DNA of 64,000 bases from Entoloma clypeatum (lineage: Eukaryota; Basidiomycota; Agaricomycetes; Agaricales; Entolomataceae). Positions 1 through 64,000 of this stretch are shown piece after piece. The stretch lies in contig OY751487.1 in NCBI GenBank assembly GCA_963565915.1, positions 62,001 through 126,000 of the forward strand, given 5' to 3'. The notes beneath the pieces were generated by a model that worked only from the letters and a program-made list of their open reading frames with translations, was not told the DNA's origin and did not search any database. The position numbers were made by a program, and so were the translations under genes. How positions within the stretch are numbered: the first letter of the stretch is position 1; every line of letters starts with the position of its first letter.

Positions 1-670
1 CGGACAAGGTGTTCAAGTATTGGACAACAGGATCCGAGACGACTACGGACCCTTTTGGTAAGCCTTGACTTGCATCGCATAGAACCGTATACGAGGCGGC
101 TGACAGGTCTTTCACGTCCAGTAGATCGTCTAAGTCATTCGTTCAGGCATAGGTCTCCCAATACTTCAACGCTTCATCACTCATTGATTCAATCTGAGCG
201 ACCATTTTCGGTTTGATGGGTACTCGTTTACTGGTCAGTAGTTTTCGTAAGGTCTCTCTCGTGCCTTTTACTGACTTCAACAGGGTTCCTAGTTTGACCG
301 TTACATCCGCTTTCAAGATGTGATCCAGCAGGTCATCAAGTTCCAGGTCCTCTACCGGTGCACGAGTTTTATAGACTGGTACGTGCTTCCCCGGTTCCAT
401 TCGTGTTCCGCGGATATCTTTGCCAGGTATATTGGAAGGTACCGTTTCAAGCTCCGGTACATTCCTGAATGGCAAGTCATGTTCTGAATCATCGGGTTCC
501 TTTGATTCCTCAACGGTTCTGTCCAGTTTCTTCTTGGGTATCGAGTTCCGGGTATCTTTATTTGTTTCTTCTAAGTTCTCTGTATATCCACGATCATCTC
601 CGCTCTCATGCAACTCCGTCGGCTCTTTTCGCTTTTGAGCACGAGTCGCAATCATTGAGCTCTGGGGAAA
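1..670 (-). pseudogene. Ty3/gypsy-type pol, N-terminal part, runs off the window
   Basis: Read on the minus strand, this frame opens in the overlap with gag and runs MIATRAQKRKEP..., a typical start of the second ORF in basidiomycete gypsy-type elements with DUF4100-like polyproteins. It reaches WETYA and then an in-frame TGA (143-145). The same frame stays open beyond it (TNDLDDLLDVK..., then ...VVVSDPVVQYLNTLS) to the window edge, so the TGA looks like a point mutation, for example from CGA. No protease, RT or integrase motif falls inside the window; they would lie to the left. It is expressed from the gag transcript by a -1 shift or by reinitiation at the ATGA overlap. Family assignment is inferred from motif resemblance and is moderately sure. 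Confidence 0.7.
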
Positions 671-2622
671 CCCTTCTCGACGCCTTCTTGGTTCGTAGTC
701 GAGAGGCTCATCATCTTCGCCAACATGCTCATAAATTCCATAGATTTCGGATCCATCGATGTTTGTGCAGGTGCGACAGTTGATACGTTCTGGGATGCTT
801 GCGGGGCAACTGGCGCCGACATGTTCGATTGCCTGGGAGCCGTTATTGCTTTCCACATATCTCGCTCCTCAGTAGCGCGTCGATTCTTTTCCTGCAGGTC
901 CGCGATAAGTTCATCTCTTTTATCGCGGGTGTTTCGATTGGTCTGAAGTGTAACTAGGCCATTCGGAATCAAGTCAATGATTCCGTCCTCCGGAAGATCC
1001 TCAACGAAGAACTGTTTACGGTTCCTCCACTGATGGTCTACCCGGTCTTTGGGTGACAGGTTAGAGGGTTCCTTCGGCACAGTCTTGAAATCAACTTTTG
1101 TTCCATTGTCCAGAGTGTGGACTTTGCCTTCAGCAACGTCAGCGGCGAGGAATTCACAATGGGCGATATAATGTCCAGGACCCCAACAGTAATGGCATTG
1201 GTCTCGTCGTCCAGACGATCGGTTCGACGATCCTTGGTACGACTGATTACCAGGTCTCTCAGGGCGGTCACCGTCCTTATGCCACGTATTCAACAAGGTA
1301 TGGACAGTTTCGATCGACTTGGTGGTTTCCCCATGTCGCTGAGTGCTTTCCTTAGACATGTTGACAAGAACGTCGGTGTTCTTTGCCATCGACTCGTTCA
1401 AGTCCTCAAGAAGTTGTACCATGCGGTCGTTCGGACTCAGCAGGGTAGGTCCTTCAATGGGCCTTTGTAAAATCATATGCTGAGTTCTAGTAGGGGGCCT
1501 AGCCGTCGTTCCTGTAGTACTGACTGAGGTTCCGGAGGTACTACTGGCCGTGATCGTATTGTAACTTTCGGCTGATCGTACCAAGCCCTCCAAAACCTTA
1601 AGCAGAGTCTCGAATTCGATCGGGTCTGTATGATGACGTGGCGTCTTCTCTCGTTCTTTTCCAGACGACGAACTGACTCCTTTCAAAGACAGTTGGGAGA
1701 CCTGCCAAACCACAGTCCTCTTCAGTTCGGGGTCGAGACAGCTCAAAAACTTTGTAACTATTTCTCGGTTCGAAATGCAGCCACCGCTTACGAGCTTTCG
1801 TCCTTCATATTTGAAGCCTCTGATAAATTCTAACATAGCTGATAGGTTCTCAGTCGTTAGCGGTTTCGACTTAGCACACAGCTTGTCTAGACGCGCGACC
1901 GAGCCCTCAATACTATCGGTTGCTTCGGGGTAGTGGCTAACGAGTTCCTCTTTGAACTCGTCGTAGGAGTTACCAATCGGGTAAGCCTCCAAGACCGTCC
2001 ATTCATCTGAGCTTCGTTGATCAGCGTAATACCTCAACCAGTCTTTGTGGTCTTGGTCGCCATTGACTCCAGCTTGTTCCATTTCTTTCTCAACATCCTC
2101 AATGTAACGGAGCAACTCCTCGGGCCGAGCCTTGTCATAGGACGGCGCTTTGTTGTCGCGTCTGTTAGGCATTCCTCTCTTGCGTGATTCCGATGACATT
2201 GTATCTGAATCAGGTTTCTTTTCTAGGTCTAGTTTCGGGGTTTCAGATGCCGGCGTAAAATGTGTGGGCTTCAAGGTATATTTCTGTTTTGAACTTTCAC
2301 CACGTTTCTTGGGTGCCAGTTCGGGTGCAAAGGGGTTATTCGGGCTGTCAACGGGACCACTTTTGGTCATTCGTTGAGCTGCACGTTTCAGATTAAGTCC
2401 ACGGGATGGACGTGAAGGGTTTCTGGGTATTCGGTGTCGAACAAGGTCTTTGTTCAGCAAATTGGTTGGATATTCCGCGGATTCTTCAAAGGTGCGTTTC
2501 CTTCCTAGGAATCTGGGGGATTCTTCGGGGTTATAAGGTTCCCCGTCCTTTGCTTTCAGGCGAGAAGTTACGGTCGAGTTATCAACCGAAGACACTTTGC
2601 GTCTCAAACGCCGAAGCGCGAT
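652..2622 (-). CDS. Gag-like protein of a Ty3/gypsy-type retrotransposon
   Basis: The frame is open from 2622 to a TGA at 652-654. It has no ATG before 2370, so the natural start is either lost, supplied by splicing or non-AUG. The N-terminal third is charged and disordered. The middle holds an alpha-helical capsid-like segment (around LLRYIEDVEKEMEQ through MLEFIRGFKYEG), then a Ser/Thr-rich linker. A single CCHC zinc knuckle, CHYCWGPGHYIAHC, lies at about 1165-1206 and is followed by a conserved-looking tail (FFVEDLPEDGIIDLIPNG). The last codons overlap the pol frame. The protein would package element RNA into virus-like particles. Sequence and knuckle are clear; the exact clade is inferred. 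Confidence 0.8.
   Translation of the reverse strand: MALRRLRRKVSSVDNSTVTSRLKAKDGEPYNPEESPRFLGRKRTFEESAEYPTNLLNKDLVRHRIPRNPSRPSRGLNLKRAAQRMTKSGPVDSPNNPFAPELAPKKRGESSKQKYTLKPTHFTPASETPKLDLEKKPDSDTMSSESRKRGMPNRRDNKAPSYDKARPEELLRYIEDVEKEMEQAGVNGDQDHKDWLRYYADQRSSDEWTVLEAYPIGNSYDEFKEELVSHYPEATDSIEGSVARLDKLCAKSKPLTTENLSAMLEFIRGFKYEGRKLVSGGCISNREIVTKFLSCLDPELKRTVVWQVSQLSLKGVSSSSGKEREKTPRHHTDPIEFETLLKVLEGLVRSAESYNTITASSTSGTSVSTTGTTARPPTRTQHMILQRPIEGPTLLSPNDRMVQLLEDLNESMAKNTDVLVNMSKESTQRHGETTKSIETVHTLLNTWHKDGDRPERPGNQSYQGSSNRSSGRRDQCHYCWGPGHYIAHCEFLAADVAEGKVHTLDNGTKVDFKTVPKEPSNLSPKDRVDHQWRNRKQFFVEDLPEDGIIDLIPNGLVTLQTNRNTRDKRDELIADLQEKNRRATEERDMWKAITAPRQSNMSAPVAPQASQNVSTVAPAQTSMDPKSMEFMSMLAKMMSLSTTNQEGVEKGFPRAQ
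667..673 (-). promoter_or_regulatory. Candidate -1 ribosomal frameshift heptamer GGGTTTC
   Basis: On the minus strand the gag codons read AAG GGT TTC, giving G GGT TTC, which fits X XXY YYZ exactly. A -1 slip here joins gag ...VEKG(F) to pol ...PQSSMIATRAQ. The gag stop is 13 nt further on, where TGA overlaps the pol ATG as ATGA (652-655), so termination-reinitiation is an alternative way to make pol. Confidence 0.6.
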
Positions 2623-2876
2623 TTATGGGTCAGGGTGGGGTATGACTTCCACGAAGGAAATCGGCAGGCAAACGGGTCCGAACTACTGAAACCACCCCTC
2701 GCGGTGGGCTCCAGATGAGAAGATGGTTCTGAATGGATGGAGAAATGTGTCAAACACTGAGTGAGTGCCCGAAAAACACCTCTAACCAATCACCAACACA
2801 ACCCTTCAATAAGTTCTAGGTGGGCGGGACGAAATCCCTTTGTTTCGGTGAGGTTCGGGGGGGGTTTGTCTGGGGT

Positions 2877-3578
2877 GTGAAATTCAACTCGCAAACACGC
2901 GTTGAAATCCGGGTATGTGATTCAATAAAGAGCTTTTTAAGGAATCGGTTTTGATCTCAAGGTCCACAGAGTCCCTTTCGATCCAACAGGCAACAATCAA
3001 GGTTTCAACAAGGCAACAGGTGAGCACTCAGGCTCCAACAATCAACTGGTTCAATATGAGACTTTAGACAACCACAGCGCACTCAAACACACAGAGGAGA
3101 GAGCTACGTTATGATCTGGGGGAAGACCCAGCCTAATTCTACAGTACATGACAATATCGAGAGGTTTTTATACATGAGACGGCAATTTAGAATAAATAAA
3201 GTTTATCATAAGTAAAAGGTAAAATCAAATCGGTCCGTGGTATATTGTCCATTGCGAGCATGTGAAAGGGTCACCAGGGACCATATCTGATGTTTTTCCA
3301 TGCGTCGAGAGGGTTACGGACCCTAAAGGAGTGGAGCGACAAGGGCGCGTTGTTTCGCGAGCATTCCAGAGCATCGCATCAATATTGATGGAGTCGATCA
3401 AGGGTCCGGTTTCCATGAATCAAGGGTTTGGGCCCTTGGGTACCAACTCGGTGCCTCGGCAGCCATCAACGATCCCGTTTCCAAGGGTCGTTCTATTTTG
3501 GGTAAGTTACGCATTTGGCATTACGGCATCAGTGATCGCGCATCGCATTTCGTGATGCTGGGCATTATTGCTTGATTA
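2877..3578 (-). repeat. Probable 5' LTR and leader of the left gypsy-type element (limits tentative)
   Basis: This lies upstream of gag on the minus strand. The outer end begins near AATGCCCAGCATCACGAAAT (minus sense, about 3575), followed by palindromic GCAT-rich DNA. A TATA box TATAAAAA (3165-3172, minus) sits mid-way, as in an LTR promoter. The inner end is placed near TTTCACA at about 2877. No second LTR is in the window, so neither limit nor target duplication can be verified. Confidence 0.45.
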
Positions 3579-3853
3579 TAAGTCCCCCGGGTCTCTGTAG
3601 TGTCCATAGACCATAGTGTTGTATATTGGATAGGGTGATAGGTCAAAGAAATATTATTACTGCCTCCCTCACTGGTCTTATCCAGTGAGAATAGAAAGTT
3701 TGTGTCAAGCCTATAGTTAAGCCCTCAGAATGTGACTGTTCCTATGATCATGACCAAAGGTGGTTCAGTGGTATTTAGACACTCTTAGGTAGCCAGTAGT
3801 ACCATCAGTTCCAATAGAATAATGTTTAACGGAGCCGATATAATGTTCTTTCA
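3579..3853. other. No recognisable feature
   Basis: About 275 bp between the presumed gypsy LTR end and the Copia fragment. I see no coding similarity, repeat or RNA gene. It may be a decayed upstream portion of the Copia RT, but no RT motif is readable. Confidence 0.3.
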
Positions 3854-4363
3854 TTGACAAAACCGTGGGAATTTCGCAAATTTGGCTGTAGCCGCGCGAC
3901 GGTCGTATCAACGGATTCTGACTGGGCATCCGACGAAATTAAGTGTCGAAGCTGTACCGGCTTTTTCCTGAAGCTTGCAGGTGCTTCTGTAGGCTGGACT
4001 TGTCGTCTACAAAAAACCATTGCTCACTCATCTACTGAAGCAGAGTACATGGCAATGTCCGATTGCGGCTGCCAAGTAAAATGGGTAATCCAACTCTTCC
4101 AGGAGATTGGCTTCCTAATGCAGAATGTCCCGATCTATGCCGACAATCATGGCTCGATCTTTATTGGGAACAACCCTGTACAGGAACACCATACTAAGCA
4201 TATTGATCTTAGATATCATGTCATTCGAGAGTACATCTCTCATGGATTGATCACTGTAGAGTACATTGAAGGCACATCCAATTCCGCGGATATGCTAACT
4301 AAAAATCTTAGTCGGGAACTCTTTGAAAGATGTCGCCAACATCTAGGCTTGACATTTTCATAA
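3854..4363 (+). pseudogene. Copia-type RNase H domain, 3' fragment of pol
   Basis: Only the C-terminal RNase H domain of a Ty1/Copia polyprotein remains. Visible motifs are STDSDWASDE, HSSTEAEYMAMSDC, IYADNHGSIFIGNNP, HTKHIDLRYHVIRE and NSADMLTKNLSRELF, in the normal Copia order. It ends at a natural stop (TAA at 4361) 20 nt before a polypurine tract and an LTR, so the 3' end is authentic while everything upstream (gag, protease, integrase, RT) is missing. The first dozen codons do not look like Copia, so the breakpoint is near 3870. Confidence 0.85.
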
Positions 4364-4380
4364 TCCAATGTATACACATC

Positions 4381-4628
4381 GAGGGGGAGTGTTGAACGAG
4401 TTCCGCTTCCATTAGACGCGCCATGTGCTCAACCCCATGACGTACAAATAGTGTACAAATAAGTAGACTAGTATATAAGACTGTCCTTATTCTCTGTGCA
4501 ATATAACACTCTTACCGAGTAACCCCCACCTGCAAACACCTCTCAAGGTTAGTAGTAGGATCTCTCTCTATCGTAGATACACGATCCGTAGCATGTAGCG
4601 TAGAGTATACTAGGACTGCAAGACAACA
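4381..4628 (+). repeat. Polypurine tract and 3' LTR of the truncated Copia element
   Basis: GAGGGGGAG (4381-4389) is a polypurine tract identical to that of Copia-1 in this window. The LTR follows from TGTTG (4390) to CAACA (4628), 239 bp with TG...CA ends. It contains a TATA-like TATATAAGAC near 4470. There is no 5' LTR, so the target duplication cannot be checked. Confidence 0.75.
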
Positions 4629-5698
4629 CATCCGCTGTGATCACCTCCAGCATTGATATGATCATATGCTGTTCCAACATTCACCACCCCCTCCCCCACC
4701 AGCACCAGCTGCCCGCCAGTCCTGCTCAATGCAGACTCTCCCTCCCACGCACAAGGCACGCTCCTCGCAAACGCCTCATGCCCCCCACGCCTCTGCAGCA
4801 GCCCAGACCTCTGGTCCAGACCCGCTACAAGCGCCCACCCTTTCCTCTGTGCCTTCCCAGGCGCCGCCTCGTGCTTGCGCTTCTGTGGCAGTCCAGGCCT
4901 CAGCCCTAGACCCACAAACGCCCACACCTCTAGCGCCTCCCCCGGCGCCTTCATCTCCCACATGCTCCTACACCTCTGTGGCCTCCACTTCCCCCGCACC
5001 CTCTCATGCCCCCTCTCCCCTCCCTGTTCCTGTCCTGAAAGGGCCTTCAGTGGCTCCTCCATCAGCTCATGAATGGCGACCCCCTCCCTCTGGCAAGAGA
5101 CATCGTCAGTCTCCACCCAGATCGCCCCACCCCCTGCCATCCAAACCGGCACCTATCCCCTGCTCTTCAAGACCCTTGAGTCCTGAGCCCCCTCGTGCAT
5201 CTGCCCCCAAATGCAGCGGCCCACCTCCCCCTCCCCAGAAGGCTTTCTCCCCTTTGCTTCTGCCTTTCCCCCCCAGGATGCGCTCTCCATGCCCTCCCTC
5301 TCCCCCTTTCTTTCCCTACATGGGACCCCCGCCAGGATTGCCGCAACCACGGCCCTCCTTTCTCCCCGCGTTCTTGAAGAACTTCAACCCGAAGGCTGCG
5401 CCTCAACCTGCCCCCTCTGTTCCCCTTCCCTCCCGCTCGTCCAGCCTGTCCAAGGTCACGCTCCCGCTGATCTGATGGGCCGCCGATGGGATCCCAACGA
5501 TTATGTGGCAAATGTTCTCGTCCCCTTCCGTCTGAAGTCTTTTTCTTTCTTTCACGTATAAGGAATGGGCTAGCACCCCCATACGTCTCTCTTTCTGGTT
5601 TTCATTTTGTCCTACTTTTCTATATACAACACACCACCTACAACACGCTGTCTCAATATCCTTTCATGGATGTTTCAGTGTCCATCTCTATCCTTTAC
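4629..5698 (+). other. Pyrimidine-rich, proline-rich low-complexity stretch
   Basis: The plus strand from about 4670 to 5475 is strongly C/T rich and encodes a 269-codon open frame (4666-5475) made almost entirely of Pro, Ser and Ala. Overlapping frames on both strands are also open, as expected from biased composition rather than selection. I see no domain, signal peptide or splice structure. It may be a remnant of a transposon gag or a decayed gene for a Pro-rich protein; function unknown. The rest, to 5698, holds nothing recognisable. Confidence 0.3.
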
Positions 5699-5701
5699 TT
5701 A

Positions 5702-6061
5702 CACAGGATCGCCGGACCAATGTTCCTCTCGTGAACATAGTGAACAAAGGATGATGTAATATAGTATTTTTTATCTTGATAAATGATGTGAACATTGATT
5801 GATGCATTTTATATAAGCACAACCTGAGCCATGAATGTTTTCATGTGACAGGTTGTATAATAAATGTTCCAAGGGAAAACAGGAACACAAGTCGAACATT
5901 TATTATTTAACCTGTCACATGAAAACATTCATGGCTCAGGTTGTGCTTATATAAAATGCATCAATCAATGTTCACATCATTTATCAAGATAAAAAATACT
6001 ATATTACATCATCCTTTGTTCACTATGTTCACGAGAGGAACATTGGTCCGGCGATCCTGTG
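5702..6061. mobile_element. 360-bp palindromic MITE/foldback element, TSD TTA
   Basis: Arms 5702-5869 and 5894-6061 are reverse complements (position i pairs with 11763-i) with only two mismatches, at 5855 and 5857, leaving a 24-nt loop (5870-5893). The ends read CACAGGATCGCC...GGCGATCCTGTG and are flanked by TTA on both sides (5699-5701 and 6062-6064). A 3-bp TTA duplication suggests mobilisation by a PIF/Harbinger-type transposase (inference). It sits about 190 bp upstream of the TatD start. Confidence 0.8.
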
Positions 6062-6190
6062 TTATTGGATATGCACATAGGCCGTCCCCAGAGGGCCTTA
6101 CTCTACCATGCTACTCATACCGCGGTCCCTGCTTAGCAGTAGTGGTTACCCCTTGTACCTAGTACAGACCGGACTGCGATCGGGCGCCGG

Positions 6191-6198
6191 TATATAAA
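6191..6198 (+). promoter_or_regulatory. TATA box of the TatD gene
   Basis: TATATAAA lies 56 bp upstream of the first ATG (6254). It is followed by an (AAAAT)n tract at about 6210-6244. Confidence 0.55.
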
Positions 6199-6209
6199 TT
6201 GAGGTTTTT

Positions 6210-6244
6210 AAAAAAATAAAATAAAATAAAATAAAATAAAAAAA
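6210..6244 (+). repeat. (AAAAT)n microsatellite
   Basis: A run of A with a T every fifth base lies between the TATA box and the start codon of the TatD gene. A poly(dA) tract here could exclude nucleosomes. Confidence 0.8.
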
Positions 6245-6253
6245 CGTCAACCC

Positions 6254-7634
6254 ATGTCATCGTCTGTCCGTGCATACCTCCTGACGGCACCCCAACTATT
6301 CCCTCGGTACTTGAGTCCCACATCATCCAACTCCCGCTTCGTATCTACCACCCCTCACCCCCTATACCCAGTCAAAATGGCCAAGAAGAAGTCCACCACA
6401 CCCCCCGAAGAACATCTCCATCTCCCATCACCTCCAACCACATCGGGCATCGTGGATACACATACCCATTTGGCACCGACTTTCGCCATGTATCGTACAA
6501 GATACAAGGAGGGGCAATATTTGAACGTGTACGATTTCGTCAAGAAATTATATGAGGGCCGGAATATCGAGGCGATTGTCGATGTTTGGTGTGATGCGCC
6601 GGTGCGGAAGCTGTGGAAGGAGTTTGCAGATAACGCGCTCACGGAGGAGGGAAAGAAAAATGTGTGGTCGGGAATGGAGTATTGGTTCACGATGGGTGAG
6701 TTTGAGACCTGTGTTTATCCATCGTGGAGCTCGTGTGCTGAGGGTTTCCTTTCTCTCAGGTGTACACCCGTAAGATATCATCATCCCATCCATATTGTCC
6801 CTTCTCATCTTCTCTTAGGCACGAAGCAAAAATATACAACGACCAAGTAGAAAAAGACATGTACGTATCACGCTCGTAATAGTTTGTCTTATCCTCATCT
6901 GCCTTTACAGTTTAGAGGCTATGGCCCACCCACGCTGCGTCGGCTGGGGAGAAATGGGCCTCGACTACCACTACGACTCCTCACCTCGCGACGTCCAACA
7001 AACCGTTTTCGCTCGACAGCTCAGGCAGGCCGTGAAGCTCAAAAAGCCCCTCACTATACACACGCGAGAGGCTGAAGACGACACGGAGAGGATCTTGAAG
7101 GAGGAGGTGCCGCAGGATCATCGAGTGCCAATCTCCGCTTCTCATATCCCAAAAAGATTCTCATCCTGAACCTCCCATCCTTTTTAGATACACATCCACT
7201 GTTTCACCGACTCCCCCGCCTTTGCCAAACGACTCCTCGACCACTTCCCTAACCTCTGCATCGGCATCACAGGTTCGTCTTTCCTTGCTCCCTCCCATTT
7301 TCCCCTTCGCTTTCCTAATTCAAATCACCATTATTCCTCTCTAGGCGTAGTCACCTACTCTTCCAACACTAACACCTCCACCGTCATCCAGCAAATGGTG
7401 GCCTCCAACCCCTCCGCACCCCTCCGCATCCTTCTCGAAACCGACGCACCCTACATGGTCCCCGGCAATCTCTACGCCTCACTCACCAACCTCAAGGGCA
7501 AACTCCCCATATGTCATTCGGCAATGTTACCCTGGACCGCAGACTTCGTGGCACAAGCGGCGGGGCTCCCATGGACGGCGGATAGGGTCATGCACGAGGC
7601 GAGGGAGAATGCGAAAAAGATTTATGGGGTTTGA
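6254..7634 (+). CDS. TatD-family metal-dependent hydrolase/DNase, six exons
   Basis: Exons 6254-6695, 6760-6769, 6819-6860, 6911-7124, 7188-7272 and 7345-7634 give 360 residues. All introns (49-72 nt) are GT-AG. The second exon is only 10 nt and is required to make MGVHPHEAK. TatD motifs occur in order: VDTHTHL (metal-binding HxH), GVHPHEA, WGEMGLDYH (Glu ligand), TIHTRE (His), HIHCFTD (His) and LETDAPY (Asp). Family members are Mg-dependent 3'-5' exonucleases of a TIM-barrel fold. The first 41 residues are Arg/Ser rich with no acidic residue and resemble a mitochondrial presequence. A second ATG at 6377 (AAAATGGCC) has a far better context than the first, so leaky scanning could yield mitochondrial and cytosolic forms. 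Assignment is firm, dual targeting is inference. Confidence 0.9.
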
Positions 7635-8521
7635 TGGATGGTGTCGCATAATCGGTTAGATCCTTAGCTCGGAACAAGTTGAGTACATCGATGTTGTACT
7701 GGCCACTGTTTCTCGATAAGTACGATAGGCTATTTGTCGACCCGTTCTATGCTCGACAGCAAAAGACACTATAGGAGACGAATGGCAAAGTTCCAGAAAA
7801 ACTTATGACTTCATTCCCATTTGCCCAGCCTCGAGTCCAACCAAGGTGAACTACCGCTGCTGGGTAGCGTTTCTAGCGCGAATAGGTATACACATCCGTT
7901 CTGCTACTGGACTGGGTCTATTATATCAGCTTACCTCGCCTCACCACATCTCGAAAGACAACTTGGTTCGCAGGGCAAGGGAAACAGGAGTACTTGTGAG
8001 GAGCCGCGACACATTTCAGGACCGATTCGAACGGCGAGTGCCACTGCACAAGTGGATCCCAACCGAACACAGTGTGCGGTACGCGATTAATCTTCCCAAG
8101 CTTTCGGTCATGGTGGATGTCTCGCTTTTCTTCACCCATCTGGCGTGTTTCGCGGCTGGGTCGGAACGCTCTCCTGTGTGTATGAGGGCCAAGCTCTAAT
8201 GAATAGTACGTATCAACACGACTCCCTGTTAAGAGGAAGTGTCATTATGTTCAACACCATTGTCAAAAAAAGAGAGTTTAAACTTCGTTCTCATTAATTT
8301 CAAGGGGTCAACTAACTGATAAACACACGTAAAGACTAAAACGTAACTGGTTCAATGGCATACCGCATTCTATCCTTCCTGGACATATCGATCTTTCTCT
8401 CCGAAGCACTGACAATTTCATGCCCCCGTAGCAGCGATCCGAGCTTTGACATCAGCCTCCGTCGTGCAGGTGATTGACTAGACATTCGAACGGGTAAGTC
8501 ATCAACTAAATCAAAGTACCC
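7635..8521. other. Intergenic, nothing recognisable
   Basis: This is the convergent 3' side of the TatD gene and the CBM19-like gene. A 117-codon frame at 7846-8199 begins with GTG, has no ATG and no recognisable domain; I do not call it a gene. Confidence 0.4.
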
Positions 8522-9702
8522 TCAGAAGGAACAGCTCACGGTTCCCGGCTTGTTAACAAGGGGCAACGCCGCACATGTCAGACCGCTTCCACATTGTGTG
8601 GTCACGAACTTTCCGCCGACGCACTGAGCAAACCCGCCGTCCACGCACGCTTGATCACCGTCGGTGCACGACGATGAAGATGTGAGTGTGGCGAATTTGG
8701 CGTTGAGGGCGATAGCGTCCTTGCCGTTCTCTGGTGACACCGGTGAGTGGAGGAACAGGGAGAGGAATAGAGGGGCTTACGGAGGCGGAAGTCGCCAGAA
8801 GCTTTGGCTTTGTCGGATACAGTAGAAGCTGCGCTCGGCTCTGCACTCGGAGCAGCGGTACTAGGAGCAGAAGAAGCACCCTTCTTTGACGCCTCCTTTT
8901 TCGATGGCTTCGTCTTTTCCGGTCCAGACTTTCCTTTCGATGGCTTGGGTGAAGCTGGTGCAGGAGCAGAATCAGACCCGCTACAAGATTGCATTAAAAA
9001 CCAGAGCAATTGGAAAGGTCATGATCAGATCTCTGACCTCGCTCGCGGGGTCTTCACCAAAGTGTTCAGCTGAGCCCCATCAGGTACGGGGCCGTCTGGC
9101 TTCGCGGGACACGACCCAGGTGGGCTGACGGCCTTCACGTCGAGGGGAAGGTTCCCAGTCTGGTCGCCGCTGAACTTCTCGAAGTTCGATCCAGCGAATT
9201 GACAGTGGAACAGGCCCTTAAGCTCGGCGTTCTTGGGGGCGACTTGGCAGTAGGGTACTTGCAAAGAGTTGGGCTGGGGGCGACAACCGTAATCAGATCA
9301 CGAGGAACGTTCGGGAAAGGAGAACTTACAGCGTTCCTGGGTTGTTGAACATAGATCTGTGTGAGCTGGATCATCTCGGCGTTGTTGTTGAGCGTTTTAG
9401 CCAGGTCGATCATCTGGTCCGCTGCATCTTGTTGGTCGCAGTTCTTGCCAGCGGCCAGCAGACTCATAAAGGCCAACTGGGAGATCGGGTTGCACCGTTC
9501 GCCCCCACCTGCAGCTAGCTGATCGTGAAAGGCAAAGCATCAGCACGAGAGAGCCCAAACGGAAAAGATAAAAGAGACGTACGCAGGCTTTCTCCCACTT
9601 TGCTGTTGACTCAGAGATGACTTGAGCGATGCGTTTTTGGAGAGGCGCGGCCGATGCGAAAGAGAGAAGCGACAAGAGGGCGATGGATGCGAAGCGAACC
9701 AT
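8522..9702 (-). CDS. Secreted protein with C-terminal CBM19-like chitin-binding domain
   Basis: Five exons (9702-9583, 9518-9330, 9273-9038, 8980-8781, 8730-8522) with GT-AG introns of 50-64 nt encode 317 residues. The start chosen is the ATG before VRFASIALLSLLSFASAAP, a classical signal peptide followed by LQKR, a possible Kex2 site. The mature N-terminal part has paired cysteines (EKAC...ERCN, KNCDQQ, PYCQ, HCQF, GSCP). Exon 4 encodes a Lys/Ser/Pro/Ala linker. The last exon carries ALNAKFATL then cysteines in SCTDGDQACVDG, FAQCVGGKFV, TQCGSGLTCAAL and VSCSF, the pattern of CBM19 modules, which bind chitin. Likely role: extracellular or cell-wall chitin binding. No catalytic domain is seen. 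A TATAAAA lies at 9872-9878 (minus), 170 bp upstream. Confidence 0.8.
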
Positions 9703-10384
9703 TTTTGAAGAAATCGTGGTAATCTGAGTGGTTTGGAAGAGCAAGAGGAGTCGATCCGCAATTAATGAAGGAAAATTGAAAAGAAAGTTGGGCGTAGAGC
9801 ACTAGGCTCGTAGAGAGAGAAATGACAGAGGAGAAAGAAGGTTGAAGGAGTGGCTCTGGATCCGTTCCCGATTTTATAGTTGGGGGGTCCGCCGAGCTCA
9901 TTGTGCCACAATTAGCTGTCAGGATACCGTTGGTAGGTGCTCGTCGTTATGAGGATTTTTCACTTGATATTCGGCCGTAGAGAGAAGTGGAGGACTTTCG
10001 ATTGTTTTTCCACATCTACGCATCCGATTCCTTGGGCTATCCTTGCCTTGCGACGTTCGAAAAAAGCGTGGTCAGTTTGTGGGGACAAAGCAAGATTGCT
10101 AAGATTTGCTCCACTACTCGAAAGCCCTCGTAACCTGTGCCGCGCTGACGACATCACCATCTGTGTATCGTACTCATAGAACTTCAAACGATGCCTTATC
10201 GTCCCAGTTACGTACAGTACTGTAAGCCAGGATAGTGCGAGGATTCGAATGATCGTGAGGGAGCATGAGAGAACAGCTACAAAGGACACGTGGGACACTG
10301 CTAGGGTTGCCATGGCGAACTTTCAAAAATATCGGGATGGGATGGGATATCATATTAGATCATACTGTAGATTGGAAGTAACAC

Positions 10385-10390
10385 AAAAAA
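10385..10390 (-). terminator. Pol III terminator of tRNA-Arg
   Basis: Six T on the minus strand start 9 nt after the tRNA 3' end. Confidence 0.75.
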
Positions 10391-10399
10391 GACCTCCAG

Positions 10400-10471
10400 T
10401 GACCGAGACAGGGGTCGAACCTGCAATCTCCTGATTCGTAGTCAGACGCGATGCCATTTCGCCACACGGCC
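10400..10471 (-). tRNA. tRNA-Arg (anticodon ACG)
   Basis: On the minus strand a 72-nt cloverleaf begins GGCCGTGTGGCG. The anticodon arm is CTGA-CTACGAA-TCAG, so anticodon ACG. The T arm is GCAGG-TTCGACC-CCTGT, with box B GGTTCGACC. The acceptor stem has one G-T and one T-T pair. There is no intron. Discriminator base is A, CCA is not encoded. Confidence 0.88.
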
Positions 10472-10490
10472 TTGGGTTTAACATCTGCAT

Positions 10491-11086
10491 CACGCTTGGT
10501 ATCCTGAAAGGTGTTGGGAAACACCTTATGGCTCAGCGCTCAGCCCTCACGCGGACGCCTCACAAGTGGACCCCATCCGTCAACTGGAAGTTGGAGTAGT
10601 AACGTTTTTTCTGATGATGACTAAACGAGGGTGTGTAGGTATGGTAGTGGTCGTGGAGATGGTGAAATCGATACAAAGGCATAAACGGCCACCTATCGAG
10701 GAGGTCAAGGAACGGCGTCATACTGTATTGATTGAAAGGTAAAGCGGAAAAGGGAGCGTTGTGCGGTTAGTATCAAGCCTCGTGCGGAATTAAAACGAAA
10801 TTGCTCGTGGTGGATGGTACATCATGTGGATTTGTGTGACGGAAAGCATAGAAAGTCGGAAAGCGATGCGGTGATTAATGTGTGATAGGAGGAAGGCGGA
10901 ATTGATGATTTTCGTGTCAGAAGGGGTGCGGGGGTGCTGGGGTACAGCATCGAGCTGCATATACCAGGGAAAAAAAAAGCGAGGTTTGTTCCAGTCGAGT
11001 CTGTTTGGGAAGAGGAGGAATGTAAAGCCCATCAAGAGCAGTTGAACCCATCAACTCTCCTCGAGATGCGAACCAGCAAGCCATCA
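10491..11086. other. Intergenic, nothing recognisable
   Basis: This lies between the tRNA and the 3' end of the next minus-strand gene. No ORF with domain or composition support was found. Confidence 0.4.
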
Positions 11087-12160
11087 TCAGTCGTTGGTGG
11101 ACTCGAGGATGGAATGAGCAAGTGGCGAAGGCCGCCTGGGCTTTCCTCGCGAGGTCTCGACCCCATTCTGCTCCGAACTTGCGGGAGAACGAGAGGATTT
11201 CCGCTGCGTATGGTGCCGCATGATGAGGTTGGCGACCAACTTGGGAGGAGACAGGGGTGGCATCGGACTAGATGTTGATATTTGACGGGGAGGGGACGAT
11301 GGAGGAGGTGACGAACGAGGGCCGGAGCGGGTCTCCACGTCGATATCCGTTTCGACGGAGACGGGGCGATGGTTGTACGGTGGCGAGGTCTGAACGTCGA
11401 CATCGACATCCATCCTGTCATCGGCCAGGTCGTCATTCAAGTCAATCACATCGGTTCTTTTGAGTCCGCGAGCGAGTAAATGGGTTCTGAGGCGACCCAC
11501 TAGGAGTATGTCTAGCGCCTCGAACATGGTCTCTCCTCCTGATGCTGTCGCTGATGGATCTGCGGATGGTCGTGATCGTCGCTGCTGCCGCTCCTTCACC
11601 CCAGACGCGATACTCCGCTGGGCCAGGGCTGTGAATCGGAGGTCCGAGGTGACGCAACATGTGCGTTTTGCCGCCGATTTCGTGAACCCTTTCCCTACCT
11701 TCTGCAGCCGAGGGCGTTTCCGTGGAGGCTGGCTCCCTGCCTCTGAGGCGGAGTCCTGGCCGAGATGCGGTGACACGGGCTGGAGCAAACGGGCTGTAGA
11801 GCGCTTGCGTCTCTCCGGGGCTGGCTGAGAAGCTCCGGTGGGTGCATGTTTCCCTCCAGGGGGTGGTTGCCTAGGCGAGGACCGAAGGAGCTGGAGACAG
11901 CTGGAAGTATCTGCCTGGCTGATCGGAGTATCCCAGCCATCCACGGATGTACAAGGGAACGGAACCAAGCTCGTCGCGAAAGAAGGAGCGAGGAACGGGC
12001 TCATCGATGAGAGAGCGATGGAGACGTCGTTCGTGCTGGCGTTGGCGAGGGAAACGGTGCATGTGGGGTACGACTTCTTGAGATGATGGTTGAAAGGTGA
12101 ACGAGGGCCCGAGCGGGGGCTGTTTGTCGCGTTGGCGAAGAGAATGCGAGGGGCCGACAT
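11087..12160 (-). CDS. Disordered basic protein of unknown function
   Basis: A single exon encodes 357 residues starting at MSAPRILFANATNSP (AAGATGT context with A at -3). The frame extends upstream without an ATG. The protein is Ser/Pro/Arg rich with short basic stretches (PPRKRPRLQKVGKG, a likely nuclear localisation signal) and one probable helical segment, TMFEALDILLVGRLRTHLLA. Next comes an acidic repeat, DRMDVDVDVQ. The C-terminus has SPPKLVANLIMRHHTQRK. I recognise no family. Basic clusters suggest a nuclear protein. A TATAAAT at 12241-12247 on the minus strand, about 80 bp upstream, supports transcription. Confidence 0.6.
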   Translation of the reverse strand: MSAPRILFANATNSPRSGPRSPFNHHLKKSYPTCTVSLANASTNDVSIALSSMSPFLAPSFATSLVPFPCTSVDGWDTPISQADTSSCLQLLRSSPRQPPPGGKHAPTGASQPAPERRKRSTARLLQPVSPHLGQDSASEAGSQPPRKRPRLQKVGKGFTKSAAKRTCCVTSDLRFTALAQRSIASGVKERQQRRSRPSADPSATASGGETMFEALDILLVGRLRTHLLARGLKRTDVIDLNDDLADDRMDVDVDVQTSPPYNHRPVSVETDIDVETRSGPRSSPPPSSPPRQISTSSPMPPLSPPKLVANLIMRHHTQRKSSRSPASSEQNGVETSRGKPRRPSPLAHSILESTND

Positions 12161-13078
12161 CTTCTGGGGGACGACAGCAACAGTGCTCGGAGCTAACTCA
12201 AGAGTCGAAAGGTCAACAGCCTTGCAACGTGCTTTTTTGCATTTATACAACGACCATCATGAGTCAGGTGATCGCGATCGTGACACGAACACGTCAATAT
12301 GCACAAATTTGTTGGTCCCTTTGTCCGATTCGGATTGGACTTGTTCTTCTCCTGGTGAGTACTCAGGATGCATCTCATCTCTGCGTAGACCCAGGACCGT
12401 ACTATGTAAATCGGTTATGCTGTCATTGCTCGATTACCCCGGAGTTATCAATTAATACTGTAGGACGTCGACTGCGCATTGATAAGTAAGTAGTAGTCCA
12501 GAGTAGTCCGGATCTTGCATTGACCAACGTTTCTCCCACCATCAAAGGCCAAATTATCAAGAGCCCGTTGGCGTCCTCGTGCTGCTTGTCCACCAGTTCT
12601 GATGGAATTGACCTGAGCTATGCTGTATCGGCGTAGTTCTTCATGTGGCATGTATATGTCCCCAAGTTCGTTGTGGTGCGATATCCAGTAAGTACTCTGT
12701 CTTCAATATCATCCGGAGCTGACATGATGCCGAGGGAAGACAGGAGCAAGCAGTGAGCAAGCTTACAGACGACGGGAATCATTCCCCGTGTGGCCGCCAC
12801 GCCAAAAATTCACATTCGCCTTTCCTTGTGATCATTCCAGCTACTCAGGAACAACTTTCATGCAGGCTGTCTTCGATGAAAGCCGGACACCACGTCCAGC
12901 CTTCTTGGGTCCTCCGGATCGTCAAATTGGACACGTTCAACAAACGTTCAAACTTACTCACGCTTTCTGTCATTGCGCGAGGCGGACACAGGCACTCTCG
13001 TCAGCGTGCTTTTAATCTTGTTCCTTATTAATTCCGACTGCCAGCCGCTATTGGTCCACCAAATGTCAGCCCGAGAAT
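12161..13078. other. Divergent intergenic region, no gene supported
   Basis: It separates two divergent genes. TATA boxes are present for the minus-strand gene (12241-12247) and the plus-strand gene (13079-13085, TATAAAG), and an inverted CCAAT (ATTGG) is near 13050. A minus-strand frame at about 12500-12690 (GDIYMPHEELRRYSIAQ) has protein-like composition but no convincing exon structure. Confidence 0.4.
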
Positions 13079-13119
13079 TATAAAGCGCCATACTCAATTC
13101 ACACCTTATGCAAGTTACC

Positions 13120-14773
13120 ATGTCTTTGGCTGTCTTCTCTTCTCAGGCCCCCGCACCAGGGTTTCTCCCTTCGGAATTCCTCGAGATTGTGCTTTACCAT
13201 CTGCTTCTTACGCTCATCTATAACCCGAACGACGAATCTTCAAACTTCAAACCGCAAGAGCACCTCTGCTCGCTCAACCACCCCTGCAGACTCGCTTTCG
13301 CGCATGTCATCTGGCCTTTCCGAATCCTTGGTCTAGTTTCGTCGACATGGAACGATGCGGTTTCAAGCACGCTACAAAACATCGATCTTGGCGAAGGGTC
13401 CAACGGTTCCGATGCGTTCTTCAAACGGGTAGACGCCGCATATTATCCGCATGTCTGGCACATCAACACGAAAATTCGAAAGCGCATTTTGTTTCGACGG
13501 TATAGAGCATACAAGACGATAGTCACGGAACACGGTCAGCATGAAGAACGGGACAATGGAAAAACCTCTTCATCCTTCGTTTTCTCAGGTGACAGAGGCG
13601 TCTACCTCGCATTCGACTTCGCCTCATCCGATAAAGGATGCTCAGGAGCTCAGATCGTCGTCGTGAAGGCGTGGACATCACCGGACAACCAAGAATGCGT
13701 GACGGAGAAGAACGCCTATGCCGCTCTCCAGCCGCAGTCAAATCACCAGCCACCGTTGACGGGTATCCCGAAGGTCATAAAAAGCGCTCAAGATAGTGGA
13801 TGCGGGGTATATGCGATCGTATTGGAACACCTGGGCCTGACACTGGAGGACATGATGGGGGCGGTACCAGGGCAGAGGTTTGACGAGAGGATGTTGTTGG
13901 CCGTGGCGATACAGATGGTACTATGGCCCCCCTCGCTCCCATCTTTGTCCCGTGATTCTCCATTCACCATAAATTTGCCTAGCTCGATAGGTATAAATCC
14001 ATCCACGCTCGAGGAATCATCCACAACGGGATCAAACCAGGGAACATCTGCATTGCGCCTGCCCCTGTGCCAACCAACGACGAACATTCAATTCCGTCGA
14101 CCCTATACGCAATCGACTTTGATTTGAGCTACTTTCTTTCGTCCAACGGGCCCTATCCGGATGCCCAGCCCAGGGATGCTGTGGGCAACCGGATCTTCTT
14201 GAGCGTCTGTGGACACCTTGGCCTCAGTATGTCGTTTTGTGTTCGCCTTCGTTCGTCTTTGTTCCAACATGTTTTACTGATGTATGGAATCTTTCTTTCC
14301 CTCCCTGCTCTTACTTGTTATGCGCATTCGATGGAAAACATCAACAACGTGATCGGTCCGCAGCGCAATCTCAAAGGGACGACTTAGAATCGATGGCCTA
14401 CCTATTCTCCTTCCTGCACCACGGCCGTCTCCCCTGGTCTCCAACTTCTTCTCACTCTCGCTCCACGGAACGGCTGGTCTGGCTGCCGTCGACGGCCCCA
14501 ACAGTTCGGCAGGACTCTCAAAAAGCCACGCAGGCAGAGCCGAGAACCTGGCAAATCAAGATGGCAACCCCGGCTTCCACGCTGTTCCGCGATATGGATG
14601 AGTCGTTTCTCGAGTTTTGGAAGGATATGAAAGGTCTTGCATTCGGGGAGGTACCGAATTATGATCGGATGAAGAGGCGTTTTGAGGAACGCTGGCAGAG
14701 CAATGGCTACGGTGGCGTTCCGGGCGAAGTTGATTGGTGGGCGATCTTTGAGAGTAACAGCGAGGCTGTTTGA
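13120..14773 (+). CDS. F-box-like / CK1-like pseudokinase
   Basis: Exons 13120-13917, 13983-14226 and 14364-14773 encode 483 residues. An upstream in-frame ATG at 13108 has a weak context and lies only about 25 nt after the TATA box, so 13120 is preferred. The N-terminus (FLPSEFLEIVLYHLL ... LGLVSSTWNDAVSSTL) resembles an F-box. The C-terminal half has casein kinase 1 landmarks: VYAIVLEHLGLTLEDM, IHARGIIHNGIKPGNI (catalytic loop), LYAIDFDLSY (DFG region), HLGLTQSQRDDLESMAYL across the second splice, and FLHHGRLPW. In the catalytic loop HRD is replaced by HNG, removing the catalytic Asp, and DFG is DFD. The G-loop is not recognisable. It is thus probably catalytically dead and may act as a substrate adaptor (inference). 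Confidence 0.72.
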
Positions 14774-15171
14774 CGATAGTGTTTACGTCTACCTGTACCC
14801 TTTTTGTACACTGGGTTTATTGGGACTCTGGCTTATCTCGTTTAAAGCATTGTGTAGGGCCGCGCGAGGAAACTGTGCACATGCATGCCCCACGTCCTGT
14901 GCTGGTCCAAAGTATGGAGGGGACGGCGGGATCAAGAGCTGCACCACCCTAATTTAGTTGTTCCAAATGGAAGATTTTATTGAATCTCCATATACAGTAT
15001 ATGCGTGGAAGCACGACAAAAAAAAAGCATAAGGTGCAAAGAAGCTGTTGACTAGGTTGCACAAAACCCCTTTGATCACGAACAAAGAACGAAAGCAGCG
15101 AGTAGAATTAGACAGTTACTCCTGATGTACGTGATTGAAAGATAGCCCAAATGAATCTGTCCTACTCTGTT
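14774..15171. other. 3' flank of transcription factor copy 1, part of a tandem duplication
   Basis: From about 14880 this matches the 3' flank of copy 2 (about 19405 onward), with shared blocks such as AGAGCTGCACCACC and GTTCCAAATG. No gene. Confidence 0.5.
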
Positions 15172-18100
15172 TCACGGCTCATGTCCAGTTGCCCCACTCT
15201 CAGGCAGGTCAGACTGGAACGAGTGCGTGATGTTGCTCATGCTGGCCAGATATGTGCCCCAATAATCGAGCCTAGATGGCACCCATCAGCTCCCACAACG
15301 AGAAACGAATGATGGGAAACGTACTCGAGTACGGAAGGCAAATTTGACCACATAAGAGACATATCGTTGCTCAGTAAAGCCTGGGGATCCCTATCCATTC
15401 CTGGGCCAGCACTCGACCCCGTCATGTTGTCAGTGTAAGGAACAGACGCAGGGAGACCACTGGCTGCCCAGAAATCAGGAGTGTTGAGGAACGCAGCGTC
15501 GCCTGAACTAAATGACGTCGGTGAGGGATCATCGGCGTGGCTCTGAAGGGGGGGGAAGACAAAAGCGTCGCTAGCACTAGCACTCCAACCGGAGGACCCA
15601 TGACCTTGCATCCCTGGCGCCGTCGCATGAAAGGCCATGCCACTCACGACACCAGGGTATGCCAACGGCGATGGCGCGGCAGGACTAGGCCCAGCAAGCC
15701 CCAAATCTCCCGCAAATGTTGGTTGCTGGCGGAATGTACTGTTGTCGATGTTGAACGGTGCCGTCGATTCATTCTGCATCCAATCCAGCGACGAAAAACC
15801 CCCGAAAGAGGAAGGTGACGAATGGAACCCCCCCGGCTCGTCCAGCGACAAAGAACCCCCGAAAGAGAAAGTTGACGAAGGGGACCTCCCTAGCTCAGTG
15901 CTGTAAACAGGCAGCTGTGGTACCTGCTGCTGGTGTTGATTCACCCACCTTGCGCCTTGAACCTTCCTGGGTGCGGCTGGCGATGAATACGGACGACTGG
16001 CAGACGTAGAAGGGTCCAGTGACCCATACGGCGAAGACGTAGGTTGCGACGCTGGGTTTTCTGCATCTCTTTTTCGCTTATTACTCACCGGCGCTGGAGA
16101 GGGAGGGAGCGGTAGGTCGCCTGCAGAGGCTAGCTGGCGCACGATGTCCCTACCCATCTAAGGTTCAGTGTCACCTCACAATTGAGCATAAAAGACTGAC
16201 CGAATGCGACCACAAGAATTCCACCTACCAAGTACAACAAGGATCAGCAGAGGAAAAGAGGAAAATGGCGTGGCAGAACTTACCGACTTTCACAACCCTT
16301 CAGCGCATCCATGCACCGACCTACATCCAACATCTCTTTATTTGGATCCGTCCTCAGGCCGAACGTCTTTCCACACCACATGTTCAGGAGGAGGACGGTG
16401 GCGGCTGTAAGGGCTGTGATCTGTACCGGCGATGGGGGGGACGTCAGAAAAAGGTTTACGGAAAAGTGATAGGAGGAGCACCGGGCGAAGAGATGGGACC
16501 AGAGACACGTAGTGCTGCCCATCTCATACGAGCCATGTGGTTGTGGCACGACCAAATGAAAGATCAGACTCGGAGACGCTCACCTCTAGATGCGGTAACA
16601 TCCCGATCCCCCTCCTATTCTGGGCATCAAGGACATGGCTACACGCCCTTGCCGCGTTGGTGCATATGGCAAGCGAAGGAAACGTCGTCCTCGAGGGCTT
16701 GTTCGGAGATGGGATGAACAACCGGTGAACGAGGATTTGAACGTGGTAGTAAAAGCTATAGAGGGAAGCGGATTGGTCGAAGAATTGGGCGTTTTTGCGG
16801 TTGGGATCCCAACGGACTAGGAGGAAACGTAGAAAGTAGGTCACAGGGGGAGGAAGAGGACCGGGCAAGGCGAACTCACGATGATCAGGGATGGAATCGA
16901 CCCATTGGTTCAGAGTCGAGTCGAGGTCGGAGACGATCTGTTGTTCCCAATCCCGGCCGACGAGGCTGAGAAGGGCCTTGTTCTTATTCAACGAATACTG
17001 AAAGTGTGGTCAGGTTACGCTGAATGGCGCAGAGGGGAAGAAAAAGTGCACGATTGTTCTCATCAAAACTGCCAACACCTTGTTAAGTTTCAGACTGAGC
17101 ACGAAGGCTGTAATCAATGATGGTTTGTCTGGTGGCTGTCTGAAGAAGACCTCCGGGTCATTCTCAGACGTGAACCAGTACTCATCGTCGCACTCAACTG
17201 GGAAGTCAAGGTCGAAACTGTGATAACCCCCCTGAGAAAGTGATGGAGAAGGAGAGGAAGCAAACCCACTCTTCATCTTGGATCGCAGATGGCTGTCCCA
17301 AAGAGACACTGGTCTTGAGATCCAGGGACACAAGAACCCTATATGTCCGAGATTGGTTGGATACGACCAGATGCTACGAAGGGGATGACCTCACCAGAAC
17401 GCCCGCTTCCACAACTCATCCTCGATGGTCATCCTCTGCTTCCGTCGATGAACCCCGGCATCCTGCGCCTGTCTTATTCCGATCCCGACCATTATCCACG
17501 AATAATGGGGCACAGAGGTACCCTGGAGGTACTGGAAAGCAAGCTGAAAGCGACAGAATAAGTCGAAATCGAATAAATGAGAGCGAGAACCGCGCAACAT
17601 ACACAATGAAATTGCAAATCGTATAAGGATGCGCGCTCGCGATACGACCGCCTGTGCGCGTGCACCTGATCAAACCATTTCCACCCAGAGGACTGCCAGT
17701 TATCCACGCCATCCAGCTTCACCCTTTCATCGTTCGAGTACCGCGAGCCCAGAGCACACACCAACAGCAGAGTTGCCGCAAAACCGTCGTCCGTGAGATG
17801 AAGCCCCGAGGCGACAGACCTTTCGAACGTTGGACGGTGGAGGAGGGGCAGAAAGAGGTTGACGCTCGTGAAGTAATGGTTGATTAGAGACGTGAGGAGG
17901 TCTGGTGGGGGGAAGGTATAGTTGACTCTTCCGACTTCCTCGGCGGGGTCTTCCCACTGTTGAGAAAGATAAAATTAGGCCGATTGACGAAGGCTGGGGG
18001 GGAGGGTCAACTCACCGGGTGGACGGACCAGAATTCTGGTCTGCGCGGTTGGGGGGAGCTGGAGCCCGCATAGGCCGCTTTGACTTCCAGAGCCGTAGCT

Positions 18101-18890
18101 ATCAGCCCAGCACTGCTCGCCTTTCCCAAGAATCGCGGCTCCTCGACAGAAAGTTTTGACATTCCCTGTGTCATCTCATCGGCGTCGTCGCCTGCAGCCG
18201 GGAACTGGTCGTTATTGCTGTTATCGCCGAGCGCGCGGGCGCTGACGGCTTGGGTGAGGGTGCTGGCGATATGGGAGGAAGGGGTTTGTTGGATGGGAGT
18301 GGTGGAGGTGGTGTTGATGGACCAGCCGTCCCTTTCGAAGGCCTCTAATAGATCTTCCAGAGTTTTTTCGTTGGTGATCCGTAAGATCTAAGAGTGGTAT
18401 TACCGCGTTAACCCTTGAGGAATGACAAAGGGTGGATCCGAACCTTTCTGAGGAAGCTCTCCAATTTTTCGATGCGATTCTCCAGCCGTTTGACGTATCC
18501 GGGTCTGTGCGATGTATATTTGGTAAAATCCACGGACGGTGGGGGTAGTAAGAGTACCCTTTGAAAGGTCCACGTTTCTAGAAAAGATTGGTCTACAATT
18601 TGGAAGCGAAACGAGGAGGACGAACCTTTGCTGTTTCGCCATACGTGCACTTGGATGCATTCGCCACGCACATGGAGCACTCGTTTCTCGGCATTTCTCC
18701 GCCGTCACCTGCGACGATGAGCTTCTTTCCAGAGAACATGAAAAAACATCCTCACATCGGGCTGGTAGCTTATCGTCAGGTGTACATATAAATGCATGGG
18801 AAATGGACCCTTACTGTTGTTCCTTTTGCAGATATTACACATGAGATCTATGTGTCTCTTCTTCGCGAGAGGGTTCTCGTTGGACGACAT
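15172..18890 (-). CDS. Fungal Zn2Cys6-type transcription factor, tandem copy 1
   Basis: A multi-exon minus-strand gene starts at MSSNENPLAKKRH (18888-18890) and stops at TGA 15172-15174; final exons are ...-15325 and 15271-15172. Order: basic N-terminus, zinc cluster CNICKRNN|SDGG...NECSMCVANASKC across an intron (so the third Cys is absent), linker helix RLENRIEKLESFLRK (about 18440-18480), disordered linker, then the fungal MHR domain (RYSNDERVKLDGVD, WFDQVHAHRRSY, TIEDELWKRAFW, LDFPVECDDEYWF, FVLSLKLNKVLAVLMRTI, RDWEQQIVSDLDSTLNQW, ASLYSFYYHVQILVHR). The C-terminus is Ser/Pro/Gly rich (from MGRDIVRQLASAG, 16157). It is a predicted nuclear DNA-binding regulator. Intron positions in the middle are not all resolved. 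I see no target genes nearby. Close to copy 2 but with small indels. Confidence 0.75.
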
Positions 18891-19746
18891 GTATGAGTGA
18901 CAAGGTTGGGGAGTGAGCAGTATTAAAAAAATCACTTGAATGTATTTAATAAAGGACGATCTCAGTCCCCCACCCCTGAACCTGACAGGCATTCTTCCGA
19001 AATGAAGTCCCAACTGCATTTCCGTTTCGGAGAAGATTGAATGATGCACTGGCATGACTAGTCATGATTGGTCACGTTCAAGCAAATTTGATGAGTCATG
19101 TATCATGACTGCATGTTATCTCGTCTTCTATCTCTCTCCATCACAGACTCGGATATTCTTCTCTCATACACATTCGTTCATCATCTATTTCTCGTGTGCA
19201 ACTGTATCGTATTATTCTCATACAGTAACGTTTGAATCTACGTCCTGGTGATTCGGCCGCTGCGGAGCATCCATGCCATGCCATCCGAACAACACGCCCC
19301 TTCCCCTGGTTTTCGCTGAGAAATCGATATCAGACGGCATTCAAGTTGATCTCTAATTACCTCGTGTAAACCATTGCGTAACTGGCACGAGGAGGAAGTT
19401 GTGTAGGCTGAGCCGATGCATGCGCAATGTCCTGGGTCAAGAAGATCGATCGGGGTCATCATGATATGGAGGGGAGGGACATTGAACACCCAGAGCTGCA
19501 CCACCCGAATGTAATGCCTCACGTTCCAAATGAAATGGTTTTCCTGAACCTCCAGAGATGGAACAGTGGAACTGTTGATCGAAACAAATGGGAAAAGAAC
19601 TTAAATTGCAAACCGTATCCAACTTGAAAATGCCCACAAAACCTCTTATACAATAAGTACTAGCCAAATAAAGTTATGCCGTGATGTACTTCAGTAGAAG
19701 ATAATCCGAATGAATCCATCGTATCAAATTTGTATCACGACCCATG
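18891..19746. other. Spacer between the two transcription factor copies
   Basis: It holds the promoter side of copy 1 and, from about 19405, the 3' flank of copy 2. No separate gene was seen. Confidence 0.5.
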
Positions 19747-22700
19747 TCAAGTTGCAGGCAAGTCTGGCTGGAACGAGTGCGTGATGCCGCTCACATCGGT
19801 CATATATTTGCCCCAATCATCGAGCCTACTAGAGCGCATGCATCAGCTCCCCACAATGGGAAATGAAAGATGGGAAAACATACTCAAGCCCGGGAGGCCA
19901 ATTTGACCACATGGAATACATGTTGTTGCTCAGTAAAGCCTGGGGGTCCCTATCCATCCCTGGGCCAGCACTCGACCCCGTCATGTTGTCAGTGTAAGGA
20001 CCAGACGCAGGAAGACCACTGGCTACCCAGAAACCAGGAGTGTCGAAAAATGCGGCATCGCCTGAACTAAATGACGTCGGCGAGGGATCATCGGTGTGGG
20101 TCTGTAGGGGGGGAAAGACCCGAGGATCGCGAGCACTAGCCCCCCCACCAGAGGACCCATAAACCTGCACCCTTGGCGCAGTGTGATGAAACATCATGTC
20201 GCCCGCGACACCAGGGTACAGCGACGGGGATGACGCGGCAGGATCAGGGCCATAGAGCCCCAGATCTCCCGTAAATGTTGGTTCACTCGGGAATACACTA
20301 TTACCAATCCCAGACAGCGCTATCAATTCGTTCTGCATCCAGTCCAACGACGAAGAACCCCCGAAAGAGGAAGCCGACGAATGGGACCTCCCTAGCCCGG
20401 TGCTATACACCGGCAGGTGCTGCTGCTGTTGACACCGCTGGTGTCGATTCACCCGCTTCGACCCCGCCAGCGTTCGCGGCAGGACGTCAACAGCAACTTG
20501 TCCCTCCGAGTCCTGGTGTGCCTCTGGCGAAGAAGCAGAAAACGGACGACTGGCGGACGTAGGAGGATCCAGTGACCCATAGAGCACAGACGTAGATTGC
20601 GATGCTGTTTTGTCTGCGTCTCTGTCCCGCTTATTGCTCATGGGCGGGGATGCTGGGAGCGGTCCTGCAAAGGCCAGGTCACGCAGGATGTCCCTGACAT
20701 CCAAGGTTTACCATCAACTCCACAGTTGAAAACAGAAAACTTACCTGAGCCGACCAGCGGAAGTCCACCTACAAGGCAGACAAGGATCAGCAGACTCCAG
20801 AGAGAAGAGGGAAAGGGCGTGACAGGACCTACCGATCTTCAGAAGCCCTGAGCACATCCATGCATCGTTGCACATCCGACATCTCTTTATTTGGATCCGT
20901 TGTCAGACCAAACGTCTTTCCGCACCACATGTTCAGGAGGAGGACGATGGCGGCTGTAAACGCTGCGAGCTGTGCCAGCAATGAGCACATCAGCGAAACG
21001 AGTACGACCAGATTAAAGGTCGGAGATATTCACCTCCAGATGCGGTATCATGCCGATCCCCCTCGTCCTCTGGGCATCAAGGATATGGCTACATGTCCTT
21101 GCCGCGTTGGTGCATATGGCAAGCGACGGGAACGTCGTTGTCGAGGGCTTGTTCGGGGACGGGATGAACGGGCGATGGATGAGGATTTGGACATAGTAGT
21201 AGAGGCAATAGAGGGAAGCGGATTGGTCGAAGAATCGGGCGTTTTCGCGGTTAGGATCCCAACGGACTAGAAGGGAACGAGGAAAGTAGGTCACAGGGCG
21301 GGGAATAGGACGGGGCAAGGAAAACTCACGATAATCAGGAATGGAATCGGCCCATTGGTTTAGCGTCGAGTCGAGCTCGGAGACGATCTGTTGTTCCCAA
21401 TCCCGGCCGACGAGACCGAGAAGGACCTTGTTCTTATTTAACGAATACTGTAAAGTGTGGTCAGCTTACGCTGAATGGCGCAGAGGAGGGAAGGAAAAGC
21501 GTACGATTGTTCTCATCAAAACTGCCAACACCTTGTTAAGTTTGAGACTGAGCACAAAGGCTGTAATCAATGATGGCTTGTCAGGTGGCTGTTTGAAGGA
21601 GGCTCGTTGCTTTAACGCCGGTTTAGATGCTTCGTCGGGATCCTCAGACGTGAACCAGTACTCATCATCGCACTCGACTGGGAAGTCAAGGTCGAAACTG
21701 GGACAAACCTGTGAGAAAATGATGGAGAAGGGGAGGAAGCAGACTCACTCTTCATCCTGGATCGCACATGGCCGTCCAAGTGATACGCTAACTGTAACAT
21801 CCAGGCACACGAGAACCCTGTAAGGACGCACGAGATTGTTTGGTGGAGACTAGATGCCATGAAGGGGAAATCTCACCAGAACGCCCGCTTCCACAACTCA
21901 TCCTCGATGGTCATGCTCTGCGAGTTCCTCTTCCGCCGATGAGCCCCGGCGTCCTGTGCCTGTCTTATTCCAATGCCGACCATAGTCCAACAAGAATGGG
22001 GCATAGAGGCACCTCGGAGGTACTGCACCGCAAGCTAAAAGCGACAGAAAGTGACCGAATGAGTCCAAACCGAAGGAAGAGAGAACCGTAACATACGCAA
22101 TAAAATTGCAGATCATAAAACGTTGTACGCTTGCAATACGACCGCCTGTGCACTTGTACCTGATCAAACCATTTCCACCCAGAAGAGTGCCAGTCATCCA
22201 CACCATCCAGCTTCACCCTTTCATCGTTCGAGTACCGCGAGCCCAGAGCACACACCAACAGCAGAGTTGCCGCAAAACCATCATCTGTGAGATGAAGCCC
22301 CGACGCGACAGACCGTTCGAATGTTGGACGGTGGAGGAGGGGGAGAAAGAGGTTGACGCTCGCGAAGTAGTGGTTCATTAAAGACGCAAGGAGCTCCGGA
22401 GGGGGGAAGGTATAGTTAGCCTTTTCGGCGTCCTTGGCGGTGTCTTCCCACTGTTGAGAGACAGGATTAGGTCGAGTGACCAAGGCCAATGGGGAACACT
22501 CACGGGATGGACCGACCAGAACTTTGGTCTGCGCAGCTGGGGGCTGAGGCCGCTTTGGCAACCTGTATAGGCCGTTCTGACTTCAAGCGCAGTGTCTACC
22601 AGCCCAGCAGGGCTCGCCTTTCCGACGAACCGCGGCTCCCTGACTAAAAGGTTTGACATCGCCTGTGCCAGCTCATCGGCATCATCGCCTGCGGCCGGGG

Positions 22701-23381
22701 AGTCATCATTATTGTTGGTATCGCTGAGCGCGTGTGTGCTGACGCCTCGGATGAGGGTGGTGGCAATGTGGGAAGACGGCGTTTGTTGGATGGCGGCGGC
22801 GGAGTTGGCATTGATGAACCAGTCGTCATTTTCAGAGGCCTCTAGGTCTTTCAAAGTTCTTTCTTTGAGGCAGATCTGGGGGATCTAACATTAACCCATC
22901 AGCGCCCGAGGAATGGGCACGAACCTTGCCGAGGAGGATCTCCAGTTTTTCCAGTCGACTTTCCAGCCGTCCGACGTATCTGTGCGTAGATATTCTTAGA
23001 ATGCATGGGACGACGGGAGTAGTAATAGTACTCTTTGGAAGGTCTACATTCCTACAAAAGATTGGTCAACAAGCAAAAGCGAAACGAGGAGGTCGAACCT
23101 TTTCTGCTTCGACATACGTACACTTGGATGCATACACCACACATTTGGAGCATTTGTTTCCCGGCATTTGCCCGCCGTCACCTGCCATGATGTCAGCTTC
23201 TTTCCAAACAAAATGAAAAACGCCCTCACAGTGGGCTGGTAACTTGTCAGACGAGGAGGTCAAGGTAGAATTGCATAGGAAATCGACCCTCACTTTCCTT
23301 CTTTCTGCAGATATCGCACGCGAACTCTAGACGCCTTTTCTTCGCGAGAGGATTCTCATCGTTGTATTCACCGAGCGACAT
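19747..23381 (-). CDS. Fungal Zn2Cys6-type transcription factor, tandem copy 2
   Basis: Same architecture and strand as copy 1. Start MSLGEYNDENPLAKKRR (23379-23381); stop TGA at 19747-19749 after GITHSFQPDLPAT. The zinc cluster reads CDICRKKE|SDGG...NKCSKCVVYASKC with the intron inside, again missing the third Cys. The MHR domain includes LHRPTFERSVASGLHLTDDG, LVCALGSRYSNDERV, HSSGWKWFDQV, LDFPVECDDEYWF (with a longer insert before QPPDKPSLITAF than copy 1), NKVLLGLVGRDWEQQIV and LIHRPFIPSPNK. The Ser/Gly/Pro tail starts at MDVRDILRDLAFAG (20704). The pair arose by tandem duplication of a unit of about 4.5 kb including the 3' flank. Function as a regulator is family knowledge; targets unknown. 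Confidence 0.75.
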
Positions 23382-24101
23382 ATGTGGGTGGCAAGGTGGC
23401 TGAGTAGCAGGCAGAACGCTCGTTTCCCGCGCCCTGACCCTCCTTCCACATGTACTTCCAACAATAAGGTTCCGTGTTCAGAATTGAATCTCGGAAATAC
23501 GCCGCAGCCCTTGACCCCTATGTACGTTTCCCACGTCGGTGCCACTGGGGTCCTCTGTCGGTTGCGGGTCAGTTTTTTCCGAGTCTATGGTCAACTCGAT
23601 CCCATCAAATGAAGGGACCTGAGAGGCACACGAGGGGGGCAAACCTGAGATCTTGTCACAGGACTTGGAATGAAATCAGAGCTTGCTCTTGTTTTCAACT
23701 GGGGTGTGGGCCGTTGCAGAGCACGGCGGGTCCGAGTTCGTTTTCGTTGAGGTCGACCAAGAATCCGTAATGCAAACAACTTCCCGCGGTTAATTTGAGC
23801 TGCTAGCACGAATTTTGGAGATGAGAGATGAAGGAATCGGGGGTGGAGAGTGCATCGATCGGTTCAGAGTTCGATTCACGAGGCTGTGCCAGTAACCGGT
23901 TTGATTGCCGTATTTTGTTTTGTTGTGTTGTGTTTTGATTTGATTTCAATGTTTTTTTTCCCGTTCATCTATGACAACTAAATGCGAAATTATAGGCGGT
24001 TGAAAACAAAACAATATCTACTTGAATTCAAGTCCCCGATGGCCCAAATTGGTAATGATAGATGGCGCTGTCAGCAATGGTGAGGCGGCAACATAAGGAA
24101 G
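23382..24101. other. Intergenic, target region of Copia-1
   Basis: Contains T/G-rich DNA near 23910-23960 and no supported gene. It ends in GGAAG (24097-24101), the Copia-1 target site. Confidence 0.4.
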
Positions 24102-24450
24102 TAATGAAATACCCGACGTAGGCAGCCCAAAGGGCGCTCAAGACGTATCGGTATGAAGGCATAGTGGAAGCTCTACTGACCTGGTTAAGAGTAACTATAG
24201 AGAATCTAGAAGCTATACTAGCTGGTTAGTTAACTCAGAGAACTGGGGTGTTCAAGAAGTTAGGATTCATCGTACTAAATACATGGGTATTTATACTAAT
24301 CCAATATGCGCACGGACCATTGTACAAACAATACATAAACAAGTCATGCGTCCGTGGTTGTACCATAAACTCACATATATGGTAATAGTGACTTATAGTG
24401 ACTTCTTGTGACAAGCACATGGTGCGACATATCTGGCGATATGTTCAACA
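24102..24450 (-). repeat. Copia-1 3' LTR
   Basis: 349 bp, one difference from the partner LTR. The inner edge abuts the polypurine tract. Confidence 0.93.
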
Positions 24451-24457
24451 CTCCCCC

Positions 24458-27400
24458 TCACTTAGAATCCCAGGTAGGTTTCGTAAGTGGAGTATAAGGC
24501 TCTTTAAACTCCATTTGGAGTAGAGCGTGGAATTTTTCAAATTCCTGGCGACCAAGTGGCTTGGTAAACATATCAGCCGGATTCTCTGTTCCCGGAACGA
24601 ACCGTGGTTCGATCAATCCATCTTGAACTCTATCGCGTATAGCAAAATGATGGATTGCCATATGTTTGGTTCTGCCTTCAGTGACTGGGTTTTGCGCATT
24701 GAAAATCGCGCCTTGGTTATCTACATGGAACGGCATTTTGGTAATGTCCTGTAGTCCAAGCTCTTTGAACAGATGAGTAACCCATTCGCACTCTCGCGAA
24801 CATTCACTGGCAGCAACCATTTCCGCCTCAGTGGACGAATGTGCCACTGTCTTTTGCTTGCGACTTTTCCAAAGAACAAGTCCTCCTGCAAGCTTAAGGA
24901 AATATCCCGATTGGGATTTTCTATCAGATGGGTCTGATGCCCAGTCTGAATCTGTCCATGCTTCAAAAGAAGCCTTGGATCGACCATCATAGACTATAGA
25001 GTAGTCTTGAGTACCGACAAGATATCTGATAATCCGTAGAGCGTATTTCTCATGCTCTTTGGAAGGGTTTGCAGACATTTGTGACATTTTTGCAACTGCA
25101 AAGGCAATGTCCGGTCTCGTTCCAATGGACAAGTACAACAACGATCCAATGATCATTTGGTACCTTGTTTTGAGTGTGGGATCCACCTCCCCCTCATTTG
25201 GTGCAGGGTAATAACCCTTTGGGAGTGGAGTGTCAGCAGCCTTTGCATTTTCTAAGCCAAAGCGCTTAATGATCTTCTTCAGGTATTCTGACTGATCGAT
25301 TGTTACGATCTGCTTTTCCGAATCTTGTCGTATTCTCATACGCAAGAATTCTTTAGCAATACCAAGATCACGACTTTCCCATTTATTTTTAAAGTCAGAT
25401 TTTATCTTGCGAACAAGATCTGGGTTTGATCCCATGAACAGGCCGTCATCAACATAGATCAAAGCGATTATCAAATCACCTGATTGTTTGTTGTGGTAAA
25501 CAAAGACGCCTGAGTCGGTTCTACATCGAGTAAAACCTAGCTTCTCCATTGATGCATTGAGCGCGATCCACCACGCTCTCGCAGCCTGTTTTAGGCCATA
25601 GAGTGCTTTTAGTAAACGGATGACCTTCCGTTCTTGGCCTTTGACAACAAAGCCTTCGGGTCGACCCATACAGACCCCCTCATCGAGCTCTCCATAGAGA
25701 AAAGCTGATTTGACATCTACTCCTTCAATCACCCATCCTTCAAGCGCAGCTACGGCGAAGAGGATTCGGATAGTCTCGAAACGTATCACAGGTGAGAAGA
25801 TCTCATCAAAATCGATACCCTCGATCTGTGAGAAACCCTTGGCAACGAGTCGTGCCTTCTTTTGTCCGTCAGTTTTGACGTCGAATACCCATCGATTTCT
25901 GATGGTTTTACGACCTTTAGGTAGGTCAACCAACTTAAAGACATTGCGCTTCCGGAGGGCTTCTAGTTCCTCACAGCATGCTGCTTTCCATTCAAGCTTT
26001 TCCTTTTCAGGTAGCTTATTTATGTCCTTCATTTGCCAAGACTTTGGGTCTTGTGGAATTTCGTCATATGCAGGGATTGCCTTAGATAGCAAGTGCGCAA
26101 GCATTTGTGACTGTCCTCCCCCTTCCCTAATATAGAGTAATTCCTCCATATCTATATCCGGATTCGGATTGGAATTGTTCTGATACATCTGAGGATCAGC
26201 GGAGCTAGTTGATGGAACAGCGCCAGATTGCTGGGGTCTGGTCTCCGATCGGGGATTATAGGCGTATCGCCGTGAATCCTCCTGAACGGTTCTGCTCCAA
26301 TCACGCTGATTTTGACGCAAGGCCTCAGCTGGGTTGTTCCCGTAAACATTTCCAGGACGCTGGGGTATAACCCGAGTACGACGAGGGCGATCAGTCTGTG
26401 GGCGATAATCTCCTGGTAAGGCATGATCATCGTCTGGCGCATCTGTGCGCACACGTTTCCCTGGATTGCGAGTCCGGGGAACCCACTGCTGATTCTCAGC
26501 GGTGTCCTGTCTGTGTGTTCCATCAGAAGTCTGACTGGAACCTTCGGGAAGCTGACCAGTTTGGTCGCTATTTGTATCAGGGAGGTTATGATTGTCATCA
26601 TGGTTTCCTGGTTTAGACGGGTAACGTGAACCGCCAGGACCATGTGCATCATTGTTTTCCGAATGGAAATCGTCGGTTGGTAAATCAGACGGGCCATCAT
26701 GTCCATTTACATCATCGTTTCCCATATCGTCTGATGTTGGATCATGGTATTGTGTTATCGAAGGTATTTTGTTCATTGTAGAACATTTAGGGAACAGCTG
26801 TTCATCAAACATTGCTGTGACACCTATGAAGACTACGTTGTTTGGTATCCGCATAAACCGGTAACCTTTAGTTCCAGTTTTAAATCCGATGAAGATCATT
26901 AGCTCGGATTTAGCGGTGGTAGTACGAATTTCTTTTGGAAGAAAGACGTAAGCACCACATCCAAAAACGTGTAGGTTTGACACATCAGGCTTTTCCTTTT
27001 TAAGGGACTCATACGGAGTAAGCCATCCATGTCTTTTCAATGGAGTTCGGTTATACAAGTGAAGTGCATGTTCTACCGCAAATTGAATCCATGTTTCGGG
27101 TAGGCAAGCATCATGCAATATAGCAAGTGCTTTATCCATTAAAGTTCTGTTAAAGCGTTCCGCACGACCGTTTTGTTGTGGTTGGTGTGGCACAGTAACT
27201 TCACCCTGGATTCCCATCTCACGCATATCTGCTTGGAAAGGGACAAACTCACCGCCGCCATCAAAACGCCAAGTTTTAATTGTCGTATTGAATTGGTTTT
27301 TAACCATGGCATTAAAATCACGAAGTGCAGAGTGTGCATCGGATTTTAGTCTCAATAAAGAGATCCAGGCGTGTGACGTGTAGTCATCAACAAAGCTGAT

Positions 27401-29641
27401 ATAATAATTATATTTGCTATAAGTCGCCTTCTTGAATTGCTTTAAATCCGAATGGATTAGCTCAAGAGGTGCTTTAGCGCGTGTCTGAGATGGTGAGAAA
27501 GATTTTGAAGGCATCTTTCCAAGAGCGCATCCTTTGCAGGGTCGCTCAGTGGACGGTTTGTCCACTCCATTGAAACCTTTGACATGTTTAGAAGCATGTC
27601 GTAGTACTTCATGTGAAGGGTGTCCGAATCGCTTGTGCCAGGTGTCATAATCAACAGATTGTGAGACACTAAGACTAACCAAGTGTATTCGTTCCTCTTT
27701 AATGATCGTGGCATTTAGCCAATAAATCGATTCATTTGCCTTATGAGGATAACACATAAACAAAGGAAGACCTGAATTGGTCTTTAGCGTGATCGAACCA
27801 AATCGTCCGCTAATTTCATTTCCTTGTTTAAGGATCTCGCCTACAGATAAAAGATGAACGTCTAAATCTGGTATATAATAAACGGGTGATAGACGAGTTA
27901 TTTTATTTTGTTCTCGCCCGTTTTTCTTGATGGTGTGATTAATCAACACCGTTCCTTGTCCAAGGATTTGAATAGTGTGACCTTTCTGTGCAATTTGCAC
28001 AGATTGACGATCTTTGAGTGGGGTATACTCAATGAAATCATTGATATCATAAGTAAAGTGCAAAGATGCACCTGAATCAAGAATCCAATTGGATTGATTC
28101 TGTTTCTTACATTCAGCACAATTCGCATAATGAGAATTTATTTGTGCTATAAGCGCGTGTACAGCAGGTGATATAAATACATTGGACCGCCGTCCATTCA
28201 CTCGTCTCCAAAGAGGCTTCTGTGAAGTATTTGTTAACTGCATTGTACGTGCTGTCGAATGTGAAACGTACCCCATGTCGTCGTTGTTTCCATCACCACG
28301 GGAAACTTCATACTCCATATAGTCGTTGACATATCCTTCATCGTAATAGCCCCTTATGGTGGGGGCTATGTCTTCTGTATCCATCTCATTGGCCCAGCTG
28401 ATCCTACTCGGTGTCTCTTCGAAAACCGGAATGCGGTGATTCCGGGGGTCCATTGTCGGAGGCGCTGAAAGCGGCCTTGACGTCGCAGCTTCATTACGCT
28501 GAAGTGCGGGGACATCGACGAGGCGAGTCAGATTCTGCGCTGTTGGAGGGACACCAATGCTGTTAGCCAGTGTGCGCGCTCCATCCAGGTCCGTGAAAGG
28601 GCCTGGGCCAGGAATATTACCGATCGCAAGCGATTGGTTGTTCCTAATCCTCCAGTCGGTGGATGATGAGGGGTGCGGAGTGAAGATAGACCCATTTCCG
28701 TAAATGACCGTATTGGGTAAGGTCTGGATTGGAAGCTGCCCATCAGGGGTGCTATCCATGGCAGAGGAGGCAAAATGCGCCTTCTCTTTTCCTTTCCAGG
28801 GTCCTTTGCCCTTGGTCTTCCCAGCGGAAGTCCCACGTCCTTTGCCTTTCCAGGGCTTGGAGTGCTGATGCGAATGCTGTTGGTTAGCAGCCGGTCCTTC
28901 CGAAGATCCCTGAGAGGGTCCAGTGCGAGGCTGGTACTTCGGGGGGTTGGGCCGAGCGCGTTTTACCGCAGAAATCTTATTCGCGTGAGCACCTCCTTGG
29001 GACTGTGGAGCGTGCGGGTTTTTACGGAAGTATTCCGAGCGTACTTGCTCGATTACTTTCCCGATCTCGAGTACCGTGGACTGATTGCCGCCAGGCGCCA
29101 CATAGTGTACTGCATCAAAGAGGATGCTGTGCACAAGACCATCGTAGCCCTGAGGCAGTCCATTCAGGATCATCATGATCCGGATGAACTTGGGGATGTC
29201 TATATGGTTGTGCTCGAGTCGTTGGAAAAGGGTCTGCATCTTATCGATGCCAGATAAAGGATCGGCGGGAGAAAGAGAGGTGCGGAGGAGTTGCTGGAAA
29301 TCAGCAAAGACGGTGGACGGACCGACCGTGGACAGTTTCGTGGTGATCAGGTCCCACATCTCCTTGGAGGTTTTAGCTCCCTTGATGTGATGGACGAGAG
29401 AGTCCGAAATAGACATCTGAATAAGGCCTTGGGCCTGATCGTCCTGCTCATGCCAAGTGTTTAACTTGTCTTGGAAATCTGTCTCTTTGGGGTCAGCCGG
29501 GAACTTTTTGTCGCCGGTGACGATCCTCCACACTTTAGCTGCCTTTAGGTAGGCGCTCATCTTTTCCTGATAGACGGAGAAGTTGGTGGTGGTGAGCTTG
29601 GGAACGGAAGAAGCGAGGTCGAGTTTGGAGTTTGAGGACAT
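24458..29641 (-). CDS. Copia-1 Gag-Pol polyprotein
   Basis: One open frame of 1727 residues starts at MSSNSKLDLASS (an ATG 11 codons earlier, 29674, is also in frame). Gag has a UBN2-like capsid segment (TSKEMWDLITTKLSTVG, about 85-180) and a Lys/Gly-rich basic tail but no CCHC knuckle. Then protease WILDSGASLHFT (about 520), pre-integrase HKRFGHPSHEVLRHA with CKGCALGKM, and integrase with D (LIHSDLK, about 730), D (WRFDGGGEF, about 795) and E (GRAERFNRTL, about 830). A Ser/Pro/Asp-rich linker follows, then RT (RWVFDVKTDGQKKARLVAKG; YVDDGLFMG about 1396) and RNase H (DSDWASD, SSTEAEMVA, NPADMFTKPLG). All catalytic motifs are present, so the element is probably competent. Confidence 0.95.
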   Translation of the reverse strand: MSSNSKLDLASSVPKLTTTNFSVYQEKMSAYLKAAKVWRIVTGDKKFPADPKETDFQDKLNTWHEQDDQAQGLIQMSISDSLVHHIKGAKTSKEMWDLITTKLSTVGPSTVFADFQQLLRTSLSPADPLSGIDKMQTLFQRLEHNHIDIPKFIRIMMILNGLPQGYDGLVHSILFDAVHYVAPGGNQSTVLEIGKVIEQVRSEYFRKNPHAPQSQGGAHANKISAVKRARPNPPKYQPRTGPSQGSSEGPAANQQHSHQHSKPWKGKGRGTSAGKTKGKGPWKGKEKAHFASSAMDSTPDGQLPIQTLPNTVIYGNGSIFTPHPSSSTDWRIRNNQSLAIGNIPGPGPFTDLDGARTLANSIGVPPTAQNLTRLVDVPALQRNEAATSRPLSAPPTMDPRNHRIPVFEETPSRISWANEMDTEDIAPTIRGYYDEGYVNDYMEYEVSRGDGNNDDMGYVSHSTARTMQLTNTSQKPLWRRVNGRRSNVFISPAVHALIAQINSHYANCAECKKQNQSNWILDSGASLHFTYDINDFIEYTPLKDRQSVQIAQKGHTIQILGQGTVLINHTIKKNGREQNKITRLSPVYYIPDLDVHLLSVGEILKQGNEISGRFGSITLKTNSGLPLFMCYPHKANESIYWLNATIIKEERIHLVSLSVSQSVDYDTWHKRFGHPSHEVLRHASKHVKGFNGVDKPSTERPCKGCALGKMPSKSFSPSQTRAKAPLELIHSDLKQFKKATYSKYNYYISFVDDYTSHAWISLLRLKSDAHSALRDFNAMVKNQFNTTIKTWRFDGGGEFVPFQADMREMGIQGEVTVPHQPQQNGRAERFNRTLMDKALAILHDACLPETWIQFAVEHALHLYNRTPLKRHGWLTPYESLKKEKPDVSNLHVFGCGAYVFLPKEIRTTTAKSELMIFIGFKTGTKGYRFMRIPNNVVFIGVTAMFDEQLFPKCSTMNKIPSITQYHDPTSDDMGNDDVNGHDGPSDLPTDDFHSENNDAHGPGGSRYPSKPGNHDDNHNLPDTNSDQTGQLPEGSSQTSDGTHRQDTAENQQWVPRTRNPGKRVRTDAPDDDHALPGDYRPQTDRPRRTRVIPQRPGNVYGNNPAEALRQNQRDWSRTVQEDSRRYAYNPRSETRPQQSGAVPSTSSADPQMYQNNSNPNPDIDMEELLYIREGGGQSQMLAHLLSKAIPAYDEIPQDPKSWQMKDINKLPEKEKLEWKAACCEELEALRKRNVFKLVDLPKGRKTIRNRWVFDVKTDGQKKARLVAKGFSQIEGIDFDEIFSPVIRFETIRILFAVAALEGWVIEGVDVKSAFLYGELDEGVCMGRPEGFVVKGQERKVIRLLKALYGLKQAARAWWIALNASMEKLGFTRCRTDSGVFVYHNKQSGDLIIALIYVDDGLFMGSNPDLVRKIKSDFKNKWESRDLGIAKEFLRMRIRQDSEKQIVTIDQSEYLKKIIKRFGLENAKAADTPLPKGYYPAPNEGEVDPTLKTRYQMIIGSLLYLSIGTRPDIAFAVAKMSQMSANPSKEHEKYALRIIRYLVGTQDYSIVYDGRSKASFEAWTDSDWASDPSDRKSQSGYFLKLAGGLVLWKSRKQKTVAHSSTEAEMVAASECSRECEWVTHLFKELGLQDITKMPFHVDNQGAIFNAQNPVTEGRTKHMAIHHFAIRDRVQDGLIEPRFVPGTENPADMFTKPLGRQEFEKFHALLQMEFKEPYTPLTKPTWDSK

Positions 29642-29731
29642 GATGATGCTGCGAAACATAAATAGAATCAGCATGTGTTTTTCCGAAAAAGCGCATCAGA
29701 AAAATAAATAGACGAGCTGCCTTGTCGGTCA

Positions 29732-30568
29732 TCATTCTTGGTCCCCTGTTTGGTCTAGTGGTAGCATATGAAATGCCATCACTAGTTCTACCCAATCGTC
29801 ATGTGCACCCTGAGTGCTGTGTTGCCCACAGGTGCAAGATCCTCCCTGAATAGGGAGCATGACTTCATTCGCTCTGTTCGCCGCCTCAATTAAGGGGTCA
29901 TTATCCGGCAACCGAATTTGTCGGGCCGGAGGCGAAAGAGGAGGTGCGCCGTGTGCTTCAGGGATGGTCCCATCATCAACATACACGGGCGGAGGATCCA
30001 TAGGATCTCCATCTTGGGTAGATACCGCAACAGGTACCTCAGTACGGCGATTACGCCGTCTGCGGTTCAAAGCTCGAGTCCTTGCTCCTCCTGCATCACA
30101 CGTAGTACACGAGTAGTCAAAGGTAGTGTTGTCTATGCAATGCCTCGGGCAATGCTGACTGTCAACAACGAGTTGTCGACACACTCCGCAACGAGCAACG
30201 ATGCGTCCATTGTCATCAAGACCTGAAGGGACTGAGCCCTGTGCCGTTGGCACCATATGGACTTGCTCTCGTGATACGATCATTGTGACAGGGATTCTCT
30301 CAAGCAATCGATCAAGAATGGCCCATTCAAAGGTACATTCAATACCTCGAATGCTGCGAGGTTCACCGTTGAGGGAACCATCGAGCTCGACGTATTCAAT
30401 GCTGAGGAAGCCAGTCTCCAGGCCAGCATACAAAGCGGATGCTGCCAATAGTAGCGCAAATGCTAGGATACTGAGAGCATGCGGCGCTAGGGCCGGGGCC
30501 CATAACCTAATGAAATACCCGACGTAGGCAGCCCAAAGGGCGCTCAAGACGTATCGGTATGAAGGCAT
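29732..30568 (-). CDS. Extra 278-codon ORF in the Copia-1 leader, starting inside the 5' LTR
   Basis: The ATG (30566-30568) lies 61 bp inside the 5' LTR, and the frame runs through the LTR end and primer-binding site and stops 57 bp before the gag-pol frame. The N-terminus is hydrophobic with two probable membrane segments (YVLSALWAAYVGYFI and LSILAFALLLAASALYAGL). A cysteine cluster follows, CGVCRQLVVDSQHCPRHC then YSCTTC, a possible zinc ribbon, with an Arg-rich patch (NRRRRNRRTE) and a Pro-rich tail. I recognise no family. It may be a captured host gene part or an Env-like or accessory protein. Overlap with cis signals argues for caution, but a chance ORF of this length with this composition is unlikely. 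Confidence 0.5.
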   Translation of the reverse strand: MPSYRYVLSALWAAYVGYFIRLWAPALAPHALSILAFALLLAASALYAGLETGFLSIEYVELDGSLNGEPRSIRGIECTFEWAILDRLLERIPVTMIVSREQVHMVPTAQGSVPSGLDDNGRIVARCGVCRQLVVDSQHCPRHCIDNTTFDYSCTTCDAGGARTRALNRRRRNRRTEVPVAVSTQDGDPMDPPPVYVDDGTIPEAHGAPPLSPPARQIRLPDNDPLIEAANRANEVMLPIQGGSCTCGQHSTQGAHDDWVELVMAFHMLPLDQTGDQE

Positions 30569-30856
30569 AGTGGAAGCTCTACTGACCTGGTTAAGAGTAA
30601 CTATAGAGAATCTAGAAGCTATACTAGCTGGTTAGTTAACTCAGAGAACTGGGGTGTTCAAGAAGTTAGGATTCATCGTACTAAATACATGGGTATTTAT
30701 ACTAATCCAATATGCGCACGGACCATTGTACAAACAATACATAAACAAGTCATGCGTCCGTGGTTGTACCATAAACTCACATATATGGTAATAGTGACTT
30801 ATAGTCACTTCTTGTGACAAGCACATGGTGCGACATATCTGGCGATATGTTCAACA
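30508..30856 (-). repeat. Copia-1 5' LTR
   Basis: 349 bp. It holds the promoter and the first 20 codons of the leader ORF. Confidence 0.93.
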
Positions 30857-30861
30857 GGAAG

Positions 30862-31323
30862 TAGCTCTTCGGAGTCCCAAAATCAATCCCGCCCTATGTC
30901 CTGTTTTTTCCCCAATTGCTATCATTGTTTCCTGGCATCATTAAGCTTGGATGGAGTGGTCGAGGTTTCACATGTGGATAGTATGGTCAAATAAAGGAAG
31001 GAACCTCGATGGGTGCATGCTCTATAATGTTTATCATCATTTGACACATCAGCAAACCTACAGTGTGTTTAAACAGTTGTTTACACAAATCCAATATGCG
31101 CTCGAGCCAAGAACACACACGATTTTTGCGGGACATGTGCCATCACCGTGACCACACATATGACTTACCTGAAGAGGGGATGGAAGTGAGACTTCACGAG
31201 GATCTCACTTCTGCTCACACTACCTTCTACAGGTAAGTCGCTCTCCCTCCTTGAGGGATCTCAGTTATGCTCACATGCACCCTCTACAGGTGTGGGTTCA
31301 CGGCTTGAGTCTATTCTTGTTGA
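30862..31323. other. Right flank of Copia-1, no gene
   Basis: Contains a 9-bp inverted repeat GAAGTGAGA...TCTCACTTC at about 31181-31209 and two similar (T)CTACAGGT-ended blocks near 31230 and 31285. Nothing coding was recognised. Confidence 0.4.
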
Positions 31324-31980
31324 TTGCTTCTGTTCATCGCTCAGCTCAAGTTCTGGGAGCCCCTATCCAAAGTTGTTATGTTTGGGATCTCAACAAGCTC
31401 GTTTGCAAAGAATGTCACTGCCTCTAGCAAAGACACCACTCCTGGATCGGCTTCAGAGTCCCCCTCTGCCAGGACCATGCCCTTGACCTCTGGTCTCACA
31501 TCTCTTGGATTACCCAGCTCAACCCCTAGCAGGCCAAGTGATGTGAGGGGCCCAGCCCTCAAGACTCCAGTCAAACCAGGAACGGTGCAGCAGCCTCCCG
31601 AAGCTGTCAAGGAGTGTGAAGCCATCCTCGAGAGTCTTTGACAAAGGAACATCTCCAAACACAAAGCAACTACAATGTCCACTGCAAGCTCAGTAAGATC
31701 CCTGAGATCACCCCTGCCAGTTTCCATGCAGCCTATGAAGAATTTGGTGAAGCCATTGATCAGATTGCAGCCCAGGATGCAGCCGCGCAACAATGTGGTT
31801 CAGTCCAGCAGCCGCAGTCTGATAATGCCTCCAACGCTTCTGAGCAGGATTACCCAGGCCGCCCTATTCTACAAACGGGACATTGCCAAACCCAGAGGAT
31901 GGGATGATGGAAGCGACATGGATCTCGATGGTGGGGGCAAGCGACGGAAGATTGACAGAACCACCCTTCCATGGTATGGG
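31324..31980 (+). pseudogene. DIRS/Ngaro-like element, N-terminal gag part (left fragment)
   Basis: Decayed plus-strand frames: a Ser/Thr/Pro-rich segment to about 31641, then KIPEITPASFHAAYEEFGEAI and, in a shifted frame, GSDMDLDGGGKRRKIDRTTL at the end. This Gly/Lys/Arg-rich block precedes the globular gag domain in basidiomycete DIRS-like elements, and that next domain is found at 42.07 kb in the same orientation. I infer that this is the left half of one element split by insertions at about 31981. Several frameshifts; not functional. Confidence 0.45.
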
Positions 31981-32164
31981 TAGTGTTTGAGGGTTTGGTT
32001 TGGTTCGGTTTTTTGCCCCAAAAATGGGTGGACCGAGACCGGACCGGTCTTTCAATCACTCAGAAATACGATAGACCGAGACCGAACTGGGGGGAACTGG
32101 TCTCGGCATGTTATTTTGCTTGGACCGGACCGGTCGTAACTATGGTAATACACTAATAATCTAA

Positions 32165-32615
32165 AACACGTGTTGGGTGTGAGACCACGCTGTTGGACGC
32201 AAGTGGGGGGGCCATTGGATATAAGTCGAGGCCGTGAGGTGCAAGTGAGGGGCCGTTGGTCGCGAGAGGAGGCCGCTGGACGCGAGAGTGAGCCGTTGCG
32301 TGAGAGTGGGGAGCGTTGGGTGCGAGAAGGTGCCGTTGCATGTTAGAGAGGGCCGTTGTGCGCTAGTATGGGCTGTTGGGCATGACTCGTGGCAGTTGGA
32401 CATGAGGGGCAGCTGTTCGGCATGAAGGGAGGGTGCTGGACATTAAAGGGCGCCATTGGGCACAAGAGGGGCCGTTGGGCGGTAGAGGGGGCCGTTGGGC
32501 GTGAAGGGGCATTAGAGGGGGGTGTTGGGTGTGAAGGGAGGCCGTTGGGTGTTAGAGGGGGCCGTTGGGCAGCAGTGGTGGCCATTGGGCGGAAGTGGAG
32601 CCAGGTGGAGTGGAG
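32165..32615 (+). repeat. 20-bp minisatellite array, left arm of FB-1
   Basis: Unit GGCCGTTGGGCGTGAGAGGG with variants, clearest from 32460 to 32600. It is the reverse complement of the unit at 33190-33635. Open frames through it are by-products of periodicity. Confidence 0.8.
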
Positions 32616-33189
32616 GTGGGGGGATAAAAAGAGTGAGGGAAGATTTCGCTCGAGGTCTGATTTATGGTTTGACTTTCGGCAATTGCCAAGAGTCCTTGGC
32701 ATGAATGCCGAGCAATGCACATCATTGAAAATTGCGCCGTCAATGCCCAATCTGTGGCACTGGAAGTCCTAAAAATAGTTCTAAACCTATGTAGAGATAC
32801 GAAGGTGAATACATATCCCATGTATAGTTCTATTACATCAACCTATTATTAGACTATGTGAAAGGGGCCACGCGCACCTGCGATGCATTCTGCATCTTGT
32901 TTACTATTATTTGGTGGGAGCGCCGCATCACTATATCATAAAGTCCATGGCAAAATTTCACAAAATAAATACATAGAAATGCTATAATACTTAATTGATA
33001 TCGTGCACAAACTGTGTTGCTCCTGTGTAAGACATGTAGGCAGATGTGTGATGTTTTTTGTAAGTGCGTTTACATTTATTTGATACATTTGATGCGCATG
33101 TGATGCATGTCCAAATGAGGGCAGGCGCAGGCTCTTTGCCCTTGTTTGCTTTTCTGGGCCAAACCCTTTGCCCAGTTCGCCATCTGACT

Positions 33190-33635
33190 CTGATGCCCAG
33201 CCCTCTCATGCCCAATGGCCCTCTCTCGCGCCCAATGGTCTTGACTCACATCCAACGGCCCTCTCATGCCCAATGGCCCTCTCTCGCGCCCAATGGTCTC
33301 GACTCACATCCAACGGCCCTCACTCATGCCCAACGGCCCTTTCTCGTGCCCAACGGACCTCTCTCGTGCCCAACGGACCTCTCTCGTGCCCAACGGCCCT
33401 CTTTCTTGCCCAACAGTCCCAACTGGTGCCCAATGGCTTCGACCCATGTCCAACGCCCTCCACTCGAGCCCAACGGCCCTCTCTCATCCCCAACAGCCCC
33501 CACTGGTGCCCAACGCCCTCAACTCATGCCTAACGCCCTCCCTTCACGCCCAACGGCCTTCACTCGCGCGCAACGGCCACCACTCGAGCACAACAGCCCC
33601 CACTCGCATGCAACAGCCTGTCCTCATGCCCTGTA
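33190..33635 (-). repeat. 20-bp minisatellite array, right arm of FB-1
   Basis: Period exactly 20 bp (CCCAACGGACCTCTCTCGTG and variants) over about 22 units, inverted relative to the left arm. It encodes only repetitive Pro/Asn/Ser peptides. Confidence 0.85.
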
Positions 33636-33754
33636 ACTACATATGTAGACCCTGTATTAGCACCCAAAAGACTGGTTTAGACCGGTCTCAACCGGTCTTT
33701 TACCAGTCTTCAAAAAAAAAATTTTGTTGAGACCGAAGACCGGGGCTGTTATGA

Positions 33755-33880
33755 TCACTCTTATCTTATCCTATTATCTAATCTCATCTTTATCTTATCT
33801 CTTTATCTTATCTCATCTTATTCTATCTCTTGATCTTATCCTATCTTATCTGAAACCTTTATCTTATCCTACCTCATGTT
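33755..33880 (+). repeat. (ATCTT)n-like microsatellite
   Basis: Imperfect repeats of ATCTTATC and CTTTATCTTATC directly to the right of FB-1. Confidence 0.75.
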
Positions 33881-35125
33881 AGACACATGCTATTCTAGAA
33901 CAGTCTTATTTACTGTGCACCTCATTTATGCCTCATGGTATTTACATATATAAGTAGCCGACTTTCCTTTGTATTCTGTAGCTTGTTCTCTTGAGATCCC
34001 ATGTGGGTCAATAGTCAGCATCGCTCCTTTGTCTTGATGGCATCATATCACCTCTCCTTGCGTGTTTTATGTTCGGGCCTGTGGATGTAGTTGTCAGACT
34101 CACATGTCGCCTCAACAGGGGCCGTCCCAATTTAGCAAGACTGAGACTGCGGTGATAAGGCCTAAAATCTGCGCGTTTTGCACCCTTTCACACTATCTCT
34201 AAGGGATATAGAGAGTCCTAGATGAGCTCCGATTCTGAGGACTTAGTGGCGACGTTAGAGAGAGAGACCAGCGACCCTGGCAATGTAGGACATAGCGCTG
34301 GTCACCACTATGGGCTTAGCTATGATACTCGAGAGCTATGGGATCGTCTCGCGAGATAGAAAAGACTATCGAGTGCCTCTCGTGACGAAGCGTGAAACAA
34401 GGAGATGGGTTATATTGGAGTTATCGATGACACTAGCACTGTCTACCATACATCGGGGCTTGACCGGAGACATTCTCGCGAGAGGTTTGGTCAACGTGCG
34501 CCGTGCTCCACGTCCAAATCGTCCATATCAGGAATATCGAAATGACATCAGATGATACAGACCGAGATCGGGTTTGATACGTCACGATCAACATGACCTT
34601 ATGGTGAACTTTGATAGGGACCGAATCTGATGGGTGGCTTATCAAGGCGACCCTTAATTGATGCAGCTGATACCTCACGGTAACTAATCAGCATCGTCCT
34701 GGGTACATCGCAAAACCAAGATATTGAAATAGTGGCCTCTCCAGTGTGGCAGAGGTTTGGATATGGAAAAGGGGCGTACCTGTGGCGTTGTCTACCACAT
34801 GGGCGCATTGAAACGACTCTAGCGAAGGTCACTTGACTGGATACCATTTATTGATACCACATGCAACCTTTTTCTATATTTATTGCTGCTCATGTATAAA
34901 ATCTCGTAGTTTCGTGGTAGATAGGTTAGGTTAGATTGTGCCCCAGAATTGATAGCATTTGTCTTGTGCATCTGTCGTCGTTCGCGAGTATCATTGAAGC
35001 CTCGAGATCGTTTGGTTTGCATCGGAAGTCAGTCGCAATTGTGTTTTGTGTGTTCGAGAACTTGTCAATCGTCAAATCGTGTTATCTATCGGTCGTATTG
35101 GTCATTGTCGTGTTCGTATTCGGTC
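33881..35125. other. Left flank of gypsy-1, no recognised gene
   Basis: No domain-bearing frame was found. Ends in CGGTC (35121-35125), the gypsy-1 target site. It may belong to the split DIRS-like element or another decayed element. Confidence 0.35.
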
Positions 35126-35492
35126 TGTTACGGACTAACGACTACGGACGTATACGCTTACTTTTCATTTTTACTCATCGGCCCCCGCTTACACATATCG
35201 TATTACACTTTATTCCTTTTAGTATACTTCGCTCCCGCGCTGACTCGCTTTCCGCAGCCGTCTGACTCATTCCGCAGTCATCTTACTCAGACGCACTGCC
35301 TTCCGCAGTTATCTTACTCAGATACACTGCCTTACGCAGTACTGACTCATATGCTATCGCCTATAGTCAGTACCTATATAAACCCTTTGTACTATAGCTA
35401 GATTCCTTAGATTTAGCAATCACATTGCTCTTCGCCTTTCCATCTTCCTGCATACTCTGCCCGAACCTTGGAACGGTTTGTTACGCATAACA
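35126..35492 (+). repeat. Gypsy-1 5' LTR
   Basis: Contains TATATAAA (about 35374-35382) and tandem 31-bp units of the type TTACTCAGA..CACTGCCTTCCGCAG, one more than the 3' LTR. Confidence 0.93.
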
Positions 35493-35501
35493 AGTTGCTA
35501 A

Positions 35502-36281
35502 ATCTCGTTAGGTTCGCCCAGAGCGAAGAGAGCAACTACCAGACGAGTCAAGACGTCGCGCTTCTTTGAAGACTTCACCAGTAACCCATTCAGCACGCCA
35601 GAAGCCCGACAGGAGGAGCTAAGTCCTCGAGACAGTATCGATTTTACGCTTATCCAGCAGTACATCGAATCGGAGATCCGTCGCATCCTACAGCAGGTGC
35701 TTGACGAAGAACTAGACAACGACGAGCATCGCCCCCACGGCGAGATAGCAGAGAGCATCCATCTTGCTCGGCAACACCAGATCGCGCGTTACAACGCCCG
35801 ACAGAACGAACTCGAAAGCTTTCGCGTTCAAGAAGGACCTCAGACAGGTCGGATCACAGAGATCAGAGAGTTTATCGGTGTCCAGACAACCGTTATCAGA
35901 AGATTGATTAGGACGCTCACATCGAGACGTCCCAGAGCCGCATCACCACGTCTTACTCGAAGCAGCAGATCTACGCCCACTTCACCGCCAACGAGCAACA
36001 GACCGAGTACAACCGTTGGGCACGAAACGAGAGACTTGACCCCTTCTCGCGACCAACAGACGCGCAGGAACAGAGATTCCTTAGAGATCTACAGAGGAAA
36101 TACCCCGAACGTTTTGCCACCGATTCCGCCGACGAGTCCCCTGACGAATTTACTTTTGACTCCGCGCAGTCAGATACCGAACAGACGCCTAGAACAGGGA
36201 CTGATTTTCAACCCCTACCTATATCCCGAACCCCATCTTCATCCCAACAATCCGACACCTCTCCTACTCCGCAGGTTCTAG
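35502..36281 (+). CDS. Gypsy-1 N-terminal gag-region ORF
   Basis: Open from just after the LTR without ATG until 35697. The N-terminal part (RDSIDFTLIQQYIESEIRRI, LARQHQIARYNARQNELESF) is helical and gag-like up to about 35905. After that the gag-like reading (YSKQQIYAHFTANEQQTEYN, AQEQRFLRDLQRKYPERFA) continues in the frame of the downstream gag ORF, i.e. a -1 shift, next to a TAG in that frame. Either a one-base indel has split a longer gag or a shift is used. The remaining codons of this ORF are then not coding. Confidence 0.5.
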   Translation: MSLGSPRAKRATTRRVKTSRFFEDFTSNPFSTPEARQEELSPRDSIDFTLIQQYIESEIRRILQQVLDEELDNDEHRPHGEIAESIHLARQHQIARYNARQNELESFRVQEGPQTGRITEIREFIGVQTTVIRRLIRTLTSRRPRAASPRLTRSSRSTPTSPPTSNRPSTTVGHETRDLTPSRDQQTRRNRDSLEIYRGNTPNVLPPIPPTSPLTNLLLTPRSQIPNRRLEQGLIFNPYLYPEPHLHPNNPTPLLLRRF

Positions 36282-36283
36282 AC

Positions 36284-37153
36284 ATGGCAGAAGCACCGAC
36301 AGTACAAACAATGGATACATCCAAGATCATCAAGGATCCTGGGATGTTCAAAGACAGACACACCTTCGACGAGTGGTGGAAAGCCACCAAATTATACATC
36401 AGGTTCCAGAAGGGCCTGTCCGATGATCAGAAGATTCTTGCGGTGTTATCCCGCATGATGGAAGGGTCCGGTAAACACTGGGCCAGCAACAAGTTAGACG
36501 CTCTTGCCACCGATGGCGAGAACATCACCTGGTTAGGATTCTCAGACGACATCGCTACGCGATTCTCTATTGCCAACAAGTCGGCAGCGGCCAAGGCGAA
36601 ACTCGAAGTCCTGAAACAGGAGAAACGCACCATCGACGAATTCTTGGACGAATTCGAAGAGATCTTGAAGCTGTCAAACCTTGGCGAAGAAACCGGGAAA
36701 TACATCCTGGAAAAGAATGTCAACCGCAGAATTTCTGAACAAGTGGCTAGCGATGGCAAGACGTACACTGATTACGCAAAGGAGATCCGAAACAAGGGAC
36801 GACAGATGGAGGGACATGCATTAGTCATCCGAGGGGGTGGCGACACACGCACCGGATCGGGTACCACTTATGGTGGTCAAGGCAAAGCCATGGAGATCGA
36901 CAAAGCAGGAGTAGCCCGTTGCTACAACTGTCAGCGCTTTGGTCACCTTGCCAAAGACTGCAAAGCCCCGAAGAAGAAAGATGGTCGCAAGTGTTTCAAC
37001 TGCGACCAAGAAGGACATATCGCGCGCAACTGCCGCAAGCCGAAGAAGAACTCTGGAAAGATTAGGAAGGTGTCTGATGGAGATACCGATGATGACGATG
37101 AAACCATCACCATAGAGACCGATGAGAAGGATTTTCCCGAAGGGTCCGATTAA
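36284..37153 (+). CDS. Gypsy-1 Gag with two zinc knuckles
   Basis: 289 residues from MAEAPTVQTMDTSK. A retrotransposon gag capsid domain (FDEWWKATKLYIRF, LSRMMEGSGKHWAS, FLDEFEEILKLSNL) occupies residues about 25-170. Two CCHC knuckles follow, CYNCQRFGHLAKDC and CFNCDQEGHIARNC (about 205-260), then an acidic tail. It packages element RNA. The frame is open upstream of the ATG (DFQPLPISRTPSSSQQSD), so the true protein may be longer. Pol lies in the -1 frame. Confidence 0.9.
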   Translation: MAEAPTVQTMDTSKIIKDPGMFKDRHTFDEWWKATKLYIRFQKGLSDDQKILAVLSRMMEGSGKHWASNKLDALATDGENITWLGFSDDIATRFSIANKSAAAKAKLEVLKQEKRTIDEFLDEFEEILKLSNLGEETGKYILEKNVNRRISEQVASDGKTYTDYAKEIRNKGRQMEGHALVIRGGGDTRTGSGTTYGGQGKAMEIDKAGVARCYNCQRFGHLAKDCKAPKKKDGRKCFNCDQEGHIARNCRKPKKNSGKIRKVSDGDTDDDDETITIETDEKDFPEGSD

Positions 37154-40100
37154 ACGACGCTAAGTCGCGACCCTTATCCATTAAACGAACTCGCTTGCCT
37201 GGTGCAGTTACAGACAATATAACTTATGTTATCCCTGCAAAGCGAGCCGTTGCGTCAACTAAGATTGTCAAGGGAGATAAACCTCCGAAACGACGAGAGA
37301 TCAAGCTGCAAGCTCAGATCAAAACACGACGAGGACCAAAGGCCATTCGACCCGAGGTCGATAGCGGATGTGAACGCACATGTATCCATCCCAGAATAGT
37401 ACGTGAACAGAACCTTCCCACACGTGGAATAAAGCCCATATCAATCCTAAATGCGGATGGATCACCGAACCGACAACAGAAAGCAGAAAAACTTGCCGAA
37501 GTCAAGTTGGACTTAGGAACACACCAGGAAACCATGGAGGCAATGGTATTGGACATTGGGAGAACGGATATGCTTTTGGGACATGATTGGTTGGTGCACC
37601 ACAACCCTACAATCAATTGGACGACCGGCGCCGTAACATTCAACCGATGCCCATCAACGTGTCAAACCAAACACTCGGATTTCAGGGTTAACCTTAATGG
37701 TCGCAAACATCGGGTTCGCATGGTGGAAATACGAGACAAGGATGCACCCAAGAAATCAGATCAGAAATGGAAGCCCGGAGACCCCATATTGGAAGCAGTT
37801 ACTCCCACACCACCTCCCACAACCAAACGACCCTCATATGTTGAACGTTTTGCCCATCTTTTTGAAAAAGAAAACTTTGACAAGATCCCAAAGGAAAGGG
37901 AATGGGACCACGGCATCGAACTTACACCGGACGCACCAAAGGAGCTAGGGGGAAACACGTACCCTATGACCCAAAAGGAGCAAGAAGAACTGGACGAATT
38001 CATCGACGAAGGCCTGACAACCGGAAAGATCCGACCGTCCAAATCACCTTATGCATCACCCTGCTTCTTCATTAACAAGAAAGACGGTTCCAAACGATTG
38101 GTACAGGACTATCGCACGGTTAACAAATTCACGGTTAAGGACAAATTCCCACTCCCACGCATCAACGACCTCTTGGATGTATTGAAGGACGCAGTCTACT
38201 TCAACAAAATGGACATCATGTGGGGATACAATAATGTGCGGATCAAAAAGGGTGACGAATGGAAAGCCGCCTTCTTGACCAGCCGAGGATTGTTTGAACC
38301 ATTGGTCATGTTTTTCGGTCTCTGCAATTCCCCGGGAACGTTCTCTCGGATGATGGCCAGCCTATTCAGGGATCAGATCCGTCGGCGCATCTGTGTGATT
38401 TACATGGATGACATAGTGGTTATTGGTAAAACCAAGGAAGAACTCGCCCGGAATACCGAAGAAATCTTGCAGATCCTGTCGGACAATGACTTGTTCCTAA
38501 AGGAGAAGAAGTGTCTTTGGGAAGTAACGAAATGCCCCATATTGGGATATGTCGTTGGTGAAGGGCGCGTCGAGATGGAAACTGAAAAGGTGGACACAAT
38601 CCGGAACTGGCGAGTACCCACATCAAAAAAGGAAGTCCAGAGGTTCCTGGGATTTGCCAACTTTTATCGACGCTTCATTGAGGGATACTCAAACATCGCA
38701 AAGCCACTGACGACACTTACGGGAAATACAGCATTCACATGGGGACCAGCGGCGCAAGAAGCATTTGAAGGTCTCATACGGGCAATCACGACAGCACCAG
38801 TCTTGGCATTGCCCAAACCGGACGGACAGTTCAGGGTTGAAACCGATGCATCGGGTTATGCAATTGGAGCGGTACTCTCACAGAAACAAGACGACAAGTG
38901 GCATCCTATCGCGTTCTTGTCGCGGACCATGTCCGCGGCCGAACAGAATTACGAGATATATGACAAGGAGCTCTTGGCGGTCATGGAAGCACTAAAGGAC
39001 TGGCGACATTATCTACTTGAAGCCAAGGAACGTTTCGAGATCTTAACCGATCACAAAAACCTGGAGTATTTCCGGCGTCCTCAGGACCTAAACCAACGAC
39101 AGAGGCGCTGGAAGATGAAGCTACAAGACTATGACTTCGAATTGCGACATGTACCTGGGAAGACAAACGCGAAAGCAGACATCCTGTCACGTTTACCCTG
39201 GTATGAAACGGAACTCGAGCCGCAGGACAGCGACCAAATGCTCAAGGAGGGACTATTTTTGAAACGATTGGAATCAGAAGATGTGATACAAATGGAGATG
39301 TTCACGGAGGAACAATTCTTTGAAGGGGGTGAAACATCTGATTCCATCAAAATCGGAAACATCACAACCATCGAAAACCCATGGATCGCACGCATCAAGG
39401 CCTCGAATCGCATGGAGACAGAAGTAGCCCAGGGTCTGAAGAAGAATCCTCACTGGTACCAGCAGGAAAATGGCATCACCTACGCAGGAGAACGAGTCTA
39501 TGTTCCACCAGATCCACAACTGCGCCAAGAACTGATGTTTGAAGCGCACGACGCACCAGTGGCAGGACATCCAGGACAATATCGAACACACGAACTCCTC
39601 ACTCGCACCTACTGGTGGCCCACCATCCTACATGACGTAAAGAAGTATGTGAAAGGTTGTGACACCTGTCAACGTAACAAGATCAGCCGCCAAAGAAGAC
39701 ACGCCCCTCTACACCCTAACGCCGCGCCAAGTCAACCATGGGAAGACATAGGGATTGACGTCGTGGGACCGATACCAGAATCTGATGGGAAGAACGCAAT
39801 TCTGGTCATCACGGACAGACATTCAAAGATGCTTCATCTCATCCCGACAACCGTGGAACTATCGGCTGAAGGATTAGCCAAGATCTATCGGGACCAGATA
39901 TGGAAGCTTCACGGGATCCCCAAGAAGATCATCAGCGATAGGGGACCACAGTTCGCTGCGAAGTTCATGGAGATACTTTGCCGCATGTTGGGGATCAAGA
40001 GGAACCTGTCCACCGCGTACCACCCACAGACTGATGGACAGGCCGAGCGATCGCATCAGGAAACAGAAGCGTTCTTACGAAACTTCGTCAACCATCTACA

Positions 40101-40803
40101 GGATGATTGGGCGGAATGGATCGCAATCGCAGAGTTCCAGTACAATGACAAAGAGCACCAGGCAACGAAGCACACCCCCTTCTACCTCAACTACGGTTTA
40201 CATCCGTGGAAGGGAGAACTCGTGTTAGAGGATACCAATCCGGCTGCCAACGACTTCTTGAAAAAACTCAAACAGGCACGGGAAGAAGCCAATGCTGCGC
40301 TGAAACAAGCACAGGATCAGATGAAGAAGACAGTTGACACACGGCGAAGTCCGTCTCGGGACTACCGCATCGGAGACAAGGTGTGGCTGGAAGGAACTAA
40401 CATCAGGACCGATCGACCCTCAAAGAAACTTGATGCACTCCGACATGGACCATTCAAAGTTCTAGAGAAGAAAGGGGCTAGCGCGTACCTTCTTGATCTT
40501 CCGAAGACTTGGAAGATGATCCACCCTGTGTTCAACGAGACCCTGTTGTCACCATATGAAACGCCGAAGTACGCCATCCAGAAAAGGAAACCAGCCCCTG
40601 ATCCGATCATCGTCGAAGGACGAGAAGAGTACCATGTGTCTACGATCCTGGACTCTCGAAAGTTCCGCGGAAAGATCCAGTACCTTGTCCAGTGGGAAGG
40701 ATATGGCCCAGAAGAGAACACATGGGAACCGCGAGCTAATGTTCAGAACGCTCAAGATTTGATCCGTGATTTCCATCGGCAGAACCCGTCGCGTCCACGA
40801 TAA
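37126..40803 (+). CDS. Gypsy-1 Pol: protease, RT, RNase H, integrase, chromodomain
   Basis: The frame opens after a TGA at 37123-37125 and overlaps the end of gag by 28 nt in the -1 frame. There is no ATG near its start, so a -1 shift is the likely route; the only run there is T TTT CCC (37132-37138), a near-canonical slip site. Domains: protease EVDSGCERTC (about 37350) and LGHDWLVHHNP; RT with SPYASPCFFINKKDGS, FFGLCNSPGTF and YMDDIVV (38401-); RNase H ETDASGYAIGAVLS and YDKELLAVMEALKDW; integrase HHCC (GHPGQYRTHELL...CDTCQRNK), core D (GIDVVGP), D (ISDRGPQFAA), E (TDGQAERSHQE); C-terminal chromodomain VSTILDSRKFRGKIQYLVQW followed by YGPEENTWEP. The chromodomain places it in the chromoviruses and may direct insertion to heterochromatin. 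No lesion seen. Confidence 0.95.
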   Translation, partial: EGFSRRVRLNDAKSRPLSIKRTRLPGAVTDNITYVIPAKRAVASTKIVKGDKPPKRREIKLQAQIKTRRGPKAIRPEVDSGCERTCIHPRIVREQNLPTRGIKPISILNADGSPNRQQKAEKLAEVKLDLGTHQETMEAMVLDIGRTDMLLGHDWLVHHNPTINWTTGAVTFNRCPSTCQTKHSDFRVNLNGRKHRVRMVEIRDKDAPKKSDQKWKPGDPILEAVTPTPPPTTKRPSYVERFAHLFEKENFDKIPKEREWDHGIELTPDAPKELGGNTYPMTQKEQEELDEFIDEGLTTGKIRPSKSPYASPCFFINKKDGSKRLVQDYRTVNKFTVKDKFPLPRINDLLDVLKDAVYFNKMDIMWGYNNVRIKKGDEWKAAFLTSRGLFEPLVMFFGLCNSPGTFSRMMASLFRDQIRRRICVIYMDDIVVIGKTKEELARNTEEILQILSDNDLFLKEKKCLWEVTKCPILGYVVGEGRVEMETEKVDTIRNWRVPTSKKEVQRFLGFANFYRRFIEGYSNIAKPLTTLTGNTAFTWGPAAQEAFEGLIRAITTAPVLALPKPDGQFRVETDASGYAIGAVLSQKQDDKWHPIAFLSRTMSAAEQNYEIYDKELLAVMEALKDWRHYLLEAKERFEILTDHKNLEYFRRPQDLNQRQRRWKMKLQDYDFELRHVPGKTNAKADILSRLPWYETELEPQDSDQMLKEGLFLKRLESEDVIQMEMFTEEQFFEGGETSDSIKIGNITTIENPWIARIKASNRMETEVAQGLKKNPHWYQQENGITYAGERVYVPPDPQLRQELMFEAHDAPVAGHPGQYRTHELLTRTYWWPTILHDVKKYVKGCDTCQRNKISRQRRHAPLHPNAAPSQPWEDIGIDVVGPIPESDGKNAILVITDRHSKMLHLIPTTVELSAEGLAKIYRDQIWKLHGIPKKIISDRGPQFAAKFMEILCRMLGIKRNLSTAYHPQTDGQAERSHQETEAFLRNFVNHLQDDWAEWIAIAEFQYNDKEHQATKHTPFYLNYGLHPWKGELVLEDTNPAANDFLKKLKQAREEANAALKQAQDQMKKTVDTRRSPSRDYRIGDKVWLEGTNIRTDRPSKKLDALRHGPFKVLEKKGASAYLLDLPKTWKMIHPVFNETLLSPYETPKYAIQKRKPAPDPIIVEGREEYHVSTILDSRKFRGKIQYLVQWEGYGPEENTWEPRANVQNAQDLIRDFHRQNPSRPR

Positions 40804-40927
40804 AAGACACCCGTTGAAATCAGCAAACAGCATCGACCTTCATCAGTCAAGACCCACCGAGTTCCCCGCTCCGTCTCCAAACATAGCTACTCCATTCTTC
40901 CTCTATCTCTCCAACATCCTCCACACC

Positions 40928-41296
40928 ATGTCCAACATCACCGCCGCCTCCACCGATGCTTCCGATATCAACCCCACCATCACCACCCTCATCGGCGAAG
41001 CACTCTCCATGCGCGACCAGATCCATGCGCTCGAAACCTCCGTTGCCGACATCCTCCACCGGCAGATGCACATCCGCCTTCATACCCTCTCCGATTTGCC
41101 AACCGCCCCCACCGCTGAGGAAAAACTCATCCTCAAAAACTATACCAACACCCTTGCTGTCGAGAATCGACGCCTTCGCCTCGCCGTTCGAGGTTTGGAG
41201 TTTGCCACGGCGGTAAACGACGAACTGATAAAGGATTGGGGTAACCGAGTTGACCCTGCCTGGGCCGATCCAAATGGCAACGATGGATGGGAGTAG
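40928..41296 (+). CDS. Gypsy-1 ORF3, small coiled-coil-like protein
   Basis: 122 residues from MSNITAASTDASDINPTI to the stop, between pol and the polypurine tract. It looks largely helical: SMRDQIHALETSVADILHRQ and TNTLAVENRRLRLAVRGLEF have heptad-like hydrophobic spacing. No known domain. A diverged copy of the same ORF is at 47271-47665 (minus), at the same position relative to polypurine tract and LTR, so it is a regular family component and not random DNA. It has its own ATG and must be expressed by reinitiation, splicing or a separate transcript. Function unknown. Confidence 0.65.
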   Translation: MSNITAASTDASDINPTITTLIGEALSMRDQIHALETSVADILHRQMHIRLHTLSDLPTAPTAEEKLILKNYTNTLAVENRRLRLAVRGLEFATAVNDELIKDWGNRVDPAWADPNGNDGWE

Positions 41297-41333
41297 GTAG
41301 TCTGTGAGGACACAGACCTTGAGGAGGGGAACA

Positions 41334-41669
41334 TGTTACGGACTAACGACTACGGACGTATACGCTTACTTTTCATTTTTACTCATCGGCCCCCGCTTAC
41401 ACATATCGTATTACACTTTATTCCTTTTAGTATACTTCGCTCCCGCGCTGACTCGCTTTCCGCAGCCGTCTGACTCATTCCGCAGTCATCTTACTCAGAT
41501 ACACTGCCTTACGCAGTACTGACTCATATGCTATCGCCTATAGTCAGTACCTATATAAACCCTTTGTACTATAGCTAGATTCCTTAGATTTAGCAATCAC
41601 ATTGCTCTTCGCCTTTCCATCTTCCTGCATACTCTGCCCGAACCTTGGAACGGTTTGTTACGCATAACA
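41334..41669 (+). repeat. Gypsy-1 3' LTR
   Basis: 336 bp, identical in layout to the 5' LTR apart from one missing 31-bp unit. Confidence 0.93.
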
Positions 41670-41674
41670 CGGTC

Positions 41675-42067
41675 GAGATCATGTTCGCGAAGTCTTGTTG
41701 GTCCGGAAATCACAAACCTCGGTTCATTATCTATTGAGAACTATCTCTAAGTCTTGTTCGAGACCTATCGAGCCATCGCTAAATGAGTTATTCAATTGTC
41801 GTTTGGAAGAGTCGCATCCTGAGTGATCCCACTCATCACCCCGAACTATATCGATTGAGAAGTACACATTGCAAGACTTGTTCAGTCTTCGTTGTTGTGT
41901 TTGGTGTTTGTGTGTGTGATAGAGATATTGCTCGCGCTCATCCCCAGACTCACTTCCTTCATTTCAGCGGTCTCAGTCTATTTCGGTTCATTTTTTGATT
42001 CAGTCTGGTCCAGTTCCAGTCCTATTGGACTGAACCTTGAAACACTAGGTATGGGGCCAAACTCGCA
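41675..42067. other. Right flank of gypsy-1, no recognised gene
   Basis: T-rich DNA with no supported coding region. It presumably belongs to the same pre-insertion sequence as 33.9-35.1 kb. Confidence 0.35.
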
Positions 42068-44637
42068 TTGCAGGTTGCTGAAAGCCCCGTCATCACCAAG
42101 AACCACAGACTCCTCCGCATGTACACAGAGAACATACCACAAATCCAGATGGAATTCCAGCTTGCATCTTCTGCCCCATCTGGGGTCCCCGTCTCCGAGA
42201 TCGACAACACCATTCGAGGGTGCGCCCTCAACCTCGATGTCCTGTTTAGCTCAGTGCACCAGTTTCACATACCTAAGGAGAGTGTGCTCCGCCTGGGAGG
42301 TTCTGAAGTCTGCGTATCTGACGGGTCCAAACCTGCAAAGCATATTTCGATCTCTGGCGATTGGTTGCTGCCTGGGTCATTGCCCAGCGAGTCTACAGTT
42401 TCTTGTTTTCCCACCATGCTCAAGAAACAGCGGATTATGGAATCTACATCAATGGGCTCTTTGCTTCCAGGATCCCATCAGCCCATGGCCGGATTATTGC
42501 CTATGACAAGGCTGTCCGATCTCTCATTGCCGGGGGTCAGCATCACCTCCTCACAGACCATGCGGCGTACCAATACCTCCTTGATGCCACTGTCTACGCA
42601 GACGGCATCGCCTACACTGCCAACCAACCTTCTGGGAAACAGGGGGCAAAGTCCCAGTCCCCCATATGTCACAGGTTCAATGCCAACAAGTGCCCAAACA
42701 CTGAGAAAGACTGCACGTACTGACACATCTGTGCCGTGTGTAAACAACACGGACACGGAAAAACAACATGCACGACGGGAGAGAGAGCTGGAGGAAAGTC
42801 TTTAGCCTAGATATTTATAGTACAATGTCTGGTCACCTGAGGAGGTTGCATCCCTGTGTGCAGCTGACTGGACACTCACTGCAGTGGCACTCCCTGCTCT
42901 CCCTCCTCTTGAACTCCTTAATCCCACTGTTGCCCAAACTGTTCATGGTTACCTGCATCTTTTTCAAATCATAACTCCCATTCGCATGGATGAATTTCAG
43001 CGTCTCCTGGATCTGCATCCAAATCTTGATTTTGTGAATTCGATCTGCTGTGGTCTCTGTGAGGGATTCTGGCCCTGGGCTGATACACAAGCCAGTACAT
43101 ACCCCGATACACAAGCTGGTACATACCCTGATACACATGACACATCCGTACCACCCCCTCGTGATCCCACCTGAGCGGCCTTCCTTGTCGCTCAAGCCCA
43201 GAAAGAAGTTGAAAAGAGCCGTTTTTTGCCCTTGTTTGGGACCCATTTACTCCCTGGCATGTACTGCATGCCAGTCCATGCAGTGCCAAAGCCGCATTCC
43301 AACGTGCTGCGTATGGTAACCAACCACTCTGCCGGGCCCTTCTCCCTTAGCTCAATGATCCCCATGCCAGTAGCGCACCTTACCCCCTCGATAACTTGCA
43401 CTTGCTCGGAGAGGTTCTGTTGAGGGAAAAATGAGCACGTCCTGACCAGAAGCTCATGCTGTACAAGTCAGATGTCGCTGAAGCTTACTGGTTGATGCCC
43501 GTGCACCCTTTTTGGCAAATCAAGCAAGCAGTACATGTCGCACCCCATTACTTTATTGACCGTTGTTTTGTCTTTGGGAATCAACGATCTGATGATGTGT
43601 TCGTTTCTTTTATGGCACTCATGATCTGGATTGCCCGCGAGACCTTTGGTATCAGAGATTTATTCGGCTATTGCAATGACAACTATGGGGTCTGCAATGA
43701 AGAAAGTGTTGACATGTACATCCCATATGGCATGTCAATGCCTGCGAACCAAGCCCGACTGCTGCAACTATGGGACTTGTTAGGAATCCCCCACAAACCC
43801 AAAAGACAACTCAACGGCGATGTACTCACCATCATCGGCATTGAAGTCGACGCCAACCGCCTCACATTCACCCTCCCAGTTGCTGCCCGCAATGATTTGT
43901 TGAAAGAGCTTCACATGTTCTGCACTCGACGCTGGAACCTGAAGACTGGGCAACCCACGGGGTCGGCCTCATTCCCCCTTCGGAGGTGGCAACAGCTTGC
44001 AGGCTGGCTCAACTGGTCTTTCAATGTCTACCCACTCCTGAAGCCCTGTGTCATGAATATCTACCCCAAATTCAAAGGAAAAGGCTCTGAAGACAAATTC
44101 TGGGTCAATAATGAAATAAGGAGGACGTCACCTGGGCCATACAACACATGGAGTCCTCAAACGGCGTACATTTGCTGAAGTCAATGGGGTGGTCAGCTGA
44201 AGATGCAGAAATCACAATCTTGACTGATGCATGCCTAGACGGCCTCGCGTTTTGGTATCCGGAAACGGCTGAGGGTTATCATGCTTATATCCCTGAAAAG
44301 TTGCTCATTTCTCCCCCCCGACTCTCGCATTGTGATTTTCACTGACAACAATAACGTCGCCCACATGTTTTTGACTCTGCGTGCCTTGCCCCAATACAAC
44401 CCCATGCTCAAAGATGCAGTCAACATCCTAATGGCGACTGGAGTGCAGTTGAGGGTGTTCCACATTTCCGGTGAGCGTAACATCGTTGCCGACCACCTTT
44501 CTCACCACCGTTTCACAGAGGCGACTCATGTCGTCCCTGGCCTTCACATTCATGACTTCCAACCCCCTCCCATGCGGCTGGGGCCTGTGGTATGAACATC
44601 ATCCCCTTCCATTTGTCCAGGCAGCCAGAACGTGCCA
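42068..44637 (+). pseudogene. DIRS/Ngaro-like element: gag C-terminus, RT and RNase H (right fragment)
   Basis: Plus-strand frames in order: gag core (VSEIDNTIRGCALNLDVLFS to ISISGDWLL), a frameshift near 42362, then AWVIAQRVYSFLFSHHAQE to ICHRFNANKCPNTEKDC and, past a TGA, HICAVCKQHGHGKTTC. Next comes the RT-ORF lead region (TPIRMDEFQRLLDLHPN, GFWPWADTQ), RT (SDVAEAYWLMPVHPFWQIKQ, IIGIEVDANRLTF, RRWQQLAGWLNWSFNVYP), and RNase H-like ILTDACLDGLAFW, IVIFTDNNNVAHMF and ERNIVADHLSHH. Further frameshifts lie near 44115 and 44280. This motif set is that of tyrosine-recombinase retroelements in basidiomycetes; the recombinase itself is missing. The right end is cut by a gypsy-family LTR at 44638. 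Class assignment rests on motif resemblance. Confidence 0.65.
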
Positions 44638-44766
44638 TGTTATGCTTAACAAACTATTCCAAGGTTTGGGCAGAGTATACAGGAAGTGGAAAGGTGAAGA
44701 GCAATGTGATTGCTAAATCTAAGAAATGTAGCTATGGTACATGAGGTTTATATAGTACTGACTATA
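44638..44766 (-). repeat. Gypsy-2 3' LTR, outer part
   Basis: Minus-strand match to the gypsy-1 LTR 3' half, starting at its terminal TGTTATGC..AACA; it shares GGCAGAGTATRCAGGAAG and GAGCAATGTGATTGCTAAAT. The match stops at about 44766, and the other half resumes at about 47018. Confidence 0.8.
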
Positions 44767-45149
44767 TCAGCAAATCCTGATTTGGGCTCATAGCAAACTG
44801 TAGCAAACACTACCAAACCTGTAGTGTGGTGTAGTGCCATAGCATGTTGTAGCAGTGTAACTTAGGGCTGTAGCAAGATGTAGCAAGATGTAGCCTTGTA
44901 ACATAGAACTGCCTTAGTATTGTAGTAGCCTAGTAAGCCATAGCCTTGTAATACTTCATACCATGGAACTGCCAAATCATCATAGTAACCTAGTAAGCCA
45001 TATTCACCAAGTGTATTAATCTTGCAGACAAAAAAACCAAGCACGATAACTGATGATGCCACGAGAGCACGGGAAAAAAGAACATTGTGCTCCAAAAACA
45101 GAAAATGCATTGGAACTGACATGTACTGACACACGGCCCTCATACAAAA

Positions 45150-45905
45150 ATGTGTGAACAGTTACCCCTAGCTTCCTGTATATATGCTACCTGGTCATTT
45201 ATCACCTGGCCCCTGGCCATATTCACATATGTCCCACCCTTCGCTCACCGTTGCCGCCCCCGTTCCGCCCCTCCCGCGCATGCCTGCCGCCGTTCTGGCG
45301 TCTCGGGTGCCATTCCTCACGCGTGGCCGGCTGGTCTTGCATGTGCTGTACCATTCTCCTGCCATTCTTGTGTATCTCGTGTCGTTCGTTCCTTGCAGTG
45401 TCTCACCCCCACCGTTCTGGTGTCTCAGGTGCTGTTTCTCGTGCACCTCCCGCTGTTCCCGTGTTCCCTCCGCTGTTCCTTGTGCGTGTCCTGCCGTTTT
45501 GGCATGTGCTGTACCATTTCCCGCCATCCTCGCATGCGCTGTGTTGTTCCCCCGCCATCCTCGTGTCTCGTATGCCGTGCTTCAGCACGTCCCGCCCCTT
45601 TCCCGTGTCCTGCCAAAGAGAAGTCCCCCGCCCCATGTGTCCCTCGGCAATGCATTGTTACCCGTCCCTCAGCAGGCGTGGCCACACCTCGGGGTCTATT
45701 CACATGTCCCGCTGTTCCTGCATTTTCTCTGCCATTCCTCGTGCGTGTCCTGCCGTTTTCACCTGTTCTGTACCGTTTCCCACCGTCCTCATATGCGCCA
45801 TGTTGTTCCCCCGCCGGACTCACGTCTTGTATGCTGTGCTTTGTGTCCCGCCATTCTCACGTGTCTCGTCAGTGGCCTGTTTCTGACGTGGGCGGGATGC
45901 TTACC
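45150..45905 (+). repeat. FB-2 left arm, degenerate repeats
   Basis: Irregular repeats built on CGTGTCCTGCCRTTYT, CTGTACCGTTTCCC and CCGCCATCCTCG. All three frames are open over hundreds of bases, a result of repetitive composition. The part from about 45595 to 45890 is the inverse of 46259-46530. Confidence 0.6.
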
Positions 45906-46258
45906 TGAATAGGTGGGTTCATGGCCCTCGGAGGGAGGAGGCATTGACACAGGAGGGAGTCGAGGCAAGTGGAGGGAGGTGATGGGGGGAGGTAAGAAGA
46001 CATGATGGGGGCAATAATGAGGACTTAGAATATTCTTGGACTTTCGGCCATTGCCAGGTTCGGCAAGCTCCGATATTTCATCATGGTGCCTGGTCCGGAA
46101 CATGCTGATTGTTTGTCAATAACCGAGCTCCACTTCACGACTTCTTGCCTTCCCCCATCATCTCCCTCTGCCTGCCTCCACTCCTTCCTCGGTCGATGCC
46201 TCCTCCCTCCCTTCAAATGAGGGCTGCGGACCCACCTACCTAGGTAAGCACCCCGCCT

Positions 46259-46680
46259 TCACATTAGAAACAGGCCACTGACGAGACACATGAGCATGGC
46301 AGGACATGAAGCATGGCATATGAGATGCGAGGACAGTGGGGAACGGTCCAGAACATGCAAAAACGGCAGGACACACGCGAGGAATGGCGGGGGGGACACA
46401 GGAACCGTGAAACATGTGAATTGGCCCCGAGGGGACGTGGCAACGCCTTGGTCAAGGGACGGGTAACAACACATTGCTGAGGGACACGTGGGGCAGGGAA
46501 CTTCTCTTTGGCAGGACACGGAAAGGGGTGGGATGTGCTGAAGCACCACATATGAGACATGAGGACGGCGGGGAAACGACACAGCGCACGTGGGGACGAC
46601 GGGGGACCTGATGCATGGGGCGGGGGGACTTGACTCGGGTTTGGCGCGACATTCAGTATTTCTCCCATAGTTTCGTAGTC
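46259..46680 (-). repeat. FB-2 right arm, inverted copy
   Basis: The minus strand matches the left arm, for example CCGTGTCCTGCCAAAGAGAA and GTCTCGTCAGTGGCCTGTTT in both, with numerous substitutions. Confidence 0.7.
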
Positions 46681-47017
46681 TGGTAGAATTCGCCCACAAA
46701 TGAAATCAATTTTTGATATTCACTTTCGTGTGTTACAAGTGAATGCAATGAATGAGCCAATATTATGGCAATTGATAGCATTGAAGCAACACAGTCTGTA
46801 GTGATACATAGTCATGAGAGGTTGCTCTGTAGCACTACAGAGGAATGGCAGGTTGCTACATATTGCTACATAGTGATGGCAGATTGCTACAGGTTGCTAC
46901 AGAGCGATGGCAGGTTGCTACAGAGCGCTCTCAAATCATAACCCTTCGCTACAGCGCTATGGCGCTCCAGAGTGCTCTGGACACTCCCCAGCGTCTCCAG
47001 GTTTTGCTGATGTATGA

Positions 47018-47269
47018 GCAGTAGCGAATGAGTCAGTAACTGCGGAAGACAGTGCGCATGAGTAAGATGACTGCAGACTGAGTAATACTACTGCAGAGCT
47101 GAGTAAGGTTACTGCTGCGGAGCTGAGTAAGGCTACTGCAGACTGAATCATACTGGAAATCTAAGGGAGCGAAAGTAGGTATTAGACATAGTGTATTTGT
47201 AAGAGGGCACCAAGTCGGGATGATAAGTAAAAGAGATGATGTAGTCTGCATACTGTAGAGTCCGTAACA
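47018..47269 (-). repeat. Gypsy-2 3' LTR, inner part
   Basis: The minus strand begins TGTTACGGACTC right after a polypurine tract GAGGGGAACA (47270-47279), then has several ACTCAG...CTGCAGT units like the 31-bp units of the gypsy-1 LTR, here more numerous. Confidence 0.75.
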
Positions 47270-47282
47270 TGTTCCCCTCTTC

Positions 47283-47660
47283 AAGCTCTGTGTCCTCACA
47301 GAGTCATTGTCCCCATCCCTCATTGTTGTTGGGATTGGACCAGTTTGGACTCTCCTTGAGGCTCCAATCATATATTAGCTCTTTGTTGATGGCAACGGCG
47401 AGTTTGAGGCCGTTGATAGCCAGCCGAATATGTCAATTTTCGATGACGAGGGTGCTGGTGTAATTCCCGAGAATTTGTTTCTCCTCAGGGCTCAGGGTGA
47501 CAGGGAGGTTGGACAATGAGTGAAGCCAGATATGCATCTGTCAATGAAAAAGGTTGGCAAGGGAAGTTTTGAGGGCGTGGATTTGGTCTCTCATGGAGAG
47601 TGCTTCGTTCATAAGGGCAGCGATGGCGGGGTTGATGTCGGTGGTGGAGGTGGAGGTAGC
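47283..47660 (-). pseudogene. Gypsy-2 ORF3, C-terminal part
   Basis: The minus strand is similar to gypsy-1 ORF3: EALSMRDQIHALKTSLANL, then a stop where gypsy-1 has Arg, QMHIWLHSLSNLPV, EEKQILGNYTSTLVIEN, another stop, and a diverged tail. The N-terminal codons are absent here; the frame is interrupted at 47666 by a 182-bp repeat. The missing start (ATGTCTAACACCACC) lies at 62609-62623 on the other strand. Confidence 0.75.
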
Positions 47661-47665
47661 GGTGG

Positions 47666-47847
47666 TGTAACGAGTGCGATTGGCATGGTCATCAGTTGGT
47701 CATTGGAGTTACCGTATTAGGCTGAGCACAGCCGCTTATGTAATGGAAGCCTTTTACCTCACACGACATTGTACAGCCAATACCAGATTTTGGTCAAGCT
47801 TACCTTGTTCTGTGAGATTGAGGGCTTTTCCTGTAACTCTTGTTACA
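47666..47847 (-). repeat. 182-bp TG...CA repeat, copy A
   Basis: Ends TGTAACGAGTG...CTTGTTACA. About 97% identical (5 differences seen) to the inverted copy at 62624-62805. TG/CA ends suggest a small solo LTR; matching ends also allow a MITE. Left neighbour GGTGG (47661-47665) is the complement of CCACC beside copy B. Confidence 0.8.
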
Positions 47848-50231
47848 TTTTTTAAGCTATCCTTAACTGCTATTACCTGCTACAGGGGAACACCCCCATT
47901 GCTATCAGCTCTCTAGCTGCACCTACCCCATCTGGCCCAGAGGCTTCACTTTGAAGCCTCCTCTTTTGTCTGCTGCCTAGCTGTGTCACATACACACAGC
48001 TTATGGCCTCTTTTGAGTTGTCTGGCCCCCAGAAGTTCACTCAGAGCTCCCTTTTTCGGGATGAGCTGGCACCTTTGCTGCCAGCTGGCATTTTCTTATA
48101 TGGAAATGGCTCATTTCCAAGCCATTCCGTCGTGTCGAACACGTTGAGAAGCCTCTCGAAAGACTTGAGGTCCAGTTGTCACAAGCTGGAGACCTCATCT
48201 ACATATTCTGCAAGTACTACATTACATGTAGCAAAGTCTACTAGGGTGGACTTGACTGCCTCACCACAGTCAACTTATGTTGAACCGAGAATTCGGTATC
48301 GAGATACTATTCACAGAGTTGTGAAAGAGATGCTGTGGCTGGACCACAGGCTAATCATGGATTTCGAGATGGAACTATGGTCCATCGTTCCGACGGTTAT
48401 TGATAATGACTGTCTCAAGTGTATGAGCTATGAAGCTCATAGATTCACTCTCGCAAGTGTGAATGAGGTGTATGGTCGCGATATACTATGCAATGAAAGA
48501 GAGTATATTGACCACTTCAAGTGGTCATTTGTCCGTGAACTCAATATGGAGTTGGACAGGTGCACAAAGCCATATGCACCTATAGAGGCTCATAAACCTC
48601 TAGCATATTACAAGGACCTCTATGGAGAAGTGGTCCGACATGTTGAGCATGTCTTTAAGATGAAGAGGAAGGCTGCGAAGTCTTCCAAAATGAACGCAAA
48701 CATCCAGAAGGCTCATGAAGAACCTTCTAACATCCATGTGGAAAGTTTGCAACATGTTTATCATGTTGCGCGTGGAGAAATGGCTCATCACAAGCCATCT
48801 GAACCTCTCAACAGTTGGAGAGGTGACTCAGAATATCACTCCGTTCAACAGAATGGAGATATGAAGACAGTTATGTCTTCAAACAGAGAAGCCGCGCAAC
48901 ATCAAGATATTGTCATGGAAAGAAACCATGAGGCTTATGAGCCTCATCAACTTCTGAACCACGGAGATGGTGTTGACCACCACTCCAAAGTGGATCGTGA
49001 AGAAGTGAAGACTATTAAGTCTTCAGTCGACAGACTAGAACAGAAGACTTCTAAGTCTTCCAACTCTCTCAAAGAGTCTAAAGAAGAGAATGGAAACATT
49101 TCTGTTAATATGAATCAAGAAATGGAGGTTAAAATAACCTCCTCCAGAGTCAATGAAGAGACTCCGGAAATTATTGCCGAATTGAAAATGGCAAAGGAAG
49201 ACAACAACAGTTGTCTTGAAATATGGAGTAAAGACTCCATAGATCTCGTTTGCAAAAGAGACATAGACAGTCTCAACAGAACACAAGTTCTGTCAACTTC
49301 AAAAAAAGGTCTTGAAATTCAAAGACCTTTATCAAAGGCAGATCAACTGCCTTTGTGGTGGTCAGAATGGGTTGTGAAATCCCAACCAACCCATAGAACA
49401 TGACCACCAACAATGGAAACAAGATTCCAAGGGCACCACATTTGTGGTCCGAAAGATGCCATCAACTGCAAATGCACAGCAAGAGCCCAAAATGGGCTGG
49501 AAGTTCACAAAAACCGTGGCAACAGAATTGTTGCCCACATGAAAATCATAGCCGAGAGGGTTCTAATAACCCTCAAGATGAAAAGATCTCATTGCCCAGC
49601 AATGATGGGTCAAATAGACCACATCAGACTGCAAGTAACGAACAACAGGTTTGTTATCAATGACAACAAGATTGTCAAAATAAACGCAAACATCTGGGTC
49701 AACATAACCCAGGCGAGAATGATATTTGATGGCGAAATATTCACCGTCAAAGAGACAATGAGAAAGAGAGACAGAGTACAGAAGACTCTGTCACAGTAGA
49801 GAAGAAGAGATGGCAATGAAAACATCGCCATCAACGTTGCAAGAGTAGTGAAAGTCGACAACATGTGTCAACTGACGATGAGAGCACAAAATTGTGCTCT
49901 AAGTGTAATGACAAGATTGTTTGCTCCATAATGAAGCAGAGTGGTCAAGCCATGACCACTGTCCACAAGTCGGAACATCAAAAGCACAAGAAATGGGATG
50001 ACAGAATAGACGGACACCAAGTCTGTCATTCCCACATTCCGTGGAGAAATTGTTCTCTGAGACAATTGTAGTGTCTCAAAGACCTCAAGCCCCCCCCAAT
50101 AATATGTTTTGTTGTGAACAGGGCAAGGAGGGGGGAAAGCAGGGATTCCAAGAAACCTGCAGAACATTTTGGAAGGGGGCAGAGGAGGGGACACCTCCCC
50201 CGATGAATAGGTGACAACAGCACCTATATTA
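47848..50231. repeat. Dense short-hairpin array, segment X1
   Basis: Almost the whole stretch consists of short inverted repeats with unrelated sequences. Stems (bp) and spans seen: 47941-47959 (8), 47979-48001 (8), 48101-48119 (7), 48333-48349 (6), 48509-48527 (8), 48749-48769 (8), 48803-48824 (7), 48863-48880 (6), 49276-49293 (7), 49305-49330 (9), 49334-49354 (8), 49518-49535 (7), 49881-49900 (8), 50207-50227 (7), with many shorter ones between. There is no tandem period. Contains the 466-codon frame. Confidence 0.8.
48003..49403 (+). CDS. Hypothetical 466-residue ORF inside the hairpin array
   Basis: An ATG-initiated frame (MASFELSGPQKFTQ) is open for 466 codons. The first half has globular-like composition (IRYRDTIHRVVKEMLWLDHR, YIDHFKWSFVRELNMELDR, YYKDLYGEVVRHVEHVFKMK), while the second half is rich in Lys, Glu, Ser, His and Asn and looks disordered. 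No domain recognised, and no introns, signal peptide or promoter evidence. A second frame at 49413-49799 follows (it starts METRFQGHHICGPKDAINCK) and could be its continuation after a frameshift. It may be a real gene invaded by hairpins, or an accidental frame in DNA of unusual structure. Confidence 0.3.
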   Translation: MASFELSGPQKFTQSSLFRDELAPLLPAGIFLYGNGSFPSHSVVSNTLRSLSKDLRSSCHKLETSSTYSASTTLHVAKSTRVDLTASPQSTYVEPRIRYRDTIHRVVKEMLWLDHRLIMDFEMELWSIVPTVIDNDCLKCMSYEAHRFTLASVNEVYGRDILCNEREYIDHFKWSFVRELNMELDRCTKPYAPIEAHKPLAYYKDLYGEVVRHVEHVFKMKRKAAKSSKMNANIQKAHEEPSNIHVESLQHVYHVARGEMAHHKPSEPLNSWRGDSEYHSVQQNGDMKTVMSSNREAAQHQDIVMERNHEAYEPHQLLNHGDGVDHHSKVDREEVKTIKSSVDRLEQKTSKSSNSLKESKEENGNISVNMNQEMEVKITSSRVNEETPEIIAELKMAKEDNNSCLEIWSKDSIDLVCKRDIDSLNRTQVLSTSKKGLEIQRPLSKADQLPLWWSEWVVKSQPTHRT

Positions 50232-51850
50232 CAGTGCCTCACAAAACTGATTCAATGTTTGCTACTTTGTGAATACCTTCAAAATAACTTTGCAAATAAT
50301 GCCAATCAAAAGAAGGTATTGGTATCTGGTTAAAGGCCCTGCTTCAGGACTCTCGGAATCTGCAACAATTATGTAATTTCCATAAAAAATGATCAATATA
50401 TGATCAAATTACTCCAGGGACTCATTGAATCAGTTTTGTGAGTATGTACAATAAATACAGTATTTTATACTTTAGTACTTGGTATTACCCCCCTTAGCTT
50501 TGATTACTGCCTCTACCCTTCTTGGCATACTTTCTATCAGGTTTTGACACACTTCTGGCTCTATATTATTCCACACCTCTGCTGCTCTGTCCCAAATCTC
50601 CCAGACTCCCTTGGGTGGTGTTGGATATTCATTCAACTTCCTTTTAATATGAACCCAGAGGTGTTCAATAGGATTGAGGTCTGGGGACTGTGCAGGCCAA
50701 TCCAGCAGAGCAATATTCTTGCTGTCCATCCATTTTTTGGCCTTCTTGGAGGTGTGCTTGGGGTCATTGTCCTGCTGAAAAACGATCTCCTCTTCAGAGA
50801 TTCCACTCTCCTCCATGCTGGGCAGCAAATTGTCCTCCAAAATGGACACATACTGATCAGCATCCATCCTCCCCTCAACCTCTGCAAGTCTCCCCACACC
50901 TTCCCAACCCATACAACCCCAAACCATAATATTTCCTCCCCCAAACTTGACTGTGCCCTGAACCTCTCTTTCAATAAGCCCCTCACCCTTCTTTTTCCAG
51001 ACCCATTCCTTGCCATCTGACCCAAACCTGTTGATTTTGGTCTCATCTGACCAAATGACCCTCTTCCAGTCCTTCACTGTCCATTTCCTGTGCTTCATAG
51101 CAAATGCCCAACCGCCTTTTCTGATGTATGGCCTTTAAGAAAGGTCTTTTCTTCTTTGTCACAGCCTTGAATTCATGTTTTCTGAGAACCCTTCTCACAG
51201 TTTCTGGGGAGACAGGATTGGAGATGACAGTGTTGATGTGTTTGGTAGCCTGCACAGCATTGGAGGCTCTTCCTGAGGTGATTTGTAAAAGTATGTTTCA
51301 TGTGTTGGTGGGAGAAAGCTTGGATGGACGACCACCAGAAGAGAGATTGTGATGAGGAAGAAGATTCTGAAGTGCTCTGGAGACAGTTGGTTGGCTGGCA
51401 CCCAGGTTAGAGGCAATATGACGAGTGGAGTGACCATTGGAGGCCAGAGAAAGAATGTTTTCCTTGTGGGAAGAGGAGATAGGGCGCATGATTAATTATG
51501 GAGGCTGTTGAGGTTGGATTCTTCTAATACAACTTTCCTTGACAACCCATCAGGGTTCTATTCAAGTTCCATCAGTAAGTCATGACAACTGGTTACCATA
51601 CAACCAGTGAAGCATTGATTCTGATAATTGCCATAGGTACTCACAAAACTGATTCAATGAGTTGCTGATTTAATTTAATCATATCTCCATGGATTCTGAT
51701 CTAAATCATGTGATTCCTTTATATTCTGAAAGCCCTGAAGTAGGGCTTTCAATTATATACCAAAGGTTTAATTCAATTGGTATTCTTTGCAGAGTTATCT
51801 TGAAGGTATTCAAAAAGCAGCAAACATTGAATCAGTTTTGTGAGGCACTG
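50232..51850 (-). mobile_element. Tc1/mariner-family DNA transposon, TSD TA
   Basis: Terminal inverted repeats CAGTGCCTCACAAAACTGAT at both ends, TA on each side (50230-50231 and 51851-51852). Each end also holds an internal inverted copy of the same motif (about 50412-50438 and 51640-51662), so each end is itself a foldback. It is inserted in the hairpin array right next to hairpin 50207-50227. Confidence 0.92.
50472..51489 (-). pseudogene. Tc1-like DD34E transposase with one stop and one frameshift
   Basis: The minus strand starts MRPISSSHKENILSLASNG, with a helix-turn-helix region (STRHIASNLGASQPTVSRAL). An in-frame TGA at about 51298 follows SKLSPTNT; the frame continues with ILLQITSGRASNAVQATKHI and RRVLRKHEFKAVTKKKRPF. 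A one-base insertion near 51118 shifts to the C-terminal frame: MKHRKWTVKDWKRVIWSDET (first Asp), GGGNIMVWGCMGWEG, VFQQDNDPKHTS (second Asp), SPDLNPIEHLWVHIKRKL (Glu, 34 residues on), stop at 50472. The catalytic triad is intact, so it died recently or is complemented by other copies. Confidence 0.88.
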
Positions 51851-51852
51851 TA

Positions 51853-52167
51853 TACCACATAATTCCGCAACATGAGATTTTTTCCTTCCCAATTTATGGT
51901 CATAAAGGCCGTACTATGAAATAGTTGCGGAGAGACTATAGATGGCAATAGCACCACCTACAATACATGAGGAAGGTACCATGTACCTTCTGGCAACAAA
52001 ATAGAAAGGACAGTGTGAAATTGAAGAATCAACACTGTCGAAAGTAAAGTAGAAATGACAATGTGTCATTTATGATATAAAAATGACAATATGTCATTTA
52101 AGAAAATAAAGTTGATGATATCAATAGGTTGTCATCTCATATAGTACCAGTAACAAAGACTGGTATA
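51853..52167. repeat. Dense short-hairpin array, segment X2
   Basis: Continuation of X1 beyond the Tc1-like insertion. Clear hairpins: 51972-51990 (GAAGGTAC-CAT-GTACCTTC), 52053-52071 and 52081-52099 (two related 8-bp stems AAATGACA, loops ATG and ATA). It ends exactly at the gag ATG of gypsy-2 (52168). Confidence 0.75.
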
Positions 52168-55100
52168 GTTGTCATTCACATGGCAGAAGGTTTGGCAGTA
52201 CAAACAATGGATACATCCAAGATCATCAAAGATCCTGGTATATTCAAGGACAGACACACCTTTGACAAGTGGTGGAAAGCCACCAAACTATACATCAGGT
52301 TCCAAAAGAGCCTAACAGATGATCAGATGATTCTTGCGGTGCTATCCCGCATGATGGAAGGGTCCAGCAGGCACTGGGCCAGTAACAAGTTAGACACTCT
52401 TGCTGTTGACAACGAGAACATCACCTGGCTAGGTTTTTCCGATGATATCACCACACAATTCTCCATCGCCAACAAGTTGGTCGCTGCCAAAGCAAGACTC
52501 AAAGTCCTGAAACAAGAGAAATGCACCATTGATGAATTATTGGATGAATTCGAAGAACTCTTGAAGCTGTCAAACCTTGGCAAAGAAACTGGGAAATACA
52601 TCCTAGAGAAGAACGTCAACTGCAGAATCTCTGAACAAGTGGCTAGTGATGGCAAGACATACTCTGATTATGCAAAGGAGATCCAAAACAAGGGACGACA
52701 GATGGAAGGACACACACTGGTCATCTGAGGTGGCGGTGACATGCGTACCAGATCAGATACCACTTATGGTGGTCAGGGCAAGGCCATGGAGATCAACAAA
52801 GCAGGGGTAGCCCATTGCTACAACTGTCAATGCTTCGGTCATCTGGCTAAAGACTGTAGCACTCCAAAGAAGAAAGATGGTTGCAAGTGTTTCAACTGTG
52901 ACCAAGAAGGCCATATCGCACACAACTGCCGCAAGCTGAAGAAGAACTCTGGAAGGGTTAGGAAGGTGTCTGAGGAAGATGCCAAGAATGATGAAACCAC
53001 AATCTTAGAAGCCGATGAGAAGGATTTTCCTGAAGGGTCCAATTAAACAACGCTAAGTTGCGACCCTTATCTATTAAATGGACTTGCTTGCCTTGTATGA
53101 CTGCAGACAATAGAACCTATGTCATCCCTGCCAAGCGAGCCGCTGCGTCAACTAAGATTGTGAAGGGAGACAAACCTCTGAAAAGACAAGAGATCAGGCT
53201 GTTAGCTCAGCTCAAAACACAACGAGGACCAAAGGTCATCCAACCTGAGGTTGATAGTGGATGTGAACGCACATGCATCCATCCCAGAATAGTACATAAA
53301 CAGAACCTCCCCATGTGAGGGATACCGCCCATAGCAATTCTAAATGTGGATGGATCACCAAATCAACAACAGAAAGCGAACCAACTTGCCGAAGTCAAGC
53401 TGGATTTGAGAACACATCAGGAAACCATGGAAGCAATGGTACTGGACATTGGGAGAACAGACATGCTCTTGGGACATGACTGGTTGGTACACCACAACCC
53501 TATGATCAATTGAACAACCGGCGCTGTAATGTTCAACTGGTGCCCAACAACATGCCGAACCAAACATTCAGATTTCAGGGTTAACCTTGATGGTTGCAAA
53601 CACTGGGTTCACATGGTTGAGGTGCATGACAAAGACACACCCAAGAAGTCAGATCAGAAATGGAAGCCTGGAGACCCTATCTTGGAAGCCGTCACTCCCA
53701 CACCACCTCCCACAACCAAATGACTCTCATATGTTGATCAGTCTGCTCACCTCTTTGAGAAGGAGAACTTTGATAAGATTCCAAAGGAAAGGGAATGGGA
53801 CCATGGTATCGAACTTATACCAGACACACCAAAGGAACTAGAGGGAAATACATATCTCATGACACAAAATGAACAAGAGGAATTGGACACATTCATTGAC
53901 AAGGGTCTAGCAACTGGAAAGATCCACCTGTCCAAATCCCCTTATGCCTCCCCTTGTTTCTTCATCAACAAAAAGGATGGTTCCAAATGATTAGTACAAG
54001 ATTACCACATGGTCAATAAATTCATGGTCAAAGACAAGTTCCCACTCCCACAAATATCCAATCTCTTGGACGTACTAAAAGATGCAGTCTACTTCACTAA
54101 GATGGACATCATGTGGGGCTATAACAATGTCTGGATTAAGGAGGACAATGAATGGAAAGCTGCCTTCCTCACCAGTTGAGGATTGTTCGAACCATTGGTC
54201 AGGTTTTTTGGCCTTTGCAACTCCTGGGAACGTTCTCTCAAATGATGGCTAGTCTATTTCGGGACCAGATCCGCCGACACATCTGCATGATCTACATGGA
54301 TGACATTGTGGTTATTGGTAAAACCAAGGAAGAACTTGTGTGAAACACTGAAGAAATTCTGCAGATCCTATCAGACAATGACTTGTTCCTGAAGGAAAAG
54401 AAGTGTTTCTGGGAAGTAACAAAATGCCCCATATTGGGATATGTCGTTGGTGAAGGATGTGTAGAGATGGAAACTGAGAAGGTGGATACAATTTGAAACT
54501 GGCGAGCACCCACATCAAAAAAGGAAGTTCAGAGGTTCCTTGGATTTGCTAACTTCTATCAACACTTCATTGAAGGGTACTCAAACATTGCGAAACCACT
54601 CACCGTGCTCACAGGCAGCACTACGTTTACTTGGGGACCAACAGAACAAAAGGCATTTGAAGGTCTTGTACAGGCGATCACATCAGCACCAGTTTTGGCA
54701 TTGCCAAAACCAGATGGACAGTTCTGGGTCAAAACCAATGCATTGGGCTATGCAATTGGGGCTGTACTCTCTCAAAAACAGGACAACAAATGGCATCCTA
54801 TCATGTTCTTGTCGCGGACCATGTCCGCAGCTGAACAAAATTACAAGATATATGACAAAGAGCTCTTGGCAGTTATGGAAGCACTGCAAGATTGGAGACA
54901 CTATCTGCTTGAAGCCAGGGAACACTTTGAGATCTTAACTGATCACAAGAACCTGGAGTATTTCCACTGTCCTCAGGACCTGAATCAATGAAAAAGGTGC
55001 TGGAAGATGACATTACAAGACTATGACTTCGAATTACGGCATGTGCCTAGCAAGACAAATGCAAAAGTGGACATCCTGTCACACTTACTCTGGTATGAAA

Positions 55101-56361
55101 CAGAACTCAAACCACAAGACAGTGACCAAATGCTCAAGGAGGGACTATTTTTGAAACGGTTGGAATCAGAAGATGTAGTACAAATGGAGATGTTCACAGA
55201 GGAACAATTCTTTGAAGGGGGTGAAACATCTGATTCCATCAAGATTGGAAATGTTACAACCATTGAAAATCTGTGGATCACATGCATCAAGGGTTCAAAC
55301 CACATGGAGACAGAAGTAGCCCAGGGTCTAAAGAAGAATTCTCATTGGTACCAACAGGAAAATGGCATCACATATGCAGGCAAATGAGTCTATGTTCCAC
55401 CAGACCCACAACTGCGTCAAGAATTGATGTTTGAGTCACACAATGCACCAGTGGCTGGACATCCAGGACAGTATCAGATGCACAAACTCCTCACTTGTAC
55501 CTACTGGTGGCCTACCATCCTGCATGATGTGAAGAAGTACATGAAGGGTTGTGACACCTGTCAATGCAACAAGATCAACAGACAGAAACAACATGCTCCG
55601 CTACACCCCCGTGCAGCACCAAGTCATCCATGGGAAGACATAGGGATTGATGTTGTGGGACCGATACCAGAGTCAGATGGAAAGAATGTGATTCTCATCA
55701 TCATGGATAGACATTTGAAGATGCTCCATCTCATTCCAACAACTGTGGAATTATTGGCTGAAGGATTAGCCAAGATCTATTGGGATCAGATATGGAAGCT
55801 TCATGGGATCCCCAAGAAGATCATCAGTGACAGTGGACCACAGTTCGCTGCAAAGTTCATGGAGATACTTTGCCACATGTTAGGGATCAAAAGGAATCTG
55901 TCCACCGCATACCATCCACAGACTGATGGACAGGCCGAACGATTGCATCAGGAAACAGAAGCATTCTTATGAAACTTTGTCAACCATCTACAAGATGACT
56001 GGGCTGAATGGATCGTGATTGCTGAATTCCAGTACAATAACAAAGAACATCAGGTGATGAAGCACACACCATTCTACCTTAACTATGGTTTACATCCTTG
56101 GAAGGGAGAACTTGTATTGGAAGACACCAACCTGGCTGCCAACAACTTCTTGAAAAAACTCAAACAAGCACGAGAAGAAGCCAATGCAGTGCTGAAACAG
56201 GCACAGGATCAGATGAAGAAGACAGTTGATACACAACGGAGTCCGTCTCAGAACTACCACATCAGAGACAAGGTGTGGCTGGAAGGGACTAACATCAGGA
56301 CTAACCGTCCCTCAAAGAAACTTGACACCCTCCGACATGGACCTTTTAAGGTCCTAGAGAA
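52168..56361 (+). pseudogene. Gypsy-2 gag-pol, CpG-decayed relative of gypsy-1
   Basis: Same order as gypsy-1: gag from MAEG..VQTMDTSK with both knuckles (CYNCQCFGHLAKDC, CFNCDQEGHIAHNC), protease EVDSGCERTC, RT (IYMDDIVVIG at about 54288), RNase H, integrase (GIDVVGPIPESDGK, ISDSGPQFAA, TDGQAERLHQE). More than ten in-frame stops (for example near 52726, 53317, 53511, 53721, 53988, 54178, 54342, 54989, 55385, 55970), mostly CGA to TGA or TGG to TGA. The gag N-terminal region and 5' LTR are absent; the sequence changes to hairpin array directly at the ATG. It is split at GAGAA (56357-56361) by Copia-2. Confidence 0.92.
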
Positions 56362-56672
56362 TGTTGAAGTTCCACCTGGGCGCTAGCCGCAAGTGTACTG
56401 AAGCAACCGGCTACAGTGGAAGTACTCTACGATACCGTTCTGACCACTTACATAGATTGGAGAGGGTGAGGCTGGTGAGAGCGGTTGAGGCTGGTAAGAG
56501 CGATGGAGGCGGTTAAGAGTCAAGAGACAACTTGTTCGTATTGACAGTTTCCTGGTCTTATATACCGTACTACTGTTTGTACCAACCAAACAAGTATGTA
56601 AGAAAGATATGTAATGGTCACGTGAAGTGATCTAATCTAAATCTAATCTATGTGATGGGAAAAGTTTCAACA
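56362..56672 (-). repeat. Copia-2 3' LTR
   Basis: 311 bp, next to a C-rich (minus: G-rich) polypurine tract at 56673-56679. Confidence 0.92.
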
Positions 56673-56738
56673 CCCCCCCATATTTAGTACATACTTCTAA
56701 ATACATCTTATTTTTCCCATATAGGTACTTTTCTTCGT

Positions 56739-59700
56739 CTAGTTTTTTAGTAATCCGAAGTACGGGATAAACTTGTTAAAGAGGATTTTCCCCAGATTCT
56801 TAGTTAAAAGATCTGCAGGGTTATTCACTCCTTCAATGAATTCGACCGTGATGATGCCTTCGGATACTTTTTCTCTGACAAAGTGGAATCACACGTCGAT
56901 GTGCTTGGATCGCTTCTCAGTTACAGGGTTGGATGCGATAAAGACGGAGCCGTTGTTATCTCCGTAGATCGGTACTGATCCGATCTGCATTCCAAGTTTG
57001 GCAAGCATGCTTCTCAGCCATGTTGCTGCGCGACTGCAATCTGATAGCGCCATATACTCTGCTTCTGTAGAAGAGAGGGCAATGGTTTTTTGCGCCGATG
57101 ATACCCATGTTATTGCTCCAGACGCCAGTGATATGAAGAAGCTGGTGGTAGACCTCCTTGTGTTCTCATCTGACGCCCAGTCGGAGTCTGTGAATGCATA
57201 GATCCCTTTCCCTGAGTCCCCATCATACATGATTGCATAATCTTTTGTTGCCTTCAAATATCTGCAAATATCCCTAGCCACTTCTAAATGACGTTTGGTG
57301 GGATTCGCGGAAAATTGGGACATTTTGATTACAGCAAAGCAGATGTCAGGCCTCGTTCCAATCATCAGATATAGGAGTGATCCGATGACGGATTGGTACT
57401 TGGATCGGAGTTCCACATTGGGTTCATCTTCGGATGCCATGGGTTTGTAGCCCATAGGGAGTGGGGTATGGGTCGCATTGGATTCACTCATCCCCATGCA
57501 TGTGAGTATTTTCTCAAGGTAAGGTACTTGATCAATGAAGATCCTCTTCCCATGTTGCCTTATCTGGATCGAAAGAAACTCTTTTGGTTCCCCACCAGGC
57601 ACGAGGTGCCCTAGGTCCCTACATTCCCATGTGGTCATGAAGGCCCTCTTTTTCTCTAGCGTATATTCCCGGTTTGTGCCGAGAAAAGCAGAGTCGTCGA
57701 CATAGATGACGGCGATTACAATTTCCCCGTTGGTACTTTTGTGAATGAAAACACCCGCATCGGAGTGAAGCCGGACAAAGCCGAGCTTTTTCATGGAGGA
57801 ATCAAGTTCCCTCCACCAGGCTAGTGCGGCCTGCTTAAGTCCATATAGGGCTTTGTATAGTCGGTACACGAGGTGTTCTTTCCCTTTTACTACGTAGCCC
57901 TCAGGCTGTCGCATGTAGATGACCTCATGGAGCGTTCCATAGAGGAAGGCTGATGAGACGTCCAAAAGTGTCATGAACCACCCTTCAAGGGCTGTCAATG
58001 CCAGTATTAATCGGACGGTTTCATATCTTACGACTGGTGAGAAGATCTGATCAAAGTCGATCCCTTCTACCTGTGAGAAGCCTTTTGCGACGAGGCGTGC
58101 TTTCAGACGCCCATCGGACTTTTCATTGTAAACCCATTTGTTCCTTAGAGCTTTCCTCCCTTCAGGCAGGGGTACTAGCTCCGTGATCACCCCGCGGCGT
58201 TTGAGCATGTCTAGCTCTTTACGTTCAGCCGCATACCAGTCTTCTTTATTTGGAAGAGGGTATATGTCTTTATGGGACATGTTGACAATGCCAACTTGGA
58301 CTGATATCGCCTCCATCAGGAGGTCATTCATCCATGCCGTTTGACCGCCCAATCTCCGTCTTCGATCTAATTTTTCAAGATCAGACGCTGGAGTGTCTTC
58401 CCCATAGATGCTTCCTGGCATCTTCCGAACTCGTCGTTCCCTGATCGGTCGATCTGGTACTTGCTCGGGTTCCGGAGTGGGTACTCGCGGTTCGTCATCA
58501 GGCTCACTGGCAGGCAATTCGTTGTCTGATTCAGGTTGATCTTGTTCAATGGGAAGTGGGTCATGAGGTGTTTCGTTGTGACTTTCGTCGTCGTTGCTGC
58601 CAGGGATGAGATCCTCAAACTCATCAGCCGGCTCTGGGTTTTCCATTTCTGGATGGTTTTCTGGCAAAGGGTCGATGTGGCATCTAGGGTACTTGCTTTC
58701 ATCAAAGATAGCTTTCCCACCCATGAAAATTGTGTTGGTCTCAGGATCCATGAAGCGGTATCCTTTGACCCCTGGTTTTGATCCGAGATAAATCATCAAT
58801 CGAGATCTTGACTCCAGGGAGTTTCTGCGTTTTTATTTTGGGATATATATGTATGCTTGGCATCCGAAGACTCTGACGCTGGACATGTCGGGGATCTCAT
58901 TGGTCACCCTGGAGTAAGGGGTTTTCCATTCAAGACGCCGCATGGGGGTTCTGTTGTATAGAAATGCTGCATGTTCCAAAGAGAATTCCCACCACATCGG
59001 CGGTAGACATGCGTCGAAACGCAGTGCCTGAGATTTTTCCCACAGAGTTCGATTTATCCGTTCTGCTCTACCATTCTGCTGATGCTGATATGGGAGTGTG
59101 ACGTCGATCAGAATTCCATGATCGGCAAGTACATCCTTGTATTCGTCAAATTCTCCACCTCCATCAACCCGCCATTTTTTAGGGGTGGCGGTGAATTGAT
59201 TCTGGATCATCGCAAGGAATTGTTTCAGCGCTGTGATGGCGCCTGACTTTTTCCTAAGCAAGACGACCCAGACATGGGAAGAAAAATCATCCAAAAAGGT
59301 AAGGAAATATTTGTACTTGTGGTACGATGCCGTGGATATCTGCTTCAAGTCTGAATGGATCAAATCAAAGGGTTTAACAGCCCTTGTCATCGAGTTAGGG
59401 TAAGACTGATTCGGCATTTTCCCTTTTAGACACCCCGTGCAGCTTTCCTGTGATTTCTCACGTACTAACGTTTTGGGTACTCCTTTGGTACTAGTGGGAA
59501 TCTTATTGAGCGCCTGGTCATTTGGGTGGCCAAGGCGTTTATGCCAGGTTTCAACAGTGATTTCGCTAGAGATCGCGTGGATTTGGTCATAGCGTATTTC
59601 AGTGTCTAGCCAGTAAATGGTTTGTCCGATGAAATGAGGCGAAAACTGTATTTTGTTCAGCCCTTTAGAGATATTAATTTCTCCGCGCATTCCATCAACT

Positions 59701-61464
59701 TTGTAACCATGGTTAAGGAAGACGCCTAGGGACAATAGACGTGTGTCCATATCCGGAATATAAAATACCGGTCGTAGGAGATGGGTTTTAGTTTCCCCAT
59801 TTAGGGTATGCCGTACTGGAACGGCCCCAACTCCGAGAATTTCCAGTTTCTTTCCCTTTGCAGCTGTTTGGACAAATCGCTTAGCCTTGAGAGGCCTGTA
59901 ATACGCGAAGTCTTTGAACTCATGGGTAAAGTGTAATGATGCGCCGGAATCTAAGATCCACTGAGCGCGTTCTCTCTCTTTGCAGTGTGTGCAGGACGCG
60001 GAATGTTTGATATATTTTTTGTACAGATCATCACTAAAGAGATCTATACTATCTGCATTGGTACTAGCTAATATGTATTCAAACGTCTGTGCATGATTAT
60101 TAGCGTTTCCCATTTGGTCAAGTTTGAGAGAAATATGTGATGAACCATCAAGTTCAATCAGCCCGTCTTCGAATTGTTCCGGCCCCATCCGCTCGCTTTG
60201 ATGGTCTATGTCCATCATCTTCAGCGTTTCTTCTATCGACGGGGCTACACGACGCTGTTTAGCCGGCCTTTTGTCGATGTCAGGAATGATGGTGTCTAGG
60301 ATACGAAGATTCGATCCTGAGGGGCGAGCACCAATGCCACGCGTGAGTTTGCGGACATGGTCGTTCTTTTTCCACACGGATGGTTTTCCAGAAGGAAGCC
60401 CGGTGTACTGTGACGGAGGGGGGTTCATACGCTGCAGGAGCGACTGCATTCTTGCGGAATCGGGCTGGGCGGTACTTGTCGTTTTCCCGCGACCAGTGAC
60501 AGTGGTGAAGGACGGTGCCGGAAGAGGAGGGAAGTGGATGGCGGGAGCGACAAACTCAACCGTTTCCTCCACATGTTCGGACGCGTTGTCCGCAGTGTTG
60601 GCGTTTTTCTTCTGATTGCGCCAGCATCCTTTTCCCTTCTTCTTTTCAGAAGCGGTACTATGGTCGGTCGAGTTAGGCTGCTCGTCAGCATCGTTCTGCG
60701 AGGTACTTGGCTTTTGCTGCCTTTCCCATTTAGGGTCCTGTCCCTTGCGCTTTGTCCTGGAAATTTTCCGGGCCTGCTCATTGGACGCACGAGTAGACCC
60801 GACCGAATACTTGCATCTGTACTCCGAGATGATGCTCTCGGCGACGGCTTTATAGGTGAAATCGTCAGCGTCGTAGACTTGGAATAGGGCGGTGGAGTGA
60901 CGACCAGGCGTCGGGAATCGCATTGGCCAGGATCATTGCCTGCATCAGATCGGGGACGACAAAGTTCGAATCGGCGAGCCGAGCGAAAAGAGACCCCAGG
61001 CGTTCGATTTCAGGCACGGGGTCGCGTCCAGACAGCTTGAAGGTGGCGGCGGTTTTGAAGTCGCCGAAGATGACAGCCAGGGATACCTTGGAGTAGTTAT
61101 CTTTCAGCGATTTCCACGCGTCAAGTGCCGAGGTGCTGTCTTTGATGTGGCGTCTGATCGCCTCAGAGACCTTCAGGCGTATCGCCCCGAGAGCTACGTC
61201 ATCGTCCCTGACCCAGGCTTTTTCTTCCTTACGGAAGCCGGGCTGGTCGACCGTGGTAGTCAACACAGGGGGAGCAGCAGCAGTGGCCCCTGGGGTGGAG
61301 ACCGTGGTGGTGAAGTCAGCGATCACGGGACGGGTGATGTCGCCAGAGACGATGCGCCAGACTCCTTGATGGAGGAGGTAAGACTTCATTTTTTCGGCCC
61401 AGCTCTGGTAGTCGATACCGTCGAAGGGGGTGATGATGTCAAGAGCAGAGCGAGAGGTAGACAT
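56739..61464 (-). pseudogene. Copia-2 Gag-Pol with three lesions
   Basis: Gag starts MSTSRSALDIITPFDGIDYQ (61464), without CCHC knuckle but with a Lys-rich tail. A one-base shift near 60900 separates DAWSS from LFQVYDADDFTYKAV. Then protease WILDSGASLHFT, HKRLGHPNDQALNKI and CTGCLKGKM, integrase D (LIHSDLKQIS), D (WRVDGGGEF), E (GRAERINRTLW), an in-frame TAA at about 58833 (IYIPK), RT (WVYNEKSDGRLKARLVAKG, YVDDSAFLG near 57700) and RNase H (DSDWASDENTRRST, SSTEAEYMALSDC). An in-frame TGA at 56889 lies within KHIDV-FHFVREKVSEG; the natural stop is TAG at 56739-56741. Same-frame stops are point mutations; non-autonomous now. Confidence 0.92.
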
Positions 61465-61830
61465 TTGTAGATGAATCTAAGAAAGGGTTTCCAATCAGTG
61501 ATGTGTTTATGAATATGATTCAAGAAAACAATTGAATGATTCCTTATGACATATTCCCTTTAGGAATAGCGGTCACGGGAAAAACCCTTTATATGTCAGA
61601 AACGTATAAGGTGCGATCAACGTTTCCACATGGAGTGTACTAGGTCAATCCCCTTTAGGGACGTCTCATGACAGGTACTTGTCGTAATGACGTTCCCAGG
61701 TTCATATGTGAAGAAGTAAGACTCAGAACCTAGATCTTTCGATCGGTTCCTTGCCAACCAGGGTAGAGTGGGCAGGTACTCGCTGTTGCCAGCGTTTCCC
61801 AAGTCCCTCTGCTATCCGGGGCCCATAACC

Positions 61831-62141
61831 TGTTGAAGTTCCACCTGGGCACTAGCCGCAAGTGTACTGAAGCAACCGGCTACAGTGGAAGTACTCTACG
61901 ATACCGTTCTGACCACTTACATAGATTGGAGAGGGTGAGGCTGGTGAGAGCGGTTGAGGCTGGTAAGAGCGATGGAGGCGGTTAAGAGTCAAGAGACAAC
62001 TTGTTCGTATTGACAGTTTCCTGGTCTTATATACCGTACTACTGTTTGTACCAACCAAACAAGTATGTAAGAAAGATATGTAATGGTCACGTGATGTGAT
62101 CTAATCTAAATCTAATCTACGTGATGGGAAAAGTTTCAACA
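61831..62141 (-). repeat. Copia-2 5' LTR
   Basis: 311 bp. The 5' leader between it and gag (61465-61830) holds no ORF comparable to the Copia-1 leader ORF. Confidence 0.92.
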
Positions 62142-62623
62142 GAGAAGAAAGGGGCTAGCACGTACCTTCTTGATCTTCCAAAGATTTGGAAAATGATTCA
62201 CCCTGTGTTCAATGAGACCCTGTTGTCACCATACGAAACCCCGAAGTATGCCATCCAGAAAAAGAAACCAGCCCCTGATCCGATCATCATCGAGGGATAA
62301 GAAGAGTACCATGTGTCTACGATCCTAGACTCTTGAAAGTTCTGTGGAAAGATCCAGTACCTCATCTAGTGGGAAGGATATGGCCCAGAAGAGAACACAT
62401 GGGAATCTCGAGCTAATGTTCAGAATGCTCAAGACTTGATCCGTGATTTCCATTGGCAGAACATGTCATGCCCACGATAAAAGACAACTTTCGAAATCCA
62501 TGACAGTATCGACCTCATCAGTCAACCACACACCGAGTTCCCTGCTCTAGTCCCTTTCCTGCCCAATATAGCCTCCCTGTTCTTCTTCTCTCGACCATCC
62601 TTGCTGCTATGTCTAACACCACC
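62142..62623 (+). pseudogene. Gypsy-2 pol C-terminus (chromodomain) and start of ORF3
   Basis: It resumes gypsy-2 pol after Copia-2 (GASTYLLDLPKIWKMIHPVF), with stops in the chromodomain region (EG-EEYHVSTILDS, QYLI-WEGYGPEENTWE). Pol stops near 62477. ORF3 begins with ATGTCTAACACCACC (62609-62623) and is cut there by the 182-bp repeat. The rest of ORF3 is at 47.3-47.66 kb, inverted. Confidence 0.9.
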
Positions 62624-62805
62624 TGTAACAAGAGTTACAGGAAAAGCCCTCAATCTCACAGAACAAGGTAAGCTTGACCAAAATCTGGTATTGGCTGTAC
62701 AATGTCGTGCGAGGTAAAAGGCTTCCGTTACATAAGCGGCTGTGCTCAGCCTAATACAGTAACTCCAATGACCAACTGATGACCATGCCAATCCCACTCA
62801 TTACA
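62624..62805 (+). repeat. 182-bp TG...CA repeat, copy B
   Basis: TGTAACAAGAGTTAC...CACTCATTACA, preceded by CCACC (62619-62623). It is inverted relative to copy A. In element sense, copy A is followed by CCACC of ORF3, so CCACC is the probable 5-bp target duplication of one ancestral insertion. Confidence 0.8.
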
Positions 62806-64000
62806 TATCCCCCTTCAAGATTGCTGCTGCAATCTTCACTTGACTTTGCGTGAGGAGATTGAAGTGGGAGGTCATGGTAGCCTCCAACAAATTCAGATTT
62901 TGAAGGATTGACTGCGAAGATTCATGGTCATGGGTATAATCTGGAGTCTTTGGACTCCAATAGAATAAAAGGATAAATAATAATAATTTAGAATGAGTGG
63001 CACCACCTTTGTTGAGCCCTCGAGTCAATCAGGGGTTGTTAGACCCCTCCCGATTATCGCCGAGGTTCCAACGGAGGTAGGGTGGCTCATATCAAGTCGA
63101 ATTTTGACTTGTTGTTGAACACGCACCAGATCATTGAACCTGCATGGTCACATGGTCATGTGAGGTCACAGGACCTTGTTGATTTGTTTGACCATTTATC
63201 GCTCATTGATAAATGAGCTTCTTGGTAATCACCACCTTTTGAGGCTCTTCCATGAGCCTCGTCTCTCATAGCTCGATGCCTACCTGCTTGACAACTGGGG
63301 CACATTCAGTGCCGAGCAATGTTAGTCGCCCACCATTGTCAAGACTCACGGGGAGTGCAAATCGGAGAGGGACGAGGGCATTTCTGCCCTCCATTGTCCA
63401 TTGGGGGGGCTGACAGCCAAGGTGAAGGCTTGGACACCTGCACATGGGCGTATGAAGGTGCATGGCACCTTCACTAGTACCAGAGAACGACACAATGTGT
63501 GTCGTTCATTGTTTACTGACACCTTGTTTTGTTTGAGGGACATTCTTGTCCCTCTAGGTATTATTTTCTGTTGTTGGTCGACTGCTACAAGTCGACCCCA
63601 TCTCATTACGCATCGATGAGGAGAGCCCCGGCCCACCCTCATCAACTGCTTCTTTGTTCGCCAACGCTGTCCCATTGCCGGCGTTCATCGTCGACGGACA
63701 ACTCCTGGTCGAGGGGCGATCGTTGTCCCTCCATTCTCGTTATCAACCACCTTTGTGTCGACCCTGTTCTGTCCCACCTCAATGAGGGAGAGCTTTGGCT
63801 CACCCTTGTATCAAGGTGTTGATGCCGTCCAATTGCCGGTGTCCATCATCACTGACGACTCTCCATGGAGGGGCATACATCGTCCCTCCATTCATTATCG
63901 GTTGATTCTTCTGAACCGACCTTGTCCAGGCGCATCTGAAGGTATGTAATACCTTCATCTTGTCGGGAGGATGATGCCATGGGCATTGTTCATTATTATT
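62806..64000. repeat. Dense short-hairpin array, segment Y
   Basis: Same texture as X1/X2. Hairpins seen: 62817-62838 region (GAAGATTG...CAATCTTC), 63193-63215 (8 bp, CATTTATC), 63453-63473 (9 bp, TGAAGGTGC-ATG), 63485-63507 (9 bp, GAACGACAC), 63535-63554 (8 bp, GAGGGACA), 63576-63597 (8 bp, GGTCGACT), plus CAAGTCGAATTTTGACTTG near 63094. It runs to the window edge. No gene supported; short frames here are on both strands. Confidence 0.75.

Follow-up and report, generated by a model that had tools for sequence, protein, structure and literature searches.

The hairpin-dense stretch that begins at position 47848 of the window (the whole stretch of DNA analyzed here, i.e., 64,000 nt of Entoloma clypeatum contig OY751487.1, positions 62,001–126,000 of the forward strand) belongs, as read from its sequence organization, to a repeated, non-autonomous LTR retrotransposon, HE, and forms its 5′ internal part; HE is ~6.9 kb long (summed lengths) and hairpin-dense throughout. 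HE shares this hairpin architecture with a coding relative, AE, and the occurrence of hairpins within reverse transcriptase (RT) and integrase genes suggests that nucleic-acid shape itself matters for element copying. From the patterns of variation between copies, we favor with moderate confidence an explanation in which local hairpins are selected during element replication.

In the window, the 182-bp 5′ LTR of HE (47666–47847, plus strand, sense orientation, TG..CA ends) is followed by internal segment D1, an array of ~20-nt hairpins (47848–50229, plus strand). The Tc1-like insertion already recognized in the preliminary description spans 50230–51852 (minus strand), with inverted ends of 215 nt; it is nested in D1 without belonging to HE, and D1 is unbroken in uninterrupted copies. 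Beyond it, D1 continues with hairpins at 51853–52178 (plus strand), matching D1d 1–326 of other copies. The gag-pol joined to HE at 52183–56361 (plus strand) is that of another Ty3-type element and is not hairpin-dense; we rejected it as HE’s own because a comparable element in L012, flanked by ~400-bp LTRs of its own, lies within D1. The 3′ LTR (62624–62805, minus strand, sense orientation) is 97% complementary to the 5′ LTR and adjoins a polypurine tract (62806–62819, CTTGAAGGGGGATA on the minus strand), a hairpin with an 8-bp stem and a 4-nt loop (62817–62836, minus strand), and internal segment D2, whose hairpin array (62806–64000, minus strand) runs past the window end. D2 also contains a diverged internal tandem repeat, with copies at 63694 and 63851.

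The assignment to LTR retrotransposons rests on direct LTRs with TG..CA ends on both sides of HE (many copies show the junctions LTR-D1 and D2-LTR), on the polypurine tract CTTGAAGGGGGATA upstream of the 3′ LTR at HE ends, and on 5-bp target duplications. In the window, GGTGG (47661–47665, plus strand) adjoins the 5′ LTR and has its partner CCACC at 62619–62623 (CCACC/CCACC); a second pair reads AGAGG/AGAGG (L034/L017), and a third candidate (L035/L016) matches at 4/5 positions. The two LTRs in the window differ at 5/182 positions and those of a second pair at 4/182. The window LTRs stand inverted after a rearrangement, and we read them as a single rearranged insertion rather than as an element with two inverted LTRs. 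Complete copies have direct LTRs (e.g., C15, C5:480286–500062), and a foldback element or MITE was rejected. After the 5′ LTR, no tRNA-like primer binding site was recognized by eye, and L018 1–6400 had no Rfam match at E ≤ 1. Part of the domain had been described as an open reading frame, and a 482-aa frame is indeed open at 47955–49403 (plus strand) in D1. As the one HE frame examined, it had no Pfam match and no database relative, and its shared non-stem variants (78 synonymous, 157 non-synonymous, and 5 stop, vs expected proportions of 0.291, 0.677, and 0.032) showed no synonymous bias among family members. Lacking relatives as well as any detected coding constraint, this frame was rejected as a protein gene.

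Hairpin density in D1 exceeds that of shuffled sequence. Between 48001–49000 and 49001–50000, we counted 18 non-overlapping perfect stems each (at least 6 bp, loop 3–10) compared to 1.9 and 1.7 across 30 dinucleotide shuffles per 1-kb window, and stems of at least 7 bp numbered 10 and 14 vs 0.53 and 0.23. The excess proposed from the sequence is therefore upheld (18 stems per kb at 48–50 kb vs ~1.8), as are the three hairpins cited as examples (here located at 49276–49293, 49305–49330, and 49333–49355). An ordinary region at 36–41 kb, where an equal density had been said to speak against the excess, contained 3, 3, 1, 0, and 1 stems per kb (shuffles 1.3–2.0). The hairpins are thus real, but their number had been overstated as “hundreds”: 47848–50229 plus 51853–52182 hold 50 stems of at least 6 bp (loop 2–14). 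The least interrupted HE copy elsewhere has 84 stems in 5,862 nt vs 14.8 in shuffles, and a second dense stretch, absent from the earlier description, starts at 62.8 kb and leaves the window, with 12 stems in 63001–64000. In the genome, D1 had 41 matches and the LTR 33. Across 30 loci, HE-like parts (71,764 bases) displayed 13.5 stems of at least 6 bp per kb vs 2.7 in the remaining 134,488 bases. Local RNA folding gave mean z-scores of −2.5 to −3.3 for HE and D1 and of −1.9 and −2.4 for D2, compared to 0 to −0.7 for controls, with equal fold strength on either strand. By stem counts in the window, the nested Ty3, Tc1, and Copia elements lack such hairpins.

An artefact of composition, low complexity, or a decayed old satellite could draw on the diverged tandem repeat in D2 (63694, 63851), but is very improbable: chance and composition are excluded by dinucleotide and codon shuffles, D1 has no period, and inverted 7-mers in L018 reach 14–79 times expectation where the loop is 7 or less, dropping to about the expected number once it exceeds 20. 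The domain being a dispersed LTR element and D1 aperiodic, its original exclusion from minisatellites, CRISPR, and classical foldbacks holds.

In both HE and AE, the repeated unit consists of a 7–9 bp stem and a short loop, with stem sequences that vary between units, spaced at approximately one per 50–70 nt of element DNA. Among hairpins with stems of at least 7 bp, 48/68 span 19–22 nt. Pairing probability is 0.5–0.65 up to 9–9.5 nt from the center and 0.23–0.36 farther out, i.e., at chance level beyond ~10 nt. Some indels carry a whole hairpin, but no clear class of 20-nt insertions was found, and inserted modules were rejected as their origin. The fixed outer span of ~20 would suit double-stranded DNA sites of that length (in bp) for a dimeric protein (an integrase, host repressor, or chromatin factor), as would the purine-rich left arms, with AGG in 22/79 vs CCT in 1/79 for HE and a similar tilt in AE (14 vs 4 of 59). 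We nevertheless consider such sites improbable, since a half-site reader would keep sequence, whereas here the stem sequence varies per unit and 7–9 pairs stay complementary; in addition, the inner 4 nt pair near chance, as in a loop.

AE was reached in the same genome via the polypurine tract beside the HE LTR, its own tract being the same but for one base. The adjacent linking hairpin, AAGATTGC-loop-GCAATCTT, is common to HE and three AE loci, and four different loops occur among them. AE encodes a pol in Ty3 order (Pfam RVT_1 3.1e-24, RT_RNaseH 1.9e-23, then Integrase_H2C2 9.9e-19) and a Tf2-1-like SH3; its 3′ LTR was observed in L042–L044, and a 66-bp match at C2:1679533–1679598 is a candidate for its 5′ LTR. 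Pol relatives among the best 120 of 671 matches came from Leucocoprinus, Lyophyllum, Hypsizygus, Trametes, and Pleurotus, and six peptide patterns found no relatives among viral contigs. The three Pfam-positive pol ORFs contain 16 stems vs 3.65 after codon shuffling, and two post-pol ORFs contain 28 vs 6.4. In the remaining retroelements of the window (Ty3-type, Copia), the excess is absent or much weaker. Within the ORFs of AE, hairpins are spread almost evenly over the three phases (18, 15, 13), with no tilt to those of greatest synonymous freedom.

Two causes had been proposed, selection for structure and template switching, and the variation between copies fits the former better. Variants shared by at least 2 copies were depleted in stems (0.123 per column vs 0.209 outside in D1, 0.116 vs 0.244 in D2), while private variants were nearly even (0.166 vs 0.191 and 0.183 vs 0.213). 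Private variants are, however, richer in transversions everywhere, so that part of this contrast may be alignment noise. The HE middle segment (private 0.120 vs 0.204, shared 0.105 vs 0.153) fails to tell selection from template switching; there, private variants are depleted in stems as well. In AE, third codon positions had changed at 22/174 sites in stems and 202/934 outside. Compensatory pairs between two AE copies numbered 8 vs 2.09 expected (p = 4e-4; slid controls 0–5); for HE, Watson-Crick cells exceeded within-pair permutation in all segments (z 2.4–3.3). Among 14 D2 relatives, true structures pair 88.8% of cells and slid structures only 34–49%; their covariation score did not exceed that of shuffles (0.107 vs 0.103; 130/500 shuffles as high), and further pair types (28) fell below the 32.2 in shuffles. 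Comparing G.U with A.C gave no firm answer on the strand for HE or AE: shared D1 variants on the pol-fixed sense strand comprise 22 G.U and 37 A.C, contrary to the sense-RNA expectation, and the AE pair gave 22:15 and 15:16.

As the main rival, copying in this lineage, by RT or cDNA template switching, might perfect short imperfect palindromes of limited length, leaving hairpins as an unselected by-product. This is possible but, in our judgment, rather unlikely. It would account for hairpins in both HE and AE, perhaps through one machinery (shared polypurine tract and adjacent stem), for their absence from nested Ty3, Tc1, and Copia elements, for all-or-none pairing with a sharp outer limit resembling a tract length, and for even phases in coding DNA. 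The same has been argued for nematomorph mitochondrial palindromes (PMC6649704), and arm homogenization and spacer inversion via template switching have been reported in yeast genes (PMC8604942). On the other hand, mismatched stems are replicated (67/94 shared minor pair types in D1 are non-Watson-Crick), HE hairpins occupy corresponding places with the same stems in copies at 83–95% identity, and the families share the stem at the polypurine tract but not its loop. The idea that single hairpins arise by local inversion also found no support: a strict test returned 0 loci in four alignments, and a loose inverted-allele test flagged 18/1172 comparisons, none convincing.

Under selection for local hairpins, copies whose RNA (or first-strand cDNA) retains small stem-loops would leave more offspring, and stems would consequently be held by purifying selection, occasionally by compensatory change, even in pol. 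Least certain is what the hairpins do. Strung together, these short stem-loops, each perhaps too short to serve as a dicer substrate, may compact the genomic RNA for packing into the Gag particle or, alternatively, shield it against RNA silencing and other defences that act by base-pairing. A hairpin about every 50–70 nt under selection, RT and integrase genes included, would make RNA or cDNA shape a main phenotype and HE and AE a natural system for the purpose of such structure, be it packaging, silencing escape, or reverse transcription. If a copying process were responsible instead, it would represent an unusually strong, lineage-specific palindrome-making activity. More tentatively, a whole Ty3-type lineage, coding and non-coding, might possess a mini-hairpin genome of ~20-nt stem-loops across genes and spacers, derived from protein- or defence-facing units or from palindrome-generating reverse transcription of fixed reach. 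Whether selected or process-made, this would amount to a genome-wide structural code; in the open-access PMC literature searched, we found no report of such a hairpin array in a retrotransposon.

One parallel is offered by nematomorph mitochondria, for which PMC6649704 describes many different perfect inverted repeats of up to 284 bp, also in genes, that are perfect or absent in a binary manner, like those of HE and AE. HE and AE differ in being nuclear transposons, with a 19–22 nt unit and stems conserved between copies. LARDs (large retrotransposon derivatives, e.g., barley Sukkula) resemble HE in being LTR-flanked and several kb long, with a core devoid of protein product and presumably moved in trans. 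The HE internal domain is likewise multi-kb with no protein coding detected (one ORF scanned and tested). LARDs are also marked by conserved RNA secondary structure; in HE and AE, stem pairing is conserved at the DNA level, and the folded molecule may be RNA. Compared to LARDs, HE has LTRs of only 182 bp and is organized as ~20-nt units in an array; its coding relative has hairpins inside pol. AE itself resembles Ty3/gypsy elements (Metaviridae) of Agaricomycetes in its RT-RNase H followed by integrase H2C2 and its Tf2-1-like SH3, unlike the other Ty3-type and Copia elements of the window in its hairpin excess. RNA viruses possess genome-scale ordered RNA structure, in coding and non-coding regions alike, above the level of codon shuffles. 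In HE and AE, by contrast, the structure consists of uniform mini-hairpins, with a pairing excess at short range only.

Stems, i.e., perfect inverted-repeat arms, were counted in the window without overlap, at ≥6 bp and with loops of 3–10 nt. The preliminary description had claimed a hairpin-dense domain at 47848–52167, and this excess proved real: each kilobase of 48001–50000 holds 18 stems, compared to 1.9 and 1.7 in dinucleotide shuffles, while the 36–41 kb region it had set as a comparison has just 0–3. A second hairpin-dense region runs from 62.8 kb on, with 12 stems in 63001–64000.

These regions belong to HE, a non-autonomous LTR element family. Across the 60 Mb genome (20 contigs, with the window on contig C5), its 5′ part, D1, had 41 matches in ~20 places, most at 73–95% identity, and is flanked by a 182-bp repeat with 33 matches. 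Mapping window parts onto fetched loci and reading their flanks gave the order LTR–D1–middle–D2–polypurine tract–LTR. We found 5-bp target duplications in the window (CCACC) and at L034/L017 (AGAGG), along with a third candidate matching at 4/5 positions, and two LTR pairs differed at 5/182 and 4/182 positions. Summing lengths from the window and L018, the least interrupted copy elsewhere, yields ~6.9 kb. Other mobile elements (Tc1-like, Ty3-type, and Copia) lie inside HE or are joined to it. The window insertion is rearranged: its two LTRs, at 47.7 and 62.7 kb, now point toward one another and carry identical target duplications. One piece of a Ty3 3′ end lies at 47018–47661 and the other at 62131–62623, with the HE duplication beside each, as after inversion. 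A comparable LTR(+)–D1 … LTR(−)–D2 order occurs at C2:1908242–1921420. Immediately outside HE lies a 31-bp tandem repeat of the GCTACAGAG type (46804–46954), and a Copia-type element at 24458–29695 (single open frame of 1745 aa, minus strand) has repeated segments on its flanks, near 24.3 and 30.7 kb.

HE-like parts of 30 fetched loci (71,764 bases) carry 13.5 stems ≥6 bp and 5.7 stems ≥8 bp per kb, compared to 2.7 and 0.4 in the remainder of these loci (134,488 bases); L018 has 84 stems vs 14.8 in shuffles. Inverted 7-mers in L018 were in 14–79-fold excess at loops ≤7, with no excess at 20–29, and 48/68 hairpins with stems ≥7 span 19–22 nt. Given four matched pairs, the next outward pairs matched at rates of 0.65 and 0.52 out to 9.5 nt from even centres and 0.28 at 10.5 nt, and at 0.64 and 0.30 at 9 and 10 nt from odd centres, while the innermost 4 nt paired near chance. 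L015 and L009, homologous copies of each other, gave the same profile; control sequence gave no comparable one. Left arms are purine-rich (AGG in 22/79, CCT in 1/79). Mean z for local RNA folding was −2.5 and −2.7 on the two strands of L018, −2.9 and −3.3 in D1, and −1.9 and −2.4 in D2, vs 0 to −0.7 in controls. A separate, moderately hairpin-rich repeat family (L037–L040, ~1 kb each, ~93% alike) is ~72% identical to part of D2; another relative, L041, includes an ~870-bp piece (2428–3300) present in at least 40 places at 89–94% identity (40 of 2646 candidates scored).

As causes, the preliminary description had offered template switching or selection for structure. Local inversion of hairpins, for which it suggested looking, found no convincing backing: a strict test gave 0 inverted alleles, and a loose one flagged 18/1172 comparisons. 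We aligned the copies to reference sequences, with 19 rows in D1, 17 in the middle, and 10 in D2, and split variants into private (one copy) and shared (two or more copies). Private variants occupied 134/808 stem vs 293/1536 other columns in D1 and 41/224 vs 165/776 in D2; shared variants occupied 99/808 vs 321/1536 and 26/224 vs 189/776. With L018 as the D1 reference, the counts were 183/1016 vs 410/2306 (private) and 122/1016 vs 410/2306 (shared). In the middle segment, stem depletion did not separate private (32/267 vs 223/1092) from shared variants (28/267 vs 167/1092). Stems are more conserved than their surroundings. In copies of Ty3 and Tc1, where hairpins are chance ones, shared variants were not depleted in stems, on small numbers (7/64 stem vs 136/1958 other, and 7/70 vs 51/1221). 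Watson–Crick cells in HE stems exceeded within-pair permutation (z 2.9, 3.1, 3.3, and 2.4). When D2 was aligned more deeply, in 14 rows, 88.8% of cells paired vs 34–49% for slid structures, but the covariation score was no higher than in shuffles.

Querying with the polypurine tract (two mismatches allowed) returned 25 genome matches, some away from any listed HE LTR, and three such loci (L042–L044) were sampled for AE, a coding relative. The domains encoded by L044 (RT, RNase H, integrase H2C2, and a Tf2-1-like SH3) are arranged as in Ty3 elements, and we class AE as a Ty3-order element. Related DNA gave 44 matches in the genome, and named pol relatives come from mushrooms, which makes an agaricomycete the probable host. 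Since pol reads toward the polypurine tract and the adjoining LTR, the HE sense strand is the window plus strand in D1. HE and AE have nearly no common sequence past ~35 bp at this tract, apart from a further 39-bp match in L043; their common end holds a hairpin, AAGATTGC-loop-GCAATCTT, with an identical stem and varying loops (AGCA, AACG, TATG, AACA).

AE hairpins extend into coding sequence. Summing over eight stop-to-stop ORFs of L044 gave 61 stems ≥6 vs 13.7 in codon shuffles; three Pfam-positive pol ORFs held 16 vs 3.65, and 7 vs 0.33 at ≥8, and two post-pol ORFs 28 vs 6.4. Among controls, counts were 11 vs 15.1 for plus-strand long ORFs in the first 46 kb of the window, 9 vs 5.9 for the Copia at 56.4–62.1 kb, and 1 vs 3.5 for the Ty3 part of L042, where hairpin density rises at the border into AE. 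For the minus strand of that 46-kb stretch, long ORFs, among them the 1745-aa Copia ORF, showed a real but weaker excess (37 vs 20.7), so one control set also lies above its shuffles. Between L044 and L042, 8/385 pairs changed on both sides, 8/8 to another Watson–Crick pair (2.09 expected, p 4e-4), vs 0–5 double changes in slid-pair controls; third codon positions changed at 22/174 sites in stems and 202/934 outside. Spans of 19–22 account for 33/59 AE hairpins, with a less sharp outer pairing limit than in HE. After pol, a 449-aa ORF without Pfam match (L044:1674–3020, minus strand) changes most at third codon positions (0.27 vs 0.09–0.12) and, from this pattern, probably encodes a real protein of unknown kind.

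Dense, discrete hairpins thus occur in both non-coding and coding members, and we infer that selection acts on them during element replication. As proposed roles, they might help Gag to package the element or shield it from RNA silencing. On the sense strand, shared HE variants favored A.C over G.U in D1 (37:22), which lends no support to sense RNA and would be compatible with minus-strand cDNA. In X-strand terms the tallies were 7:6 in the middle and 3:8 in D2; the L018 reference gave 29:43, likewise reversed, and AE gave 22:15 and 15:16. Within the open-access literature searched, the new part is the array of ~20-nt hairpins across HE and AE. Among known systems, HE acts like a LARD and mostly fits that definition, but differs by its short LTRs.
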